Source of the DNA: Sheuella sp.
GTDB lineage: Bacteria > Pseudomonadota > Gammaproteobacteria > Burkholderiales > Burkholderiaceae_B
Length of the DNA: 64,000 bases
NCBI GenBank assembly: GCA_030650995.1
Contig: JAUSCY010000109.1
Location: 1-64,000 of the forward strand
Direction: 5' to 3'
Shown here: one piece after another, positions 1 to 64,000 of the stretch
How the letters are laid out: every line of letters starts with the position of its first letter
How positions within the stretch are numbered: position 1 is the stretch's first letter
Notes under the pieces: generated by a model
Told to the model about the DNA's origin: nothing
The model's input: the letters and a program-made list of their open reading frames with translations, nothing else
Database searches by the model: none
Program-made: the position numbers and the translations under genes

Positions 1-191
1 CTGTGGATGTTGTTGCAACACTCGAAAAGATCATGCTCGAAATTTGTCAGGATCCTGAGTTTGTAAAAGATCTGAACGATAGGGATGTCGATGTCGAGGG
101 GCATTCAGCCAAGGCATTAGGCATCGAAATTGATAAGCAGATTGCTAAATGGAAAGCAGTGATCGAGCAGGCTAAAGTCCAGGCCCAATAG
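1..191 (+). CDS. Bug-family tripartite tricarboxylate receptor, C-terminal fragment
   Basis: Only the last 62 or so residues of this protein lie in the window; the start is beyond the left edge. The fragment ends in a helix with the pattern LGIEIDKQIAKWKAVIEQA, which is typical of the C-terminus of Bug/TctC periplasmic substrate-binding proteins of tripartite tricarboxylate transporters, where a 'KW..vI..a.i' helix closes the domain. The complete Bug protein at 5140-6129 ends with the comparable TEIAKWKSLIQTAGIK. Its ligand cannot be judged from this piece. The identification is by resemblance only. Confidence 0.75.
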   Translation, partial: VDVVATLEKIMLEICQDPEFVKDLNDRDVDVEGHSAKALGIEIDKQIAKWKAVIEQAKVQAQ

Positions 192-218
192 TTCGAAACT
201 GAGGTTCAAAACCGAGGT

Positions 219-713
219 TCAAAACTGAGCAAGCCACTGCCTGATTATTTTGAAATCTACGGTACCCCGTAATCGCCTGATTTCTCCTTTTGGACTGATC
301 AGCATGGTGAGGGGTAACTCACCCATCCAGCGCGGATCAATTTCGTAGCGCATGTATTCATCGAAACTGGCGGAGCTTGTGCGATGATCCGCGCGGTTAA
401 GTCGCGCATCTCGCAAGGTCTGAATAGATAGCTCCGCAGGTATTTGATCGACTTCAATGAATACCGTTTTCACGTCTGGAAACTGAGCAATAAAGTCACC
501 CCAGCGTGGCAGCTCATCGAGGCATGGACTACAGGTGAATCCCCAGAAATGCACAATCATCGGTTTGTTTGCGCGGCTCTCTAAAAGAGGCTTCCAGTCG
601 CCTGGACGATAGATTTTCATTTCCTGCGCATGGGCGATTACATTAAAAACAGATCCACAAATCAGCAATATGATGGGGAGAAAAAAAGTTTTAAAAAAAC
701 GTTGATTTAACAT
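219..713 (-). CDS. TlpA-like periplasmic thioredoxin-fold protein
   Basis: A 164-residue protein with an N-terminal signal peptide (residues about 1-29, ending near AHA) and a short thioredoxin-like domain. The redox motif is C61-S-P-C64 in the context FWGFTCSPCLDELPRW, as in TlpA/ResA thiol-disulfide oxidoreductases that act on periplasmic or membrane proteins. A cis-proline-type segment (GELPLTMLI) follows further on. It starts 12 bases after the end of the Asp-box protein on the same strand, so the two are probably cotranscribed. That partner carries several cysteines, which makes it a plausible substrate (inference). The fold and export are well supported; the target is unknown. Confidence 0.85.
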   Translation of the reverse strand: MLNQRFFKTFFLPIILLICGSVFNVIAHAQEMKIYRPGDWKPLLESRANKPMIVHFWGFTCSPCLDELPRWGDFIAQFPDVKTVFIEVDQIPAELSIQTLRDARLNRADHRTSSASFDEYMRYEIDPRWMGELPLTMLISPKGEIRRLRGTVDFKIIRQWLAQF

Positions 714-725
714 TTGATCCTGTAA

Positions 726-1982
726 TCAATGCTGTGTATCCAGAGATATGAGTCTGTATCCCTGTGCTGCAGTCAGCCATGAAAGGTAAGTCTGATTCTG
801 ATTGTTAACGAGTAGTGGATGATCTGAATATCCAATTGTTTCTGCGACCAGTTTTGGGTCAGACCATTTGACACCATCATCCTCTGAACGCTGCATGAAA
901 ATAGCTGCGCGTTTCCCATCAAACTCCTTCCAGACGAGCCATATTGTTTTGTCTTGTGCCAGCAAATAAGGTCGTCCTGGTTGTGCCTTTGGATTGCCGA
1001 TCGAACGTGGCGGTGAGTAGTTTTTTCCACTATCGACCGAGCGGGCATAATAAGTCCCCGTCCTTGCAGAGCCTTCTGTAAACCACGCTACATGAAAAGT
1101 GCCGGCGCTACTGACTGCAATAGAAGGTCCGTGATGTGGGCAGCTGTCAGTTTCCCAGTTATCAACCGCGACCCGCTCAACAGGTCCGGCTTGACTCTCA
1201 CTGAGCACTACTTGCGTGGCATGGTCTCTGACCTTTTCATTAAAAATAGCGCGGTAAATCATCACGGGTAAGCCCTGAGGATTCACTGAAAGTCCAATTC
1301 TGCAGCATTCACAGCTGTTTGGTTGTGCAATGATTTCCTGTGAAAAACTTTGGCCCATGTTTTCTGACCAGGCGTACGCAATGGAGCCACCTAAAGCGTG
1401 CTTACCCGTTTTTTTAGCTTGTGCAACCAGGCGTTTATCAATCCAGGCAATAAACAGTCTCCCGTCCGGATTCATGCTGAGCGCGGGAAAGCGTTGGCTT
1501 GCCATATCGTTGGAAACAGAACGTGGTTCAGAAAAAGATTTTCCCTGATCAACAGATGTTGATATATTAATTTGCGCGTTCCATTGTTTGTCTTTAAAGA
1601 ACGCATAGGCGATTGCCATATCACCCTTGTGATTGCCGACTAGCTGAGGTCGAGCATCGGGTCCTGTATCAAGCAACGCACCGTGTTGGGCAATCTCGAT
1701 ACGCGGATCAAAATTCATAGCTAAATCGCTAGAGCGCGCAATCGAAACGACACCATTCCCCGTCCAGACCACCCACAGTGTTCCGTCAGGTGCGAAGTAG
1801 GGGGTCGCTGCTTTAGCGCAGTTTAAGGTGGGCGCTTTGCATTGCGTGGCGGGTGCTGGCGATTGATGTGCGTGATGAGATGCCTGATGCTGTGCATGAT
1901 GCGGTACCTGAGGCTGACCAAAAGCATTGCCGCAGATGCTGCCTAGCAACAAAATGACAGCCCATAATTTATTCATCAACAT
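726..1982 (-). CDS. Exported sialidase-fold (Asp-box) protein with His-rich N-terminus and CECC / CPHH motifs
   Basis: 418 residues. A signal peptide (about 1-22) is followed by a His-rich stretch (about 28-39) and cysteines at about 48 and 55. The body has at least four Asp-box-like repeats of the form S.D.G..[FW]S (STSVDQGKSFSEP, SENMGQSFSQ, SVDSGKNYSPP, SEDDGVKWSDP), the hallmark of BNR/sialidase-type beta-propellers. Two unusual motifs are C-E-C-C at about 224-227 and C-P-H-H at about 281-284. I see no good evidence for a real sialidase active site. The His and Cys clusters suggest metal or redox chemistry (inference). Start may be the first ATG or the one two codons later. It lies directly upstream of a TlpA-like thioredoxin. 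Confidence 0.7.
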   Translation of the reverse strand: MLMNKLWAVILLLGSICGNAFGQPQVPHHAQHQASHHAHQSPAPATQCKAPTLNCAKAATPYFAPDGTLWVVWTGNGVVSIARSSDLAMNFDPRIEIAQHGALLDTGPDARPQLVGNHKGDMAIAYAFFKDKQWNAQINISTSVDQGKSFSEPRSVSNDMASQRFPALSMNPDGRLFIAWIDKRLVAQAKKTGKHALGGSIAYAWSENMGQSFSQEIIAQPNSCECCRIGLSVNPQGLPVMIYRAIFNEKVRDHATQVVLSESQAGPVERVAVDNWETDSCPHHGPSIAVSSAGTFHVAWFTEGSARTGTYYARSVDSGKNYSPPRSIGNPKAQPGRPYLLAQDKTIWLVWKEFDGKRAAIFMQRSEDDGVKWSDPKLVAETIGYSDHPLLVNNQNQTYLSWLTAAQGYRLISLDTQH

Positions 1983-2056
1983 GCTCTCTTAACCCCAGAA
2001 TCTAATCATTATGGGAGGGTTAAGTTTATCATTTGGTGTAGTGACTTAAGTTTTGA

Positions 2057-2086
2057 TTGTGAATTGGGGATAGTGTGTCCTATCAT
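2057..2086 (+). promoter_or_regulatory. Candidate sigma70 promoter of the phosphoesterase-kinase pair
   Basis: TTGTGA (2057-2062) and TATCAT (2081-2086) are separated by 18 bases. The predicted start of transcription would fall at or just before the ATG at 2093, and I see no Shine-Dalgarno sequence in between. The mRNA may therefore be leaderless. This is a visual match only. Confidence 0.35.
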
Positions 2087-2092
2087 TAACGC

Positions 2093-2845
2093 ATGAACGA
2101 ACGAATCGGTCTTTTCGCTGACGTGCACAGTAACCTTGAGGCGCTCGAGGCTTGTCTCGAACGTGCCCGAACTTTGCAGGTCACACGCATGGTGTTTCTG
2201 GGCGATCTGGTTGGCTACAATGCCGATCCCCGGGCAGTTGTTGATCGCGTCGCAGAACTGGTGGATGCTGGTCGGGCGATTGCCCTGATGGGCAATCATG
2301 ATCAGGCAATTTTTACTGATCATAGTCGTATGATGAATCCTGTCGCGTGGTCCGCCATCCAGTGGACGCGAGAGCAATTAAGTACGAGTCAGGTTCAGTT
2401 TCTTCAGCAGTTACCGATGATCATTCACGAGGACGATACGTGCTTCGTGCACGCCTCTGCCTATCAGCCTGAAAACTGGCGCTATGTGAATGAAGATATC
2501 AGCGCCTGGCAATGCGCCGAGCATTCAGGTAAGACCTATACTTTTGTCGGTCATGTGCATGAGCCCATGCTTTTTTACCAGACTGAGATTGGTAAACTCA
2601 GACGTTTTGCGCCACATCCAGGAAAGGATGTGCCTATCCCGCGACATCGTACCTGGGTGGGGGTGGTCGGTTCTCTTGGACAGCCCCGCGATGGTATTCC
2701 GGAGGCTTGTTTCGCAGTTTTTGAGCCTCATGCACAGACAATCAGTTATCAGCGTGTGCCCTATGACTTTCACACCGCAGCACAAAAAATTCGCTATGCT
2801 GGTTTAGATCCAAGTCTTGCGGATCGATTGATCACTGGACAATGA
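2093..2845 (+). CDS. Calcineurin-like metallophosphoesterase
   Basis: 250 residues containing the ordered metal-binding motifs of the calcineurin-like phosphoesterase superfamily: D-x-H in LFADVHSN near the N-terminus, GDLVGYNADP, GNHDQA, a His in FVHASAY and GHVHEP. It resembles the YfcE/MJ0936 type of small, soluble phosphoesterases. The substrate, whether nucleotide, phosphodiester or phosphoprotein, cannot be read from the sequence. The next gene starts 24 bases downstream and is a Ser/Thr kinase, so the two are probably cotranscribed and may act as a kinase-phosphatase pair (inference). No ribosome binding site is visible upstream. Confidence 0.88.
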   Translation: MNERIGLFADVHSNLEALEACLERARTLQVTRMVFLGDLVGYNADPRAVVDRVAELVDAGRAIALMGNHDQAIFTDHSRMMNPVAWSAIQWTREQLSTSQVQFLQQLPMIIHEDDTCFVHASAYQPENWRYVNEDISAWQCAEHSGKTYTFVGHVHEPMLFYQTEIGKLRRFAPHPGKDVPIPRHRTWVGVVGSLGQPRDGIPEACFAVFEPHAQTISYQRVPYDFHTAAQKIRYAGLDPSLADRLITGQ

Positions 2846-2869
2846 TCAGATGAATACTGGCTTGACGTG

Positions 2870-4288
2870 ATGAAAGAACAATCAACGATCCGGTCAGTCG
2901 GCGAAGCATTCCAGTCAGGCAATGTAATTGATGGATTTGTTCTGCAAGAAGAAGTGCATCGAGGTGGTATGGCCGTACTATTTTCGGCAACGCATCCAAA
3001 TATTGATGAACCCATTCTCTTAAAAATCCCGCGGGTCGGGCGCAACCAACCTGTTGAAAGTCTGATTGCGTTTGAGACGGAATTGAATATTCTGGCTGCG
3101 CTGGATACACCCTTCGTGCCGAAATTCCTGGGTGCGGGAAATCTTGCGACACACCCCTATATCGCAATGCAGCGTATTCAGGGCAAGCCGTTAGATGTGC
3201 TGATCAAAGAAAATGGACGCTTTCCAGTCGAGGATGTTGTGCGTATCGGTGCGGCGCTGGCGCAGGCTGTTCAGGCCTTGCATTCGCAACATACAATCCA
3301 TCTCGATTTGAAACCAGAGAATATCCTAGTCGGTCCTGATGGAAAAATTACCCTGATAGATTTTGGACTGGCGCACCACGCGCACTATCCTGATCTGCTT
3401 GCTGAGCAAATGAGAAAGGGGGTTGGCTCCGCACCCTATGTATCGCCCGAACAAATCATGGGCATTCGCGAAGACAGTCGTAGTGATATCTTTTCGATTG
3501 GCGCGATTCTCTATGAAATGCTCACGGGTGAACTTCCCTTTGGGAATCCCCAGTCAATGGGGGGGTTAAGTAAGCGTCTCTGGGCACAGCCCGAGCCGCT
3601 CAGAGCGTTAAGGCCTGACATACCGGCCTGGCTGCAAGAGGTCGTTTTGCGGTGTCTCGAAGCCCGCGCATCTGATCGTTATCAGAGCGCAACCCGTTTG
3701 CGTCAGTGTTTACGTGAGCCTGAAAGCGTGAAGCTCACCGAGCGCGCCCAGCGCATCCGGCCATTGGGAATGCTCACTAATCTGAAGCGCTGGTGGCGCG
3801 CTGCTTCCTACACTCCATCACTTTGTATCGATCCAAGTATCGGGTACGAAGATGCACCGCTCATTATTGCTGCGATTGATACGCGTCAGACTGATATGCT
3901 GTTGCGCGATAGGATGCTGCAAGCGGCTCAGCTGATTTTGCAAGGAATGCCAGAAAGTCGGCTGATTTGTGTGAGTACGATTGCCGGGACGCCAGCGATT
4001 GATGGTGCGCGCGAGTCCGATTCTGCAAGCGGCATTGTGCGCAATCATCTAGTGCAACTGATGCAATGGGCTAAACCACTGAAACTGCCCGCCGAACGTT
4101 TGTCCTGCCACGTGCTGGAGGCGATAGATCCCGCCTCCAGAATTGTCGAGTTTGCCCAGGACAATGAGGCGACACTGATACTGATTGGCGCCTCGCACAA
4201 AATTCCGAATATGGTGACGCCATGGAGAACCTCAATGACCAAGATCGTTGAGGAGGCACCCTGTAGTGTTCACATTGTTCGTGTTTAA
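2870..4288 (+). CDS. Ser/Thr protein kinase with C-terminal universal-stress-protein domain
   Basis: 472 residues from ATG 2870; a GTG lies just before it at 2867. Residues about 20-285 form a Hanks-type kinase: a Gly-loop (HRGGMAVLFSA), the phosphate-anchoring Lys at about 52 (LLKIP), a catalytic loop HLDLKPEN (Asp at about 146), DFG at about 164-166 and a PYVSPEQ segment. The usual HRD arginine is Leu, so it is a non-RD kinase and may not need activation-loop phosphorylation. Residues about 325-472 resemble a UspA domain (DAPLIIAAIDT at the first strand, LILIGAS then a C-terminal SVHIVRV). There is no transmembrane segment, unlike PknB-type sensors, so it is probably cytosolic. It follows the phosphoesterase by 24 bases. 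Confidence 0.88.
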   Translation: MKEQSTIRSVGEAFQSGNVIDGFVLQEEVHRGGMAVLFSATHPNIDEPILLKIPRVGRNQPVESLIAFETELNILAALDTPFVPKFLGAGNLATHPYIAMQRIQGKPLDVLIKENGRFPVEDVVRIGAALAQAVQALHSQHTIHLDLKPENILVGPDGKITLIDFGLAHHAHYPDLLAEQMRKGVGSAPYVSPEQIMGIREDSRSDIFSIGAILYEMLTGELPFGNPQSMGGLSKRLWAQPEPLRALRPDIPAWLQEVVLRCLEARASDRYQSATRLRQCLREPESVKLTERAQRIRPLGMLTNLKRWWRAASYTPSLCIDPSIGYEDAPLIIAAIDTRQTDMLLRDRMLQAAQLILQGMPESRLICVSTIAGTPAIDGARESDSASGIVRNHLVQLMQWAKPLKLPAERLSCHVLEAIDPASRIVEFAQDNEATLILIGASHKIPNMVTPWRTSMTKIVEEAPCSVHIVRV

Positions 4289-4310
4289 AAACCTGGCTGA
4301 TAAATTGTGA

Positions 4311-5042
4311 TCAGACACCCATCTGTCTGGCAAAATCCCGGATGTCTTTCGCAACAATATCCCAGTCTTCGGATGCAACGAGATTTTTAGTTTGCCCTGG
4401 ACCGTATTCTGTGGGACGTGGCCAGAATGCCGTTTTCAGTCCGACATTGCGTGCAGCAAGTAAATCATCGTTGTGAGCGGCGCACATCATCACCTGTCCG
4501 GGTTCAAGTTGAAGAATGCTGCAGACTCCAAGATAAGATTGTGGCTGTGGTTTGTAGCAATGAAAAAATTCTGTGGATAAATTCAAATCCCAGGGCAGAC
4601 CTGTGTATTTCGCAATATCGGTCAGCAGAGAAACATTGCCGTTCGAAAGCGGGGCGATGATGTATTTGCTTTTCAGGCGTGTCAGTCCACCTACCGCGTC
4701 AGGCCAGCCGTCAAGTCGATGCCAGACGCGGTTGATGTGTATGCGCTGTGCTTCAGTCATCGCATCGAGTCCAAACTCAGTGACAAGCACATCAAGCGAC
4801 TCACGGTGCAAGACATCCAGTATTGTCCATGTACGTTGACCGTTGCGGACTTGTTCCATCGAAGGCTGATACATCCCTCGCCATTTGTCGGCGAATGCAG
4901 CCCAGTCCGCCTTGAATCCATTTTCCTGACCCCAATGTGTCAGGTCGCGAATGATGCTGCTGCGCCAGTCAACGACGGAGCCGAAGGTGTCAAACACCAT
5001 TGCTTTAACGGTGGTCGATAAGTTTTCTTTATTTGTAGTCAT
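4311..5042 (-). CDS. Haloacid dehalogenase, type II (HAD superfamily)
   Basis: 243 residues from the ATG at 5042, chosen because AGAGG lies six bases before it; an upstream ATG at 5090 would add 16 unlikely residues. The HAD motifs are visible: nucleophile Asp (about 18) in VFDTFGS, Ser in APLSNGN, Lys in CYKPQPQSY, and the metal/acid loop CAAHNDDL. The arrangement matches type II (S)-2-haloacid dehalogenases, which hydrolyse 2-haloacids to 2-hydroxyacids through an aspartyl ester. Many such proteins in Burkholderiales have no proven substrate. It is transcribed divergently from the Bug receptor at 5140. Confidence 0.87.
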   Translation of the reverse strand: MTTNKENLSTTVKAMVFDTFGSVVDWRSSIIRDLTHWGQENGFKADWAAFADKWRGMYQPSMEQVRNGQRTWTILDVLHRESLDVLVTEFGLDAMTEAQRIHINRVWHRLDGWPDAVGGLTRLKSKYIIAPLSNGNVSLLTDIAKYTGLPWDLNLSTEFFHCYKPQPQSYLGVCSILQLEPGQVMMCAAHNDDLLAARNVGLKTAFWPRPTEYGPGQTKNLVASEDWDIVAKDIRDFARQMGV

Positions 5043-5139
5043 GATGCCTCTGATTTTTATTATTTCCAGCTGACAGCATACTTGAGACAAATCGACTTAT
5101 GATTAGATCAACATAAAAAATTATAATTTCGAGACAACT

Positions 5140-6129
5140 ATGCATCATCGCCAGAGCAAAGGTTTTCGTACCTTTATTTTATTTACGAGCGCCATGCTGT
5201 TCCTGTTTGGAACGCCAGGATCATTTGCTCAAACCTATCCTTCCAAACCTATCAAAATCATCGTACCCGTCGCCGCTGGCGGAGGAACTGATTTTTCAGC
5301 CAGGTTAATTGCCCAGAAGCTGACCGAGGCCTGGAATATTCCTGTGATTGTCGAAAATCGTCCCGGTGGAGGAGGCAATGTGGGGGTTGAGGCGGGCGTA
5401 AAGTCGGATCCGGACGGTTACACCCTGGTGATGCCAATCACTTCATTTCCGGTGAATCCAGGCATGTATCCAAAGTTGCCTTTTGATAGCGAAAAGGACT
5501 TAACACCAATTGTTTTAGTAGCTTCTGCTCCACTGGTCCTGGTTGTGAATCCTGCAGTGCAGGCGCGCTCGTTAAACGAGTTGATTTTGCTGGCCCGAGC
5601 TTCGCCAGGTCAGTTGAACTATGGTAACTCTGGAGTTGGAACGACTGCGCACCTTGCCGCGGAACTATTCAAACATTCAGCAAATCTTGATATTGTTAAT
5701 GTTCCTTACAAAGGTGGGGGCCCCGCGATTGCAGACCTGATCGCGGGCAATATTCAGATTTATTTTTCGACGATTCCGGCCGCTTTATCTCAAACAAAAT
5801 CTGGTCGGATTAATGCGATTGCGGTAACAGGTTTGTCGCCCGTATCAGAACTCCCTGGAATTCCGACCGTTGCGCAATCGGGCTTGCCGGGTTTTGAAGT
5901 GGTTGGCTGGTTCGGTTTATTTGCACCATCTCGTACGCCTGTGTCGATAGTCAATAAACTGAATAAGGAAATCGTTAAGATCTTGCAGATGAAGGACGTG
6001 CAAGAGAAGTTCTCTGCCCACGGGCTGATACCCGGGGGAGGCTCGCCCAAAGAGCTTGGTCAGTTTTTACATACAGAAATAGCAAAGTGGAAAAGCTTGA
6101 TTCAAACTGCAGGAATAAAATCTGAATAA
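5140..6129 (+). CDS. Bug-family tripartite tricarboxylate receptor (periplasmic)
   Basis: 329 residues, the normal length for the family. A signal peptide ends near SFAQ (about residue 30). The start of the mature protein, YPSKPIKIIVPVAAGGGTDFSARL, and later segments VENRPGGGG, NYGNSGVGTTAHLA and VPYKGGGPAIADL are family hallmarks. Bug proteins deliver carboxylates or other organic anions to TctAB membrane partners, but no tctAB genes are nearby. It is an orphan receptor, as is common in Alcaligenaceae. It is divergent from the HAD gene, with 97 bases between the start codons. Confidence 0.92.
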   Translation: MHHRQSKGFRTFILFTSAMLFLFGTPGSFAQTYPSKPIKIIVPVAAGGGTDFSARLIAQKLTEAWNIPVIVENRPGGGGNVGVEAGVKSDPDGYTLVMPITSFPVNPGMYPKLPFDSEKDLTPIVLVASAPLVLVVNPAVQARSLNELILLARASPGQLNYGNSGVGTTAHLAAELFKHSANLDIVNVPYKGGGPAIADLIAGNIQIYFSTIPAALSQTKSGRINAIAVTGLSPVSELPGIPTVAQSGLPGFEVVGWFGLFAPSRTPVSIVNKLNKEIVKILQMKDVQEKFSAHGLIPGGGSPKELGQFLHTEIAKWKSLIQTAGIKSE

Positions 6130-6144
6130 GCTTTTCCTGCTTTT

Positions 6145-6918
6145 TTACATCACTGCAGAAGCACCACCATCCAGATTGATGCTGCTGCCGGTCACGAAAC
6201 TCGCAGCTTCTGAAGAGAGAAATGCTGCAACATTGGCCACTTCTTCAGCGCGACCGACGCGGCCCAGAGGAATGTTTTTACCCATCGTTTCGTACATTTG
6301 TTCGACCGGTACGCCAGCCGCAGCAGCTTTCTTTTCATGCTGACCTGCCTTAATCAGTCCGATACAAATGCTGTTGACCAGAATATTGTTCGGCGCAAAT
6401 TCTTTTGATAACGCCTTGGTCAAAGCGAGTCCTGCGGCACGTGTGACGGTAGTCGGCATTGATTTTGCTGCTGGCTGCTTGGCACCAATATTCGTCACGT
6501 TGATAATGCGACCCCAGCTGCGTTTTTTCATTTCCGGGATGGCTAGGCGTGCCAAGCGAATCGCGGCAAAGAGTTTCAGATCAAAATCGGCCTGCCAGGT
6601 CGCGTCCAGTGCAGATTCAAATTCCCCGGTTGCAGAGGTTCCTGCGTTATTGATCAGAATATCAATTCTGCCGAATTTCTGAACGATATCGTGTATCAGT
6701 CGTGTGCAGTCTTCTTCCTTGCTGACATCTGCCTGCATGCCGATCGCTTGCCCGCCTGCTTGAACGATCTCATTGACGACCTGGTCAAGCAGTTCGCGTC
6801 CACGCGCTGCGATAACGACCGTCGCACCTTCTTGGGCGAGTTTGGCAGCAATAGCCTTGCCGATTCCTTGCGAGCCCCCGGTAACCAGTGCTACGCGTTG
6901 CTTCAAACCCAGATCCAT
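6145..6918 (-). CDS. Short-chain dehydrogenase/reductase-like protein lacking the catalytic YxxxK
   Basis: 257 residues with the classical SDR frame: nucleotide-binding TGGSQGIG at about 13-20, NNAG at about 90-93, and a C-terminal SSEAASFVTGSSINLDGG. When the central helix is lined up with typical SDRs (GRIIN... to ...APNNILVN) without gaps, the catalytic Tyr is Thr (about 156), the Lys is Arg (about 160) and the Ser is Asn (about 143). Standard SDR chemistry is therefore unlikely. It may use other residues or act as a binding protein. GGGAG before the ATG serves as ribosome binding site. It is divergent from the ABC operon at 7084. Confidence 0.85.
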   Translation of the reverse strand: MDLGLKQRVALVTGGSQGIGKAIAAKLAQEGATVVIAARGRELLDQVVNEIVQAGGQAIGMQADVSKEEDCTRLIHDIVQKFGRIDILINNAGTSATGEFESALDATWQADFDLKLFAAIRLARLAIPEMKKRSWGRIINVTNIGAKQPAAKSMPTTVTRAAGLALTKALSKEFAPNNILVNSICIGLIKAGQHEKKAAAAGVPVEQMYETMGKNIPLGRVGRAEEVANVAAFLSSEAASFVTGSSINLDGGASAVM

Positions 6919-6936
6919 GTTTAATCTCCCTATTCG

Positions 6937-6964
6937 TTTTATGTACTTTTATGTACTTTTATGT
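6937..6964. repeat. Tandem 10-bp repeat, 2.8 copies
   Basis: TTTTATGTAC occurs twice head to tail (6937-6946 and 6947-6956), followed by TTTTATGT. The 10-bp period equals about one helical turn. It sits in the divergent region between the SDR gene and the dipeptide-type transporter operon, just upstream of the SDR ribosome binding site. Confidence 0.75.
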
Positions 6965-7026
6965 TGAAACGTCATGAAAAAGGGCTATTTCTTTATTTAA
7001 TTTGAATATAAAGAAACCCTTCTAAA

Positions 7027-7057
7027 TTACCAAATATTGGTTTATTTCAGATAGAAT
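7027..7057 (+). promoter_or_regulatory. Candidate operator and -10 element of the dpp-type operon
   Basis: TTACCA-N5-TGGTTT at 7027-7043 is an imperfect inverted repeat. TAGAAT at 7052-7057 resembles a -10 box, which puts the inverted repeat over the -35 region, where a repressor would act. A closely similar motif, TTACCA-N5-TGGTAA, lies upstream of the second RND operon at 31531-31547. Confidence 0.3.
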
Positions 7058-7083
7058 CGTCCCACAATACACAGGAGTCAAGC

Positions 7084-8655
7084 ATGCGTCTACGCCGCCT
7101 AACAAGTCTTTTTTTATTTTCCGCCCTTACAGCTGCATTCTCCCCGACTCAGGCTGCAAATTTAAAAGTTGGCGTGGGTGCTGACATTACTTCGATGGAT
7201 CCCCATTATGTGAACCTGTTTCCAAATAATGGTGTGGCCGAACATATTTACAACAAGCTTGTGACACTGGATCCAGATTCACGTCTGATTCCAGACCTTG
7301 CTGAATCTTGGAAAGCAGTAGATCCGACAACCTGGGAATTCAAGCTGCGCAAGGGTGTCAAATTTCACGATGGAAGCGATTTCACCGCAGCTGATGTGAT
7401 TTTCAGTTACGACCGCGTTGGCAAAATACCAAACAGCCCAGGTCCTTTCACTGTCTACACCAAGGCGATCGTATCAAGTGAAGTGGTAGATGATCACACC
7501 ATTCGTTTCAAAACCGCAGCGCCTTACCCATTGCTACCTAACGACTTGTCAACGATTTACATCGTCTCGAAAAAAGCCGCTGGAAACGCAACAACTGAAG
7601 ATTTCAATGCGGGTAAAGTCAATATCGGTACCGGACCTTTCAAGTTTGTAGAATTCAAGCGCGGTGACCGGATTGAGCTGGCTCGCAACGATGCATACTG
7701 GGGCAAAAAACCTGCTTGGGAAAAAGTCACACTTCGTATTTTGCCTAATGACCCAACGCGTCTGGCTGCCTTGCTCTCTGGCGATGTGGATGCGATCGAG
7801 AACATCCCAACACCTGACTTTGCCAAGATCAAAGCTAATCCAAATTTGCTGACATCGACGAAGACATCCCACAGGATTATTTTCTTCCATCTGGATCAGC
7901 AGCGTGATCAAACGCCTTTCGTGACCGATAAGGATGGCAAGCCGCTAGCAAACAACCCTTTCAAAGATCTGAAAGTGCGCCAGGCTATTTCAAAAGCAAT
8001 CGATCGTGAGGCGATCAAAACGCGCGTCATGGAAGGACTGTCGTTGCCTACCGGTAACCTGGTACCCGCGCCAATGTTTGGTCATGTGCCTTCACTGACG
8101 CCTGAAAAGTATGATCTTGAAGGTGCCAAGAAGCTTCTCGCTGAAGCCGGTTATCCAAATGGTTTTAATCTGACCTTGCATGCACCGAATAATCGTTACG
8201 TTAATGACGATCAGATTGCGCAGACCGTGGCACAGATGCTTACACGCGCTGGCATTACAACCAAGATCTCTACCATGCCGATGGGTGTGTATCTTGGCCA
8301 TGCTTCCAAGCTTGAGTACTCCATGACGATGCTTGGCTGGGGCGCCGCGACCGGAGAGTCCTCTTCGGCACTGCGACCACTGCTGGCGACATTTGCACCG
8401 GAAAAAGGTCTGGGTACATTTAACTGGGGGCGTTACTCCAACCCTGCGATGGACGGCGTACTTGGTAAAGCCATGGGCACAATCGATGACAAACAGCGTG
8501 AAGCGCTCCTCCAGGAGGCAGCCGTCTTGTCAATGAAAGATATCGGTCTTGTGCCAATTCACCACCAGATCAATACGTGGGCGACCAAAAAAGGCGTGGT
8601 CTATACTCCACGTACTGACGAGTACACGCTAGCTCAAGAGTTTCAACCCAAGTAA
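7084..8655 (+). CDS. Periplasmic substrate-binding protein of a peptide/nickel-type ABC transporter
   Basis: 523 residues, the usual size for the SBP_bac_5 (DppA/OppA/NikA) family. A signal peptide ends near TQAA (about residue 25). Family features are LKVGVGADITSMDPHY at the start of the mature protein, LAESWKAVDPTTWEFKLRKGVKFHDGS and VRQAISKAIDR. A clear AGGAG lies before the ATG. It is the first gene of a five-gene run (binding protein, two permeases, two ATPases) followed by an M20 deacylase. Ligand candidates are peptides or other amphiphilic oligomers; the sequence does not decide. A strong hairpin follows it (8669-8705). Confidence 0.92.
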   Translation: MRLRRLTSLFLFSALTAAFSPTQAANLKVGVGADITSMDPHYVNLFPNNGVAEHIYNKLVTLDPDSRLIPDLAESWKAVDPTTWEFKLRKGVKFHDGSDFTAADVIFSYDRVGKIPNSPGPFTVYTKAIVSSEVVDDHTIRFKTAAPYPLLPNDLSTIYIVSKKAAGNATTEDFNAGKVNIGTGPFKFVEFKRGDRIELARNDAYWGKKPAWEKVTLRILPNDPTRLAALLSGDVDAIENIPTPDFAKIKANPNLLTSTKTSHRIIFFHLDQQRDQTPFVTDKDGKPLANNPFKDLKVRQAISKAIDREAIKTRVMEGLSLPTGNLVPAPMFGHVPSLTPEKYDLEGAKKLLAEAGYPNGFNLTLHAPNNRYVNDDQIAQTVAQMLTRAGITTKISTMPMGVYLGHASKLEYSMTMLGWGAATGESSSALRPLLATFAPEKGLGTFNWGRYSNPAMDGVLGKAMGTIDDKQREALLQEAAVLSMKDIGLVPIHHQINTWATKKGVVYTPRTDEYTLAQEFQPK

Positions 8656-8668
8656 TTTTTCTTAGATG

Positions 8669-8705
8669 TCAGGGCAACCTTATAAACAGGTTGCCCTGAA
8701 TTTTT
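8669..8705 (+). terminator. Rho-independent-type hairpin between binding-protein and permease genes
   Basis: A perfect 12-bp stem (TCAGGGCAACCT paired with AGGTTGCCCTGA) has a 7-base loop and is followed by A then five T. It ends four bases before the ATG of the permease at 8710. Such an intercistronic hairpin can terminate most transcripts or protect the 3' end of the binding-protein mRNA, so that this protein is made in excess over the membrane parts. Confidence 0.85.
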
Positions 8706-8709
8706 ATAC

Positions 8710-9687
8710 ATGCTCACATTTATTCTTAGACGTCTGGGCGAAAGTTTTTTCGTTCTGCTGGTGATGTCCCTTCTGGTTTTTACTGGCGTCTATGCTATTG
8801 GTAATCCAGTCGATCTTTTGATCGCACCTGAAGCAACTGCCCAGGATATTGAACAGGTGACACGTGCGCTTGGTCTCGATAAGCCGCTCTGGGAGCAGTA
8901 TTTTTACTTTCTGAAGCAAGTCTTGAATGGGGATCTTGGTCGCTCGTTCATGTTCAGTACGCCAGCCATTGAGTTGTTGCTCAGCAGAATGCCTGCAACG
9001 ATGGAGTTGGCGCTAGCCGCGATGTTCATCGCCACAGTGCTGGGTATCCCGCTAGGGTTGATCGCAGGTCTGAAGGCCGACTCATGGATTGGTAAAACAA
9101 TCATGACCGTTTCCATTCTTGGTTTTTCCTTGCCGACTTTTTGGGTTGGGCTCGTCCTGATCATGTTTTTTGCAGTGGAGCTGGGATGGTTGCCCTCCAG
9201 TGGGCGAGGACCGACTTCAACTTTGCTAGGAATGCCAGTGAGTTTTCTTTCCTGGGATGGTTTGAAACATCTCTTTTTGCCTGCCTTGAATCTTGCACTT
9301 TTCAAACTGGCGCTGATTATTCGTTTAACGCGTGCCGGCACCCAGGAAGCGCTGCTACAGGACTATGTCAAGTATGCACGGGCCAAGGGACTGCGTGCCC
9401 GCCGAATCATCGGCGTCCATGTGCTGAAAAACATCATGATTCCGATCGTCACGGTCATTGGACTGGAATTCGGGTCGGTGATTGCTTTTGCGATTGTGAC
9501 TGAAACTATTTTCGCCTGGCCAGGGATGGGTAAATTGCTTATTGATTCGATCAATAACCTAGACAGGCCTGTGATTGTTGCTTACCTCTGTGTAATCGTT
9601 GTGTTTTTTGTAGTGATCAATTTACTTGTTGACCTTGCTTATGCCTTTCTGGATCCTCGTGTGCGTCTGGGAGCATCCGCATCATGA
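8710..9687 (+). CDS. ABC transporter permease, DppB type
   Basis: 325 residues, six predicted membrane segments, beginning with the family-typical MLTFILRRLGESF. The EAA-like coupling loop for the ATPases is around YARAKGLRARRIIGVHVLKN. It forms the membrane channel with the next gene, which overlaps it by ATGA. The start codon directly follows the U-tract of the hairpin at 8669-8705, and I see no Shine-Dalgarno sequence, so translation initiation is probably weak or needs a processed mRNA end. Confidence 0.92.
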   Translation: MLTFILRRLGESFFVLLVMSLLVFTGVYAIGNPVDLLIAPEATAQDIEQVTRALGLDKPLWEQYFYFLKQVLNGDLGRSFMFSTPAIELLLSRMPATMELALAAMFIATVLGIPLGLIAGLKADSWIGKTIMTVSILGFSLPTFWVGLVLIMFFAVELGWLPSSGRGPTSTLLGMPVSFLSWDGLKHLFLPALNLALFKLALIIRLTRAGTQEALLQDYVKYARAKGLRARRIIGVHVLKNIMIPIVTVIGLEFGSVIAFAIVTETIFAWPGMGKLLIDSINNLDRPVIVAYLCVIVVFFVVINLLVDLAYAFLDPRVRLGASAS

Positions 9688-10583
9688 GCAACCGAACTGT
9701 TGCGGCGGTCGAGTCTCCTTCGCGTAAATTATGGCGAGCGTTTTCATCTGACTGGATTGCGCTTGGCGGATTGATTGTGCTTTGCATGCTGCTTTTGGCT
9801 GCGATATTTGCACCCTGGCTTGTGCCCCAGAACCCTTACGATTTAGCTCAGCTTGATATCCTTGATGGGCGCCTGCCTCCCTGGTCGCGCTCCTTTGATG
9901 ACAAAATGCTTTATTGGCTGGGGACTGACGATCAGGGGCGCGATATGTATTCCGCCATTATCTATGGCATGCGCATATCGCTGGGGGTTGGTCTGGTATC
10001 GACGCTTGGCGCCTTAGTCATCGGTATGACACTGGGGCTGACGGCTGCTTACCTCGGCGGAAAAACCGATAGTGTCATCATGCGTATTGTCGACATTCAA
10101 TTGTCATTTCCGACAATCCTTATCGCACTGATCCTGCTTGCAGTATTCGGGCAAGGGCTCAGTAAGATCATCATTGCCTTGATCACCGTTCAATGGGCTT
10201 ACTACGCACGCACGGTCCGCTCTGCTGCGCTGGTTGAGATGGGTAAGGAGTATATCGAGGCCGCACGCTGCCTGGATTTGAGTCATCGGCGGATTATCTT
10301 TGCACACTTATTACCAAACTGTATGGCTCCACTGATTGTTGTGGCGGCTATGCAGATTGCTGCAGCAATCGCGCTTGAGGCTACTTTGTCTTTCCTGGGG
10401 CTGGGGCTGCCTATTACGGAGCCGTCCCTGGGGCTGCTCATCTCAAATGGTTATGCTTACCTCATGTCCGGAAAATACTGGATAAGTTTTTTTCCTGGGC
10501 TGGCTCTGTTGATCATGATCGTGAGTATCAACCTGGTAGCGGATCGTCTGAGAGATATCCTCAATCCGAGGTTGCAAAAATAA
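9684..10583 (+). CDS. ABC transporter permease, DppC type
   Basis: 299 residues with the DppC layout: an N-terminal cytoplasmic stretch, then a first membrane helix (ALGGLIVLCMLLLAAIFAPWL), then the segment LGTDDQGRDMYSAIIYGMRISL, which is a family signature, and the binding-protein-dependent permease domain with EAARCLDLSHRRIIFAHLLPN as the ATPase-coupling loop. It overlaps the DppB-type gene by four bases, which implies translational coupling, and is followed 18 bases later by the first ATPase. Confidence 0.92.
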   Translation: MSNRTVAAVESPSRKLWRAFSSDWIALGGLIVLCMLLLAAIFAPWLVPQNPYDLAQLDILDGRLPPWSRSFDDKMLYWLGTDDQGRDMYSAIIYGMRISLGVGLVSTLGALVIGMTLGLTAAYLGGKTDSVIMRIVDIQLSFPTILIALILLAVFGQGLSKIIIALITVQWAYYARTVRSAALVEMGKEYIEAARCLDLSHRRIIFAHLLPNCMAPLIVVAAMQIAAAIALEATLSFLGLGLPITEPSLGLLISNGYAYLMSGKYWISFFPGLALLIMIVSINLVADRLRDILNPRLQK

Positions 10584-10601
10584 AATGACGGTATTAAATC
10601 G

Positions 10602-11591
10602 ATGACTGCCACAACTCAGCTTAAAGTTGAAAATCTGGTCACAGAATTCCTGACCAGAGATGGTGTCGTTCGTGCGCTCGACGAGGTGAGTTTTGAGTTG
10701 CATGCAGGACAGATCATGGGGCTCGTGGGCGAGTCGGGCTCAGGTAAATCACTGACTGGCTTCTCCATTATGGGTTTGCTTGATCATCCAGGACGTGTTG
10801 CTGCAGGAAGGATTCTGCTCAAAGGTGAAGACATCCGCAAGATGAATGCCGAGCAGGTCAGGCAGATGCGCGGTAATCGCATGGCGATGATTTTTCAGGA
10901 TCCCATGATGACGCTTAATCCCGTCATGAAAATTTCAGCCCAGATGATTGAGGCTATTCAGGCACATCGAAGCGTTTCAAAGGCAGTGGCACTTGACGAG
11001 TGTCGCGCTGCATTAGCCATGGTTGGTATTGCTTCCCCAGACGAACGACTCAATGCTTACCCCCACCAGTTTTCCGGCGGAATGCGTCAACGCGTGGCTA
11101 TTGCCATTGCATTACTGAATAAGCCTGATGTCATCATCGCTGATGAGCCAACCACCGCACTGGATGTCACGATTCAAGGGCAGATCCTTGCTGAAGTGCA
11201 AAAGATCTGTCGCCAGACAGGTACCTCTGTGATTTGGATCACGCATGATTTGTCCGTCATATCAGGTCTCGCTGATCATATTAGTGTGATGTATGCAGGA
11301 CGTATTGTTGAACAAGGCACAAGCGCTGAGGTCCTGGGTAATCCCTCCCACCCCTACACACGGGGTCTGATTCGTTCTGTTCCCGCAGCGAACCCACCCA
11401 ATCAACCGTTGTATCAGATTCCCGGAATGACTCCCGCTTTATCTCAATTGCCCCACGGCTGTGCGTTTAGTCCACGTTGCGAGAAATCGACTGCAGCCTG
11501 TGCTGAAATCCCTCTTCCGACATTGATGACACCCGGCCATAGCGTGCGTTGCTTTCATCCCTACCGCGATCCATTGGAGTTGGGAAAATGA
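10602..11591 (+). CDS. ABC transporter ATP-binding protein, DppD type
   Basis: 329 residues. Walker A GESGSGKS, signature FSGGMRQRV, Walker B VIIADEPTTALD and H-loop ITHDL are all present. The C-terminal oligopeptide/dipeptide extension carries the Cys pattern CAFSPRCEKSTAAC, which in this family may bind an iron-sulfur cluster (family knowledge). It energises transport by the DppB and DppC type permeases together with the next ATPase. Confidence 0.93.
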   Translation: MTATTQLKVENLVTEFLTRDGVVRALDEVSFELHAGQIMGLVGESGSGKSLTGFSIMGLLDHPGRVAAGRILLKGEDIRKMNAEQVRQMRGNRMAMIFQDPMMTLNPVMKISAQMIEAIQAHRSVSKAVALDECRAALAMVGIASPDERLNAYPHQFSGGMRQRVAIAIALLNKPDVIIADEPTTALDVTIQGQILAEVQKICRQTGTSVIWITHDLSVISGLADHISVMYAGRIVEQGTSAEVLGNPSHPYTRGLIRSVPAANPPNQPLYQIPGMTPALSQLPHGCAFSPRCEKSTAACAEIPLPTLMTPGHSVRCFHPYRDPLELGK

Positions 11592-12592
11592 GTGAACAGA
11601 AACTACTGCTTGCTCTGAATGGCATTACAAAACGTTTCGGTCATTCGGTCGATCCGATCCATCGTCTGCTCAATAAGCTTGGTGCGAGTCATCAGGATCA
11701 GTATGTCTATGCGGTGAATGATGTCAGTCTGACGGTTGCCAGCAAAGAAGTGGTCGGTCTGGTGGGTGAGTCAGGCTGCGGTAAATCTACGCTTGGCAGA
11801 TTGGCCGTTGGTTTGCTCAAGCCTGACGCAGGTGTGCGCACCTGGCGCGGTCAGAATTTTGATGTAATGTCTCCCTCCGAACAGCGACGTGTCAGATTGT
11901 CGGTGCAGATGATCTTTCAAGACCCCTATGCGTCTTTGAATCCGCGTATGCGTGCTGTGGATACGGTCACAGAAGCGCCCATACAGCACGGACTGATCTC
12001 ACCGCGCGATAAAAAAACATTTGCGCAGTCCCTGTTTGCAAAAGTCGGACTTGCCCCGGAAATGATGGATCGATATCCGCATCAATTTTCCGGTGGGCAG
12101 CGCAGCCGTCTTGGAATAGCCCGGGCACTGGCTGTCAATCCTGAGTTCCTGGTGTGTGACGAGGCTGTCGCTGCACTGGATGTCTCCATTCAGGCGCAAG
12201 TGTTGAATTTGTTTATGCAATTGCGTGCAGACCTTGATCTGACCTATTTATTCATTAGTCATGATCTCGGCGTCGTCAGGCACTTGGCAGACAGGGTGGT
12301 GATCATGTATCTTGGCCGTGTGGTCGAAGAGGGTACAGGACACGAAATCTTTTCTCGCGCGAATCACCCTTACACTCAGGCGTTGCTTGCTGAGATGCCG
12401 ATGATTCGCCTGGAGCGGAAAACCTACCACCCCGTTGCAGGCGAGATCCCCTCTCCTATGCATCCACCGGATGGATGTCATTTCCACCCCCGTTGTCCAC
12501 GTGCAATGAAGCGTTGTTCCGAAGAGGTGCCTGTTTTACGAGAGATCTCGACCGGACACCGTTCAGCCTGTCACTTAAACGATATGCAGTAA
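11588..12592 (+). CDS. ABC transporter ATP-binding protein, DppF type
   Basis: 334 residues from the ATG at 11588, which overlaps the preceding stop (ATGA); an in-frame start at 11549 would add 13 residues read from the upstream gene. Walker A GESGCGKST, signature FSGGQRSRL (the commoner form is SGGQRQR), Walker B FLVCDEAVAALD and the C-terminal CHFHPRCPRAMKRC motif are present. It pairs with the DppD-type ATPase. It is followed 15 bases later by the M20 deacylase. Confidence 0.92.
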   Translation: MSEQKLLLALNGITKRFGHSVDPIHRLLNKLGASHQDQYVYAVNDVSLTVASKEVVGLVGESGCGKSTLGRLAVGLLKPDAGVRTWRGQNFDVMSPSEQRRVRLSVQMIFQDPYASLNPRMRAVDTVTEAPIQHGLISPRDKKTFAQSLFAKVGLAPEMMDRYPHQFSGGQRSRLGIARALAVNPEFLVCDEAVAALDVSIQAQVLNLFMQLRADLDLTYLFISHDLGVVRHLADRVVIMYLGRVVEEGTGHEIFSRANHPYTQALLAEMPMIRLERKTYHPVAGEIPSPMHPPDGCHFHPRCPRAMKRCSEEVPVLREISTGHRSACHLNDMQ

Positions 12593-12607
12593 ATAGGACT
12601 TATAAAC

Positions 12608-13789
12608 ATGACAACTCACAGCACACTTCAAAATACGATTGAATTACTTAAAACCCTTGTTGCCTTTGATACGACCAGTCGCGAGTCGAATCTGGGCTTG
12701 ATCGAGTTTGTTCGTGATCATCTTCAGTCGCTGGGCATCCAGTCCAGACTGTCTTATGACGCACAAAAGCGTAAAGCGAACTTGTTTGCGACTTTTGGTG
12801 ATATGCCGGGTCGGGGTATTGTTCTGTGTGGTCATACAGATGTAGTACCCGTCGATGGACAAGCCTGGGATACCAATCCTTTTCAGGCGCATATTGCAGA
12901 TGGAAAAATTTACGGTCGCGGCGCGGTCGATATGAAGGGTTTTATTGCTGCATCACTTGCTATGTTGCCAGCCTATATGGCGAGCGATTTAAAGCAGCCT
13001 TTGCATCTGGCCTTTACGTACGATGAAGAAATTGGTTGTATCGGCGTGCAGACCTTGATTCGTGATTTGGAGTCTGCCAATATCCGTCCCGCAGGTTGTT
13101 TTGTTGGTGAGCCGACGCGTATGCAGGTGATGACGGGTCATAAAGGCATGCGTGTGACACGTTGTAATGTGCGGGGGCTGGAGGCGCATTCTTCCATGGC
13201 ACCTGAGGCGGTTAATTCGATTGAGTACGCAGCCCGCCTGATTGAAAAAATCCGCAATATGGCTACGCAACTCCGAACTGATGGGCCCTTTGATCCCGTA
13301 TTCAAAATCCCTCATACCACGATGCAGACAGGTCTGATCAAGGGTGGTGCAGCACCGAATATCGTCGCAAAGGATTGTGAGTTTGTATTTGACTGCCGCA
13401 CGTTGCCACAAAGCAATTCAGATGAACTGATTAATCAGATTCAGGAGCATGCTGAAAAACTGAAACAAGAAATGCGCAAAATCCATGCGCAATCAGACAT
13501 CACTTTTGAGACGATTGCTAACGCTGCGCCACTTGCGACTTCGGATGAGGCGCCAATTTCATATCTGGGTACTGCGCTGGCACGTAATAATCTGTTGGGG
13601 CGTGTTTCATTCGCAACCGATGCCGGTTGGTTGCATCAGGCTGGAATTCCTTGTGTAGTGGTGGGACCCGGAGATATCGAGGTCGCTCACAAGCCGAATG
13701 AATTTATTGAAATTAGCCAGATCGAAGAATGCCTGGGATTTCTGGACAGATTGCGCGAGAGAATGACTGAACAAGTACTGTTAAGTTAA
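12608..13789 (+). CDS. M20-family amidohydrolase, acetylornithine deacetylase-like
   Basis: 393 residues with the M20 zinc-peptidase motifs: first metal ligands in CGHTDVVPVDG, bridging Asp in YGRGAVDMKGF, general-base Glu pair in TYDEEIGCIG, and VGEPT. It resembles ArgE, which removes acetate from N-acetylornithine. Being the last gene of a peptide-type ABC operon, it may instead or also hydrolyse an imported N-acyl amino acid or dipeptide (inference from context). The dimerisation (lid) domain runs over residues about 175-290. Confidence 0.85.
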   Translation: MTTHSTLQNTIELLKTLVAFDTTSRESNLGLIEFVRDHLQSLGIQSRLSYDAQKRKANLFATFGDMPGRGIVLCGHTDVVPVDGQAWDTNPFQAHIADGKIYGRGAVDMKGFIAASLAMLPAYMASDLKQPLHLAFTYDEEIGCIGVQTLIRDLESANIRPAGCFVGEPTRMQVMTGHKGMRVTRCNVRGLEAHSSMAPEAVNSIEYAARLIEKIRNMATQLRTDGPFDPVFKIPHTTMQTGLIKGGAAPNIVAKDCEFVFDCRTLPQSNSDELINQIQEHAEKLKQEMRKIHAQSDITFETIANAAPLATSDEAPISYLGTALARNNLLGRVSFATDAGWLHQAGIPCVVVGPGDIEVAHKPNEFIEISQIEECLGFLDRLRERMTEQVLLS

Positions 13790-13816
13790 GTGCCAGTCAT
13801 CAAGCTTTGCGTTTTT

Positions 13817-14473
13817 CTATTCTTCAGCAGCGAGTTGTTTAAGCGCCTGGGCGAATGCTTCGGGCGGCTGCGCACCTTGTAATAAGTATTTATCATTAAA
13901 AATTAATGAGGGTACCGAGGTGATGCCCATGCTTGCATATTTAGCCTGTAACGCCCGGACTTCTTCAGTAAAAGTGCCCGCTGACAAAACCGCCTGCGCA
14001 CGAACCGGATCAAGGTCGGCGCGCTTGACTGCATCGATCATGTTGTTCTGATCGTCCAGACTGACGGCTAACGTAAAGTAGGTTCCGAGCAATTCTCTTT
14101 TTAAGCGGTACTGCGCCTGAGCGCCGCACTCCGCACCCGCCCAGTGAATTAATCGATGCGCATCGAAGGTGTTGTAGACATGCTTGCGACCCTCGGGGTG
14201 AAAAGCAAACCCCATTGCGGCGGCGCGCTCACGAATATTGGCTTGATTGATACGGATCTGTTCTTCAGGCATGCCGTATTTTTGTGTGAGGTGCTCGATG
14301 ACCTCCTGACCGCCTGGAGGCATGTCTGGATTCAGCTCGAAGGGTTGAAAATGAATTTCAACATCTGCTGCACCATCAAGAATTTTGATGGCTTGTTCCA
14401 GCGAACCTAGGCCTACCGCGCACCAGGGACAAGCTATATCAGATACGTAATCTATTTTGATTGTTTTTTTCAT
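13817..14473 (-). CDS. DsbA-family oxidoreductase, FrnE-like
   Basis: 218 residues without a signal peptide, so cytoplasmic. The thioredoxin-like start IDYVSDIACPWCAVGLGSLEQA has the CPWC motif, and the cis-Pro loop is GITSVPSLIF. The long helical insert between them is typical of the FrnE/DsbA-like family related to 2-hydroxychromene-2-carboxylate isomerase. Members act as cytoplasmic thiol oxidoreductases in stress. It is convergent with the M20 gene. Confidence 0.88.
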   Translation of the reverse strand: MKKTIKIDYVSDIACPWCAVGLGSLEQAIKILDGAADVEIHFQPFELNPDMPPGGQEVIEHLTQKYGMPEEQIRINQANIRERAAAMGFAFHPEGRKHVYNTFDAHRLIHWAGAECGAQAQYRLKRELLGTYFTLAVSLDDQNNMIDAVKRADLDPVRAQAVLSAGTFTEEVRALQAKYASMGITSVPSLIFNDKYLLQGAQPPEAFAQALKQLAAEE

Positions 14474-14525
14474 GATTAATTTTAAATGAATGCGTAATGA
14501 ATAAGCTGATCTTAATCGGCGTTGC

Positions 14526-15737
14526 TTACCAGGAGCTCTCGCTCTCCGGGGTAGCTGAGACGTGATGGATGCTCAGATCTGCACCTGCGTATTCATCTTC
14601 AGCATCCATCCGTAAGCCAATTGTTATTTTCAATAATCCATACACAATAAAACCGCCGGCTAGCGCGATGGTGACGCCCAAGCCTGTGCCAATCAGTTGT
14701 GCTGTCAGGCTGACCCCGCCCATGCCACCTAAAGCCTTCTGGCCGAAGATGCCGGCAGCAATTCCACCCCAGACGCCACATAAGCCATGCAATGGCCAGA
14801 CACCTAGGACATCATCTATTTTCCAGCGGTTTTGTTCGAGCGTAAACACAAAAACAAACAGCGCGCCGGCTATCAGACCGACCAATAACGCACCCATCGG
14901 GTGCATCAGGTCTGAACCTGCGCAGACTGCCACCAGTCCGGCAAGCGGGCCGTTATAGCTAAAGCCTGCGTCGTTTTTACCAAAATACCAGCCGGATAAT
15001 GTACCTCCGACCATGGCCATCAGCGAATTCATTGCCACTAGCCCACTCATTTTGTCGATGGTCTGTGCACTCATCACGTTAAAGCCAAACCATCCGACTG
15101 TGAGGATCCAGGCACCAAGCGCTAAAAAGGGAACGCTTGAAGGAGGATGCGCTGACATGCGGCCATCTTTGCGATAACGTCCCATTCTCGCACCCAGCAG
15201 CAATATTGCCGGCAGGGCAATCCAGCCACCCATAGCGTGAACGACAACGGAGCCTGCAAAATCATGAAACTCTTCACCGGTCAGTGTTTTGATCCAGGGT
15301 TGAATACCAAAGCGGTGTTCAGGGTTCCAGGCAATCCCTTCAAAGAGGGGGTAGACCAGGCCAACAAGTAAAAAAGTGGCGAGCAGTTGTGGGTTGAATT
15401 TTGAGCGCTCTGCGATGCCACCAGAAATGATGGCTGGAATCGCCGCGGCAAATGTCAGCAGGAAAAAGAATTTAACGAGTTCAAAACCGCTTTTTTGGGA
15501 CAGGACCTCTGCGCTCGACCAAAAGTCTGTGCCATAGGCGATTGTGTAGCCAATAAAAAAGTATGCAATAGTGGAGACAGAAAAATCGACAAGGATTTTA
15601 ACTAGTGCATTGACCTGATTTTTTTCTCTTACCGTACCAAGTTCCAGAAATGCAAAACCTGCGTGCATCGCCAAAATCATAATCGCACCGAGCAAAATAA
15701 AAAGTGCGTCGACACCTGTTTTTAAATTTTCCACCAT
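14526..15737 (-). CDS. amtB: Ammonium transporter AmtB
   Basis: 403 residues, about 11 membrane segments. Signature features are AFLELGTVREKNQVNALVKILVDF near the N-terminus, FDFAGS-type motif (HDFAGSVVVHAMGGW) with the first pore His, and LHGLCGVWGGI with the second pore His. Unlike many Amt proteins it has no obvious cleaved signal peptide. It carries ammonium or ammonia into the cell under nitrogen limitation. There is no glnK beside it. Its promoter region is shared with the divergent dehydrogenase gene. It fits well with the amide-nitrogen genes at 40040-50215, though it is far from them. Confidence 0.93.
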   Translation of the reverse strand: MVENLKTGVDALFILLGAIMILAMHAGFAFLELGTVREKNQVNALVKILVDFSVSTIAYFFIGYTIAYGTDFWSSAEVLSQKSGFELVKFFFLLTFAAAIPAIISGGIAERSKFNPQLLATFLLVGLVYPLFEGIAWNPEHRFGIQPWIKTLTGEEFHDFAGSVVVHAMGGWIALPAILLLGARMGRYRKDGRMSAHPPSSVPFLALGAWILTVGWFGFNVMSAQTIDKMSGLVAMNSLMAMVGGTLSGWYFGKNDAGFSYNGPLAGLVAVCAGSDLMHPMGALLVGLIAGALFVFVFTLEQNRWKIDDVLGVWPLHGLCGVWGGIAAGIFGQKALGGMGGVSLTAQLIGTGLGVTIALAGGFIVYGLLKITIGLRMDAEDEYAGADLSIHHVSATPESESSW

Positions 15738-15897
15738 AGCCTCGAATTATTGTTTTGCACTATAAGAGATTTAATAAGCATCATTCAGGTGTTAAATAAT
15801 CACCAAAATGTCAGTGCGCATCTTAGCCGATAAAATGCGCATAATTAAATAGTTCAAATAAAACAATTGGTTGCAAGGCAACCGGAGACAGTCAGTC
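15738..15897. promoter_or_regulatory. Divergent control region amtB / isopropylmalate-dehydrogenase-like gene
   Basis: 160 bases. Visible elements are two copies of the palindrome TGCGCA (15815-15820 and 15836-15841, 21 bases apart), GGTG-N9-CACC at 15788-15804, and a small hairpin GGTTGC-AAG-GCAACC (15869-15883) directly before the GGAG ribosome binding site at 15884. I could not find a convincing sigma54 or NtrC site for amtB. Confidence 0.35.
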
Positions 15898-16986
15898 ATG
15901 AAAAAATATGAAATTGCAACCATTGAGGGTGATGGGATTGGTCCTGAAGTTTGTCAGGCAGCAGTCAAGGTGTTGCAGGAGGCATGCGGGACCTCTCAAT
16001 TAGTTTTTAATTCCTTTCCAGGTGGTGCGGCGCATTACGTAAAGTCTGGCTCGGTCCTGCCAGACGAGACCTATGCAGCATGCAAAACCTCAGCTGCGAT
16101 CTTGCACGGTGCTGCAGGTCTGCCTGAGGTGACATATGTCGACGGCACTGAGGTGGGTAACGATTTACACCTTCAGCTCAGATTCAAGCTTGATTTGTAT
16201 GCCAACGTGCGTCCGATTCGTTTATATCAGGGGGATTTCTCTCCCTTAAAAAATCGAGCAGCGGGTGAGATTGACTACATTATCGTGCGTGAGAACACAG
16301 AAGGTTTGTACGCAAGCCGCGGTGCGGGAATTTTGTTGCGGGGCGAGGTTGCAACGGACACCCTGGTCATGACGCGTAAAGGTGTTGAGCGCGTAGCAAG
16401 ATTTGCATTTGAACTGTCGCGTAAACGGCATGGCGCACCGGTTGACGGAGTAAGTCGCATGACCGTGTGCGACAAGGCTAATATTTTGCGAACCTACGCG
16501 TTTTTCAGAGCGATCTGCGACGAGGTTTCACTTGATTATCCGGATGTTGCAATTGATTATGCCTATGCCGATGCGATTACGGTACATCTTGTTAAGCGGC
16601 CTGATTTTTACGATGTGATTGTCGCGGAGAACATGTTTGGCGACATTATTTCGGATTTGGGTGCTGCAACCGTCGGTGGAATGGGAATTGCACCTTCTGG
16701 TGAGCTGGGAGATCACCATGGACTGTTTCAGGGGGCGCACGGTTCAGCGCCTGATATTACGGGGCTTAATGTCGCCAGTCCGCTTGCAACAATCCTGTCA
16801 GGAGCCTTCATGTTGCGCTGGCTGGGCGATCGGCATGCGGATGCTGGCCTGCTCGAGGCTGCAAGTCGTATTGAAAAGTCAGTTGAACTGACTTTGTCTC
16901 AGGGCTTGATGATTCCACGGGATCTGGGGGGGCAGGTATCCTGCACAGATGTCACCGCTGCCATATGCAGAAATCTTAAGGATTAA
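15898..16986 (+). CDS. Isocitrate/isopropylmalate dehydrogenase-family enzyme
   Basis: 362 residues from ATG 15898 (GGAG ten bases upstream; an earlier start at 15871 would read through the ribosome binding site). The beta-decarboxylating dehydrogenase pattern is clear: EGDGIGPEV, substrate arginines in RFKLDLYANVRPIR, IVRENTEGLYASRG, and the metal/NAD loop NMFGDIISDLGAATVGGMG plus GAHGSAPDI. Candidates are 3-isopropylmalate, isocitrate, tartrate or homoisocitrate dehydrogenase. No leuCD genes are adjacent, so LeuB is not favoured. The oxidative decarboxylation of a 2-hydroxy-dicarboxylate is likely; the substrate is open. Confidence 0.85.
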   Translation: MKKYEIATIEGDGIGPEVCQAAVKVLQEACGTSQLVFNSFPGGAAHYVKSGSVLPDETYAACKTSAAILHGAAGLPEVTYVDGTEVGNDLHLQLRFKLDLYANVRPIRLYQGDFSPLKNRAAGEIDYIIVRENTEGLYASRGAGILLRGEVATDTLVMTRKGVERVARFAFELSRKRHGAPVDGVSRMTVCDKANILRTYAFFRAICDEVSLDYPDVAIDYAYADAITVHLVKRPDFYDVIVAENMFGDIISDLGAATVGGMGIAPSGELGDHHGLFQGAHGSAPDITGLNVASPLATILSGAFMLRWLGDRHADAGLLEAASRIEKSVELTLSQGLMIPRDLGGQVSCTDVTAAICRNLKD

Positions 16987-17086
16987 ATGACAGTTGCTGA
17001 CAGTTGCTATCAAACGATTAGCCTTTCAGCGCTGCCATGTAATTTTAAAAGTAATATTTAGACTGATAATTTATATGGATATACGC

Positions 17087-17114
17087 ATTTTATATGGGTT
17101 TACCCGTATAAAAT
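17087..17114. promoter_or_regulatory. Long inverted repeat upstream of RND operon 1
   Basis: ATTTTATATGGGT (17087-17099), a TT spacer, and ACCCGTATAAAAT (17102-17114) pair at 12 of 13 positions. It lies 33 bases before the start codon of the adaptor gene. The symmetry suits a dimeric repressor operator, for example of the TetR or MarR kind, but no regulator gene is adjacent. As RNA it would also form a hairpin, but no T-tract follows. Confidence 0.6.
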
Positions 17115-17146
17115 GTTTCGATCATCTATTGTTTAGGAAGTTACCG

Positions 17147-18334
17147 ATGTTTGATGTTGCATGCAGTGATGTTCGGAACAAATTTTGGTCTGGCAACAAA
17201 AACAAACGTTGGTCTTCAAATATTGCGTTGAGTTGTATGGGAGTGCTGATGATGACTGGCGTAGCCATGTCACAGGAGAGCGCATCGAAACCTCAGGGTA
17301 TGCCAGTTTCCGTGATCGAGGCTGCCGTCACTTCGGTTCCCAACACACTTGAAGTCACTGCGCAGGCAGAGGGAGCCAAGGAAATTGAGGTCAGGGCGCG
17401 TGTTGGTGGAATTCTGATCAAGCGTCTGTACGAGGAAGGTCAGCGAGTCAAAGAAGGACAGCCCCTTTTTCAGATTGATCCAGAGCCCTACAAGATCGCA
17501 CTAGAGGAGTCGCAAGCACGGGCCAAGCAAACCGCACGCGAGGCAGCGCGTCTGAAAGGCTTGTTCGCGCAGCAGGCTGTTAGCCGAAAAGAATTTGATG
17601 ACGCAACCTCAGCGAATGAAGTGGCTCAGGCTAATCTGAAAACTGCGCAACTCAATCTCAAATGGTCTACCGTGACCGCCCCGATGCAAGGTGTGACGGG
17701 TCGCGCGCAGCGCTCCGAAGGCAGTCTGATTACAACAACGAGTGATGGAAGTTTACTGACCTCTATCTATCAGGTTGATCCGATCTGGGTGCGCTTTGGT
17801 TTGTCTTCGAGTGATACGTCCAAATTGCCTGGGGGACGACTGGATCCTTCGCAATCCACGACTGTAGAAATCTTCACGCCAAATGGAAAGCTGTATCCGC
17901 AGAAAGGGAAAATTAATTTTTTGTCGTCCTTTATTGATCCCAAACTAGGTACTCAGCAATTACGTGCGGAGTTCCCTAACTCTGAAAATCAGATTTTGCC
18001 TGGTCAGTTTCTAAAAATCAGGATTTCGACGGGCAAGATCGACAACGTATTTTTAGTCCCGCAAGCTGCGGTGATTCAGACCGAAAGAGGTTTTATGGTC
18101 TGGACTGTCGGAGCAGACAACAAGGTTGTGCCGACACCATTGCAGATGGGTAATTGGGTTGGTAAAAACTGGGTTGTCCTCTCAGGTTTGAAAGCGGGTG
18201 ATAAAGTGGTTGTAGATAACATTATCAAAATTCGACCTGGCGCGGTGGTTGCACCAAAGGTTGTGCCGCTTGATCCAGTCGTGCCCGCAGCAGGTGCCGC
18301 TTCCCCTAACGCTCCAGTTAAGGAAGCTAAATGA
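17147..18334 (+). CDS. RND efflux periplasmic adaptor (AcrA/MexA type)
   Basis: 395 residues from ATG 17147, chosen because AGGAAG lies six bases upstream; an open frame from 16994 would run through the inverted repeat. An N-terminal export segment (basic KNKRW, then a hydrophobic stretch ending near AMSQ) is followed by a lipoyl/barrel half (VRARVGGILIKRLYEEGQRVKEGQPLFQIDP), a short helical hairpin with ARAKQTAREAARLKGLFAQQAVSRKEFD, and the second half (LKWSTVTAPMQGVTGRAQRSEGSL). There is no lipobox Cys, so it is probably anchored by interaction or by an uncleaved segment. It links the inner-membrane pump to the outer-membrane channel. Its stop overlaps the pump start (ATGA). Confidence 0.92.
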   Translation: MFDVACSDVRNKFWSGNKNKRWSSNIALSCMGVLMMTGVAMSQESASKPQGMPVSVIEAAVTSVPNTLEVTAQAEGAKEIEVRARVGGILIKRLYEEGQRVKEGQPLFQIDPEPYKIALEESQARAKQTAREAARLKGLFAQQAVSRKEFDDATSANEVAQANLKTAQLNLKWSTVTAPMQGVTGRAQRSEGSLITTTSDGSLLTSIYQVDPIWVRFGLSSSDTSKLPGGRLDPSQSTTVEIFTPNGKLYPQKGKINFLSSFIDPKLGTQQLRAEFPNSENQILPGQFLKIRISTGKIDNVFLVPQAAVIQTERGFMVWTVGADNKVVPTPLQMGNWVGKNWVVLSGLKAGDKVVVDNIIKIRPGAVVAPKVVPLDPVVPAAGAASPNAPVKEAK

Positions 18335-21300
18335 GTTTTTCAAGTTTCTTTATCAGCCGTCCGATTTTTTCAGCGGTCATTTCAATTACGATTGTTATCG
18401 CTGGCCTGATGGCAGTGAAGGGTTTGCCGATTGCCCAGTATCCTGAGATCGCGCCACCAACAGTCATTATTTCCGCTAATTACCCGGGCGCATCCACAGA
18501 AACACTCACCAGAACAGTTGCCGGACCGATTGAGGAGCAACTCGCAGGTGTTGAAAATTTACTTTATTTCAACTCGACAGCAGCTTCAAATGGCCAGCTG
18601 ATCATCACCGCTACGTTTGAAGTCGGAACCAATATTGATATTGCGACCGTCAACGTGAATAACCGCGTCAAAATCGCGGAGCCACGTTTACCGGACATCG
18701 TGCGTCAGTATGGTGTGACAGCGCAAAAAAGATCGAATGATATTTTGCTAGTCACTGCAATTACCGCACCGCAGGGCGATTTTTCAGCTTTATATCTATC
18801 TAATTATGCTCTGGTAAATGTACTGGATGAACTCAAGCGATTACCAGGTGTAGGTGATGCACAAATCTTTGGTGCCAAAGATTATTCGATGCGTATCTGG
18901 TTAAATCCGGACAAGATGGCGCAGCTAGGCGTTACCGCGGGAGACATTGCGAGCTCAGTTGCTGCGCAAAACAAACAGAACGTCGCAGGTAAAGTTGGTC
19001 AGGAGCCTGCGCCACAAGGCCAGCAACTGGTCTATACCGTTACAGCCAAGGGGCGTTTGATGACGCCCGAGCAGTTCGGTGACATTGTTATCCGATCCTC
19101 TGGCCCTGGGGGCGTACTACGACTCAAAGACGTCGCCCGCGTGGAGCTCGATGCTGCAAGCTACGATGTCAACACAACATTGCTGGGTCAGCCTGTTGCC
19201 GTCGTGGCAATATTTTTGCAATCAGGTGCGAATGCGCTCAGCGTGGCTGAGCGGGTTAAAAGCACGATGGAAGACATCAAGAAAAAATTCCCGCCTGGCA
19301 TTGATTACGTCATTCCTTTCGACACAACAAAATTCGTTGATGCCTCGATTCGCGAAGTTATCATCACTCTCGCCGAAGCGATGGTGCTGGTTGGCCTGGT
19401 CGTATTTCTCTTTCTCCAAAATTGGCGTGCCACGCTGATCCCTTTGATCGCTGTGCCTGTTTCATTAATTGGAACTTTCGCAGGTCTCTGGTTGTTCGGT
19501 TTTTCAGTCAATACTCTGACGCTGTTTGCGATGGTGCTGGCTATCGGCATCGTGGTGGACGATGCGATTGTCGTACTTGAAAACGTTGAACGGTTAATGG
19601 CTGAACAGCACATGTCACCGAGAGCTGCAGCATACGAAGCCATGCGAGAGGTTTCGGGTGCCGTTGTTGCAATTGTGCTGGTGCTGGCCGCAGTGTTTGT
19701 GCCTGTCGCTTTTCTCGGTGGTATTGCCGGTAAGCTTTATCAGCAATTCGCAGTGACAGTCGCGCTCGCCGTATTTCTCTCGGGCGTTGTTGCGTTGACG
19801 CTTACACCAGCGTTGTGTGCGGTATTACTGAAGCCTACGCATACCGAGCCAAAAGGTTTCAAGTGGTTTAACAGAGGTTTTGCTTCACTGACAGACCAGT
19901 ACGCAAAGATCGTCAATCTGACATTGCATCACCGGATTTTAGGTGCGAGCGTTTTTGCTGCGGTCATCATTGCCTGCGTCGTATTGTTCAGAATGGTACC
20001 CGGAGGTTTTGTACCTGCAGAGGATCAGGGCTATTTGATCAGTGCGCTCGTTCTGCCCGATGGAGCGAGTTTGCAGCGTACTCAAAAAACCGGTGAGGCT
20101 TTTCAGCAGGCTGTTGTTCAGGATCCAGCTGTTGCAAGAGTCTTTGTGATTGCAGGTAACGACATTATTGGGGGCGGTGTAAAAAGCAACGCAGGGACTA
20201 TTTTCATCCCGCTTAAAGACTGGAACGAGCGCACAACCAGTGCTGAGGATCTGGCAAAAAAATTCACTGGTCTTGGCATGAGCTTTCCCGATGGCATGGC
20301 ACTTGTATTCAATCCGCCACCGATTAGAGGATTAGGGTCTGCGGGTGGCTTTGAGTTTTATGTCCAGTCCAAGGGTGAACCGGATGCTGCAAAGTTGGCT
20401 GAAGTCACGGGAAGCTTTATCGAGTCATTGAAAAAGCGTCCTGAACTGACAGGGATTAACACTTTTTTCAGACCTACCGCACCACAGTTATTTGTTGAGG
20501 TCGACGAAGTCAAGGCTTTGTCCCTTGGAATACCTGTTGCAGATGTTTATCTGAGTCTGCAAACCATGATGGGTGCGCTTTATGTGAATGACTTCAACTT
20601 GAGCGGGCGGACATATCGTGTCCAGCTGCAGGCGGACTCACAATTCCGGGCCAATCCAACCGACGTAGGGCAGATTTTTGTTCGTGCGGAAAATGGCAGT
20701 ATGGTTCCTGTATCAGCGCTTATTAATGTCAAACAGATCGTCGGACCGGAGCAGCTCGAACGGTTTAACGGCTTTCTGGCTGCCAAGGTCCTGGGGAGCG
20801 GTGTAACTGGAATTAGTTCTGGTGACGCGATTAACATTGTGCAGCAAGTCGCAAAAGAATCTTTGCCTGCAACCTATGAGCTCGCATGGTCTGGTCAGGC
20901 TTATCAGCAGATTCGTACTGGCACGACTTCAGGTGTAGCGTTCGTATTTGGTTTGATTATGGTGTTTTTAATTCTGGCAGCTCAGTACGAGCGCTGGTCT
21001 TTGCCCCTTGCGGTTTTGCTTGCCGTACCATTCGCGATTTGTGGCGCTTTGATTGCAGTGTTGATTAGAGGGATGCCAAACGATATCTATTTTCAAATCG
21101 GTCTAGTGGTACTGGTGGGACTATCCGCTAAGAACGCCATTCTGATTGTTGAATTCGCAGCACAAAAGCGTGCGCTGGGTATGAGTAATATCGATGCTGC
21201 GCTGACTGCGGCCAAACAGCGGTTCAGACCGATTGTGATGACCTCACTTGCTTTTATTCTGGGTGTTTTTCCGCTCGTCATTTCTTCGGGCGCGGGCGCA

Positions 21301-21486
21301 GCTGCTCGCCGCTCAATGGGTACCGGGGTGTTTGGCGGCATGTTGGCCTCGACCTTTATCGCGACGATTTTTGTACCGATGTTTTTCACCTGGCTTGCGC
21401 GTGGTAAGGCAACGCCGTTTGAGACGCCTCTGGGAGATGCCCCAACAGTGCTGGCTGATACTCCAACCGAGGAGAAAAAGCCGTGA
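18331..21486 (+). CDS. RND multidrug efflux permease, HAE1 type (AcrB/MexB-like)
   Basis: 1051 residues, the usual length. Starts SFFISRPIFSAVISITIVIAGL, as HAE1 pumps do. The proton-relay Asp pair is in LAIGIVVDDAIVVLENVER in the fourth membrane segment. The duplicated six-helix halves and two large periplasmic loops are evident; QAQYERWSLP-type and GLSAKNAILIVEFA segments in the second half are family signatures. It exports drugs, detergents or other hydrophobic compounds in exchange for protons. Flanked by its adaptor and outer-membrane factor, both overlapping by four bases. Confidence 0.95.
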   Translation: MSFSSFFISRPIFSAVISITIVIAGLMAVKGLPIAQYPEIAPPTVIISANYPGASTETLTRTVAGPIEEQLAGVENLLYFNSTAASNGQLIITATFEVGTNIDIATVNVNNRVKIAEPRLPDIVRQYGVTAQKRSNDILLVTAITAPQGDFSALYLSNYALVNVLDELKRLPGVGDAQIFGAKDYSMRIWLNPDKMAQLGVTAGDIASSVAAQNKQNVAGKVGQEPAPQGQQLVYTVTAKGRLMTPEQFGDIVIRSSGPGGVLRLKDVARVELDAASYDVNTTLLGQPVAVVAIFLQSGANALSVAERVKSTMEDIKKKFPPGIDYVIPFDTTKFVDASIREVIITLAEAMVLVGLVVFLFLQNWRATLIPLIAVPVSLIGTFAGLWLFGFSVNTLTLFAMVLAIGIVVDDAIVVLENVERLMAEQHMSPRAAAYEAMREVSGAVVAIVLVLAAVFVPVAFLGGIAGKLYQQFAVTVALAVFLSGVVALTLTPALCAVLLKPTHTEPKGFKWFNRGFASLTDQYAKIVNLTLHHRILGASVFAAVIIACVVLFRMVPGGFVPAEDQGYLISALVLPDGASLQRTQKTGEAFQQAVVQDPAVARVFVIAGNDIIGGGVKSNAGTIFIPLKDWNERTTSAEDLAKKFTGLGMSFPDGMALVFNPPPIRGLGSAGGFEFYVQSKGEPDAAKLAEVTGSFIESLKKRPELTGINTFFRPTAPQLFVEVDEVKALSLGIPVADVYLSLQTMMGALYVNDFNLSGRTYRVQLQADSQFRANPTDVGQIFVRAENGSMVPVSALINVKQIVGPEQLERFNGFLAAKVLGSGVTGISSGDAINIVQQVAKESLPATYELAWSGQAYQQIRTGTTSGVAFVFGLIMVFLILAAQYERWSLPLAVLLAVPFAICGALIAVLIRGMPNDIYFQIGLVVLVGLSAKNAILIVEFAAQKRALGMSNIDAALTAAKQRFRPIVMTSLAFILGVFPLVISSGAGAAARRSMGTGVFGGMLASTFIATIFVPMFFTWLARGKATPFETPLGDAPTVLADTPTEEKKP

Positions 21487-22943
21487 TTAAGCATCGTAGG
21501 CAATTAGCCGGATCAGGCTCCAATCTCAAATTTACGATTGGATTGCTGGTTGCATTAGGGCTCAGTGGATGCACACTCGGCCCTGATTATGTCCGACCGC
21601 AACTGTCACTCCCCGATGCATATCGTAAAGCTGATACGGCTTCTAATGAGCAGGCGCAAACAACGCAAACGACCACATCCTTTAACAAAGAGTGGTGGAC
21701 GCTGTTTAATGACAGCCAGCTTGATTCTCTGATGCTAACGGCCTTGACCGACAATGCCGATGTACAGATTGCGATCGCCAGACTGAGTCAGGCCGAGGCA
21801 ATCGCCAGGCAAGCGGGTGCTGCCTTATATCCCACACTTAATCTTGGTGCGGGCGCGACACGCGCTTCATCAGGAACTGTTGCAACGACGTCGGGAGTGG
21901 CCGTATCTGCCAATACATCGCAGGCAGCTTTTTCAACTTCGTATGAGCTGGATATCTGGGGACGTGTACGTCGCAATATTGAATCAGCGACAGCATTGCT
22001 CGATGCGAGTCGGTACGATCGGGTGGGCGTATCTTTAACCCTGTCGGGATTAATCGCCAATACTTATTTGCGATTACGTTCACTTGATGCGCAAATCTCA
22101 GTGTTGAACGACTCCGTTGCGACACGAGAAAATTCCTTGCGCATTGCCAAGGCAAAGTTTGACGGTGGATTAATTTCGCCGATTGATATTAGTCAGGCAA
22201 CCGCAGCACTGGCCAGTTCGCAGGCGTCTCTTTCAGAAATACGCAGACAGCGTGGCGTGGTGCAAAATCAGCTGGGTGTTTTGACAGGTAAGCTTGATCT
22301 GGTGGTGGACGCCGGTGATGTGCGTAAACTGCCTGTTCCACCTCTGCCTCCAGCAGGGCTTCCCTCTTCATTGCTAGAAAACAGACCTGATGTGAATCGC
22401 GCTGAACAAGAACTGCGTGCAGCAAACGCCAGGGTTGGTGTGTCGACCGCTAACTTGTTTCCGACGATTTCACTGACAGGGCTGTTCGGTGCCCAGAGCG
22501 TTGATTTCAGCGCTTTTCTGACGAATCAGAGTACGGTGTGGTCAGCGGGTTTAGGACTTGTACAGCCCATTTTTTCCGGTGGCTTACTACAGGGAAGACT
22601 GGATTTCGCAAAGGCTCAACAGCAGGAGTTATTGGGTAATTATGTGAAAGTAGTCAGGACCGCATTTGGTGAGGTGAGTGATGCGCTGGTTTCTGTCAGA
22701 CAGACTCTGACCACAGAAGAGTATCTGAAGGTGCAGGTCCAGGCTGCAGTCAAGGCACAAAGCCTGGCAATCTTGCGTTATGAGGCGGGTTACGTGGACT
22801 TCCTGAGTGTGTTGGAATCACAGCGGGTTTCGAATGAAGCGAATCTTGCATACGTGATCAACCGCTCTGCACGATTGCAGTCCAGTGTAGATTTGTTTAA
22901 ATCGCTGGGGGGCGGCTGGACGCGGCTAGACCCTGCAAACTAG
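21483..22943 (+). CDS. RND outer-membrane factor, OprM/NodT-type lipoprotein
   Basis: 486 residues from a GTG that overlaps the pump stop codon (GTGA). The lipobox GLSGC gives a lipidated Cys at about residue 29, followed by the family-typical TLGPDYVRPQL. Two copies of the outer-membrane efflux repeat are present, with SYELDIWGRVRRNIESA and LLENRPDVNRAEQELRAANARVGV as markers. It forms the trimeric TolC-like channel for RND operon 1. Confidence 0.93.
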   Translation: MIKHRRQLAGSGSNLKFTIGLLVALGLSGCTLGPDYVRPQLSLPDAYRKADTASNEQAQTTQTTTSFNKEWWTLFNDSQLDSLMLTALTDNADVQIAIARLSQAEAIARQAGAALYPTLNLGAGATRASSGTVATTSGVAVSANTSQAAFSTSYELDIWGRVRRNIESATALLDASRYDRVGVSLTLSGLIANTYLRLRSLDAQISVLNDSVATRENSLRIAKAKFDGGLISPIDISQATAALASSQASLSEIRRQRGVVQNQLGVLTGKLDLVVDAGDVRKLPVPPLPPAGLPSSLLENRPDVNRAEQELRAANARVGVSTANLFPTISLTGLFGAQSVDFSAFLTNQSTVWSAGLGLVQPIFSGGLLQGRLDFAKAQQQELLGNYVKVVRTAFGEVSDALVSVRQTLTTEEYLKVQVQAAVKAQSLAILRYEAGYVDFLSVLESQRVSNEANLAYVINRSARLQSSVDLFKSLGGGWTRLDPAN

Positions 22944-22957
22944 GAGCTATCTTCGCT

Positions 22958-23164
22958 CTATTTCAGCAGGTCATACAGGAGCCACACGGCTCCTGTTCCA
23001 ATTAAGCCCCACCAGACAATCAGTGTTGTTCTGGATTTTGAGAGTGCGCTACTTCTTTTGATCGTGCGTGTGACAAAATCTTTTGAGGGATGCCCAGTCA
23101 GATACGCATAGGCGATCCACGCAGCCAGGGCGAACAGGCACAACTTGAATGCGGTTGCGTACAT
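22958..23164 (-). CDS. Small two-helix membrane protein
   Basis: 68 residues with one hydrophobic helix at about 5-22 (KLCLFALAAWIAYAYL) and a second at about 47-65 (TLIVWWGLIGTGAVWLLYDLL), joined by a basic, serine-rich loop. It starts six bases after the malonyl-CoA decarboxylase stop, which suggests translational coupling. I do not recognise the family. Its 3' end contains a perfect 8-bp hairpin (22976-22995). Confidence 0.6.
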   Translation of the reverse strand: MYATAFKLCLFALAAWIAYAYLTGHPSKDFVTRTIKRSSALSKSRTTLIVWWGLIGTGAVWLLYDLLK

Positions 23165-23170
23165 CAGGGT

Positions 23171-24460
23171 TTAGATAAGCTTTGCAACGGCACGCGCGTG
23201 CGCGACTTCACCATTGACGAACTTCTCTTGGTTCGACTCAATGTCGTCCAGATCGTAGAGATAATTAACCATCAGCCCCGCGGACTCACGTAAGCCCTTT
23301 TTTGACAGGTCTGCTGCCCAGTTAATGCGATTGAGTTTTGCACCGTTACCCAAGTGAAAGTTCGCAACTGAATTGCCACCGCGGCGCGCTGAAAAATAAA
23401 TCAGGTAAATCGCACAGAGGGAATTCAGGGCCTCAGTTTCGAGAGTTGTGCTAGTTTCAGGTGTCCAGCCATCAACTAGGCGTTGCGGCCAGGTTTTACC
23501 CTTCAGGCTGATGGTTTGCAGCGCTTTTTCGTAACGCGCAAGTACGGCAGGATGATCATTCAGTACGGACGTATCCGGGCTGCGCGCAAGCCAATCTGTA
23601 AAGCCTGGAATAGGTGAAAGTGTGACAAAAGTTTTCAGGCTCGGAAACTCTGCCTTAAGCTGCTCAGCAACACGTTTAATCAGAAAGTTACCCAGCGACA
23701 CACCCCTGAGACCTGATTCACAATTACTAATCGAATAAAAACACGCAACTTTAAACTTTGAGTTCTCCACAGGCAGTGATTTTTTATCTACAAGGGGACC
23801 AATTGCAGAAGGGATATCAGAGAGGAGTGCGACCTCAACAAAAATCAGCGGCTCATCCGGTAACTGAGGATGAAAAAAAGCAAAACATCGGCGATCAGGT
23901 TGCAGACGACGCCGTAAGTCGTCCCATCCATCGATCGCATGCACGGCTTCATGGTGAATAATTTTTTCGAGCACGTGAGCGGGAGAGCGCCAGTCAACCT
24001 GGTGCATTTTGAGAAACCCAGGGTTAAACCACGACGACAACAAATGTCGTATGTCGTAATCAAGTGCCGCGAGTTCGGGTCGTTTGTCCAGAAGCTTCAA
24101 TAGTTCACGGCGCATAGTAACGACCGCACGTGTGCCACCTGGAGCACGATTGATGCGTCGCAGTAGTTCCTGTCTCGGAGACTCGGAGGCTTTTGTCAGC
24201 GCAATCAAATTTTTCGCAGTGGGTTTGTCTGCATAAACTTGTGCAGCCAATAAAATCTCCTGAGCATCAGGACTGTATTTATCAGCGAGCGTGGTGTAGA
24301 GCTCTGCGCGATTAGATTCGTCGAGCGTCTGATATTGCTGGATTACATCTTGCGCCATGCTGGAGCTGTTCGATTCGCCGCGCTCGGACATGAGTCGTTT
24401 AATCGCAAGATGAGCTTTAGATAATTGTCTTGACTGAACAATTTTTCCTAATAGAGACAT
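23171..24460 (-). CDS. Malonyl-CoA decarboxylase
   Basis: 429 residues from the ATG at 24460 (GGAG six bases before it). The N-terminal helical domain (residues about 1-125) and the C-terminal acetyltransferase-like catalytic domain match the malonyl-CoA decarboxylase family: FHPQLPDEPLIFVEVALL, CFYSISNCESGLRGVSLGNFLIKRV and FVTLSPIPGFTDWL are diagnostic, and a His follows in FHLGNGAKLNRINWAAD. The product converts malonyl-CoA to acetyl-CoA and CO2 and regulates malonate use or fatty-acid metabolism. No malonyl-CoA synthetase is adjacent. Confidence 0.93.
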   Translation of the reverse strand: MSLLGKIVQSRQLSKAHLAIKRLMSERGESNSSSMAQDVIQQYQTLDESNRAELYTTLADKYSPDAQEILLAAQVYADKPTAKNLIALTKASESPRQELLRRINRAPGGTRAVVTMRRELLKLLDKRPELAALDYDIRHLLSSWFNPGFLKMHQVDWRSPAHVLEKIIHHEAVHAIDGWDDLRRRLQPDRRCFAFFHPQLPDEPLIFVEVALLSDIPSAIGPLVDKKSLPVENSKFKVACFYSISNCESGLRGVSLGNFLIKRVAEQLKAEFPSLKTFVTLSPIPGFTDWLARSPDTSVLNDHPAVLARYEKALQTISLKGKTWPQRLVDGWTPETSTTLETEALNSLCAIYLIYFSARRGGNSVANFHLGNGAKLNRINWAADLSKKGLRESAGLMVNYLYDLDDIESNQEKFVNGEVAHARAVAKLI

Positions 24461-24544
24461 GCGGCACTCCAATGGCTAAACAAAACTTCTATTTATTAAG
24501 TCATAATCATATAGGCATTATGAGAGTGCATGGAGACAATTTTT

Positions 24545-25435
24545 TTAAAAACAAAAACGTACGATTTCATGGATGATCTGCCCAGGCTGTTCTTTCTGGG
24601 GGAAATGTCCAGCATTCTCAATCAATACCCTCTCGTAGCGACCTGAAAAGAAACGCTCCTTACCCGCCGACATATCGGGGTTGCTGCAGTAGTCCAATGC
24701 ACCATGCAGGACTAGTGTAGGGGTGTCGATAATGGGTGCGGGATTGAGTTTTGCATCATCCTCTGCATATTCTGAAAAACTGGGTGCGTGGCCCCAGCGT
24801 TGACGATAGGAGTGCAGGACTATATCTGGCCAGTCAGGATTTTCAAAGGCGCGGGCTGTTTCATCAAAATCAGCTTCGCTATACCAGCCTGCTGGGGACC
24901 AGGTATCCCACATCATTTTTGCAAACCCTTTACCATCCGAACGTACTGCTTTCTCACCTCTTTCGGTTGCCATAAACCAGTGGTACCAGTAACTGCGCGT
25001 CTGCGCGTAAGTAAGTGACTGATCAGGGTCGTTCGTGCCGTAACCTACAGAAAGCATGATGAGGTGTGATGCCACGCCAGGTCTGAGACCTACTGCGTTG
25101 GCCACAGCACGCGCACCCCAGTCGTGACCAACAAGAATAGGGTGCTCGAGCTTAAGTGCATCGATGAAATCGAGCATATCCCGACCCAATGATGCGAGTT
25201 GTCCGCTGCGAGGCGTTTGTGCGGATAGAAAACGCGTACCTGCAAAACCACGTAGTGCTGGCGCCACAACACGAAGCCCTTGTTCTGCCAGCGTTTGTGC
25301 CACAGGTAGCCATGTGATCGGAGCATCCGGCCAGCCATGTGTCAGTACGATCGTCTGTTTACCTTGAGGATTCCACTCAAGGTATTCTATTTCCAGCAAT
25401 GGGGTGGTAATGGTTTTTTTTATGTTTGGATTCAT
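24545..25435 (-). CDS. Alpha/beta hydrolase, epoxide hydrolase-like
   Basis: 296 residues. HGWPDAPITW is the oxyanion-hole motif of epoxide hydrolases and haloalkane dehalogenases; the nucleophile elbow GHDWGA has Asp in place of Ser, followed by a second acid in HGALDYCSN and the catalytic His in ENAGHFPQKEQP. A cap domain lies between about residues 130 and 220. It probably hydrolyses an ester-intermediate substrate such as an epoxide. A separate gene, 85 bases from the decarboxylase. Confidence 0.87.
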   Translation of the reverse strand: MNPNIKKTITTPLLEIEYLEWNPQGKQTIVLTHGWPDAPITWLPVAQTLAEQGLRVVAPALRGFAGTRFLSAQTPRSGQLASLGRDMLDFIDALKLEHPILVGHDWGARAVANAVGLRPGVASHLIMLSVGYGTNDPDQSLTYAQTRSYWYHWFMATERGEKAVRSDGKGFAKMMWDTWSPAGWYSEADFDETARAFENPDWPDIVLHSYRQRWGHAPSFSEYAEDDAKLNPAPIIDTPTLVLHGALDYCSNPDMSAGKERFFSGRYERVLIENAGHFPQKEQPGQIIHEIVRFCF

Positions 25436-25570
25436 GACTGTTGCCCCAATGTTGAACCTCGAAGACCTGCGCGCAGTGTAGTTTGTTCAATCCTTAGTGA
25501 TGTTTTAGTTGTGTCTCACTGAATATTTTTTTTATTTAGCTGCCTGACTCAAGGATTATTCGCCTAAACG

Positions 25571-27073
25571 CTACTCGCCTCCTTGAGCCATACCGAATAC
25601 TTCTTGATCCGAAGGTATGCCTGGGGCAGGCGTCTGCGCCATACCTTCCCAGCCACCGCCTAGTGCTTTGATCAAGGCGACACTGGCCAGGAACTGATTG
25701 CCATGGATTTGCCATTTCACGCGTAAAGCATTGAGCTGGGTTTGTTGGATCAGTGCGAGAGTCTGGGCATTATCCAGGCCTGCTTCATAGCGGATCAAAC
25801 TGGTTTGATAGGCTTTGATGTAGTTTTTAACGCCCTCGTCCTGCTTGAGTCTGGCGCGGTCATATTGCTGCAGATTACTCATTGCGTCCTGGGTTTCCTG
25901 GATGGCAACAAGAATGGATTGTTTGTAATTTGCCAGCGTGAGTGAATAGCCGGCTTTTGCAAATCGATAGTTAGCGCTGGTTCGTCCTGCATCGAAGATA
26001 GTCTGGGTTGCGCTCAGTCCAATCGCCCAGATCAGCGATGGAGTATTAAACAAGGTAGTCAGACCGGTAGAGTCTGAACCGATGAACGCCGGTGCAATCA
26101 GCAGGGAAGGAAAAAAAGCAGCCTTGGCGACACCAATCTGTGCGTTCGCCGCAGCCATTGCGCGTTCGGCCGCAGCGATGTCAGGACGACGCTCAAGCAA
26201 GGAGGAGGGGAGGCTGACGGGAAATGCAGGTATGGTGGAGGGTAGGCGGCCAGCCGCGACCTTAAAGTTTGCAGCTGGCGATCCTGTTAGCGTTGCCAGC
26301 AGGTTTTCCTGGATATTGCGCTGGGATTTCAAAATTTCCAGCTGGGCACTGGTTGTCTCTGTTAATGCGGTTTGTTGAGACAGCTCTGTGCGTCCTGCAG
26401 CACCTTCGGCATAACGTTTTTCAATAATAGACTTCAGCTTTTCCTGCAAACTTACAACGATTGTCAGAACACGTATTTCTTCATCGTACTGACGCATGAG
26501 AAAGTAAGAGTTCGCAACTTGCGCACTCAGCAATAATTTCACGTTTTCCGTATCCGCAGCAGCTTGTTCCGCAGTGTTGCGAGCAGCCTCTACATCACGC
26601 CTGACCTTTCCCAGCCAGTCTATTTCATAGCTCATCTGTGCGACTGGACGAAACTCATTTTGAACAGTCTGGGAATTAATCGAATCGTAGGTTGTGCCTG
26701 GCCGGTTTGCTGAGGTTTGTGTGCGGGTCCCAACTGCACCTGCGTTGATGGTCGGAAAAAGCGCAGCGCCACGAGCCTGGCTTTGCGCAACAGCCTGATC
26801 GAGTCTGGCAAGGGAGGCCTGCAATGTAAAGTTATCAGATAGTGCTTTGGTCACCAGCCCATCTAGCGTGTCGTCATTAAATGCGGCCCACCACTTGCTT
26901 TTAGGTGCGTCATCCGCAGGGACAGCTTGCTTCCACAGGGAAGGATTTGCACCCGGTAAACTTTTCCAGTTATCAGGCATGTCGGCAAGCGCCGGACGTT
27001 CATAGTCCGGACCGATAGGGGCACAGCCAACACAGGCAAGTGCAATCAGACAGCAGGCAAGCTTACTTTTCAT
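25571..27073 (-). CDS. RND outer-membrane factor 2, NodT-type lipoprotein
   Basis: 500 residues. The lipobox region is ALACVGC, with the lipidated Cys at about 17, followed by APIGPDYERP. SYEIDWLGKVRRDVEAARN and LLERRPDIAAAERAMAAANAQIGVAKAAFFPSL (shown in part here as LLERRPDIAAAERAM) are hallmarks of the outer-membrane efflux family. Its ATG overlaps the adaptor stop. It is the last gene of RND operon 2. Confidence 0.92.
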   Translation of the reverse strand: MKSKLACCLIALACVGCAPIGPDYERPALADMPDNWKSLPGANPSLWKQAVPADDAPKSKWWAAFNDDTLDGLVTKALSDNFTLQASLARLDQAVAQSQARGAALFPTINAGAVGTRTQTSANRPGTTYDSINSQTVQNEFRPVAQMSYEIDWLGKVRRDVEAARNTAEQAAADTENVKLLLSAQVANSYFLMRQYDEEIRVLTIVVSLQEKLKSIIEKRYAEGAAGRTELSQQTALTETTSAQLEILKSQRNIQENLLATLTGSPAANFKVAAGRLPSTIPAFPVSLPSSLLERRPDIAAAERAMAAANAQIGVAKAAFFPSLLIAPAFIGSDSTGLTTLFNTPSLIWAIGLSATQTIFDAGRTSANYRFAKAGYSLTLANYKQSILVAIQETQDAMSNLQQYDRARLKQDEGVKNYIKAYQTSLIRYEAGLDNAQTLALIQQTQLNALRVKWQIHGNQFLASVALIKALGGGWEGMAQTPAPGIPSDQEVFGMAQGGE

Positions 27074-28263
27074 GAGCCACGCTTTGCGGCTGGAGCGGGT
27101 GGGGTTTCGATCACGACTTGCTGACCCGCAATAATGGAGTCAGGTGGGTTCAAGATAACCTGGTCGTTCGCAGTCACGCCACTCCTGATTTCAACAGTCA
27201 TTCCGTAATCGATACCCAGACTGACTTTTTTCTTTTCCGCTTTGCCATCGACAACAACGGCTACATAAGGACCGCCAGCTCCAAAAATCAGGGTGTTCGT
27301 AGGAAGGATCAGCGTATTACCGGTATCGATTTTTAATGCCGCCTCAATGTAGGAACCAGGCATGAGCGCTCGATTGGCATTGGGGACTTCGATATCGACC
27401 TGCAATGTGCGGGTGTTGGTATCAATCGCGCCAGCCGTACGGGCAATACGCGCTTTAATTGGTTTGTCTGGAGCATTTGTCTGAAAGATATCAATCTCTT
27501 CGCCGACTTTCACTTGCGAAGCGCGATCCTGGGGCAAGTAGACATATACATGGAGTCTATCGAGATTTGCCATGGAGAACATGGCTTGCGCCGTGCCGGT
27601 ATTGCCTGCGTTGACCAGATCGCCAACGTTGATATTACGTCGCGTCACGGTGCCATCGAAAGGCGCCACCACAGTACCGAAGTTTTGCTGGTCGCGCAAA
27701 CGTTTAAGAACGGCTTCGGTTTGTTTATAAATGCCCGTTTTTTCATCAAGCTCTTGCTGTGAGACTGCGTCCTGTTCACGTAGTCGCTTCCAGCGCTGGA
27801 AAACAGTCTTGGCGAGTTCAAAGTTTGCAGTCGCTTCTTCGACTTGTTTGTTTATCTCGGGTATATCAAGAATCGCGAGTGTTTCGCCTTTTTTTGCGGT
27901 CTCACCAATGTCTTTGAACCACTGTTTGACATAGCCATTCACGCGTGAATAGATTTGGGCTTCGTTGATGCCAAGCAATGTGCCGGGAAGCACCACTTTG
28001 GACGTGGCACCTGATTGACTGGCAGATACAGGGTTGGTTACCAGCACGTGCAGCAGAACATTTCTTTCGGCGCGCGCAGCCAGCACATCACCATAAGACC
28101 AGCGTGTAAAAAGCGTTTTTCCTAAACCGAACAACATCAAAATCAAAAGGATGATGGTGATATTTCGCGTCATGCGCAAGACCTTCGATTTGCTCTGGTT
28201 GTTATCCGGACCGTGCAAATGGAATTCTGGCAGACCATTATGAGCGTGACGTTGTTCGGTCAT
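27070..28263 (-). CDS. RND efflux periplasmic adaptor 2
   Basis: 397 residues. Membrane anchor at about 31-47 (ITIILLILMLFGLGKTLF) after a polar His-containing N-terminus, so it is probably held by an uncleaved helix. Barrel and lipoyl regions are visible (SRVNGYVKQWFKDIGETAKKG, then FGTVVAPFDGTVTRRNINVG). It overlaps both neighbours by four bases. Its role is to couple the pump at 28260-31457 to the outer-membrane factor at 25571-27073. Confidence 0.92.
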   Translation of the reverse strand: MTEQRHAHNGLPEFHLHGPDNNQSKSKVLRMTRNITIILLILMLFGLGKTLFTRWSYGDVLAARAERNVLLHVLVTNPVSASQSGATSKVVLPGTLLGINEAQIYSRVNGYVKQWFKDIGETAKKGETLAILDIPEINKQVEEATANFELAKTVFQRWKRLREQDAVSQQELDEKTGIYKQTEAVLKRLRDQQNFGTVVAPFDGTVTRRNINVGDLVNAGNTGTAQAMFSMANLDRLHVYVYLPQDRASQVKVGEEIDIFQTNAPDKPIKARIARTAGAIDTNTRTLQVDIEVPNANRALMPGSYIEAALKIDTGNTLILPTNTLIFGAGGPYVAVVVDGKAEKKKVSLGIDYGMTVEIRSGVTANDQVILNPPDSIIAGQQVVIETPPAPAAKRGS

Positions 28264-31200
28264 GTTGATACTTCCGTGTGAGCATGGCGAATAGCAAGCC
28301 AGCGATGAAACGATGCGAATACAACTGGTACAAAAAGCACAGTTGAAACTGTTGCGAAGAGAAGACCGCCAATCACGGCACGGCCAAGCGGAGCGTTTTG
28401 TTCAGAGCCTTCGCCCAGACCGATGGCCATCGGAATCATACCGATGATCATTGCCAACGCTGTCATCAGTACTGGACGCAAGCGTGTAGAGCCAGCCTCC
28501 AGTGCCGCTGATAATGGCGGCAGGCCATCTTTCAGACGCTGTCTGGCGAATGAAACAACCAGCACACTATTGGCGGTGGCAACCCCCATTGTCATAATGG
28601 CCCCCGTTAATGCCGGCACACTCAGATTTGTTCCCGTCAATATCAGCATCCAGGCGATACCCGCTAAAGCGGCAATCAGTGCTGTGATGATGATGAATGG
28701 ATCGAGCCAGGATTGAAAGTTCACTACGATCAATAAGTAAACAAGAATAATCGCACCAATCAGACCCAGGCCCAGGCCAACATAAGAGTTCTTCATGGTT
28801 TCTACCTGACCACGCATGACCATCTTGCTTCCTCGCGGCAGCTCAGGTACGGCTTGATCCATGACGACCTGTATTTCTTTAGCCACGGAGGCTAAATCAC
28901 GTCCGCGGACATTTGCGTAAATATTAATTGAGGGCAAAATGTTGTAGCGGGTCAGAATACTGAACTCAGCTGTTGGTGATGCAGAGACCAGATTGCCAAG
29001 TAACTGCGGACCTTTGCCCGTTGTCGCATTGACTGCAGCCGAGGCCGCAGATGCCGCAGCGTTTGAAGGACCAACGGGCAGTCTCAGTAAGTCATCAAGC
29101 GATTCAATCTTCGACTGAGGCGCTTGGACCTGAATTGAATAGTTAATGCTGTTGGCCGGATTGAGCCAGAAGGATGGTGAGGTTTGCGCGCTGCCTGATA
29201 AAGGAAGCAAAACGTTTTGAGCCAGATCGGCAGGGGTCAGGCCGATACCCTGCATGCGCGCCCGATCCATTTTTAGTGCGATAGAGGGGGTGTCGAGCCG
29301 TTGATGAATATGGACATCCGCCGCGCCTTTGATCGCTGCAATTTTTGTGACAAGTTTTCCTGCCAGCTGCTGGTTGGCCGGGTAGTTTGGCCCCACAATT
29401 TGCACATCAATCGCAGATGGAATTCCAAAGTTCAGAATTTGCGTCACGATATCTGCTGGCTGGAAAAAGAATTCGATGCCAGGGAAATTCTTGCGTAATT
29501 GTGGAATCAGTTCCTCAATATATTCTTCACTTGGACGATGACCTGGTTTAAGCGAGATCAGGATGTCTGCATCAAACGAACCAATCGTGCCTGAGCTGCT
29601 GTAAGAAAGGTTGATACCGCTGTTGGGCAGACCAACGTTATCCAGAATGGATTCCAGTTCTTTTTCTGGAATGACTCTTCGGATCAGTGCCTGCACATTA
29701 TCTGAGATCACCGCTGTTCTTTCGACTCGCGTGCCGCTTGGTGCGCGCATGTGAAGTTTGATCTGACCTGTATCAACGGTTGGAAACAGATCTCGCCCTA
29801 ATAAAAAGAATATGCCACAGGACAAAATACAAAATGTGAGAAAACCTCCAATGAACTGCTTGCGATGCGTCAGCAAGTGGCTGAGCAACAGGACATAATT
29901 GGTGCGAAACTTTTCAAATCCATGATTAAAGCGCTGATGAACCCTGTAAATCCACTTGTTGACGCGGCCGGGCTCTCCCTGATTTCTCAGTAGCAGCAAT
30001 GCCATGGTTGGAACCAGAGTTCTTGAGAGGATGTAGGAGGCCAGCATGGCAAAAATAACGGCCTCTGCGAGTGGCACGAAGAGATAACGTGCTACACCAC
30101 CCAGGAAGAACATCGGCACAAATACAATACAAATACAGAGGGTCGATACGAAGGCTGGAATGGCGATTTCTCCAGCCCCATCCATGATGGACTCGTAAAG
30201 TCCTTTGCCCATATGTAAGTGGCGCTCAATATTTTCAATCGTCACTGTTGCATCATCCACCAGGATACCTACGGCCAGTGCAAGTCCGCCTAGCGTCATG
30301 ATATTGATGGTTTCTCCCAATAACTGCAGGACGATCAAAGAAGAAAAAATAGACAGGGGAATCGAAATTGCAATGATCGTCGTCGTTCGCCAATTACCCA
30401 GAAAGAGCAACAGCATTACTGCGGTCAGCACTGCTGCAATGAGTGCCTCATGTACGACACCAGCGATTGCTTCTTTTACAAAAACGGACTGGTCGGCGAG
30501 TAGTTTGACCTCGATGCCCTCGGGGAGTAATGGTAACAACGAGGGCAGTTTTTCTTTTAGGTTGTTGACGACATCAAGTGTGGAAGCCCCACCGTTTTTA
30601 AGCGCAGTCAGTAGCAGACCACGCTGGCCGTTTTGACGAACAATATTGATCTGTGGAGAAAATCCATCCCGTACGTGCGCGACCTCTCTCAAATATGTTG
30701 TGGCGCCGTTGACCGTTCTGATTGGAATGTCATTCAAACCCTCAATCGATGTCGGTGAGGCATTGAGGGAAATGTTGTATTCGGTATCACCGATTTTGCT
30801 TGTGCCAGATGGCAGTGTCAGGTTTTGTGTTGTGATGGCATTGATCACATCCGAGGAGGTCATGCCTTTTGCAAGCAGCGCCTGGGGATCAATATCGACT
30901 GAAACTGCCCTGACTTTCCCGCCATAGGGAAAGGGCATGGCGATTCCGGGTATGGTTACGATCTGGGGGCGAAGGATATTGAGCGCAGAGTCAAAGAGTT
31001 CTTTTTCAGATAGCGTTGTGCTCGATATTCCCAACTGAATAACCGGGATCGCAGAGGCGGTGTATTTGATGACAAGCGGAGGTGTGGTGCCGGGAGGCAT
31101 CTGTCTCAAGGAGGATTGGGATACAGCCACAATCTGTGAAATAGCCGTTTGGATATTGACGTTTGGCTGGAAATAAATCTTGATGATGGCAATGCCGCTG

Positions 31201-31457
31201 AGAGACTGTGATTCGATGTGCTCGATATCGTTGACCGTCGTTGTCAGTATGCGCTCGTGATTCTGTGTAATACGGTTACCCATCTGTTGTGCAGATAAAC
31301 CGTTATAGCTCCAGATCACGCTTACTACGGGAATATTGATCTCTGGCAGCACATCCATCGGTGTGCGCATAATGGCCAGAGGCGTTGATAGCAAAATTAG
31401 AATAGCCATCACGATAAACGTGTACGGTTTCTCTAGCGCTGTTCGTACGATCCACAT
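28260..31457 (-). CDS. RND efflux permease 2
   Basis: 1065 residues, beginning WIVRTALEKPYTFIVMAIL. The Asp pair of the proton relay is in LAVGILVDDATVTIENIER, and the second-half signature TMGVATANSVLVVSFARQ is present. It is divergent from the HAE1 pump at 18331, and the alanine-rich segment around SNAASAASAAV in the second periplasmic half is unusual. The operon order is pump, adaptor, outer-membrane factor, the reverse of the more usual adaptor-first order seen in RND operon 1. The substrate is unknown. A candidate operator lies at 31531-31547. Confidence 0.93.
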   Translation of the reverse strand: MWIVRTALEKPYTFIVMAILILLSTPLAIMRTPMDVLPEINIPVVSVIWSYNGLSAQQMGNRITQNHERILTTTVNDIEHIESQSLSGIAIIKIYFQPNVNIQTAISQIVAVSQSSLRQMPPGTTPPLVIKYTASAIPVIQLGISSTTLSEKELFDSALNILRPQIVTIPGIAMPFPYGGKVRAVSVDIDPQALLAKGMTSSDVINAITTQNLTLPSGTSKIGDTEYNISLNASPTSIEGLNDIPIRTVNGATTYLREVAHVRDGFSPQINIVRQNGQRGLLLTALKNGGASTLDVVNNLKEKLPSLLPLLPEGIEVKLLADQSVFVKEAIAGVVHEALIAAVLTAVMLLLFLGNWRTTTIIAISIPLSIFSSLIVLQLLGETINIMTLGGLALAVGILVDDATVTIENIERHLHMGKGLYESIMDGAGEIAIPAFVSTLCICIVFVPMFFLGGVARYLFVPLAEAVIFAMLASYILSRTLVPTMALLLLRNQGEPGRVNKWIYRVHQRFNHGFEKFRTNYVLLLSHLLTHRKQFIGGFLTFCILSCGIFFLLGRDLFPTVDTGQIKLHMRAPSGTRVERTAVISDNVQALIRRVIPEKELESILDNVGLPNSGINLSYSSSGTIGSFDADILISLKPGHRPSEEYIEELIPQLRKNFPGIEFFFQPADIVTQILNFGIPSAIDVQIVGPNYPANQQLAGKLVTKIAAIKGAADVHIHQRLDTPSIALKMDRARMQGIGLTPADLAQNVLLPLSGSAQTSPSFWLNPANSINYSIQVQAPQSKIESLDDLLRLPVGPSNAAASAASAAVNATTGKGPQLLGNLVSASPTAEFSILTRYNILPSINIYANVRGRDLASVAKEIQVVMDQAVPELPRGSKMVMRGQVETMKNSYVGLGLGLIGAIILVYLLIVVNFQSWLDPFIIITALIAALAGIAWMLILTGTNLSVPALTGAIMTMGVATANSVLVVSFARQRLKDGLPPLSAALEAGSTRLRPVLMTALAMIIGMIPMAIGLGEGSEQNAPLGRAVIGGLLFATVSTVLFVPVVFASFHRWLAIRHAHTEVST

Positions 31458-31755
31458 CCTGAGTCTTACCTAGGTGAAGCTTGCGCTATTTTGCTGAAAA
31501 GAAAGAATGCTGAAGAATGAAAAAAACTAATTACCACTAATTGGTAAAAGTTTTGAGTATAGAGAAAAGCCTCTCTATTGAACAGATTGATTTTTGACTG
31601 GCAAAAGTGAATTCAGTTCCAATTTGTCCAGAGAACAAAATGGATTGTCAGTTATACCAATCAGGCTATCAGATATATCAATTAAGCCCCTTCAGATAAA
31701 GGAATATTTATCTTTTTGGAGGCTTGGTCATTGAATATTTTTATTGCAGATCGTA
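31458..31755. other. Intergenic region upstream of RND operon 2
   Basis: 298 bases, A/T-rich, with no open frame I would support. It should contain the minus-strand promoter of RND operon 2 and the 3' region of the SGNH hydrolase gene. The only clear element is the inverted repeat at 31531-31547. Confidence 0.6.
31531..31547. promoter_or_regulatory. Inverted repeat TTACCA-N5-TGGTAA upstream of RND operon 2
   Basis: A perfect 6-bp inverted repeat with a 5-base spacer (TTACCA, CTAAT, TGGTAA), 74 bases upstream of the pump start. Its spacing and half-site match the motif at 7027-7043. Candidate binding site of an unidentified regulator. Confidence 0.4.
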
Positions 31756-33081
31756 TTAGGGTTTTACCTGTCGCCTACCAGCAACCAAATCCAGGTCAAT
31801 TGAGTGGCCCATCGCGTGGTATCCGGCCCGGTTTGGGTGCAATTTGTCTCCCACGCCTCCCACGGTGCTGTCAGGAACAAACTCGGGTCGCATTTGACCA
31901 GTTGTTGTATCCAGTGTCACAGCATCAAAATCGATCACGCCTACAAACATATCCGAGTTGCGGATAAAGTTGTTCAAGGTCTGGCGTTTTTCGTCCTGTG
32001 CGGGAAAACCATGCGCTGCACTGGTACTGCCCAGCGCCGAACCAACCGTTGCGCCGATGACGCGAATGCCGGCCTGATTCAATCTCTTGACGCCTTCGGT
32101 CAGTTGCGTAATGACTTTTTCAGGTGTCGCCATACCGTTTTTACTGAAGTCATTGATGCCTTCGAGCCAGATCAGTGTATTCACGCCGGACAGACTGAGT
32201 ACGTCACGCTCTAAGCGCGCCGAGGAGGAGGGGCCTCCAGCGAAAGGTTTGGTCGGTGAGTATTCAGCGGGCCCGGCAATCTGATTACCGCCAATGCCTG
32301 CATTCAGTACTACGATTTTGTGACCATACTGATGTCTCAGGCGACGCGCAAGCACATCGGGCCAGCGATCGTCCCCATTCATTGTCGAAGCTGTTCCATC
32401 TGTGATGGAGTCTCCGAAAGCAACGATCACCTGAGTATCAGGGGCAGCTTTCATATCTACAGCATCCAGAAAAAACCAGGAGGCTGTCGTAAACGAGAAT
32501 GCAGACTCGCTTTCGTTGTTGGACTGCATGCCGGCTTCTGGTGGCGTGACATAGGAAGTTGTTAGGGCTTTAGCGTGCCAAGTCATTGGACCGCTTGTGT
32601 TGGGAATATAAAAACTGACTGCGAGTTTTTTCCCATCCAGAAACTGTTGGTTCGCCTTGGTCACAAAAGGCAGATCAACTGCGTCGCTCCAAACCGACTC
32701 ACCCGCAGGCACTGTAATGGATTTTTTGCCTTTGAAGGTCGCAGCGCGGTTAGTGCCAGGCACCAGTTCTGCGCTGCCGAGTTGCAGGCCGATGTATACA
32801 TCAGAAAATGTGACGGCTTGAGTGCCCATTGCATTCGATAAGCGCACCCGCGTTTGATTACTCCACAGATCGGGTTTGACCATCATCCTGAATGACTGGT
32901 TGTTCGCACCATTTGCCGGTGATGGAAACACCACGCTCATGTTGGGTTGGGCAGAAGGGTTGCCCGTAGGGTACGGACCTTGCACAGATGCAATCCAGCT
33001 CGTGACCCACTTCTGAGGTTCTGCCCAGGCACTTTGCATATTCAATACCATCAGCGTGATCAAAGTGAAAAAAAGACGCAT
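31756..33081 (-). CDS. Exported SGNH/GDSL hydrolase
   Basis: 441 residues with a signal peptide (about 1-20, ending SAWA). The catalytic block I Ser is in FGDSITDG, the block II Gly in NAGIGGNQI, block III Asn in EGINDF and the Asp-His pair in DKLHPNRAGYHAMG. An N-terminal beta-rich region of about 200 residues precedes the hydrolase domain, as in secreted polysaccharide- or rhamnogalacturonan-acetylesterase-like SGNH proteins. It probably removes acetyl or other ester groups from extracellular polymers. It is divergent from the thiol dioxygenase. Confidence 0.87.
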   Translation of the reverse strand: MRLFFTLITLMVLNMQSAWAEPQKWVTSWIASVQGPYPTGNPSAQPNMSVVFPSPANGANNQSFRMMVKPDLWSNQTRVRLSNAMGTQAVTFSDVYIGLQLGSAELVPGTNRAATFKGKKSITVPAGESVWSDAVDLPFVTKANQQFLDGKKLAVSFYIPNTSGPMTWHAKALTTSYVTPPEAGMQSNNESESAFSFTTASWFFLDAVDMKAAPDTQVIVAFGDSITDGTASTMNGDDRWPDVLARRLRHQYGHKIVVLNAGIGGNQIAGPAEYSPTKPFAGGPSSSARLERDVLSLSGVNTLIWLEGINDFSKNGMATPEKVITQLTEGVKRLNQAGIRVIGATVGSALGSTSAAHGFPAQDEKRQTLNNFIRNSDMFVGVIDFDAVTLDTTTGQMRPEFVPDSTVGGVGDKLHPNRAGYHAMGHSIDLDLVAGRRQVKP

Positions 33082-33281
33082 CAGCTGTCTCCATTGGTTT
33101 TATTAATTTATATTGTTTTGATATTAGGCAAGGGTATTGGTTCGTGTCAACGCAAACCTTCAAGCATATATAAAGAGCTGGTGAAATATCTTCTTTTAAT
33201 AATGGAACCCGCGATTTAGGGGCGGTGATTGTCTTGCATTAAACTCAAACAAAATATTGAACTATCGCGAGACTACCCCCT

Positions 33282-33854
33282 ATGCAAAACCAAAAACTAT
33301 TAACTTTCGTGCAGGCCATGAGTCGGTTGTTACTGAACGACCCGACCGAAAAAATAATCCTGGCCGAGGGGAGAGGATTGTTGTCGACGCTGGTCGCAGA
33401 AGATGACTGGTTGCCTGAGATGTTTACGCATCCTCATCCGCAGCATTACCAGCAATATCTCCTTTATGCCGATCCGTTAGACAGATTTTCGATGGTGAGC
33501 TTTGTGTGGGGGGCAGGTCAAAAGACCCCTATACACGATCATTTGACCTGGGGACTGATTGGAATGTTGCGCGGCCAGGAAATCGATACGCACTATTTCA
33601 AGCAAACCAATGGTAGCTATCAACCTGGCCAGAGCCATATTCTTGTGCCGGGCGAAGTTTGCTCTGTATCGCCGGCAACACAAGATGTGCACGTTGTTTC
33701 TAATTACTATGCTGATCAATCCTCCATCAGCATCCATGTCTACGGCGGCAATATCGGACGCATTAAGCGTCATGTGTTTGATCCCATGACAGGTGCACCG
33801 AAAGAATTCATCTCTGGATACGGCAACGCTGTCGTCCCGAACCTTTGGAATTGA
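33282..33854 (+). CDS. Thiol dioxygenase, 3-mercaptopropionate dioxygenase type
   Basis: 190 residues of the cysteine dioxygenase cupin family. Iron ligands are His 85 and His 87 in TPIHDHLTWGLIG and His 137 in DVHVVSN. The outer-sphere triad Ser150-His152-Tyr154 is in SISIHVYGG. At the position of the substrate-carboxylate Arg of mammalian enzymes the protein has HYQQYLL, with Gln 57, which is the mark of the 'Gln-type' bacterial enzymes that prefer 3-mercaptopropionate (family knowledge recalled, not searched). It would oxidise the thiol to a sulfinic acid with O2. The next gene encodes a rhodanese protein and starts 17 bases later. Confidence 0.87.
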   Translation: MQNQKLLTFVQAMSRLLLNDPTEKIILAEGRGLLSTLVAEDDWLPEMFTHPHPQHYQQYLLYADPLDRFSMVSFVWGAGQKTPIHDHLTWGLIGMLRGQEIDTHYFKQTNGSYQPGQSHILVPGEVCSVSPATQDVHVVSNYYADQSSISIHVYGGNIGRIKRHVFDPMTGAPKEFISGYGNAVVPNLWN

Positions 33855-33871
33855 AAGGGACATTACAGACC

Positions 33872-35527
33872 ATGAAGCAGTTCAATCAAAACATTCAATA
33901 TTGCGGGTATCAGGACGTACGTGCGGATTTACTGGAAAAGAACGAGATAGCTTTTCTCGATGTGCGTGAAGAGGATCCGCATGCTCGATCACATCCTCTG
34001 TTTGCGGCTAACTTTCCTTTGTCCCGCATCGAACAGGATGCTTACTCAAAATTACCCCGGCGTGATGTGCGTATCGTGACGTTTGATGCAGGGGATCATC
34101 CTGAGGTGGAGTTGTCAGACGCTTATCTGGGCGCTAGGCGCCTGGTTCAGCTTGGATACACGAATGTTTCGGTATTTGCGGGTGGGCTCAGATCCTGGGC
34201 AGATGCGGGGGGTGAGTTATTTATTGATGTGAATGTGCCCAGCAAGTCCTTTGGTGAGTTAGTGGAATCAAAGGTTCATACGCCTTCATTATCCGCTGAG
34301 GAGGTCAAAGCATTGATCGACTCAAAAGCAGATGTAATGATTCTGGATGCGCGTCGCTTCGATGAGTACAACACGATGAATATTCCAACCTCTACAAGTT
34401 GCCCCGGGGCGGAGTTAGTGTTGCGGGTTGCAGAGCTGGTACCTCGTCCCGAAACGCGGGTCATTGTGAATTGCGCGGGTCGGACACGGAGCATTATTGG
34501 TACACAGTCACTGATCAATGCAGGCATCCCGAACCAGGTGAATGCCTTACGAAATGGCACAATTGGCTGGACACTTGCTGGTCAGGCACTCGATCATGGG
34601 CAAACTAGAAAATATTTCGAAGTATCTGAGCAGGCAAAGCTGAGTGCGAGCAAACGTGCACGTCATGTGGCCGATCGCGCCGGTGTAAAACGTGCCAGTA
34701 TTTCTGAGTTGAAATCGTGGCGCCAGCAATCTGTCAGGACAACATATTTTTTCGATACCAGAGCACCCGAAGAGTTTATTTCAGGTCATATCCCTGGATT
34801 TCGATCTACGCCAGGCGGACAGCTAGTCCAGGAAACTGAAATGGTCGCGCCTGTGCGCGGAGCCAGAATTGTGCTTGTCGATAGCGATGGCGTGCGTGCC
34901 AATATGACGGCGTCCTGGCTTGCTCAAATGGCATGGGATGTTTATGTGCTGGATGATTTGGTGCTGAGCGATTTCAATGAACAGGGCAGCTGGCAAGCAA
35001 TCATGCCTGGCCTGCCTCCCGTCGCTGGAACAGATGCCACAGCGTTATCTTCAGGACTAAGGAAGTCTCCGAGCGGTGACGGAGCGTCTGTGATGGATAT
35101 CCTGGTGATCGATTTGGCCAAGCATGCAGAGTATGTGCGTGGTCATATTCCTGGTGCGAGATATGTATTACGGTCACAATTTAAGCAGGCATTGACCGAT
35201 TTGCCGTTGGCCAGGTGTTACGTACTGACTTGTCCAGATGGTGCGCAGTCAGCATTTGCTTTTGAAGAAATCAAACAGCTTTTGCTAAGTCGATCAGCTG
35301 CCCAAGTCGAAGTATTGTCTGGCGGTACTAAAGCCTGGAGTACCGCAGGCTATCAGCTTGAAACCGGGGCGACCCATTTAATTTCCGATCCCATCGATCG
35401 GTATAAGCGCCCTTATGAAGGGACAAGCGTTTCACGCGAAGCCATGCAAGCTTATCTCGACTGGGAGTTTGGCTTAGTTGAGCAATTAGGAAAAGATGGA
35501 ACACATCATTTCTGGGTGCTCGAATAA
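33872..35527 (+). CDS. Four-domain rhodanese-like protein
   Basis: 551 residues from the ATG at 33872; an upstream TTG frame at 33845 overlaps the dioxygenase gene and is unlikely. Four rhodanese folds follow one another (about 10-115, 140-240, 275-380, 408-500). Domain 2 has an active-site loop Cys 201 in NCAGRTRS and domain 4 a Cys 454 in LTCPDGAQS; domains 1 and 3 lack a Cys in that loop (TFDAGDHPE, LVDSDGVRAN) and are probably structural. No signal peptide is visible. With the dioxygenase it may process sulfinate- or sulfane-sulfur products in the cytoplasm (inference). Confidence 0.88.
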   Translation: MKQFNQNIQYCGYQDVRADLLEKNEIAFLDVREEDPHARSHPLFAANFPLSRIEQDAYSKLPRRDVRIVTFDAGDHPEVELSDAYLGARRLVQLGYTNVSVFAGGLRSWADAGGELFIDVNVPSKSFGELVESKVHTPSLSAEEVKALIDSKADVMILDARRFDEYNTMNIPTSTSCPGAELVLRVAELVPRPETRVIVNCAGRTRSIIGTQSLINAGIPNQVNALRNGTIGWTLAGQALDHGQTRKYFEVSEQAKLSASKRARHVADRAGVKRASISELKSWRQQSVRTTYFFDTRAPEEFISGHIPGFRSTPGGQLVQETEMVAPVRGARIVLVDSDGVRANMTASWLAQMAWDVYVLDDLVLSDFNEQGSWQAIMPGLPPVAGTDATALSSGLRKSPSGDGASVMDILVIDLAKHAEYVRGHIPGARYVLRSQFKQALTDLPLARCYVLTCPDGAQSAFAFEEIKQLLLSRSAAQVEVLSGGTKAWSTAGYQLETGATHLISDPIDRYKRPYEGTSVSREAMQAYLDWEFGLVEQLGKDGTHHFWVLE

Positions 35528-35536
35528 TTTTTATCA

Positions 35537-36415
35537 TTAATCCGGACTAAATCTGGCTCCAATGGCCGCTGCGGCAGATCTTGTTTCAACCCCTAGCTTG
35601 TCAAAGATATGTTCGAGGTGTTTGTTGACCGTTCGAGGACTCATGCCGAGAATTTCTGCGATATCCCGATTCGTTTTACCTTTTGCGACCCAGGATAGGA
35701 CCTCACTCTCGCGCTGTGTGAGCGCTGCTGCCTGAAGTCTCGCAGTGTCTCCATTGCGCAGATTGTTTTGTGCAAGCAAAAGCATGGTTTCACCCAGACC
35801 AACTTGCCCAAGGTTACGGATGGATATATCGCCGTGACCCGGCAGACTGAGTGCAACCTCCGTACTTGAAAGTAAAGTCAAAAAATCAATATCTTTTTCG
35901 TCTTCACCAAGTAATGCGCGGGCCTGAGGGGATTGCCAGGCAACGCGGCCCTGCGAGTCAATTAAAACAACACCAAAACCCGCCACGTCGACAGCCTCTC
36001 TGGCCAGGCGTGCGACACGTGCATTGCGGATATGAGTTTGTAAACGTGCCAGTACTTCTTCGACGCGAACAGGTTTGACAACATAATCCACACCACCACT
36101 ATCAAAAGCATTAACGATATTCTCTGTCTCAGCTAATCCCGTCATGAAAATAACAGGTAGGTGCGCAAGGTTCGGATTGGCTTTTATGCGCTGACAGGTT
36201 TCAAATCCCGATAGTCCAGGCATGACGGCATCGAGCAACACCGCATCGACCAGTACGAGTTCAAGTCTTTCCAGTGCAGACTTTCCATCCAGTGCTACAA
36301 CCACGCTGTAGCCTGCGTTTTCAAGTGACTGATACAAATGACCAAGGCTACTTGGTGTATCGTCAACGAGAAGTATGATGGGTCTAACAGCCGAAGAATT
36401 CATTTTTGTATGCAT
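35537..36415 (-). CDS. LuxR-type response regulator with central PAS-like domain
   Basis: 292 residues. Receiver domain at about 12-130 with the acidic pair DD at 18-19, phosphoacceptor Asp 62 (LLDAVMPGLSG) and conserved Lys in VVKPV. A central segment (about 135-215) contains GFGVVLIDSQGRVAWQSPQARALLG, which looks like a small PAS fold. The C-terminus is a LuxR/FixJ helix-turn-helix (LTQRESEVLSWVAKGKTNRDIAEILGMSPRT in part). It follows the NCS1-type hybrid sensor on the same strand by six bases and must be its output partner. Candidate DNA sites are the GTATAC elements at 39853-39976. Confidence 0.92.
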   Translation of the reverse strand: MHTKMNSSAVRPIILLVDDTPSSLGHLYQSLENAGYSVVVALDGKSALERLELVLVDAVLLDAVMPGLSGFETCQRIKANPNLAHLPVIFMTGLAETENIVNAFDSGGVDYVVKPVRVEEVLARLQTHIRNARVARLAREAVDVAGFGVVLIDSQGRVAWQSPQARALLGEDEKDIDFLTLLSSTEVALSLPGHGDISIRNLGQVGLGETMLLLAQNNLRNGDTARLQAAALTQRESEVLSWVAKGKTNRDIAEILGMSPRTVNKHLEHIFDKLGVETRSAAAAIGARFSPD

Positions 36416-36421
36416 AAATGG

Positions 36422-39400
36422 CTAGACACTTTTATCTTTTGTTAAATCGATGAGTGATTCAAAATCAAAACGCATGACAAGGGTACGCAATTGACTCACT
36501 AATGACTGGTGAGACGGTTCGTGTTTTGCGTGTTCGTCGAGTGTGTCAAGTAGACCTTGAACGTGACCGATATGAATCAATGGCGCAAGCTTTTCCTTTA
36601 GTGAAGATGGGATTTCTTGTTCTATTAAATCTGTCTTTGGTCCGAACATACTGGCAAGCTCGGGAGTATTGAGTCCACAGGCGATCCATTCGATTCCTAA
36701 AAAGCGTCCCAGGACACCTACCAGTTCTGATTCAAGAACAGGTTTGCCGACGAATGCCTGACAATGCGCCGCCTGGATTTTCTCAGGATGATTGTCATAA
36801 AGATTTGCAGAAACCAGAATAATTGGAATGTCGGTAAAGCCAAGTTCACGAATAGCTTTTGCAGTCTGCCAGCCATCCATTTCATCCATGGTCAGATCGA
36901 GCAAAATAGCATCTGGCCTGATATCTTTCAGACTCTCCAGGCACTCACTGCCACTTGCCGCCTCATGCATGATGAATCCGAGGGGGTTGAGTAATGCGGC
37001 CAGCATTTGTCGCTGATCGGGCTGGTCATCGACCGCCAGTAATGTCAGTCTTTTCCCGACATACCCTGATACGGGACCTAAAGCCTTGATGTTATTTCCC
37101 GGGTCAGAAGCTTTAGGCAAATACAGTCGTACGGTAAAAGTTGTGCCTTTCCCGGCGGAGCTCGTCATGGATAAATCTCCTCCCATCATGGAGGTGAGCA
37201 GGCCTGTAATAGTCAGTCCCAACCCTGTTCCGGGCTCTCCGCGTCTGCGTGCAGCACCACCCCGCTCAAACGGTAGGAAAATACGTTGCTGATCTTGCGG
37301 CGCAATACCCACGCCAGTATCTTCAACTTTAAAAACCAGAACTTGCGCACGGGCATCCACACGTAATGTGACAGACCCCTTATCCGTAAATTTAATTGCA
37401 TTGCCTAGCAGGTTGATCAGAACCTGCGTTAATCTTTTAGCATCGCCTTTTACCCAGTCCGGTATATCTCCCTGAACACTATATTCAAATTGCAATCCTC
37501 GTGAGATCGCTTGCGGACGAATCATTCGCACAAGCTCTTCGAGAAGCAAGGGTAATGGGATTGCAGCTGTTTCAAGTCTTAAACGACCAGATTCGATATG
37601 AGCAAGATCGAGCAGATCATCTACAAGCCCTGCCATATGAATCCCGCTGTTTTGAACAGTCTGGAGTGATTCACGCTGTTTTTGATTGAGTTTGTTTTCC
37701 TTCAGAAGAATCTGCAGATATCCTAGAATACTGTTGAGCGGAGTACGTAACTCGTGGGTCATGCCTGCCACATAACGTGTTTTTGCATGGTTCGCACGTT
37801 CAGCTTCGTCCTTTGCTAATTGGAGTGCTGCGTCGGTACGTCGTAATGTTTCTACTTCGCGTTGAAGTAGCCTGCTTTGTGCGTTCGATTCCTCTTGAGC
37901 CAGTTTGCGACTCTCACTGATCAGGACGACCCACCAGCTACACACAGCAATGACTAACATCAGCATGAGATATATTTTGAAAAAAATATTCGTCTGCGTA
38001 TTCAGTGGATTATTTTCGGCAGGATTTTCCTGGGTGAGCGCTATACCCATTACCGTTGCGAGTACGAGAGATAAAGACAGAAATACAAGTAAAAATCGAC
38101 CCGCACGGGATTTGAAACGTTCAGATAGGCGATGAGGCAGAATATGCCTCATCCATCCGGTAACCTGTTCGTCTAGTCTTGAACCGGTTTTACAGGAGTC
38201 ATGGCAGCGCGAATCAAGCGTGCAGCAAAGCGAACAGATTGGTGCGCCGTAGGCAGGACAATATGCCATGTCTGGTGATTCAAAATCATTCTCGCAGATA
38301 CTGCACTGAACAATCTTCCCCGGGTTGGCCGCAGGCGGGGCTCTGCGCGCTACATACCATTTCCCCTGGGTAAACCAGGCAATCGCAGGCGCAGCAATAA
38401 AAGAAGCGACAAGTGCAATGAAGGGAGCAAAGGCTTTGGCTGCTTCTCCAAATAATCCGCTATATGCGAGCAAAGCAAAACCTGCTGCAAATATAGTTGC
38501 ACCGAGTCCAACAGGATTGATGTCGTACAAATAAGCACGCTTAAATTCAATACCTTTTGGAGAAAGTCCCAGAGGTTTGTTCACAACAAGATCGGCTACG
38601 ATCGCTCCGATCCAGGCAATTGCGACATTACTGTACAGTCCAAGTACTTGTTCGAGAGCACGAAAAACACCCAGTGTCATGAGAAGAGTCGCGATCAATA
38701 CATTGAACACCAGCCAGACAACTCGACCTGGATGACTATGCGTGAGTCTGGCGAAAAAGTTTGACCATGCGAGCGAGCCTGCATAGGCATTTGTGACATT
38801 GATCTTGATCTGTGACAGCACGACAAATAATGCAGTAACAGCAATGATCCATAACGGATCGTTAAAGACATATGAAAATCCCGCCGTATACATGCGCGTG
38901 GGCTCACTTGCGAGAACAGGTGTCATTTCTTGCTGAAGTACTAAGAAAGCGAGAAATGCACCACCAAGCATTTTGAACATGCCGGGAAGGATCCAGCCTG
39001 GTCCAGCGATGATGACAGCCGCCCACCATTTAAGACGATTCTTGTCTGTCTTCTCCGGTAAAAACCGTAAGTAATCAACTTGCTCACCTATTTGAACAAC
39101 CAGAGAGCAGGCTACAGTGCATGCAGCGCCAAACATCAGCCAGTTGAAATCACTACTCCCAGAAATACTTCCGCTCAGCCCCATGAAATCTGTAAAAGCC
39201 TGAGGGTCTTTGATTGCAATCGCAATGTATGGGCAAACAAGTAAAACAATCCAAAGTCCTTGTGTCCAGATCTGGAGTTTTGAAATAAGTGTGATTCCAC
39301 GTAACACTAGTGGAATGATGACCAAAGCGCTGATGATGTAACACCAGAGAATTGACCAGTCCAGATAAAGTTTCAAGGCCAGCGCCATGATGGCGGCTTC

Positions 39401-39796
39401 TAACGCAAAGAAAATAAAGGTAAAGGCCGCGTAAATCAAAGAGGTAATGGTGGAGCCGACATAGCCGAAGCCCGCGCCGCGCGTAAGCAAGTCGATATCA
39501 ACACCATAACGGGCGGCATAGTAGCTGATCGGCAATCCGGTGAGGAATGTCACGAGTGCAACAGCAATGATTGCCCACAGTGCGTTAGCAAATCCATAGT
39601 TCAGTGCCATCACTGCGCCAATTGCTTCAAGCGCAAGAAATGAAACACCTCCCAGCGCCGTATTGGCTACACGCCATTCGGACCATTTTCTAAATGAATG
39701 TGGTGTGTAACGCAGTGCATAGTCTTCGAGAGACTCGTCTGCTACCCAGGCATTGTATTCACGCCGGATACGAATGATTTTCTGATTGGCTGACAT
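36422..39796 (-). CDS. Hybrid sensor kinase with NCS1 permease-like input domain
   Basis: 1124 residues from ATG 39796; a GTG lies just before it. Residues about 1-480 form a complete NCS1 (cytosine/uracil/hydantoin permease) domain with about 12 membrane helices (GGVSFLALEAIGAVMALNYG, TRGAGFGYVGSTITSLIYAAF and NKPLGLSPKG region). A compact cluster of eight Cys follows at about 498-535 (CSIC, C, C, CC, C, C), zinc-ribbon-like, then two further helices (about 567-590 and 604-628), a coiled linker, HisKA with His about 681 (THELRTPLNS), HATPase with NAIKF, DTGVGI and GTGLGLTI, and a receiver with Asp about 967 (LLDLTMDEMDG). It probably senses an amide, urea, hydantoin or nucleobase directly or during transport. 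Response regulator follows. Confidence 0.93.
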   Translation of the reverse strand: MSANQKIIRIRREYNAWVADESLEDYALRYTPHSFRKWSEWRVANTALGGVSFLALEAIGAVMALNYGFANALWAIIAVALVTFLTGLPISYYAARYGVDIDLLTRGAGFGYVGSTITSLIYAAFTFIFFALEAAIMALALKLYLDWSILWCYIISALVIIPLVLRGITLISKLQIWTQGLWIVLLVCPYIAIAIKDPQAFTDFMGLSGSISGSSDFNWLMFGAACTVACSLVVQIGEQVDYLRFLPEKTDKNRLKWWAAVIIAGPGWILPGMFKMLGGAFLAFLVLQQEMTPVLASEPTRMYTAGFSYVFNDPLWIIAVTALFVVLSQIKINVTNAYAGSLAWSNFFARLTHSHPGRVVWLVFNVLIATLLMTLGVFRALEQVLGLYSNVAIAWIGAIVADLVVNKPLGLSPKGIEFKRAYLYDINPVGLGATIFAAGFALLAYSGLFGEAAKAFAPFIALVASFIAAPAIAWFTQGKWYVARRAPPAANPGKIVQCSICENDFESPDMAYCPAYGAPICSLCCTLDSRCHDSCKTGSRLDEQVTGWMRHILPHRLSERFKSRAGRFLLVFLSLSLVLATVMGIALTQENPAENNPLNTQTNIFFKIYLMLMLVIAVCSWWVVLISESRKLAQEESNAQSRLLQREVETLRRTDAALQLAKDEAERANHAKTRYVAGMTHELRTPLNSILGYLQILLKENKLNQKQRESLQTVQNSGIHMAGLVDDLLDLAHIESGRLRLETAAIPLPLLLEELVRMIRPQAISRGLQFEYSVQGDIPDWVKGDAKRLTQVLINLLGNAIKFTDKGSVTLRVDARAQVLVFKVEDTGVGIAPQDQQRIFLPFERGGAARRRGEPGTGLGLTITGLLTSMMGGDLSMTSSAGKGTTFTVRLYLPKASDPGNNIKALGPVSGYVGKRLTLLAVDDQPDQRQMLAALLNPLGFIMHEAASGSECLESLKDIRPDAILLDLTMDEMDGWQTAKAIRELGFTDIPIILVSANLYDNHPEKIQAAHCQAFVGKPVLESELVGVLGRFLGIEWIACGLNTPELASMFGPKTDLIEQEIPSSLKEKLAPLIHIGHVQGLLDTLDEHAKHEPSHQSLVSQLRTLVMRFDFESLIDLTKDKSV

Positions 39797-39852
39797 CACT
39801 AGAGTCTTTTGATCTCTGGTTAGTCCAGATCGCTTGTGAACAATCTGGCTCG

Positions 39853-39862
39853 GCGTATACGC
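39853..39862. promoter_or_regulatory. GTATAC site 1
   Basis: GCGTATACGC, a perfect 10-bp palindrome followed by AAAGAG. First of three GTATAC-centred elements in the divergent region; nearest to the sensor gene. Confidence 0.45.
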
Positions 39863-39908
39863 AAAGAGTAATCGAATTTTTTTTCACAGAAAATATTGTG
39901 TGCAGGAC

Positions 39909-39916
39909 TGTATACA
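39909..39916. promoter_or_regulatory. GTATAC site 2
   Basis: TGTATACA, a perfect 8-bp palindrome followed by AAAG, with its centre 55 bases from site 1. Confidence 0.4.
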
Positions 39917-39947
39917 AAAGTCTAAATCAAGGGAACTGAAGATGCGC

Positions 39948-39965
39948 ATACGTCAATTGACGTAT
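39948..39965. promoter_or_regulatory. 18-bp perfect palindrome upstream of the amide ABC operon
   Basis: ATACGTCAATTGACGTAT (39948-39965) is fully self-complementary. Its flanks carry the same ACGTAT/ATACGT half-sequence that resembles the arms of the GTATACGC sites. Strong candidate for a dimeric regulator's operator, most simply the LuxR-type regulator encoded at 35537-36415. Confidence 0.55.
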
Positions 39966-39967
39966 TG

Positions 39968-39976
39968 GGTATACGC
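39968..39976. promoter_or_regulatory. GTATAC site 3
   Basis: GGTATACGC followed by AATA, with its GTATAC centre about 59 bases from site 2 and just downstream of the 18-bp palindrome. It repeats the GTATACGCAA of site 1 exactly over ten bases. Confidence 0.4.
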
Positions 39977-40039
39977 AATAAACGACGCAGAATGACTTCA
40001 CAGAGAGTTCATCGGTCGTTAACCCCAGGAGCACACATT

Positions 40040-41296
40040 ATGAAGAAGCCCGAGTTCGAGTTTGAACCCCGTGCCGATCGTCGGCAAGTATTGCAGGGTC
40101 TCGTTGGTTTAGCATTGGCTGCAGCCACCATGCGCGCAGGTGCGCAGAAATTGCCAACTTCACAAGTCAACACCACTAAATTGGCTGTGACGGATACAGA
40201 AGTTACCGTTGGTCAGTTGCATTCAGCAACAGGCACGATGGCGATTTCTGAAACTGGTTCGATTCAGGCTGAACAGCTTGCGATTGACCAGATCAATGCA
40301 ATGGGTGGCGTGTTAGGTCGTCAGATCAAGGTGATCAAGGAGGACGGCGCCTCGGATTGGCCAACTTTTGCTGAAAAAGCAAAAAAATTGCTGGTCAGCG
40401 ATCATGTCGCAACAGTTTTTGGTTGCTGGACATCGGCTTCGCGTAAAGCAGTATTACCAATTTTCGAAAAAGAAAATGGAATGCTGTACTACCCAACCTT
40501 CTACGAAGGTCTGGAGCAGAGCAAGAACGTCATTTACACCGGACAGGAAGCGACTCAGCAGATTCTGTGGGGTCTGGATTGGGCAGCCAAAGAAAAAGGT
40601 ACCAAGTCATACTTCCTCGTGGGTTCAGACTACATCTGGCCACGTACTTCGATGAAGATTGCACGCAAACACATCGAAGGTGTACTGAAGCAGAAAGTTG
40701 TAGGCGAAGAATATTATCCACTGGGCAACACCAACTTTAACTCGTTGATCAACAAGATCAAAGCAGCAAAGCCTGACCTGATTTATGCAGCGGTTGTGGG
40801 TGGCAGTAACGTCGCTTTTTATAAACAGCTCAAAGCAGCTGGCATCACATCGGCCAAACAAAAATTATTGACTATCTCTGTCACAGAAGACGAACTGCTC
40901 GGAATCGGTGGCGAGAACACAGCAGGTTTCTATTCCTGCATGAAGTATTTCCAGTCTCTGGATAACGAAAACAACAAGAAATTTGTTGCAGCGTTCAAAG
41001 GGAAATATGGTCCTAACTCAGTAATTGGCGATGTGACCCAGGCCGCTTATCTAGGTCCCTGGCTCTGGAAATTTACAGTTGAAAAAGCAGGCAGCTTTGA
41101 TGTTGACAAGATTGCAGCGGCTTCGGCTGGTATTGAGTTTAAAGGCGCGCCTGAAGGCTACGTCAAGATTGATGAAAACCATCACCTCTGGAGTAAGGCA
41201 CGCATTGGTGAAATGTTGCCAAACGGCCAGTTCAAGGTTGTTGCTGAATCCCCAGAACTGATCAAACCCGATCCGTTCCCTAAGGGCTATCAGTAA
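40040..41296 (+). CDS. Periplasmic binding protein of urea/short-chain amide ABC transporter
   Basis: 418 residues from ATG 40040 (AGGAG eight bases upstream; the frame from 39965 has no such support). A twin-arginine-like export signal DRRQVLQGLVGLALAAA precedes a cleavage near RAGAQK. The mature protein is of the UrtA/FmdD type: TVGQLHSATGTMAISETGS, FGCWTSASRKAVLPIFE, GLEQSKNVIYTGQEATQQI and GDVTQAAYLGPWLW. It binds urea or amides such as acetamide or formamide; the neighbouring formamidase and amidase favour amides. First gene of a long operon. Confidence 0.92.
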   Translation: MKKPEFEFEPRADRRQVLQGLVGLALAAATMRAGAQKLPTSQVNTTKLAVTDTEVTVGQLHSATGTMAISETGSIQAEQLAIDQINAMGGVLGRQIKVIKEDGASDWPTFAEKAKKLLVSDHVATVFGCWTSASRKAVLPIFEKENGMLYYPTFYEGLEQSKNVIYTGQEATQQILWGLDWAAKEKGTKSYFLVGSDYIWPRTSMKIARKHIEGVLKQKVVGEEYYPLGNTNFNSLINKIKAAKPDLIYAAVVGGSNVAFYKQLKAAGITSAKQKLLTISVTEDELLGIGGENTAGFYSCMKYFQSLDNENNKKFVAAFKGKYGPNSVIGDVTQAAYLGPWLWKFTVEKAGSFDVDKIAAASAGIEFKGAPEGYVKIDENHHLWSKARIGEMLPNGQFKVVAESPELIKPDPFPKGYQ

Positions 41297-41332
41297 GCAG
41301 TTAATGGTTAACGTTTGAGTCAAGGAGTCGTG

Positions 41333-42247
41333 ATGGAACTGTCTGAAGTGCTCAATATTGCCCTGATGCAGGGTTTTGCGGGTCTGAGCCTGTTTGCTGT
41401 GCTGCTCCTGATGGGGCTCGGACTGGCAATCATTTTCGGTCAGATGGGTGTAATCAACATGGCTCATGGTGAGTTTATGGCGATTGGTGCCTATACCGTC
41501 TACCTTGGCTCAACGTTAACCGAAAAGTATGCACCGGGCTTTATGCCGGCTTACTTTCCATTTGCAATCATCGCGGCCTTCATATTCGCATTTATTGGAG
41601 GTTGGATTGCGGAGTGGGCGCTTATCCGTCATTTGTATAAGCGCCCACTGGATACCCTGCTGGCAACCTGGGGACTAAGCCTTGGGCTCCAGCAGGTTTT
41701 TCGTACCTTTATTAGTCCTAAAGAAGTCAGCCCGACTTTGCCTGACTGGTTGATGGGTTCCTGGGCTCCGCAAGAGGGCCTCGATATTCCAATTAACGGA
41801 ATGTTCGTGATGGGGTTGACCTTACTGGTGACTGCTGGCGTCATGCTTGCCTTATATAAGAGTCGTTGGGGTTTGCGTGTCCGTGCAACTGTTAGCAATC
41901 GTCCAATGGCGAATGCTACGGGTATCAATACAAAGAAAACAGATCAATTAACGTTTGCTATCGGTTGTGGGATTGCCGGTATAGCAGGTGCTGCTTTTAC
42001 AACGATCGGCTCGACCGGGCCGACTTCGGGTTCGCTCTACATCGTTGATGCGTTTCTCGTCGTCACCTTTGGCGGTGCTGCAAGTTTATTAGGAACCGCA
42101 TTTTCAGCGTTCCTGATTGCTCAGACTCAATCTATTAGCGAATTTTTCATGACTGGCTCGATGGCCAAGGTCTTTACGCTTTCTGTCATCGTCATCGTTC
42201 TGATGATTCGTCCTCAGGGCTTATTTGCCTCGAAGATCCGACGCTAA
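41333..42247 (+). CDS. urtB: Amide/urea ABC transporter permease, UrtB type
   Basis: 304 residues from ATG 41333 (AAGGAG five bases upstream). LivH-like permease with GLAIIFGQMGVINMAHGEFMAIGAY at the first helices and VDAFLVVTFGGAASLLGTAFSAFLIA at the end. It forms the inner-membrane channel with the next gene. The name urtB reflects its family; in Methylophilus the equivalent is fmdE. Operon position directly after the binding protein. Confidence 0.9.
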   Translation: MELSEVLNIALMQGFAGLSLFAVLLLMGLGLAIIFGQMGVINMAHGEFMAIGAYTVYLGSTLTEKYAPGFMPAYFPFAIIAAFIFAFIGGWIAEWALIRHLYKRPLDTLLATWGLSLGLQQVFRTFISPKEVSPTLPDWLMGSWAPQEGLDIPINGMFVMGLTLLVTAGVMLALYKSRWGLRVRATVSNRPMANATGINTKKTDQLTFAIGCGIAGIAGAAFTTIGSTGPTSGSLYIVDAFLVVTFGGAASLLGTAFSAFLIAQTQSISEFFMTGSMAKVFTLSVIVIVLMIRPQGLFASKIRR

Positions 42248-42277
42248 TCATCAACTCGTTTATCGGAGCCGACTCTC

Positions 42278-43510
42278 ATGCAATCCATCAAGAATTTGCT
42301 CAAACAACCTGGCGTGTTGAGTATCGCCATACTCGCCGTGATTTTATTAGTGGTCTTTCCGGCACTTCTCGATAACTTTCGACTCAATCTGGTCGGTAAG
42401 TATCTGACATACGCCTTTGTTGCGATAGGACTTGTAGTGCTGTGGGGCTGGGGCGGTATTTTAAGTCTCGGGCAAGGTGTGTTCTTTGGCCTGGGTGGTT
42501 ACTGCATGGCTATGTTCCTTAAGCTCGAGGCTTCTGATCCTATCAGCACCAAGATTCAGTCGACTCCTGGAATTCCCGATTTTATGGATTGGAACCAGAT
42601 TACAGAACTACCAATCTGGTGGCTCCCGTTCAAAAGTTTGACCCTTTCATTGATCGCGGTCATTGCTGTTCCCTCGTTTCTGGCATTCATCGTCAGTTAT
42701 GCAATGTTTAAACGTCGCGTAGGTGGTGTGTATTTCGCAATTATTACGCAAGCTGTTGCCCTGATCATGACAACACTGATTATTGGCTTGCAAGGATATA
42801 CGGGCGGTGTGAATGGTATGACTGACCTCAAGACGATGAATGGTTGGGATACTCGTACGGACGAAGCGAAAATAATTCTGTATTACGCTTGTTGCCTGAC
42901 TTTATTGCTATGTGTAATTATCGGCACATACATTCAGCGCACCAAGTTTGGAACTTTATTGCTGGCGATGCGGGATAAAGAGGATCGTGTGCGTTTCTCT
43001 GGTTATGACGTATCGATGTTCAAGGTGGCTGCATTCTGTCTGGCTGCTGGCGTTTCAGGAATTGGTGGCGCGTTTTTCGCCTTGCAAGTTGGTTTCATGT
43101 CGCCATCGTTTGTCGGCATCGTACCGTCGATCGAACTCGTCATTCTATGCGCCGTCGGCGGTCGACTCAGCCTGGTGGGCGCAGTCTATGGTGCCTTGTT
43201 GGTCAATGCGAGCAAAACACTTTTCTCGGAAAGTTTCCCTGATCTGTGGCTGTTTTTGATGGCCGCACTATTTATCGGGGTCACTATGGCCTTCCCCTAT
43301 GGTTTGGCAGGCTTGTTTGAATCTCATGTCAAACCCTGGTGGACGCGTAAATCGACAGAGCGTCGCATGATCAAACAACGTTTAATTGAATTGGAAAATG
43401 AGGCGGACCGAGAGGCTGCACATGCAGCAGAGGTCGATTCTGCCTCCGCAATTGCAGTGCAGTCTACAACCGACGCAGCTGAATTAGTCATCAGAAGGAG
43501 TGCGCCATGA
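42278..43510 (+). CDS. urtC: Amide/urea ABC transporter permease, UrtC type
   Basis: 410 residues, LivM-like, with LVVLWGWGGILSLGQGVFFGLGGY and GYTGGVNGMTDL, typical of UrtC, and PSFVGIVPSIELVILCAVGGRLSLVGAVYGA near the C-terminal end (only partly quoted as VPSIELVILCAVGG). A cytoplasmic Glu/Ala-rich tail of about 60 residues extends beyond the last helix. Its stop overlaps the ATG of the first ATPase by four bases. Confidence 0.9.
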   Translation: MQSIKNLLKQPGVLSIAILAVILLVVFPALLDNFRLNLVGKYLTYAFVAIGLVVLWGWGGILSLGQGVFFGLGGYCMAMFLKLEASDPISTKIQSTPGIPDFMDWNQITELPIWWLPFKSLTLSLIAVIAVPSFLAFIVSYAMFKRRVGGVYFAIITQAVALIMTTLIIGLQGYTGGVNGMTDLKTMNGWDTRTDEAKIILYYACCLTLLLCVIIGTYIQRTKFGTLLLAMRDKEDRVRFSGYDVSMFKVAAFCLAAGVSGIGGAFFALQVGFMSPSFVGIVPSIELVILCAVGGRLSLVGAVYGALLVNASKTLFSESFPDLWLFLMAALFIGVTMAFPYGLAGLFESHVKPWWTRKSTERRMIKQRLIELENEADREAAHAAEVDSASAIAVQSTTDAAELVIRRSAP

Positions 43511-44253
43511 GTAGCAGCACCGACTTTGTATTGGCAATTGAGGATCTGACGGTATCTTTTGATGGCTTCAAAGCGATTGATAGCCTGAATCTGTATGTCG
43601 ACAAAAATGAATTGCGAGTCATCATCGGGCCCAATGGTGCCGGTAAGACAACCCTGCTTGACATGATATGCGGCAAGACCCGTGCTACCGCAGGCAGTAT
43701 CAAATTCAAGAATGAGGAGATGACAGTTTTGCCAGAGTACGCTCGCGTGCGCAAGGGCATTGGCCGGAAATTTCAAACGCCTTCCATTTATGAAAACCTC
43801 TCTGTATTCCAGAATCTGGAGGTCTCGTATCCAAAAGGTCGGTCAGTGTTTGGTGCTGTTGTATTCAGGTGCGACGACGAGGTTAAGTCCAAAGTCGATT
43901 CTGTCGCACGTGAAATCGGTCTCATCGATACCCTGAAGACTGAAGCAGGATTGCTTTCGCATGGTCAGAAGCAATGGCTTGAAATCGGGATGTTGTTGAT
44001 GCAGGAGCCTGAGTTGTTGATGCTTGATGAACCGATCGCAGGGATGAGTGTGCGAGAACGCGAGTTAACTGCAGAGTTACTTAAACGTATCTCGAATAAT
44101 CGTTCAGTCATTGTGATTGAGCACGATATGGAATTTGTGAAGAAGATTGCTCACAAGGTGACGGTGATGCACCAGGGCAAGATTCTGGCGGAAGGTTCGA
44201 TGGATAAGGTCCAGAACGACCCTGTCGTAATCGAAGTTTATCTCGGACACTAG
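43507..44253 (+). CDS. urtD: Amide/urea ABC transporter ATPase, UrtD type
   Basis: 248 residues. Walker A GPNGAGKTT, signature LSHGQKQWLEIGMLL (the SHGQ form is typical of UrtD rather than SGGQ), Walker B LLMLDEPIAGM and H-loop VIEHD. LivG-like. It starts by ATGA overlap with the UrtC-type gene and ends 11 bases before the UrtE-type gene. Confidence 0.92.
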   Translation: MSSSTDFVLAIEDLTVSFDGFKAIDSLNLYVDKNELRVIIGPNGAGKTTLLDMICGKTRATAGSIKFKNEEMTVLPEYARVRKGIGRKFQTPSIYENLSVFQNLEVSYPKGRSVFGAVVFRCDDEVKSKVDSVAREIGLIDTLKTEAGLLSHGQKQWLEIGMLLMQEPELLMLDEPIAGMSVRERELTAELLKRISNNRSVIVIEHDMEFVKKIAHKVTVMHQGKILAEGSMDKVQNDPVVIEVYLGH

Positions 44254-44263
44254 GAGACCTGAC

Positions 44264-44953
44264 ATGCTGAGCGTAAAAGATCTCTACGTTGCTTACGGAC
44301 AAAGTGAAGCCCTGCACGGTATTAATCTTGAGGCAGGTAAGCAGGAAACTGTTGCCATCATGGGTCGCAACGGTATGGGTAAGACAACATTTTTTAAAAG
44401 CCTGATAGGTTTATTACCAACAAAAAGCGGTTCGATTACGGTTGACGGACAGGATGTGACGCGAGATGAAAGCTATCGTCGCGTAGCAAAGGGGATCGCC
44501 TATGTACCCCAGGGAAGAATGATTTTCCCAACACTGACTGTTGAGGAAAATATTCAGACGGGTCTTGAAAATGATAAAGACAAGGTTATCCCGGATGAAA
44601 TTTATGCGTTGTTTCCAGTTCTCTGGGACATGCGTCGGCGCAAGGGTGGAAACCTTTCCGGTGGACAACAGCAGCAACTTGCCATTTCGCGCGCACTGGT
44701 GACTAACCCGAAGGTCTTATTGCTTGATGAGCCTACCGAAGGCATTCAGCCGTCGATCATTAAAGATATAGCAAAGGCACTCAATGAGATTCGCCGCATG
44801 CGTGGCATCACCATCATCGTATCCGAGCAAGTGTTGAGTTTCGCACTGGATGTCGCAGATCGACTCTTTGTGATTGAAGGTGGCCGTCTGGTCTATGAGA
44901 CGGCTCGCGAGGATACGGATATAGATCGAATTAAGCATTATTTGTCTGTGTAA
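44264..44953 (+). CDS. urtE: Amide/urea ABC transporter ATPase, UrtE type
   Basis: 229 residues, LivF-like. Walker A GRNGMGKTT, signature LSGGQQQQLAISRAL, Walker B VLLLDEPTEGIQPS (the EGIQPS continuation is characteristic) and a terminal region with ISYLSV-like ending HYLSV. It completes the transporter. Formamidase follows after 66 bases. Confidence 0.92.
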   Translation: MLSVKDLYVAYGQSEALHGINLEAGKQETVAIMGRNGMGKTTFFKSLIGLLPTKSGSITVDGQDVTRDESYRRVAKGIAYVPQGRMIFPTLTVEENIQTGLENDKDKVIPDEIYALFPVLWDMRRRKGGNLSGGQQQQLAISRALVTNPKVLLLDEPTEGIQPSIIKDIAKALNEIRRMRGITIIVSEQVLSFALDVADRLFVIEGGRLVYETAREDTDIDRIKHYLSV

Positions 44954-45019
44954 AGAAGTTCGCAATTTCATTGCTACTGATGATTCCAAACCCCGTTCAT
45001 ATATTTAAAGAGGTGCGCT

Positions 45020-46249
45020 ATGCCTGAAACACTCATCACCGTTGACCTGAAAGCTTCACCTTATGACAACCCAAAGATTCATAATCGCTGGCATCCAGAC
45101 ATACCGATGGCTTGCTGGGTTAAACCTGGTGACGATTTCATTCTTGAAACCTTCGACTGGACAGGTGGTTTCATCAAGAACAATGACAGCGCGGATGATG
45201 TCCGTGATATCGACTTGTCGACGGTGCATTTCCTGTCTGGCCCAGTTGGCGTGAAAGGTGCCGAACCCGGTGATTTGTTAGTTGTTGATCTGTTGGATAT
45301 CGGTGCAAAAGACGATAGTCTCTGGGGTTTCAACGGATTTTTCAGTAAACAAAATGGTGGAGGATTTCTGACGGATCATTTCCCCAATGCACAAAAATCA
45401 ATTTGGGATTTTCACGGCATGTTTACCACAAGCCGTCACATTCCTAATGTGAAATTTGCTGGTTTGATTCATCCAGGATTAATTGGTTGTCTGCCAGACC
45501 AGAAAATGCTCGATATGTGGAATGAGCGCGAAATTGATTTCATCGCAACTGATCCCGATCGTGTGCCTCCTCTCGCTAACCCGCCTTTTGCGAAAACAGC
45601 CCATGCTGGACAGGCAACAGGTGATGTCAAAACAAAAATCGCTGCAGAAGGCGCACGTACTGTCCCTCCTCGTGAGCATGGTGGTAACTGCGACATTAAA
45701 GATTTGTCACGCGGCTCGAAAATTTACTTCCCTGTCTATGTCGACGGCGCCGGTTTGTCAGTGGGTGATTTGCACTTCAGTCAGGGCGATGGCGAGATTA
45801 CATTCTGCGGCGCAATTGAGATGGCCGGCTGGGTACACATGAAGGTTGAGCTGATTAAAGGTGGAATGGCGAAGTACGGCATCAAAAATCCTGTATTCAA
45901 ACCAAGCCCCATCACCCCTCATTACAACGACTACCTGATTTTTGAAGGTATTTCAGTAGACGAGCAGGGTAAACAGCATTATCTGGATGTGAACGTGGCC
46001 TATCGCCAGGCTTGTCTGAACGCGATCGAGTATATGACTAAGTTTGGTTATTCACGCGCACAGGCCTATTCGATCCTAGGCACTGCACCTGTGCAAGGCC
46101 ATATCAGTGGCGTTGTTGATATCCCGAATGCTTGTGCCACGCTTTGGCTACCCACACAGATTTTCGATTTTGATATCAATCCAAACGCTAGTGGCCCAAC
46201 TAAGTTAGTGACACCCGGCATGGATATGCCATTGTCTTTGGATCTTTAA
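45020..46249 (+). CDS. fmdA: Formamidase (acetamidase/formamidase family)
   Basis: 409 residues, full length for the family. Recognisable segments are WHPDIPMACWVKPGDDF, TFDWTGGFIKNNDS, DVRDIDLSTVHFLSGPV near the start, LSRGSKIYFPVYVDGAGLSVGD and HFSQGDGE in the catalytic core, and GYSRAQAYSILGTAPVQG. It hydrolyses formamide to formate and ammonia in the cytoplasm. Formate could feed formate-THF ligase at 55161-56834. An AGAGG-type ribosome binding site lies before the ATG. Confidence 0.95.
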   Translation: MPETLITVDLKASPYDNPKIHNRWHPDIPMACWVKPGDDFILETFDWTGGFIKNNDSADDVRDIDLSTVHFLSGPVGVKGAEPGDLLVVDLLDIGAKDDSLWGFNGFFSKQNGGGFLTDHFPNAQKSIWDFHGMFTTSRHIPNVKFAGLIHPGLIGCLPDQKMLDMWNEREIDFIATDPDRVPPLANPPFAKTAHAGQATGDVKTKIAAEGARTVPPREHGGNCDIKDLSRGSKIYFPVYVDGAGLSVGDLHFSQGDGEITFCGAIEMAGWVHMKVELIKGGMAKYGIKNPVFKPSPITPHYNDYLIFEGISVDEQGKQHYLDVNVAYRQACLNAIEYMTKFGYSRAQAYSILGTAPVQGHISGVVDIPNACATLWLPTQIFDFDINPNASGPTKLVTPGMDMPLSLDL

Positions 46250-46278
46250 TTCAATCATGTTTTTTTGAGGAGCCCCAC

Positions 46279-46638
46279 ATGCCTACCTATGACTATGACT
46301 GTAAGTCCTGCGGTCCATTTGACGCTTTGCGTCAGATGAGTAAGCGAGATGAATCGTTAGCGTGTCCGGCTTGTGGGGCACTCAGTGCACGGTTCTTTGC
46401 TTTTGGCTCAAATCTTTCGCGAGTCGATAGCGATACCCGGCGCGCGATTGAAGGTAATGAGCGTGCGGCTCACGTCCCAAAGATGTCAAAGGATTACGAC
46501 TCGACATATGCGCGACTCAAACATCCCTCAGGTTGCGGCTGCTGTTCTAGTGCGAGTGGTAAACGAAGTGCTACACAGACTTTCGCAAACGGTAATAAAA
46601 CATTTGTTGGTAAACGCCCCTGGATGATTAGTCATTGA
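46279..46638 (+). CDS. fmdB: FmdB-type zinc-ribbon protein
   Basis: 119 residues. The N-terminal FmdB domain has CKSCG ... CPACG as a four-Cys zinc ribbon with PTYDYDC at the start. A second Cys group (GCGCCSSASG) lies at about residues 84-92. FmdB of Methylophilus is reported as a regulator needed for amide/urea-induced gene expression, and small FmdB-like proteins are otherwise of unknown function. Position directly after fmdA is the same as in that organism. Confidence 0.9.
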   Translation: MPTYDYDCKSCGPFDALRQMSKRDESLACPACGALSARFFAFGSNLSRVDSDTRRAIEGNERAAHVPKMSKDYDSTYARLKHPSGCGCCSSASGKRSATQTFANGNKTFVGKRPWMISH

Positions 46639-46712
46639 TTCCAGTCTGAGACATTCGTGAAAAATAACTGTATTCAGATGCGTAGTTAGAGCAGTCAAGC
46701 CGGAGAGTAAAA

Positions 46713-47750
46713 ATGAGACATGGTGATATTTCAAGCAGTAATGATTGTGTTGGCGTTGCAGTTGTGAATTACAAGATGCCGCGATTGCATACTAAAGCCG
46801 AGGTGTTGGATAACGCTCGAAAAATTGGTGAAATGCTGATCGGTATGAAACAAGGATTGCCAGGCATGGATCTGGTGATTTTTCCGGAATACAGCACGCA
46901 TGGCATTATGTATGACGCCCGCGAAATGTACGAGACGGCCTCGACTATTCCTGGCGATGAAACTGAAATTTTTTCAGCTGCTTGTCGTCAAGCGAACGTA
47001 TGGGGTGTTTTCTCATTAACAGGCGAACGTCACGAAGAACACCCTAATAAGGCACCTTACAACACTCTGATATTAATGAATAATAAAGGAGAGATCGTAC
47101 AGAAATACCGCAAAATCATGCCTTGGACACCCATCGAAGGTTGGTACCCTGGCGATTGCACCTATGTGTCTGACGGACCGAAGGGCATGAAAATAAGTCT
47201 CATCATTTGTGATGATGGTAATTACCCTGAAATCTGGCGTGATTGTGCAATGCGTGGTGCAGAGCTGATTGTTCGCTGCCAGGGTTATATGTATCCCGCG
47301 AAAGAACAGCAAGTGATGGTTGCCAAGTGTATGGCATGGATGAATAACACCTATGTGGCTGTGGCGAATGCAGCAGGATTTGATGGCGTGTACTCGTATT
47401 TCGGTCATTCCGCGATTGTTGGTTTTGATGGTCGTACCCTTGGAGAGTGCGGCGAAGAAGAAATGGGTATTAATTACGCTGAACTCTCTGTAAGTTTAAT
47501 TCGCGATTTTCGCAAAAACGCTCAGTCACAAAATCATTTATTCAAACTTGTTCATCGTGGCTATACCGGTAAGATCAATTCGGGTGAAGAGGTCAATGGT
47601 TTAGCGGCTTGTCCATATGAGTTTTATGGAAAATGGTTGAGTGATCCAGAGGGGACGCGCAAAATGGTTGAGTCGTTTACGCGCTCGACGGTTGGTACTC
47701 CTGAATGTCCGATCGAAGGTATTCCACACGAACTGCCGCAGCATAAGTAA
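46713..47750 (+). CDS. amiE: Aliphatic amidase AmiE
   Basis: 345 residues, essentially the length of Pseudomonas AmiE. Nitrilase-superfamily triad: Glu in VIFPEYS, Lys in KYRKIMPW and Cys in [11 protein letters not shown]. The start [11 protein letters not shown] and [14 protein letters not shown] match AmiE closely. It hydrolyses acetamide, propionamide and related short amides to the acid and ammonia. GGAG before the ATG. AmiE is followed by a MoxR-type ATPase in Pseudomonas as well (AmiB), which makes the adjacent AAA+ gene meaningful. Confidence 0.95.
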
Positions 47751-47753
47751 TGT

Positions 47754-48557
47754 ATGGATGAGCTGGAGCAGTATCGAATTTCGAACGAACCTTTTTACTC
47801 TCCTTCTGGTAATGAGGTAGAGCGCTACAAACAGGCTTATGCGCACCGTATTCCTTTATTACTTAAAGGACCGACTGGCTGCGGCAAGACTAGATTTATC
47901 GAGCACATGGCCTATGTGCTCGATAAGCCATTGGTCACTGTGGCGTGTAATGAAGATATGAGTGCCTCAGACCTGATTGGTCGGTTTCTTCTCGATCCTC
48001 AGGGGACCTTTTGGCATGATGGTCCGCTTACGCAAGCCGTCAGGTACGGTGGAATCTGCTATCTGGATGAAATCGTTGAGGCCAGACAAGATACGACTGT
48101 TGTGATTCATCCGTTGACGGATTCACGCAGGATACTGCCGCTTGATAAAAAGGGTGAATTGCTCAATGCGCATCCTGATTTCCAGCTTGTTGTTTCTTAT
48201 AACCCTGGATATCAGAGTCATTCCAAGGATATGAAGGCTTCTACGCGACAGAGATTTGCAGCGATGGAGTTTGATTATCCAGTAGCTTCAGTTGAAGCTG
48301 GAATTTTGGTGCATGAGACGGGTATTTCAACTGACCTCGCTGATGTGCTTGTCTCGATTGCTCAGCAAACGAGACAATTAAAAAATCAAGGCTTAGTGGA
48401 GGGCGCATCAACTCGCATGCTCATTTATGCGGCTAGAATGATTCTGGACGGTATGTCACCACGTGATAGTTGTGCAATGACTATTGTCAGCGCATTAAGC
48501 GATGAGATCGATTTAAATGAAAGTTTGTGTGCCTTGGTTGATGCGCATTTTGCATGA
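47754..48557 (+). CDS. MoxR/CbbQ/NorQ-type AAA+ ATPase
   Basis: 267 residues. Walker A GPTGCGKTRF (Lys about 45), Walker B YLDEIVE, and the sensor and CbbQ C-terminal parts (QGLVEGASTRMLIYAARMI). CbbQ/NorQ ATPases work with a VWA partner to remodel or activate a target complex. It begins three bases after the amiE stop and overlaps the VWA gene by ATGA, so the three form one translational block. Confidence 0.92.
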   Translation: MDELEQYRISNEPFYSPSGNEVERYKQAYAHRIPLLLKGPTGCGKTRFIEHMAYVLDKPLVTVACNEDMSASDLIGRFLLDPQGTFWHDGPLTQAVRYGGICYLDEIVEARQDTTVVIHPLTDSRRILPLDKKGELLNAHPDFQLVVSYNPGYQSHSKDMKASTRQRFAAMEFDYPVASVEAGILVHETGISTDLADVLVSIAQQTRQLKNQGLVEGASTRMLIYAARMILDGMSPRDSCAMTIVSALSDEIDLNESLCALVDAHFA

Positions 48558-50215
48558 TGCAAACTGAATCAGGATACAGCCGTTCTCTTTCCTTTTTGTT
48601 GCACGGTCTTTCTGAGTCTGATATCCCTGTTCATTTTATGACCAGTGGTGAGAGCGCAAATCAGAACACTAGTTTGAGATCCGTCATCAGCCTGCAAAAT
48701 ATTTTGCTTCCCCAGTCTTTGATAAATATCGAAACAGGAGGGCTCAGTAGATTGGAGCGTGCGCGTGTTGCGCATGCGGCAGCGCATCTTTTATACAGCG
48801 TTCCTGCTCGTGATGTATCCAGACTGAAGCCGATGGGCATTGCAGTTGTCTCTGCGATAGAAGATGCGCGTGTCGAGCACTTGCTGATGAAACGTTTTCC
48901 TGGAGTAAGGCGCTGGTTTTGTGAGGCTATGCAGGCACAGAGTATCGAGCATGATGCTTTTTCTTCCTTGATTGCCAAACTTGCACATGGATTATTCAAT
49001 GCTAATGCTCATAGCGAGGAATATTGGGTCAATAAGGCAAGAGAGCTATTTTTTTCGCTAATAACTAAAAATGGACCTGAAGACTATGAAGGATATCGTG
49101 CAATTGCTGCGATTCTTGCAAATGATCTCGGACAAATGCGTATTCAGTTTAATGCGCAGGCATATATAAATCCTGTCGTGTATCGGGATGACAATTCATA
49201 TTTATGGAATTTCGATACGCAAAAATCAGAACCAGAATTATCAATTGGCTTTTCACCGTCAGTGTTAAAGCCCGTCCCTCTTACTGAGAGCTCACAGGGT
49301 GATCGACAGGATGTGCTGTTAAATATTGAGGCATTTCATTATCCTGAGTGGGACTATCGCTCGGACATTGAACGTAAGGATTGGTGTACGGTAATCGAAT
49401 ACAGAGATGCACCGTCTGTGGCAGACTCTGGCTCGAATATCTCTCGATACTCAACACAGAATTTTTTACGACTTTCAAAAAATAATGCCAGAGCGCTGAG
49501 TCGCGATAAATTATTTCGCCAGCAGGAGGGTGATGCCCTGGATATGAATGCGGTTATCGATAGTGTTGCGTTAGCCAGGCAAATGGGGGATAGCGATCAG
49601 CGTCATTACATACGCCCCAGTTTACGTAAAAAAAATATAAGTTTGCTTTTAGTGCTTGATCTCTCTGCATCTGTTGGGGCTTGGGTTGGGGACGCATGCC
49701 AATCAATTCTTGATCTCGAAAAGACTGCTGCGATGATGCTTGCCGATATTGCACATCAGCAGGGAGATCGCATTGCAATACATGGATTTTGTTCTGACAC
49801 ACGAAAGGGTATTCATTACTACCGGTTCCTGGATTTTGATCAACCATTTACCCGCTCAGGATTACACGCACTAAAAACTGCTGGGCATCAATATTCGACA
49901 AGAATGGGGGCGGCACTTCGACACAGCATAAGTTTTTTCAAGCAGTGTGATGCTGATACTCAAGCAATCATTATGATGACGGATGGCGCTCCAGCCGATA
50001 TTGATGTTTTTGATCCAGCCTACCTTGCGCAGGATGCACGCAAAGTAGTCATTGAGTCGATTAAAAAGGGGATCGATATCTACGGGCTGGTGTTGAGCCC
50101 TGACTCGGTCGACCAAACAAAAAAAATATTTGGTTCATCCCGCCACCGTATCGTGTCCAGAGTTCAGTCGTTATCGATACAACTTGAAAGTTTATATCTG
50201 CAAATTAAATCTTAG
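48554..50215 (+). CDS. VWA-domain protein, NorD/CbbO-like
   Basis: 553 residues. The C-terminal VWA domain begins at about 362 and has an intact MIDAS motif, LDLSAS (Asp 369, Ser 371, Ser 373), then later MMTDGAP. The N-terminal region with AHAAAHLL and IEDARVE is as in NorD/CobT-type MoxR partners. It pairs with the AAA+ ATPase. The likely client is in this locus: AmiE, FmdA or the NCS1 sensor (inference). It is the last gene of the block and is convergent with the nucleosidase. Confidence 0.9.
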   Translation: MMQTESGYSRSLSFLLHGLSESDIPVHFMTSGESANQNTSLRSVISLQNILLPQSLINIETGGLSRLERARVAHAAAHLLYSVPARDVSRLKPMGIAVVSAIEDARVEHLLMKRFPGVRRWFCEAMQAQSIEHDAFSSLIAKLAHGLFNANAHSEEYWVNKARELFFSLITKNGPEDYEGYRAIAAILANDLGQMRIQFNAQAYINPVVYRDDNSYLWNFDTQKSEPELSIGFSPSVLKPVPLTESSQGDRQDVLLNIEAFHYPEWDYRSDIERKDWCTVIEYRDAPSVADSGSNISRYSTQNFLRLSKNNARALSRDKLFRQQEGDALDMNAVIDSVALARQMGDSDQRHYIRPSLRKKNISLLLVLDLSASVGAWVGDACQSILDLEKTAAMMLADIAHQQGDRIAIHGFCSDTRKGIHYYRFLDFDQPFTRSGLHALKTAGHQYSTRMGAALRHSISFFKQCDADTQAIIMMTDGAPADIDVFDPAYLAQDARKVVIESIKKGIDIYGLVLSPDSVDQTKKIFGSSRHRIVSRVQSLSIQLESLYLQIKS

Positions 50216-50227
50216 TTAACAAGTAAT

Positions 50228-50785
50228 TTAAATAATTGTTTTTAGCTGCTCCAGAAACTGCAGTTCTCCGTTGTTTACTTTATTTGTCCAGTCTTGCCCT
50301 GAACTCTCATTGGCGTGGTCCGTCACAAATTTATACGATACCCAGTCAATCTTGCATTCATGTGCAACGGCTGCAATTGCAAATAACTCCATATCCACGA
50401 CAGCTATTTCCTGTTGCTCAAGCCATGGGTCGTGGCTGGTCACAAAACTGTCACCCGAACCGCAGCTAAATTCTCCTGTTTTTGAAAAGTATTCGTGTGG
50501 TCTTGAGCAAAATGGAACACGTCCTCTCGGAGAGAGTGGTTCTGCCATGATGTCGCGCTGGACAACACGACGTATGCCAAGCAGCCCAGTGGTACCTGGG
50601 TGAACAGCACCTGCAGTTCCAAAATTAATGATGAGTTTAGGTTTGCTTTGTTCAATGGCCCGCATCGTAGTGATCGCAGCATTGATTTTCCCTATGCCTG
50701 AAAAATAAATACCAACGCCTGCTGGTAATTTTTTCGCATCTAGTTCCATATCCAGTGCTGTAATAACAATGATATCTGTTTGCAT
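50228..50785 (-). CDS. Nucleosidase/phosphorylase-family protein (MTA/SAH nucleosidase-like)
   Basis: 185 residues. ITALDMELDA at the N-terminus, INFGTAGAVHP and VDMELFAIAAVAHE (the purine-binding and catalytic Glu region), and FVTDHANESSGQDW match the PNP/Pfs superfamily. At 185 residues it is shorter than MTA/SAH nucleosidase (about 230), so substrate is uncertain. Probably a cytoplasmic nucleosidase. Convergent with the VWA gene and nearly overlapping the start of the divergent small protein. Confidence 0.82.
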   Translation of the reverse strand: MQTDIIVITALDMELDAKKLPAGVGIYFSGIGKINAAITTMRAIEQSKPKLIINFGTAGAVHPGTTGLLGIRRVVQRDIMAEPLSPRGRVPFCSRPHEYFSKTGEFSCGSGDSFVTSHDPWLEQQEIAVVDMELFAIAAVAHECKIDWVSYKFVTDHANESSGQDWTNKVNNGELQFLEQLKTII

Positions 50786-50810
50786 GGTTACCCTTTTTTC
50801 AGCTACCCTA

Positions 50811-50822
50811 CATCATATGATG
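50811..50822. promoter_or_regulatory. 12-bp perfect palindrome at the start of the metal-cluster gene
   Basis: CATCATATGATG is self-complementary and spans the tandem ATG codons at 50817 and 50820. It could be an operator, but being built around start codons it could also be chance. Confidence 0.3.
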
Positions 50823-51230
50823 ACTTGTCAGTTCCCTGGTGCCCGAGCTTTCGCCTGTACTTTTCGTGCGGCGTTCATTTCGTGCGTCTTGCTCACACTG
50901 GTTGTCATGCAGTCTGCGGTGCTCATGCATGCATTCGAGCATTTTGTAGGCTCTACCCCAAAGACTTCAATATCTGTGACTTCTTTAGCTTCGCTGTCTG
51001 ACCTGCAGACTGAAGCTGTTGATCACGTCTCCCAGAATGATTCCCCTGCCCGGGGAGGCACTTGTCAGAAGTGTCTTGAAGACGTCGCTCATACTTTTGT
51101 CTTGCCTGGCAATATTCATATTTCTCATATTGACTTAGCGTATGAGATGTTTAGAACTGCTTTGCCGCACAATGTTCCTTTCCTGTCGCCAGAGCGGGCG
51201 AATCAGCGTGGTCCTCCACTAATCGGTTAA
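50817..51230 (+). CDS. Small exported/membrane protein with His and Cys motifs
   Basis: 137 residues from the ATG at 50817. One hydrophobic segment (residues about 14-38, FISCVLLTLVVMQSAVLMHAFEHF) is followed by a polar region with CQKCLEDVAHTF. It resembles DUF2946-type proteins, which often sit next to metal-uptake genes. Function is unknown. It is the first gene of the metal-uptake-like cluster, 60 bases before the outer-membrane protein. Confidence 0.6.
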   Translation: MMTCQFPGARAFACTFRAAFISCVLLTLVVMQSAVLMHAFEHFVGSTPKTSISVTSLASLSDLQTEAVDHVSQNDSPARGGTCQKCLEDVAHTFVLPGNIHISHIDLAYEMFRTALPHNVPFLSPERANQRGPPLIG

Positions 51231-51290
51231 GTCGTCTCTTTTTATGGCAATTTTTTTATTGCCATGTTGATGCTTAATGAGGATTATGCA

Positions 51291-52925
51291 ATGATTGCCA
51301 ACTATAGGGCTCGCAGCTTCTGCGTGGCCGCAATGTGTTTTTTTACTTTTTTATTCACTTCCGTTTGTTCCGCACAAGCGTTATCTAGTGGTTCTTCCGG
51401 AGCGGTCACCGCTGCGGATTTGGCTAAAATCCAGGAAAGTCTCAATCAAATGCGAGCGTTTTATGAAACACGCATTGATGCGCTTGAAGGTAAAGTTGAT
51501 AAATTACAAAAGCAAAATACTCAATTAAGTCAGCAGGTACAGTCTCAGGCTGTCGCTACTAAATCTCCTGTTCCAGGCGCATCTAGTCCTGCTGCGCAAG
51601 GCGTACCTGCAAGCGCTGGGCTTGCAGGCTTGAGCAATACTGGTAATGCCGCGGACAATAGCGCAATTGCTTCGAACGTCTTGCCTGCTGGCTCCGTACC
51701 TGGCACTGCGGCAGTCTCCAGGGCTTCTGCGCCCAACCCCACCTTAGCCAGAGGAATTACTCTTCCCAAGATTGGTGTAATGACTCCAGAAATATCGTTG
51801 ATTCTGGATGGTAAGTATTCGAGTCAGAGTCAGAATCCCGAATTACCCATGCGTGGATTTTTACCCTCAGGCAGCGAAAACATTCCTCGTGGCTTTTCTC
51901 TGGGTGAATCTGAGTTAGCGCTGGCTGGAACCGTTGATAACTTATTTCGCGCTGAAGCTCGTTTTGTCTTGTCACAGGATGAAAGTGGAACGAGTTTCGC
52001 TGTAGAGGAAGCTTTCTTCGAAACGCTTGGCTTGCCTGAGGGCTTCAAACTCAAAGGAGGTAAGTATTTCTCTGATGTAGGTTATTTGAATAATAAACAT
52101 CCGCATGAGTGGGATTTTGTTGATTTGCCTCTGGCATATCAGGCCTTTTTGGGCGGTCAGCTTAACAACACGGGTGTTCAGCTCAAGTGGGTCGCCCCGC
52201 TTGAGGATATGTATTTAAGATTTGGTGGTGAGTACGCGCAAGGCGGTTCTTATCCGAATAGTAATAACTTCAACCAGAACAAACCCTTGCTTGGTACGTT
52301 GTTTGCTAAGGCTGGCGGTGATATTGGAGTTTCCTCTTCATGGCAGGGCGGGATCTCTTTCGTTCGTGCGGGGACCGGGAGTCGAGCACGTACTTCTGTT
52401 CTGAGTGATACAGAGAGTTTTGATTTCAGCGGTACGACTAATCTCTATATCGCTGATTTTGTTTATAAATGGGCGCCTAACGGTAATGCAAGCCAGCAAA
52501 ACCTGAAGTTACAAGGTGAGTTTTTCTGGAACACCCAAAATGGTTCTGGCGTATTGAATTCGACGATACCTGCGGGTGATTGCGACGCAGCGTGCATTGG
52601 TAATTCTTTCAGTAACACTCAAAAGGGCTTTTACGCCCAGGCTATTTACCAATTCATGCCACGCTGGCGTATCGGCTATCGCTATGATCAGCTTTATAGC
52701 GGCAGTTCAAGTTATGGATTTGCGCCAGGACAGATCAGTAGTTCAACCCTTGAGTCCTGGAATCCTAATAGAAACACAGTCATGCTTGACTGGGCTAACA
52801 GTGAGTATTCAATGTTCAGGCTTCAACTCGCCCGAGATACATCCTTGGGACCGGGCTTGACGAATAACCAGGTCTTTCTTCAATACATCATGAGCATTGG
52901 CGCGCATGGCGCGCATCGTTACTGA
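51291..52925 (+). CDS. Outer-membrane beta-barrel protein with N-terminal coiled coil
   Basis: 544 residues from ATG 51291 (AATGAGG eight bases before). Signal peptide (about 1-28, ending CSAQA). A coiled coil at about 36-80 (LAKIQESLNQMRAFYETRIDALEGKVDKL in part) and a Gly/Ala/Pro-rich linker precede a beta-barrel beginning ISLILDGKYSS and ending in alternating aromatic strands to the final residue Tyr. It resembles proteins found with zinc ABC transporter genes in proteobacteria, probably a zinc-responsive porin (inference). Confidence 0.75.
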   Translation: MIANYRARSFCVAAMCFFTFLFTSVCSAQALSSGSSGAVTAADLAKIQESLNQMRAFYETRIDALEGKVDKLQKQNTQLSQQVQSQAVATKSPVPGASSPAAQGVPASAGLAGLSNTGNAADNSAIASNVLPAGSVPGTAAVSRASAPNPTLARGITLPKIGVMTPEISLILDGKYSSQSQNPELPMRGFLPSGSENIPRGFSLGESELALAGTVDNLFRAEARFVLSQDESGTSFAVEEAFFETLGLPEGFKLKGGKYFSDVGYLNNKHPHEWDFVDLPLAYQAFLGGQLNNTGVQLKWVAPLEDMYLRFGGEYAQGGSYPNSNNFNQNKPLLGTLFAKAGGDIGVSSSWQGGISFVRAGTGSRARTSVLSDTESFDFSGTTNLYIADFVYKWAPNGNASQQNLKLQGEFFWNTQNGSGVLNSTIPAGDCDAACIGNSFSNTQKGFYAQAIYQFMPRWRIGYRYDQLYSGSSSYGFAPGQISSSTLESWNPNRNTVMLDWANSEYSMFRLQLARDTSLGPGLTNNQVFLQYIMSIGAHGAHRY

Positions 52926-52940
52926 TCAAAAGGTATTTCT

Positions 52941-53882
52941 ATGAAAAATCTGAAAAAAACCATGACGGCTGCTTTGAGTGCGTTGATGTGTTCCGTCGTT
53001 TTGTTCGCGAGCAGTACCGTGCGTGCCGAGCTCAATATATTTGCGACAGTACCTGAATGGGGTGCGTTGGCCCAAGCGCTTGGTGGAGATCAGGTCAAAG
53101 TGTTTGTCGCGACGGCTGCACAGCAGGATCCTCATCATATTCAGGCGCGTCCGTCTTTGATTGCACGAGCGCGAAATGCGAAGCTTGTGATTGCAACAGG
53201 TGCTGAGCTGGAGATTGGCTGGTTGCCGATTGTCCAGCGGGACTCGGGTAATCGTTCAATACAGACCGGCCAGCCTGGCTATCTCGAGGCTGCACAGTAC
53301 GTGACGCTTCTGGATATTCCCAAGTCTGTTGATCGCAGCATGGGCGATGTCCACGCCGAGGGTAATCCGCACATCCAGACTGATCCTCGCAATCTGCTGC
53401 CCATCGCTCAAGCGTTATCAGCCCGGATGGCACAGCTTGATCCTTCACAATCACAACATTATCAGAACTTGCTCGCGCGTTTTGTGAGCGACTGGCAAAC
53501 GCGACTGTCTCAATGGGCCTTAATCGCAAAACCATTACATGGTGTCCGTATCTGGGCGCAGCACGATGGATTTCCCTACATGAATGCCTGGTTAGGGCTG
53601 ATTCAGATTGGTACGTTGGAGCCGCGTCCAGGTGTTGAGCCATCCATTGCTTATTTGTCTGAAGTCTTGCAGCGTCAAAAGAGCGAACAGGCGCGCATGA
53701 TTGTGGTCGCATCGTATCTCAGTGACGCACCTTCAAAGTGGTTCAGTGAGAAATCAGGTTTGCCTGTCGCAATACTTCCTTTTACAGTCGGGGGCAATGC
53801 ACAGACTAAAACGCTTGCGGCTTTGTATGACGAGACAATCAGCCGCTTACTCAAAGCGCTTGAGCAGGGAAATCGCTCATGA
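52941..53882 (+). CDS. ZnuA/TroA-like metal-binding periplasmic protein
   Basis: 313 residues with a signal peptide (about 1-29, ending VRA). Metal ligands expected of the cluster A-I family are His in QQDPHHIQ, His in GDVHAEGNPHI and His in IWAQHDGF. The fourth, an Asp or Glu near the C-terminus, is not clear, as the usual LDPL segment reads ILPFTVGG. No His-rich loop is present. It probably binds zinc or manganese. Its stop overlaps the permease ATG. Confidence 0.85.
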   Translation: MKNLKKTMTAALSALMCSVVLFASSTVRAELNIFATVPEWGALAQALGGDQVKVFVATAAQQDPHHIQARPSLIARARNAKLVIATGAELEIGWLPIVQRDSGNRSIQTGQPGYLEAAQYVTLLDIPKSVDRSMGDVHAEGNPHIQTDPRNLLPIAQALSARMAQLDPSQSQHYQNLLARFVSDWQTRLSQWALIAKPLHGVRIWAQHDGFPYMNAWLGLIQIGTLEPRPGVEPSIAYLSEVLQRQKSEQARMIVVASYLSDAPSKWFSEKSGLPVAILPFTVGGNAQTKTLAALYDETISRLLKALEQGNRS

Positions 53883-54685
53883 CACTACAGAATGTCATGA
53901 TTGGAGAGCTCCCTGTTGATATTCTTCTGCCAGCTATTTGTGCAGGATTGCTTGTGATTGCCACACATATTCCACTCGGTACGCAAGTGTTGCAGCGTGG
54001 CATTATTTTTATCGATCTGGCTATCGCACAAGTAGCAGGCCTGGGAGCTTATCTTGTCACCATGCTATTAGGTAAAGAGGTTGATGCGATCTGGGTTCAG
54101 TGCGGAGCAGTTTCCCTGGCTCTTTTTGCGGCCTGGATGCTAGTGGTCACGGAGCGCTTGAGCGCGCGATATCAGGAACCCATCATCGGGATTGTGTTCG
54201 CGCTGTCTGCGACTGCGGTGATCTTGTTGCTTGCCAAGGATCCTCAGGGAGGGCAGCACCTGTCTGATCTTCTTGCGGGCCAGATACTCTGGATTAGCCG
54301 CACACAAATCCTCTATTCTGCAGCGGCAACCTTGGCTTTGCTGCTTGCCATGTATTTTCTCAGAGGTCGTCGCGGTGCTTTTTATAGTTTGTTCGCGATT
54401 GCCATCACCGTTTCTGTGCAGTTGGTGGGTGTGTATCTTGTCTTTGCAACGCTGATCATTCCCGCACTGGCAACAGTATCAATTCTTTCAGTAAAAATGC
54501 GCATGTTTTCCAGTTATGCGACTGCAATTGTTGGCTATGGAATCGGATTGATTGGTTCAGCGTGGTTTGATTTACCGACTGGTCCGCTGATCGTCTGGAC
54601 GCTGGCAGGAACGGGTGTGCTTAGTTACTATCTGTATCGCTATTTTGCCGCGAGTCCTGCCCGTGACCAAACAAACGACCGATAA
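53879..54685 (+). CDS. ZnuB-like metal ABC transporter permease
   Basis: 268 residues of about seven to eight membrane segments. LLVIATHIPLGTQVLQRGIIFIDLAIAQVAGLGAYLVTMLLG (partly quoted here as RGIIFIDLAIAQVAGLGAYL) is the ABC-3 permease signature. It pairs with the ZnuA-like protein. No ATPase lies in the cluster. Its 3' end overlaps the convergent MgtC-like gene by 65 bases. Confidence 0.9.
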   Translation: MTLQNVMIGELPVDILLPAICAGLLVIATHIPLGTQVLQRGIIFIDLAIAQVAGLGAYLVTMLLGKEVDAIWVQCGAVSLALFAAWMLVVTERLSARYQEPIIGIVFALSATAVILLLAKDPQGGQHLSDLLAGQILWISRTQILYSAAATLALLLAMYFLRGRRGAFYSLFAIAITVSVQLVGVYLVFATLIIPALATVSILSVKMRMFSSYATAIVGYGIGLIGSAWFDLPTGPLIVWTLAGTGVLSYYLYRYFAASPARDQTNDR

Positions 54686-55136
54686 AGCTTTCAAGTCGTC
54701 CACCAAGCAACAACGTCAGTAATATCGTTATCAAGGCGATCAGTCCCAGTGCAATTTGCCCTGCGCCGAATGCCGCACCGAGCAGCGCGCAAGCCCATAA
54801 GCTCGCTGCAGTGGTGAGTCCATGTATTCGTCTGGAACTGTTGTCCCGGATAATGACACCGGCTCCCAGAAATCCGATTCCGGTGACAAGACCTTGCAGT
54901 ACCCTGCTATGTGACTGCGCATCAGATCCCGTATGCGTGTCGATCATCAGCATCGCGACGGCAGCGCCTATCGCGACAAGAGAGTGTGTACGAATACCGG
55001 CTGATTTATGATGAAGCCAGCGGTTGAGTCCAAGCGTTGTACCCGCAAGAATGGCTAACGCAAGCCTGAGAATCAGGTCAAAAGAAATATCGTTGTAAAT
55101 AGTTTGCATCGCTTCGACCTGTGCAACCAGACGCAT
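54621..55136 (-). CDS. MgtC/SapB-family membrane protein
   Basis: 171 residues. LRLALAILAGTTLGLNRWLHHKSAGIRTHSLVAIGAAVAML (in part LGLNRWLHHKSAGIRTHSLV) and GLVTGIGFLGAGVIIRDN are the MgtC signature segments. About four membrane helices. MgtC proteins modulate the F-ATPase or membrane potential in low magnesium; family members here have no fixed role. The alternative start is the Met at about residue 10. It overlaps the ZnuB-like gene on the opposite strand by 65 bases. Confidence 0.9.
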   Translation of the reverse strand: MRLVAQVEAMQTIYNDISFDLILRLALAILAGTTLGLNRWLHHKSAGIRTHSLVAIGAAVAMLMIDTHTGSDAQSHSRVLQGLVTGIGFLGAGVIIRDNSSRRIHGLTTAASLWACALLGAAFGAGQIALGLIALITILLTLLLGGRLESFIGRLFGHGQDSRQNSDTDSN

Positions 55137-55160
55137 CGCCCAATGCGAGCGGTCTGTTTG

Positions 55161-56834
55161 CTAGAACAATCCAATAATACGCCCATCGTCAGTAATGTCG
55201 ATACTATTGGCGGCAGGGACCTTGGGTAAGCCAGGCATGGTCATGATATCTCCGCACACCATCACGACAAACTCTGCGCCAGCCGACAATCTGACTTCCC
55301 GTATGTTGACTGTGTGACCGCAAGGCGCCCCACGCAACGCTGGGTCCGTGGAGAAGGAGTATTGCGTCTTAGCTATACATACAGGTAGGTTTCCATAGCC
55401 ATATTCCTGGAGATGCTCGATCTGGCTACGAACTTTTGCATCAGCAGCAATATCCGCCGCACCATACATTTTTGTAGCAATCGTTCGTGCTTTTTCCCAA
55501 AGCGAATCTTGATCCTGATACAGGAATTTGAAATGACCAGGTTGTTCGCAAAGCTTAATCACAGCCTGTGCTAACTCAACCGCACCTTTTCCGCCTTCTG
55601 CCCAGTGACGAGCGAGAACCACTTCAACGCCGTGCGCTTGCACGCTAGATTTGAGCCGATCAATTTCTGCTTGCGTATCTTCGCTACGATGGTTGATCGC
55701 CACGACACATTTCACACCAAAGTTATCCTGCATATTGCGGACATGGCGTTCGAGATTGATGAGGCCGCGCCCTAAGGCGTCGACATTTTCAATGCCAACA
55801 TTCTTAACATCGACACCACCGTGATATTTCAACGCCCTGACCGTTGCAACAATCACAACGGCAGAGGGTACTAATCCTGATTTGCGACATTTGATATCGA
55901 AAAACTTTTCTGCTCCCAAGTCTGCGCCAAAGCCCGCCTCGGTCACAACGTAGTCGGCTAATTTCAATGCGGTCGATGTAGCCAGAACGGAGTTGCATCC
56001 ATGCGCGATGTTGGCAAACGGACCGCCATGCACAAAAGCAAGATTATTTTCAAGTGTCTGAACAATGTTTGGCGCGAGAGCGTCTTTAAGCAACGCCGCC
56101 ATGGCACCTTGTGCGTGCAGGTCGCTGGCAAGTACTGGTTTTTTATCTCTGCTGTAGCCGATAACGATACTGCCGAGTCGTTTTTTAAGATCTGCCAGGC
56201 TCGTGGCCAGGCAAAATATCGCCATGATTTCAGAGGCCACTACGATATCGAAATGATCTTCTCGTGGAAAGCCATTGGCTGCCCCGCCCAATCCTGCGAC
56301 GATTTCACGCAACGCGCGGTCATTGATATCCATGACTCTGCGCCAGGAGATACGTCTGACATCGATGTCAAGTGTATTGCCGTGATGAATATGGTTATCA
56401 ATCAGTGCAGCAAGCAGATTGTTTGCCAGGGCAATTGCATTGAAATCACCAGTGAAATGCAGGTTGATATCCTCCATGGGCACGACCTGAGCCATACCGC
56501 CGCCCGCGGCGCCCCCCTTCATTCCAAACACAGGGCCGAGCGATGGCTCACGCAAACAGATGATTGTGCGCTGGCCGATATGGTTCAGCGCATCGCCTAA
56601 CCCAACGGTCGTCGTGGTTTTACCTTCGCCCGCAGGAGTGGGCGAAATCGCGGTCACTAAAATAAGTTTGCCGTCAGGCCGATCTTTTAATGTGTTGATG
56701 TAATCCAGAGAGAGCTTTGCCTTGTATCGACCGTAGGGTTCCAGTTGATCTTCAGGAATGTTTGCCTGCTCATGCGCCAATTCAACAATTAATCGTTTTT
56801 TAGCGGCCTGAGCAATTTCTATATCACTGCGCAT
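55161..56834 (-). CDS. fhs: Formate--tetrahydrofolate ligase
   Basis: 557 residues, the normal length. P-loop [35 protein letters not shown] and [19 protein letters not shown] are conserved in this family. It makes 10-formyl-THF from formate, ATP and THF in the cytoplasm. Formate from formamidase (45020-46249) is a plausible source. Gene stands alone on the minus strand, with the MgtC-like gene next on the same strand 24 bases downstream. Confidence 0.97.
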
Positions 56835-56871
56835 GTAAAGCTCTCAATTTAGTTTTCATCGATAACTCGCA

Positions 56872-57309
56872 TCATACCTTTGGCCACAGAATCATTTGCG
56901 TGCAGCGGAATATGGCAATTTTTTTACCCGTGGCCTCGTCGCTGACCACAGCGTCCCAGACCTGGGTATTCCCACCCAGGTGTTGCGCGGTCGCCGTGCA
57001 GGCAACGACCGAGCCTTCGCCGCGAACGGTTCCCAAATGATTGCTTTTGAGCTCGATGGTCGTAAATGAGAAAGCGCCTGCCGGGAGATGGGCGACGGTT
57101 GCGTAGCCGCAGGTGGTATCGGCCAGTGCAATCACGCTTGCGGCATGCAGATATGTGTTGGGCGCAAAATGTATTTTTTTGAGCACCATACGACTTTTCA
57201 AGGTGTTTTCAGTCAGTTCAATCGCCTCTACACCCATCAGTCCGGGTAGGTTTTCACCGCTGCGCTTGTTAAGTTCTTCGACAGTAATGTCGGCGCGAAG
57301 CTTTGACAT
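56872..57309 (-). CDS. PaaI-family thioesterase (hotdog fold)
   Basis: 145 residues from ATG 57309 (AAGGA eight bases before; the ATG at 57348 would add 13 residues through the ribosome binding site). Hotdog features: NLPGLMGVEAIELTENTLKSRM, then HAASVIALADTTCGYA and TTIELKSNHLGTV. Hydrolyses an acyl-CoA. Divergent from the beta-lactamase-fold gene, 56 bases apart. Confidence 0.87.
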   Translation of the reverse strand: MSKLRADITVEELNKRSGENLPGLMGVEAIELTENTLKSRMVLKKIHFAPNTYLHAASVIALADTTCGYATVAHLPAGAFSFTTIELKSNHLGTVRGEGSVVACTATAQHLGGNTQVWDAVVSDEATGKKIAIFRCTQMILWPKV

Positions 57310-57365
57310 GGGCAATTTCCTTGTATGCTTAATAAAAAACCAAATCATCCCTGAGGAGACATCTC

Positions 57366-58685
57366 ATGACAAGTCGTTTAGGTCGTTATTCCAAAACCAA
57401 TCGTTTCAAGCCTCTGACACTGGCTTTTTCCGCTGTAGTCCTGCTCAGCGCGCTCTCAGTTCAGAGCCAAAGTCAGGCACAGACCCAACCACCTGCAAAA
57501 CCCTCCGTTTCTTCCGGGGAGTTGATTCAAGGATTTTCAAAAGCGCGACTGGCCAATATCTCTGCATCAATGAATGAACAGGTTCGATTAGGTATGTTTC
57601 CTGGTGCGGTAACCTTAGTGGCGCGCAATGGTCAGGTAGTGCATTTCGAGTCAAATGGTTTTCTGGATGCTGCGAAAACAAAACCAATGCCCAAAGATGC
57701 GCTGTTCAGACTGGCTTCGATGACCAAACCTATTGTCACTGCTGCTGCCATGATGATGGTCGAGAAAGGGCAAATGAATCTGAATGATCCGATTACCAAA
57801 TGGTTGCCTGAGCTCAAAGATCTGAAAGTCGAGACGAAAGACGGTGAAGTGCCGTTGAATCGGCCAATCTGGGTACAGGATGTGATGCGCCATACCTCAG
57901 GTTTTGTATACGCAGGTTCAACAAAATCCCCGCGTATCAAACAAATGTATAACGAACTTAATATTGAGGCACGCACGGAGGATATAACGGCCAGTCAGAT
58001 GCTGACTAACCTTGGCAAAATCCCGCTGGCGCATCAGCCCGGTACTTTTTGGGAATATTCCATTTCTGTGGATGTGCTTGGGTTATTGCTCGAGCGAGTG
58101 GCCAAAAAGCCTCTTGATACGATCCTGAATGAATTGTTGTTTGGCCCGCTGGGTATGAAAAATACAACGTGGTGGGTCCCACCTGCGCAAGCTGGACGTA
58201 TAGCGGAAACCCTGGATGCTGATCCGCTCAAAGTTGAGATGCTCAAGTCTTACCGTCAAACTTACAATCCGCTGGATAAAAGTTATTTCAAAGGCGGAGC
58301 GGGCCTGCTTGGAACGGCCGCTGATTATTTAAGATTCGCACAAATGATGGTCAATGGCGGTGAGCTCGATGGCAAGCGTTATCTTTCACCCAAGACCGTA
58401 GCATTTATGTTGTCTCAGCATACTGTTGGTATGGGAGGCTCAACCATTGCCAGTACAGGACCTGGGTACGGATTCGGACTCGGTTTTGCTGTGCGTCTGG
58501 ACGAGGGTATGGCCTGGGTACCGGGAACAAAGGGTGACGCAATGTGGGCGGGTGCCTGGGGGACGAGTTTCTGGATCGATCCGAAAGAGAAACTGGTTGG
58601 TATCATCATGGCACAGGGACCTTCTAATCGTACCCACACGCGTATGCTGTTTAAAAATCTGGTGTACGGCTCTTTGATGAAGTAG
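57366..58685 (+). CDS. Exported serine hydrolase of the beta-lactamase/EstB family
   Basis: 439 residues. A signal-type hydrophobic segment is at about 16-32 with a polar Gln-rich tail. The catalytic S-x-x-K is Ser 118 to Lys 121 (ASMTKP), and the Tyr is in WEYSISVDVLG. WGTSFWIDP near the C-terminus stands for the third motif. Class C beta-lactamase-like family VIII esterases have this set. Substrate not known. GAGGAG before the ATG. Terminator at 58761 is downstream. Confidence 0.87.
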   Translation: MTSRLGRYSKTNRFKPLTLAFSAVVLLSALSVQSQSQAQTQPPAKPSVSSGELIQGFSKARLANISASMNEQVRLGMFPGAVTLVARNGQVVHFESNGFLDAAKTKPMPKDALFRLASMTKPIVTAAAMMMVEKGQMNLNDPITKWLPELKDLKVETKDGEVPLNRPIWVQDVMRHTSGFVYAGSTKSPRIKQMYNELNIEARTEDITASQMLTNLGKIPLAHQPGTFWEYSISVDVLGLLLERVAKKPLDTILNELLFGPLGMKNTTWWVPPAQAGRIAETLDADPLKVEMLKSYRQTYNPLDKSYFKGGAGLLGTAADYLRFAQMMVNGGELDGKRYLSPKTVAFMLSQHTVGMGGSTIASTGPGYGFGLGFAVRLDEGMAWVPGTKGDAMWAGAWGTSFWIDPKEKLVGIIMAQGPSNRTHTRMLFKNLVYGSLMK

Positions 58686-58760
58686 TGTGCAACGAGTGTG
58701 TGGAAATAAAAACTATAAGGATCGTATAAAAAGATCTGACTGCTGAGCGATCTAGTTGGA

Positions 58761-58798
58761 AAAAAGGGCCTGACATTCAATGATGTCAGGCTCTTTTT
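58761..58798 (+). terminator. Rho-independent terminator after the EstB-family gene
   Basis: GCCTGACAT (58768-58776), a six-base loop and ATGTCAGGC (58783-58791) form a perfect stem followed by CTTTTT; A-rich sequence precedes it, so it may work in both directions. Confidence 0.88.
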
Positions 58799-58869
58799 AC
58801 TGAGTGAGATACTTTAGAAAAATGAACTGGTTAAACTTACCGGCTAAACATTTAAGGTTAAAAAATAAA

Positions 58870-59946
58870 ATGACTGAGACAGACAATCCAGGCGTATACG
58901 GGACACGTGTCGATCCTGCGCGGTTGCAGGAAGTTGCCGCTGCGGTGTATCGAAGTGCCGGTATGCCCGAGTCGGATGCCTGGCTGGCCGCAGATACATT
59001 GATTCAGGCCGACTTGTGGGGGCATCAGTCACATGGATTACTCAGGCTTGGCTGGTATTACGCGCGTTTGCAATCAGGTGCGATGAAAGCCGTCACTGAA
59101 ACCACGCTGGTCGTTGACGCGGGTGCCATATCTGTCATGGACGGGCATGATGGTGTTGGGCAGGTTATTACACGCAGAGCTGTGGATGAAGCCGTGTCGC
59201 GCGCAAAAAAGCATGGGGTTGGCGTGGTGTCTGTGCGTAACTCCAATCATTTTGGTACTTGCATGTATTACACGCGGATCGGTGCGCAGCAGGGCTGTGT
59301 CATGGTGCTGATGAGTAATGCAGGACCGAACATGGCGCCGTGGGGCGGATTAAAGAAAAAAATCGGCACCAATCCCTGGTCAATCGCTGTTCCTGGCGGT
59401 TTACATGGTCCGGTGGTCATGGATATGGCGAACTCCGGTGTCGCGCGAGGCAAGATCTATCTGGCCAATAAACGTCGTGAAAGTATTCCTGATTACTGGG
59501 CGGTCGATGCACAGGGCCGCCCCACGACGGATCCGAAGGCTGCACTGGAGGGGTTTATTCTGCCCATGGCCGGACATAAAGGCTATGTCATGGGCACGAT
59601 GGTGGATATTCTTTCAGGTGTACTTTCTGGAAGCCAGTTTCTCGATGGTGTGCACGGTCCATACGATCCCGTCAATCGAAGTGGAGCAGGGCATTTCATG
59701 GTTGCACTCAATGTTGATGCCTTCCAGCCGATTGATGCGTTTCATGCACGGATGGACGAGTACCTGAAGTCTCTTAAAGACGTGCCGCTTGCTGCCGGAC
59801 ATCAACAGATTTTTTATCCTGGTGAAATGGAAAAGATCGCTGATGCCGAAAATCGTAAATTGGGTCTCTTGTTGCCTGCTGATACGCTTGAAGACGTCGC
59901 ACGTGTGGCAAGGCAAGCGGGAGTAGACTCACTTTTGCCTTTTTGA
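58870..59946 (+). CDS. Ldh-family (malate/L-lactate/ureidoglycolate type) dehydrogenase
   Basis: 358 residues from ATG 58870; the frame opens at 58804, but the homologous region begins at VDPARLQEVAAAVYR. Signature parts are LIQADLWGHQSHGLLRL, GVVSVRNSNHFG and IGTNPWSIAVPG, typical of the NAD(P)-dependent MDH/LDH-type II family that includes ureidoglycolate and Delta1-piperideine-2-carboxylate reductases. Substrate is undecided. Stands alone after the terminator. Confidence 0.88.
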   Translation: MTETDNPGVYGTRVDPARLQEVAAAVYRSAGMPESDAWLAADTLIQADLWGHQSHGLLRLGWYYARLQSGAMKAVTETTLVVDAGAISVMDGHDGVGQVITRRAVDEAVSRAKKHGVGVVSVRNSNHFGTCMYYTRIGAQQGCVMVLMSNAGPNMAPWGGLKKKIGTNPWSIAVPGGLHGPVVMDMANSGVARGKIYLANKRRESIPDYWAVDAQGRPTTDPKAALEGFILPMAGHKGYVMGTMVDILSGVLSGSQFLDGVHGPYDPVNRSGAGHFMVALNVDAFQPIDAFHARMDEYLKSLKDVPLAAGHQQIFYPGEMEKIADAENRKLGLLLPADTLEDVARVARQAGVDSLLPF

Positions 59947-60074
59947 ATGACTGACCTGACCTGAGGAATGACTTAAAATCAGGTCAAATAAAGCAGGCAG
60001 ATGGCATGAAATTTGCTTATAACTTTTAATGCTTTACTAATAACTTTTCAGCATATAGCTACGGAGCACAAACA

Positions 60075-60626
60075 ATGAGCAACACCTCTACCCCCGAAAC
60101 AGTCAAAGCCTATTTACGTCCGATTGATCGCGATGGTTTGCTTGGTTTTGCAGAAAAAGGCCGTGCTGATCCAAGCCGTCGTGGAACCAATAAAGTACAT
60201 ACCGTGACCGAAGGCCAGTACCGGACCCTGAACTATGTTGGTAACCATGCGCCTGTCGTTGTAGATGAGCCGCCACATCTGTTTGGTCAGGACACCGCAC
60301 CAGCTCCAGGTGAAATCGTGCTGTGCGCACTCGGGGGATGTCTCGCAGTCGGTATTACCGCTGTCGCCACGTGGAAACAAGTCAAACTCAGCAAGCTCGA
60401 GTTGTTCCTTGAGGGCGATATCGGTAACCCAGCAGCATGGGGCGCCGGTGGTGCCGAGATGCTTGCCCCCCAGATGGGTTTTCAGGCGATTCGAGTCAAA
60501 GTGGTCATCGAAGGTGACGCAACACGCGAACAGCTCGATGAAATTGTTCGTCATGCGAATATGTACTCACCCGTTGCAAACTCAATGCGTAATCCGATTC
60601 CATTCGAAATTGGTCTGGCTGATTAA
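60075..60626 (+). CDS. OsmC-family protein
   Basis: 183 residues. OsmC/Ohr fold with GEIVLCALGGCLAVGI carrying the peroxidatic-type Cys pair, and MLAPQMGFQAIRVKVVIEG then CANMYSPVANS-like HANMYSPVANSMRNPIP at the C-terminus. Family members reduce organic hydroperoxides or bind sulfur/fatty acyl groups. GGAG before the ATG. First gene of a run with an acyl-CoA-dehydrogenase-like gene and a rubredoxin reductase. Confidence 0.87.
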   Translation: MSNTSTPETVKAYLRPIDRDGLLGFAEKGRADPSRRGTNKVHTVTEGQYRTLNYVGNHAPVVVDEPPHLFGQDTAPAPGEIVLCALGGCLAVGITAVATWKQVKLSKLELFLEGDIGNPAAWGAGGAEMLAPQMGFQAIRVKVVIEGDATREQLDEIVRHANMYSPVANSMRNPIPFEIGLAD

Positions 60627-60667
60627 TTTTATTTTTTTGTTAATGTGCATAAAGCAGAGCGTGTGTG

Positions 60668-61807
60668 ATGAATACAGTTGAAATAACCCAGCCATCAAAT
60701 TGCAATCTCGCTGATCGCAAGATCATGCAGGCAGTGACTGAGATTTCAGACACAACGCTTGCTGATGCAGCTTATCGTATCGACCATACTGGTTACTATC
60801 CGCTCGATATCATGGGTGCGTTGGGACAGGCGGGCGCATTTTCCGCTCATCTTGATCGCCATGGCGCAAAGTTTGGTCTGGCGATAGATGCCATGAGCGC
60901 GATCAGTCGTAATTGTGGCTCCACCGGATTTTTGACCTGGTGCCATGACGTCTGTGGTTTGTACATGGAGCAATCCGGTAACCCTGCTTTGATGGGTGAA
61001 GTGCTTGAGCAACATGCGGCAGGCAAAACATTTGGTGGAACTGCTTTATCCAATCCCATGAAAAGTTTTGCGGGGATTGAAAAAATGTTGCTGCGCGCTA
61101 AAAAAGTACCTGGTGGCTATCTCATCAGTGGGGCCTTGCCCTGGGTGAGCCATATTGCACCGGGTCAGTATTGTGGAGCGATTGCCGGTGTCTACATCGA
61201 CGATAGCACTGTCTCGCACGAAATTATGTTTTTGTTGCGTTGCACTGAGGATGTGGTGCTGCGACAGTGTCCGGAGTTCTCCGGCATGGAAGGCACCAGC
61301 ACCTGGGGTATCAAGCTTGAAGATTATTTTGTCGGTGAAGAAAATCTGATTGCCGATCCGGCCAAACCTTTCATTGCAAAAATCCGTGCAGCTTTTATTT
61401 TGTTGCAGACCGGAATGGCCCTCGGTGTTGCGCAGGGCAGTATTGATTCGATCCTTGAGGTCGAACCTTTGCTGGGTCATGTCAATCAGTTTTTGCATGA
61501 AAGACCGGACGAATTAAATGCAGAGTTGCAGGATCTTGGACAGCGAATTCATAAGCTTGCTGTCAATCCGTATGAGACGAGTAAAGACTATCTCATTGAA
61601 GTGCTGGACGTGCGTGCGCAAGGGGCCGAGTTCGTTTTAAAAGCTTCCCAGTCTGCGCTACTACATCAGGGCGCGCGTGGTTACATGATGAATACCGCGC
61701 CTCAACGTCGAATTCGCGAAGCGCATTTTGTAGCGATTGTCACGCCTGCCATCAAGCACCTACGTTGGGAAATGGCACGGTTGTCTAAACAGGAAATGCC
61801 TGCATGA
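60668..61807 (+). CDS. Acyl-CoA dehydrogenase-like flavoprotein
   Basis: 379 residues from ATG 60668. A helical N-terminal domain, a beta domain ([13 protein letters not shown]) and a C-terminal helical domain ([14 protein letters not shown]) give the ACAD fold. The catalytic Glu of true ACADs is not evident, so it may instead belong to the monooxygenase-like branch (DszC/SfnC type). It overlaps the next gene by ATGA. Reductant could come from the rubredoxin-reductase. Confidence 0.82.
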
Positions 61808-63147
61808 CACAGGTTCAGTGGAAACAGTTTATTTGCAGAGCTTGTGGACTGATATACGACGAACAGCTCGGTGACCCAGATAGCGGTATTCCTGCAGGAA
61901 CCAGATTCGAAGACATTCCCGATGATTGGGTCTGTCCATTATGTGGCGTGGTGAAAGCTGATTTTGAACCTTACGATCACGCAACGCCCGCTACTGTTCT
62001 CACGCAGTCTTCAAACTTTACTCCTCGCGGACTGGGGGTGTTGATAGCAGGTGCAGGGCATGCCGGCTGGGCAGCAGCAGAGGCCTTGCGCGCTCTGGAT
62101 CCTTTACTGCCTATCACCATTGTCACAAGTTGCAATGGAGATCGATATCTCAAACCAGAATTGTCGATCGCAATGAGCCGTGGCTATACGCGTGAGACGA
62201 TCGTGCGCGAGGCTGGCAATATTGCTGCGCAAAAAATGTCTGTACGTTTGCTTGCAGATACCTTCGTGGTCGGGTTGACGCCATCCCTTCATCAGTTACG
62301 CACGACGCGGGGCACTATGCGCTACACCAGCCTGGTATTGGCAATGGGCGCACAACCTGCTTTGCTGCCAGCCATGCCTGCGAATCTATGCTGGCGGATC
62401 AATGAATTATCCGCCTGGACAGGGTTGCATCAAAAGTTGGCTGCTGGTTCCAGGCGTATCGTCATCGTTGGTGCTGGGATGGTCGGTTGCGAATTGGCGG
62501 ATGATTTCGCACGTGCAGGGCATCAAGTGACTTTGCTGGATATTCAGACTGCCCCCCTGGCGGGTTTGTTACCTCCCCAGGCTGCTGAGTGTTTGCGCCT
62601 GGGACTCGAGCAGGCTGGCGTTTGTTTCGTTGGAGGCGTGCAAGTCGCTCAAGTCAGTATGGCCTCAAATGGTTCGAAGCAGGTTCTCACACAATGTGGC
62701 AGGCAGTTTGAGGCAGATGAGATTGTCTCTGCAACTGGACTGGTGACTGATTCCCGCATATCTACAGGCGCAGGTCTCGCCTTTGATAAAGGTATTGCAG
62801 TGGATGCGGGCACCTTACAAAGTAGTGCGCCCAATGTCTATGCCTTAGGTGACTGTGTGAGTATTGATGGAGCGCCCTGCCGTTTTATCGAACCTATCTC
62901 TAAACAAGCCAATGCAATTGCTCATGCAATCCTCAATATGGATTTCGCGGGCTATGTGCATACGCAGCCTGTCATTCGGCTTAAAACTAAATCAATGCCT
63001 GTTGTTCTGCACGGGTTGCCAGTCGCTGGCGGTGTATGGGAAGTTTGTGAGGAGCGGCAGGATTTATTAAAAATGCAGCAAATTTATGCCGGGGAGGTTA
63101 TCGTCTCATTGGAAGTTGGAAAATTGGCTGGTCGTAAGCGAAGTTAA
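61804..63147 (+). CDS. Rubredoxin fused to FAD-dependent NAD(P)H:rubredoxin reductase
   Basis: 447 residues. Residues about 5-55 are rubredoxin with C11-x2-C14 and C44-x2-C47 (FICRACG and WVCPLCG), which hold one iron. Residues about 78-447 are a pyridine-nucleotide flavoprotein with FAD motif [19 protein letters not shown] motif [17 protein letters not shown] and the second FAD motif VYALGDC. It should take electrons from NAD(P)H via FAD to the built-in rubredoxin. It overlaps the acyl-CoA-dehydrogenase-like gene and is followed by a cupin. Confidence 0.93.
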
Positions 63148-63175
63148 AACACCATATAAAAAAATGGAGACAAAA

Positions 63176-63550
63176 ATGAAATTCAGTGTTCAACACGCGA
63201 AAGATGCCCCCTTCGTTCATAACGGTTTACGCAAATACTTTGACTATCGCGATCTTGGAATCATGGATGCGACAGACGGTGCTGCAGTGATGCATGTCAT
63301 TCGTGCGCACGAGGGAACCAATGCCACCGGTGAATGGCATCGCCACGAGATTCAGATGCAGTTGGTCTACATACTGAAAGGTTGGGCCATTTTTGAATAT
63401 GAAGGCCACGGTGAGCACAAGCTCGAAGCGGGTACCTGTGTGCATCAGCCTCCGGGGATCCGTCATCGTGAGATTGCGCATTCTGAGGATCTGGAAATAC
63501 TTGAGATTGTCTTGCCTGGTAATTTTGAAACCATAGCAATGCCTGACTGA
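63176..63550 (+). CDS. Cupin-domain protein
   Basis: 124 residues from ATG 63176 (GGAGA five bases before). The cupin motif 1 is ATGEWHRHEIQMQLVYILKGWAIFEYEG (in part GEWHRHEIQ), motif 2 is LEAGTCVHQPPGIRHREI. A metal-binding small barrel; function unknown. Last complete gene in the redox cluster. Confidence 0.85.
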   Translation: MKFSVQHAKDAPFVHNGLRKYFDYRDLGIMDATDGAAVMHVIRAHEGTNATGEWHRHEIQMQLVYILKGWAIFEYEGHGEHKLEAGTCVHQPPGIRHREIAHSEDLEILEIVLPGNFETIAMPD

Positions 63551-63551
63551 T

Positions 63552-64000
63552 GTGGCTGTTATTACAAATGTAAAAAGAAGAAGTTTGCTCGCTGTGTTCG
63601 CTGTGGCGCCCGCCTGGGTGAACGCAGCGACGCAAGGCAATGAATCAGAGCGCAATACGACTCCATTGCCAACGCTTAAATATACGGACTCTGTTGTCAC
63701 AGACTCATCCACACTTCGGACCATTGGAGTGAGGATACGATTACCAGCAGAAAAAAAGTCTGCTGGGTTAATTCTATACACCCCAGGCCTTGGGGGCGGG
63801 CTCTCAAGTGGGCGGGCCTGGTGCGAGACATGGCAGTCTGCAGGCTGGATCGTCGTGACGCTCTCTCATCCTGTTACGAATGATTCCGTATGGGATACCA
63901 AACATCATGATTTTCAGACTAATCTGAATCACGCTCTGGCTCCTGAACAATACGGGTTACGTGTGAAAGACTGCTCTTGCGTCCTGACACATTTTCTGAG
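63552..64000 (+). CDS. Exported alpha/beta hydrolase, N-terminal part (runs off the window)
   Basis: An open frame runs from GTG 63552 to the right edge, so at least 149 residues. The GTG lies two bases after the cupin stop, so translation is probably coupled. The start gives a signal peptide (KRRSLLAVFAVAPAWVNA). After it come LILYTPGLGGGLSSGRAW and GWIVVTLSHP, typical of predicted dienelactone-hydrolase-like or PAF-acetylhydrolase-like proteins. The catalytic Ser lies beyond the edge. Confidence 0.75.
   Translation, partial: MAVITNVKRRSLLAVFAVAPAWVNAATQGNESERNTTPLPTLKYTDSVVTDSSTLRTIGVRIRLPAEKKSAGLILYTPGLGGGLSSGRAWCETWQSAGWIVVTLSHPVTNDSVWDTKHHDFQTNLNHALAPEQYGLRVKDCSCVLTHFL

What the first reader, a model, noticed from the sequence alone, without database searches (positions are those of the whole stretch)
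35537..50215. Self-contained amide/urea sensing, import and hydrolysis locus driven by an NCS1-permease histidine kinase
Divergent arms: a hybrid kinase whose input is a whole NCS1 permease-like domain plus a LuxR-type regulator on one side, and on the other UrtABCDE-type importer, FmdA, FmdB, AmiE, MoxR ATPase and VWA protein. The parts are each known; the combination of a transporter-like sensor, two different amide hydrolases and a MoxR-VWA pair under an apparently shared control region is the most system-like thing here. Formate and ammonia would be the products.
Basis: partly seen in the sequence, partly recalled or inferred. Interest (0 to 1): 0.85.

Follow-up and report, generated by a model that had tools for sequence, protein, structure and literature searches.

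The report
Transporter-like sensor beside formamidase operon
The locus is real: a sensor kinase whose sensing part resembles a membrane transporter sits back to back with an operon that very probably imports and breaks down formamide and similar small amides, and the same pairing recurs elsewhere, including on many Klebsiella plasmids.

Summary
All named genes are present. The kinase input is an NCS1-related membrane domain plus an eight-cysteine module, found in all 38 sensor-bearing sources examined. In 151 family genomes, 17 of 19 with the sensor carry formamidase fmdA within 6 kb. A palindrome, TACGTC-N4-GACGTA, lies between the arms, the only perfect copy in the assembly. It recurs, with up to 2 mismatches, upstream of 16 of 17 kinases that face a urt operon, not in 20 control loci away from a sensor, and stands 23 bp before a -10-like box in 23 of 32 sites. 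UrtA from amidase loci forms its own clade, the window included; urease lies elsewhere in this genome. Around other copies FmdA is replaced by unrelated AmiF, and the importer by AmiS or a free-standing permease. AmiE and the MoxR-VWA pair are an optional add-on. Signal, transport and DNA binding are inferred, not tested.

The parts
35537..36415 (-). Response regulator: REC + LuxR/GerE DNA-binding domain; recognition helix SPRTVNKHLEHIF
   Evidence: Pfam Response_reg 86 bits, GerE 68.6 bits; helix compared with relatives
36422..39799 (-). Hybrid histidine kinase: NCS1-related multi-pass domain (aa 1 to about 485), eight-Cys module (aa 499-536), two further hydrophobic segments (565-591, 601-631), HisKA with HELRTPL at 682, HATPase_c, REC
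38192..38305 (-). Eight-Cys module C-x2-C-x11-C-x7-CSLCC-x5-C-x3-C (aa 499-536)
   Evidence: exact spacing in 38 of 41 sources examined; no confident family or fold match
39949..39964 (.). Palindrome TACGTCAATTGACGTA, proposed regulator binding site
   Evidence: only perfect copy in the assembly, reversed control 0; in relatives; not in control loci
39965..39993 (+). Proposed promoter: 23-bp spacer then -10-like CAGAAT (39988-39993)
   Evidence: -10-like hexamer at the same offset in 23 of 32 related sites, 0 to 2 of 32 at each other offset from 10 to 35
40040..41296 (+). UrtA-like substrate-binding protein, amide clade (ORF as listed opens at 39965)
   Evidence: TIGR03407 517.5 bits, cut-off 492.75; tree; start codon
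41315..42247 (+). UrtB-like permease
   Evidence: TIGR03409
42278..43510 (+). UrtC-like permease
   Evidence: TIGR03408
43507..44253 (+). UrtD-like ATPase
   Evidence: TIGR03411
44264..44953 (+). UrtE-like ATPase
   Evidence: TIGR03410
45020..46249 (+). FmdA formamidase
   Evidence: NF045496 773.6 bits, cut-off 500; 823 bits to formamidase structure 2wkn
46279..46638 (+). FmdB-type zinc-ribbon protein (RPWMISH)
   Evidence: NF053663, TIGR02605
46713..47750 (+). AmiE aliphatic amidase
   Evidence: NF009802 715 bits, cut-off 427; 655 bits to 2plq
47754..48557 (+). MoxR-type AAA+ ATPase of the CbbQ/NirQ/NorQ class
   Evidence: AAA_5 and CbbQ_C
48554..50215 (+). VWA-domain protein, likely partner of the ATPase
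   Evidence: VWA 26.2 bits, cut-off 23.8

Best explanation
This is an inducible scavenging system for formamide and other short amides. Proposed steps: (1) the NCS1-related domain binds formamide or a close isostere such as urea (inferred); (2) the change passes through the eight-Cys module and the last two membrane segments to the kinase, which phosphorylates the adjacent LuxR-type regulator (inferred from domains); (3) the regulator binds TACGTC-N4-GACGTA just upstream of the urtA promoter and activates urtABCDE-fmdAB-amiE-cbbQ-vwa (conservation of the site, its rarity, its spacing from a -10 box and its absence from sensor-free loci are shown; binding and activation are inferred); (4) the UrtA-type importer brings in amide, FmdA splits formamide to formate and ammonia, AmiE handles short aliphatic amides (from family assignment).
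For: Linkage: in a class sample of 369 genomes the sensor is in 17, fmdA in 20, both in 6, and in those 6 they lie within 10 kb (co-presence p 1e-4); in a family sample of 151, 17 of 19 sensor genomes have fmdA within 6 kb (p 3e-12). Changing parts around a steady chemistry: FmdA or unrelated AmiF; UrtABCDE, AmiS/UreI or a stand-alone permease. Palindrome: one perfect copy in the assembly; 9 perfect copies in the 17 sensor genomes, 8 of them beside the kinase or fmdA or, in G197, 1.4 kb before urtA (with 57, 58, 62, 84); at 2 mismatches or fewer upstream of 16 of 17 kinases facing a urt operon and of 17 of 17 fmdA-linked family sensors; in none of 20 control loci. A detached fmdA in G171 has its own copy. 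23-bp spacing to a -10-like box in 23 of 32. UrtA clade split 23 versus 10 rows, support 100/100.
Against: No ligand, phosphotransfer or DNA-binding data. Formamide-linked and urease-linked sensors do not form separate clades (the fmd label needs 6 changes, against 11.2 for shuffled labels), so the sensor's own preference is not resolved. 11 of 17 class genomes with the sensor lack FmdA. Seven loci have the input domain with no amide or urea gene that I recognised in the stretch held (L007, L033, L039, L041, L043, L044, L046). The operator is not universal: L040 has urt-fmdA beside the kinase without it, and so do the alphaproteobacterial fmdA-linked sensors L049 and L053. 14 of 20 fmdA genomes in the class sample do without the sensor. 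Structure prediction of the membrane domain failed (mean pLDDT 45.6). Sites compared are related, not independent.
Confidence: 0.72

Rival explanations
1. One reading: one locus for sensing, importing and hydrolysing urea as well as amides.
For: Importer genes carry urea family names; some sensor relatives sit near urea-type urt and urease (L038, L042, L045, L105); a sensor-like stand-alone permease precedes urease genes.
Against: No urease here; ureC and another urtA on other contigs; window UrtA in the clade from amidase loci.
Confidence: 0.12
2. The kinase responds to nitrogen status or to a product (ammonia, formate) and the permease-like part is only a membrane anchor.
For: Methylophilus fmdCABDEF is repressed by ammonia (PMC10781810, passages).
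Against: The membrane domain plus Cys module is 53 to 63% identical between loci whose hybrid-kinase halves are 33 to 43%, which fits a specific ligand rather than an anchor; stand-alone relatives sit in fmdA and urease loci.
Confidence: 0.15
3. The eight-Cys module is the true sensor (metal or redox), the permease part a carrier of that signal.
For: Exact cysteine spacing in all 38 sensor-bearing sources examined; weak RING/PHD-like matches.
Against: Fold matches are below significance; a metal or redox signal does not explain the linkage to formamidase and urease.
Confidence: 0.08
4. A variant compatible with the best explanation: the membrane domain is also a working amide transporter, so the protein senses flux (true transceptor) rather than occupancy.
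For: Stand-alone close relatives occur in fmdA loci that lack a complete urt importer (L032, L049); CbrA is reported to have transport and kinase activities (PMC7096432, title and start of abstract in the list).
Against: Not testable here; Ks-Amt5 binds but does not translocate its ligand (PMC5764959, section heading in the outline).
Confidence: 0.35

Closest known systems
SLC5/STAC histidine kinases (CbrA, CrbS, RpuS)
   Same: Whole transporter fold as input of a histidine kinase, with a small coupling domain between (PMC13022988 passages; PMC9100948 abstract start in the list)
   Different: No SLC5 or STAC match here; NCS1-related membrane domain, eight-Cys module, amide operons
Ks-Amt5 ammonium sensor kinase
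   Same: Nitrogen-compound transporter recruited as sensor (PMC5764959 abstract and outline)
   Different: Amt domain and ammonium as ligand
Methylophilus methylotrophus fmdCABDEF
   Same: Formamidase with binding-protein-dependent amide/urea importer, induced by formamide and urea (PMC10781810 passages)
   Different: No transporter-type kinase in the passages I read
amiE-fmdA-fmdB-urtABCDE clusters of Pseudomonas veronii and Bradyrhizobium japonicum
   Same: Same kinds of importer and hydrolases; both papers argue that the importer takes amides (PMC13209695, PMC3098086 passages)
   Different: Kinase and operator not mentioned in the passages I read
Klebsiella plasmid 'UTS' urea transport system (UrtABC/AmiF)
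   Same: Same importer clade, same type of kinase-regulator pair, one-mismatch palindrome
   Different: Described as a urea importer (PMC5506382, PMC13060141 passages); AmiF in place of FmdA
NCS1 permeases (PF02133)
   Same: 28% identity over 506 aa to a PF02133-positive permease
   Different: No direct PF02133 match; fused Cys module and kinase

Membership tests
NCS1 permeases | Match to PF02133 | tested here: not met
   No match in the whole genome at E 0.001, the whole kinase at E 0.001, or aa 1-516 at E 10
NCS1 permeases | Long-range homology to an accepted NCS1 member | tested here: met
   E 2e-36 over 506 aa to the L054 permease, which matches PF02133 with 39.2 bits
NCS1 permeases | LeuT-type fold | tested here: inconclusive
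   AlphaFold2 mean pLDDT 45.6; profile search of solved structures found no transporter
SLC5/STAC transceptor kinases | SLC5 domain and STAC domain | tested here: not met
   Pfam scan of the kinase shows only HisKA, HATPase_c, Response_reg
Two-component system | HisKA + HATPase_c kinase with adjacent REC-output regulator | tested here: met
   HELRTPL at 682
FmdA formamidase | NF045496 over cut-off | tested here: met
   773.6 versus 500 bits
FmdA formamidase | Activity on formamide | not testable with these tools
   needs an enzyme assay
Urea ABC transporter UrtABCDE | TIGR03407 and partner models over cut-off | tested here: met
Urea ABC transporter UrtABCDE | UrtA groups with UrtA of urease loci | tested here: not met
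   Groups with the 22 other rows from amidase loci, apart from 10 rows without an amidase (6 of them with ureC in the stretch), 100/100
MoxR-VWA pair (CbbQO/NorQD) | CbbQ_C ATPase followed by VWA protein | tested here: met
MoxR-VWA pair (CbbQO/NorQD) | Acts on the neighbouring enzyme | not tested
   only gene linkage to amiE

The most novel reading that the evidence does not exclude
The NCS1-related domain plus eight-Cys module is a portable small-amide (formamide/urea) sensing unit that proteobacteria have plugged into hybrid kinases, simple kinases, a PAS-PAS kinase and a PAS-GGDEF-EAL protein, and that also exists free-standing; one version drives a formamide regulon on hundreds of enterobacterial, mostly Klebsiella, plasmids whose importer is currently described as a urea transporter.
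Probability: 0.6. Interest if true: 0.72.

Novelty: new variant of a known kind. Interest (0 to 1): 0.62.

Why it matters
Transporter-kinase fusions are few and mechanistically unresolved; this adds a widespread one with a likely ligand, a proposed operator and natural rewiring to other outputs, so that ligand, coupling module and output can each be tested. It also makes a concrete prediction: the UrtABCDE-AmiF cluster on Klebsiella plasmids, suggested in print to be a urea importer that may help in the urinary tract, is more likely an amide-scavenging regulon.

Tried and rejected
Structure prediction of kinase residues 1-690 from 8 sequences was too poor to use (mean pLDDT 45.6) and was not searched. 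The Cys-module model (mean pLDDT 65.3) gave mostly RING/PHD/FYVE-type matches, the best with E 0.53, and its profile one sequence match under E 0.01, a short stretch of a human zinc-finger protein: a zinc-finger-like fold is possible, not shown. Profile search of the membrane domain against solved structures gave no transporter. A sigma-54 promoter was considered by eye in the output and dropped; no tool was run for it. The sensor tree did not separate formamide from urea contexts. The second perfect palindrome in G138 lies inside a cytochrome oxidase subunit II gene and is counted as unrelated. MoxR-VWA as part of the sensor system was rejected for lack of linkage.

Counting notes. Matches with 2 mismatches are weak singly: about one per 64 kb is expected by chance, and 4 to 5 of 300 shuffles of the L038 and L036 upstream stretches do as well. 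For the family sensor count I kept 19 genomes with E below 1e-200 and left out 3 weak ones (G403, G422, G459). Of the 20 control loci, 19 come from genomes without the sensor (13 of the 14 class genomes with fmdA and no sensor, G217 not fetched, plus 3 with amiE only) and one (L064) from G052, whose sensor is on another contig. The 32 sites leave out L023, L052, L057 and L085. In the UrtA tree 4 of the 10 urea-side rows (L036, L052, L063, L106) have neither amidase nor ureC in the stretch held and were labelled by their urt type; one row (L078) with a stop was dropped. The share of urease genomes in the class as a whole was not measured, so the 15 of 17 sensor genomes with ureC have no baseline.
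Full report
What is there. Searches confirm the gene list. The minus arm holds a 1125-aa hybrid kinase (36422-39799) and, 6 bases on, a REC-LuxR regulator (35537-36415). The plus arm holds urtABCDE, fmdA, fmdB, amiE, a CbbQ/NorQ-class ATPase and a VWA protein, close-packed from about 40040 to 50215. FmdA and AmiE match the solved formamidase 2wkn and aliphatic amidase 2plq along nearly their whole length.

The sensor. Pfam recognises only the kinase parts and PF02133 is silent, yet residues 22-515 align with a plasmid cytosine permease at 28% identity, E 2e-36, and that permease matches PF02133. A stand-alone permease annotated as allantoin permease, upstream of urease genes in Acinetobacter ursingii, is 43% identical. 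Behind the membrane domain comes C-x2-C-x11-C-x7-CSLCC-x5-C-x3-C. One search looked at 41 sources (window and 40 loci): 38, all those with a sensor, hold it with exact spacing, 41 copies in all, fmdA-linked stand-alone permeases included; the 3 without are the two urease-linked permeases (L051 keeps a truncated remnant) and the NCS1 permease. Two further hydrophobic stretches (565-591, 601-631) lead to HisKA. Membrane domain plus module is 53-63% identical to the window in the loci, the hybrid-kinase half 33-43%: the input is what selection holds most fixed. The same input is joined to PAS-GGDEF-EAL (L044), to PAS-PAS-HisKA-REC (L046), to kinases without REC (L043, L053), or stands alone (L032, L049).

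What it goes with. A class-wide sample of 369 genomes has the sensor in 17 and FmdA in 20; six have both, and in all six they lie within 10 kb (Fisher 1e-4 for co-presence). A family sample of 151 has strong sensors in 19 and FmdA over the cut-off in 31; 17 have both, with fmdA 0.3 to 5.6 kb from the sensor domain (Fisher 3e-12). The two others (G499, G402) have the kinase near urea-type urt genes, with ureC at the edge of the stretch in G499. Parts are swapped while the chemistry stays: AmiF, a nitrilase-type formamidase, replaces FmdA on a Klebsiella plasmid; AmiS/UreI stands in for the ABC importer in Paracoccus and G455; a free-standing permease with the Cys module accompanies fmdA in G263 and in Methylovirgula, where only a short urtA-like piece was seen. 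ureC lies 1 to 17 kb from the sensor in G107, G048, G009 and G070 and 2 kb from the stand-alone form in G279. Formamide and urea are isosteric (general knowledge), so a common ligand type is a fair inference. Against it: the sensor tree interleaves the two contexts, and seven loci with the input domain have no amide or urea gene that I recognised in the stretch held (L007, L033, L039, L041, L043, L044, L046), some of those stretches being short on one side.

Urea or amide. 33 UrtA rows fall into two groups with 100/100 support: 23 from loci with an amidase, 10 from loci without; of the 10, six have ureC in the stretch and four have neither. Some amidase loci also have ureC further along (L065, L068, L077). 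The window is in the amidase group. TIGR03407 accepts members of both, so the name urea transporter is not informative. The window's genome keeps a higher-scoring urtA on contig 59 and ureC on contig 106. The Klebsiella plasmid UrtA is in the amidase group.

The operator. The intergenic region holds TACGTCAATTGACGTA at 39949-39964, the only perfect TACGTC-N4-GACGTA in the 3.13-Mb assembly, with no hit for the reversed control pattern. In 500 bp upstream of 31 kinase-type genes it occurs with at most 2 mismatches in 18: in 16 of the 17 that face a urt operon (L040 fails; in L038 and L042 urtA is 1.4 kb off) and in 2 of the 14 others (L032, L023). The fmdA-linked alphaproteobacterial sensors L049 and L053 lack it. 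In Sinorhizobium L052 a one-mismatch copy sits before urtA instead. In the 17 sensor genomes there are 9 perfect copies; 7 lie beside the kinase or fmdA, one (G197) 1.4 kb before urtA with one ORF between, one inside an unrelated gene; the control pattern has 3. In G171 a second copy precedes a detached fmdA. In 20 loci with urtA, fmdA or amiE away from a sensor the best matches have 3 or more mismatches. The other 15 fmdA-linked family sensors, besides the window and G394, carry it with 0 to 2 mismatches; G499 and G402 do not. The regulator's recognition helix reads RTVNKHLE in most rows; the N is E, K or D in L040, L045 and L049, which lack the palindrome, and T in L052, whose copy is degenerate and displaced; but L007, L033, L037b, L039 and L041 keep the N without a palindrome upstream of the kinase, so this is suggestive only. 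A -10-like hexamer (4 of 6 or better) begins exactly 23 bp after the palindrome in 23 of 32 sites, against 0-2 of 32 at each other offset from 10 to 35; the 23 are the window, its near relatives, three Burkholderia-group plasmids and the family genomes, and the 9 misses are the more distant loci. That puts the palindrome about 44 bp upstream of the expected start, overlapping the -35 position, the usual place for an activator that touches polymerase (placement rule recalled).

Add-ons. L005 and L006 have the sensor, urt and fmdA but no amiE, ATPase or VWA in the stretch held. Of 19 amiE loci, a VWA gene follows amiE in 12 (window, L001, L003, L032, L055, L065-L071), in 5 of them with CbbQ between; the 7 without are L048, L049, L057, L073 (VWA further off), L075, L076, L077. 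MoxR-VWA pairs remodel or load enzymes (NorQD; PMC9976466 and PMC13036017, abstract starts in the list); a maturation role for AmiE is a guess.

Prior art. Five searches of the held library listed no NCS1-type histidine kinase by title or abstract start; most subscription papers are not in it. The Sinorhizobium relative appears by gene order to be SMb20609/SMb20610, called functionally uncharacterised in 2025 (PMC12542648 passages; the strain differs and the mapping is mine). Klebsiella papers describe UrtABC/AmiF as a urea system; a word search of PMC13060141 found no 'histidine kinase' or 'two-component', and of PMC5506382 no 'two-component'. Of 72,556 plasmid records, 375 match the Klebsiella locus (352 of them Klebsiella), 341 over 80% or more of it; the best place has at least 99% identity in 372 of the 375. 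PMC5506382 reports it on resistance plasmids (passages).

Verdict. New, as far as these searches go, is the sensor type with its module, proposed operator and spread; the importer and amidases are known parts.

Noticed in passing
L050 (Klebsiella oxytoca plasmid CP026716.1), 5909-16264: Same type of kinase-regulator pair with urtABCDE-amiF on a plasmid that also carries clpK/hsp20; 341 plasmid records hold 80% or more of the locus. Its UrtA is in the amide clade, which questions the published urea-importer reading.
   Followed up: partly
window 46713-50215; L065-L071: A VWA gene follows amiE in 12 of 19 amiE loci, with or without CbbQ: a possible dedicated chaperone for aliphatic amidase.
   Followed up: partly
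L044 (G137:C3) 6849-16915: The same membrane-plus-Cys input fused to PAS-GGDEF-EAL, divergent and about 1.4 kb from a Rubisco-CbbQ-VWA cluster.
   Followed up: no
G000:C96:29542-30654: A second, weaker FmdA-family match (255.7 bits, under the cut-off) with one in-frame stop.
   Followed up: no
window 39853-39976: GTATAC occurs three times around the palindrome in the intergenic region; meaning unknown.
   Followed up: no
window 33282-35527: A cysteine-dioxygenase-like protein (just under Pfam's cut-off) followed by a protein with four rhodanese stretches; also near the kinase in L002 and L005.
   Followed up: no
L107 (G379) 6907-10307: The kinase gene is split into two overlapping open frames (622 and 733 aa); error or natural split not settled.
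   Followed up: no
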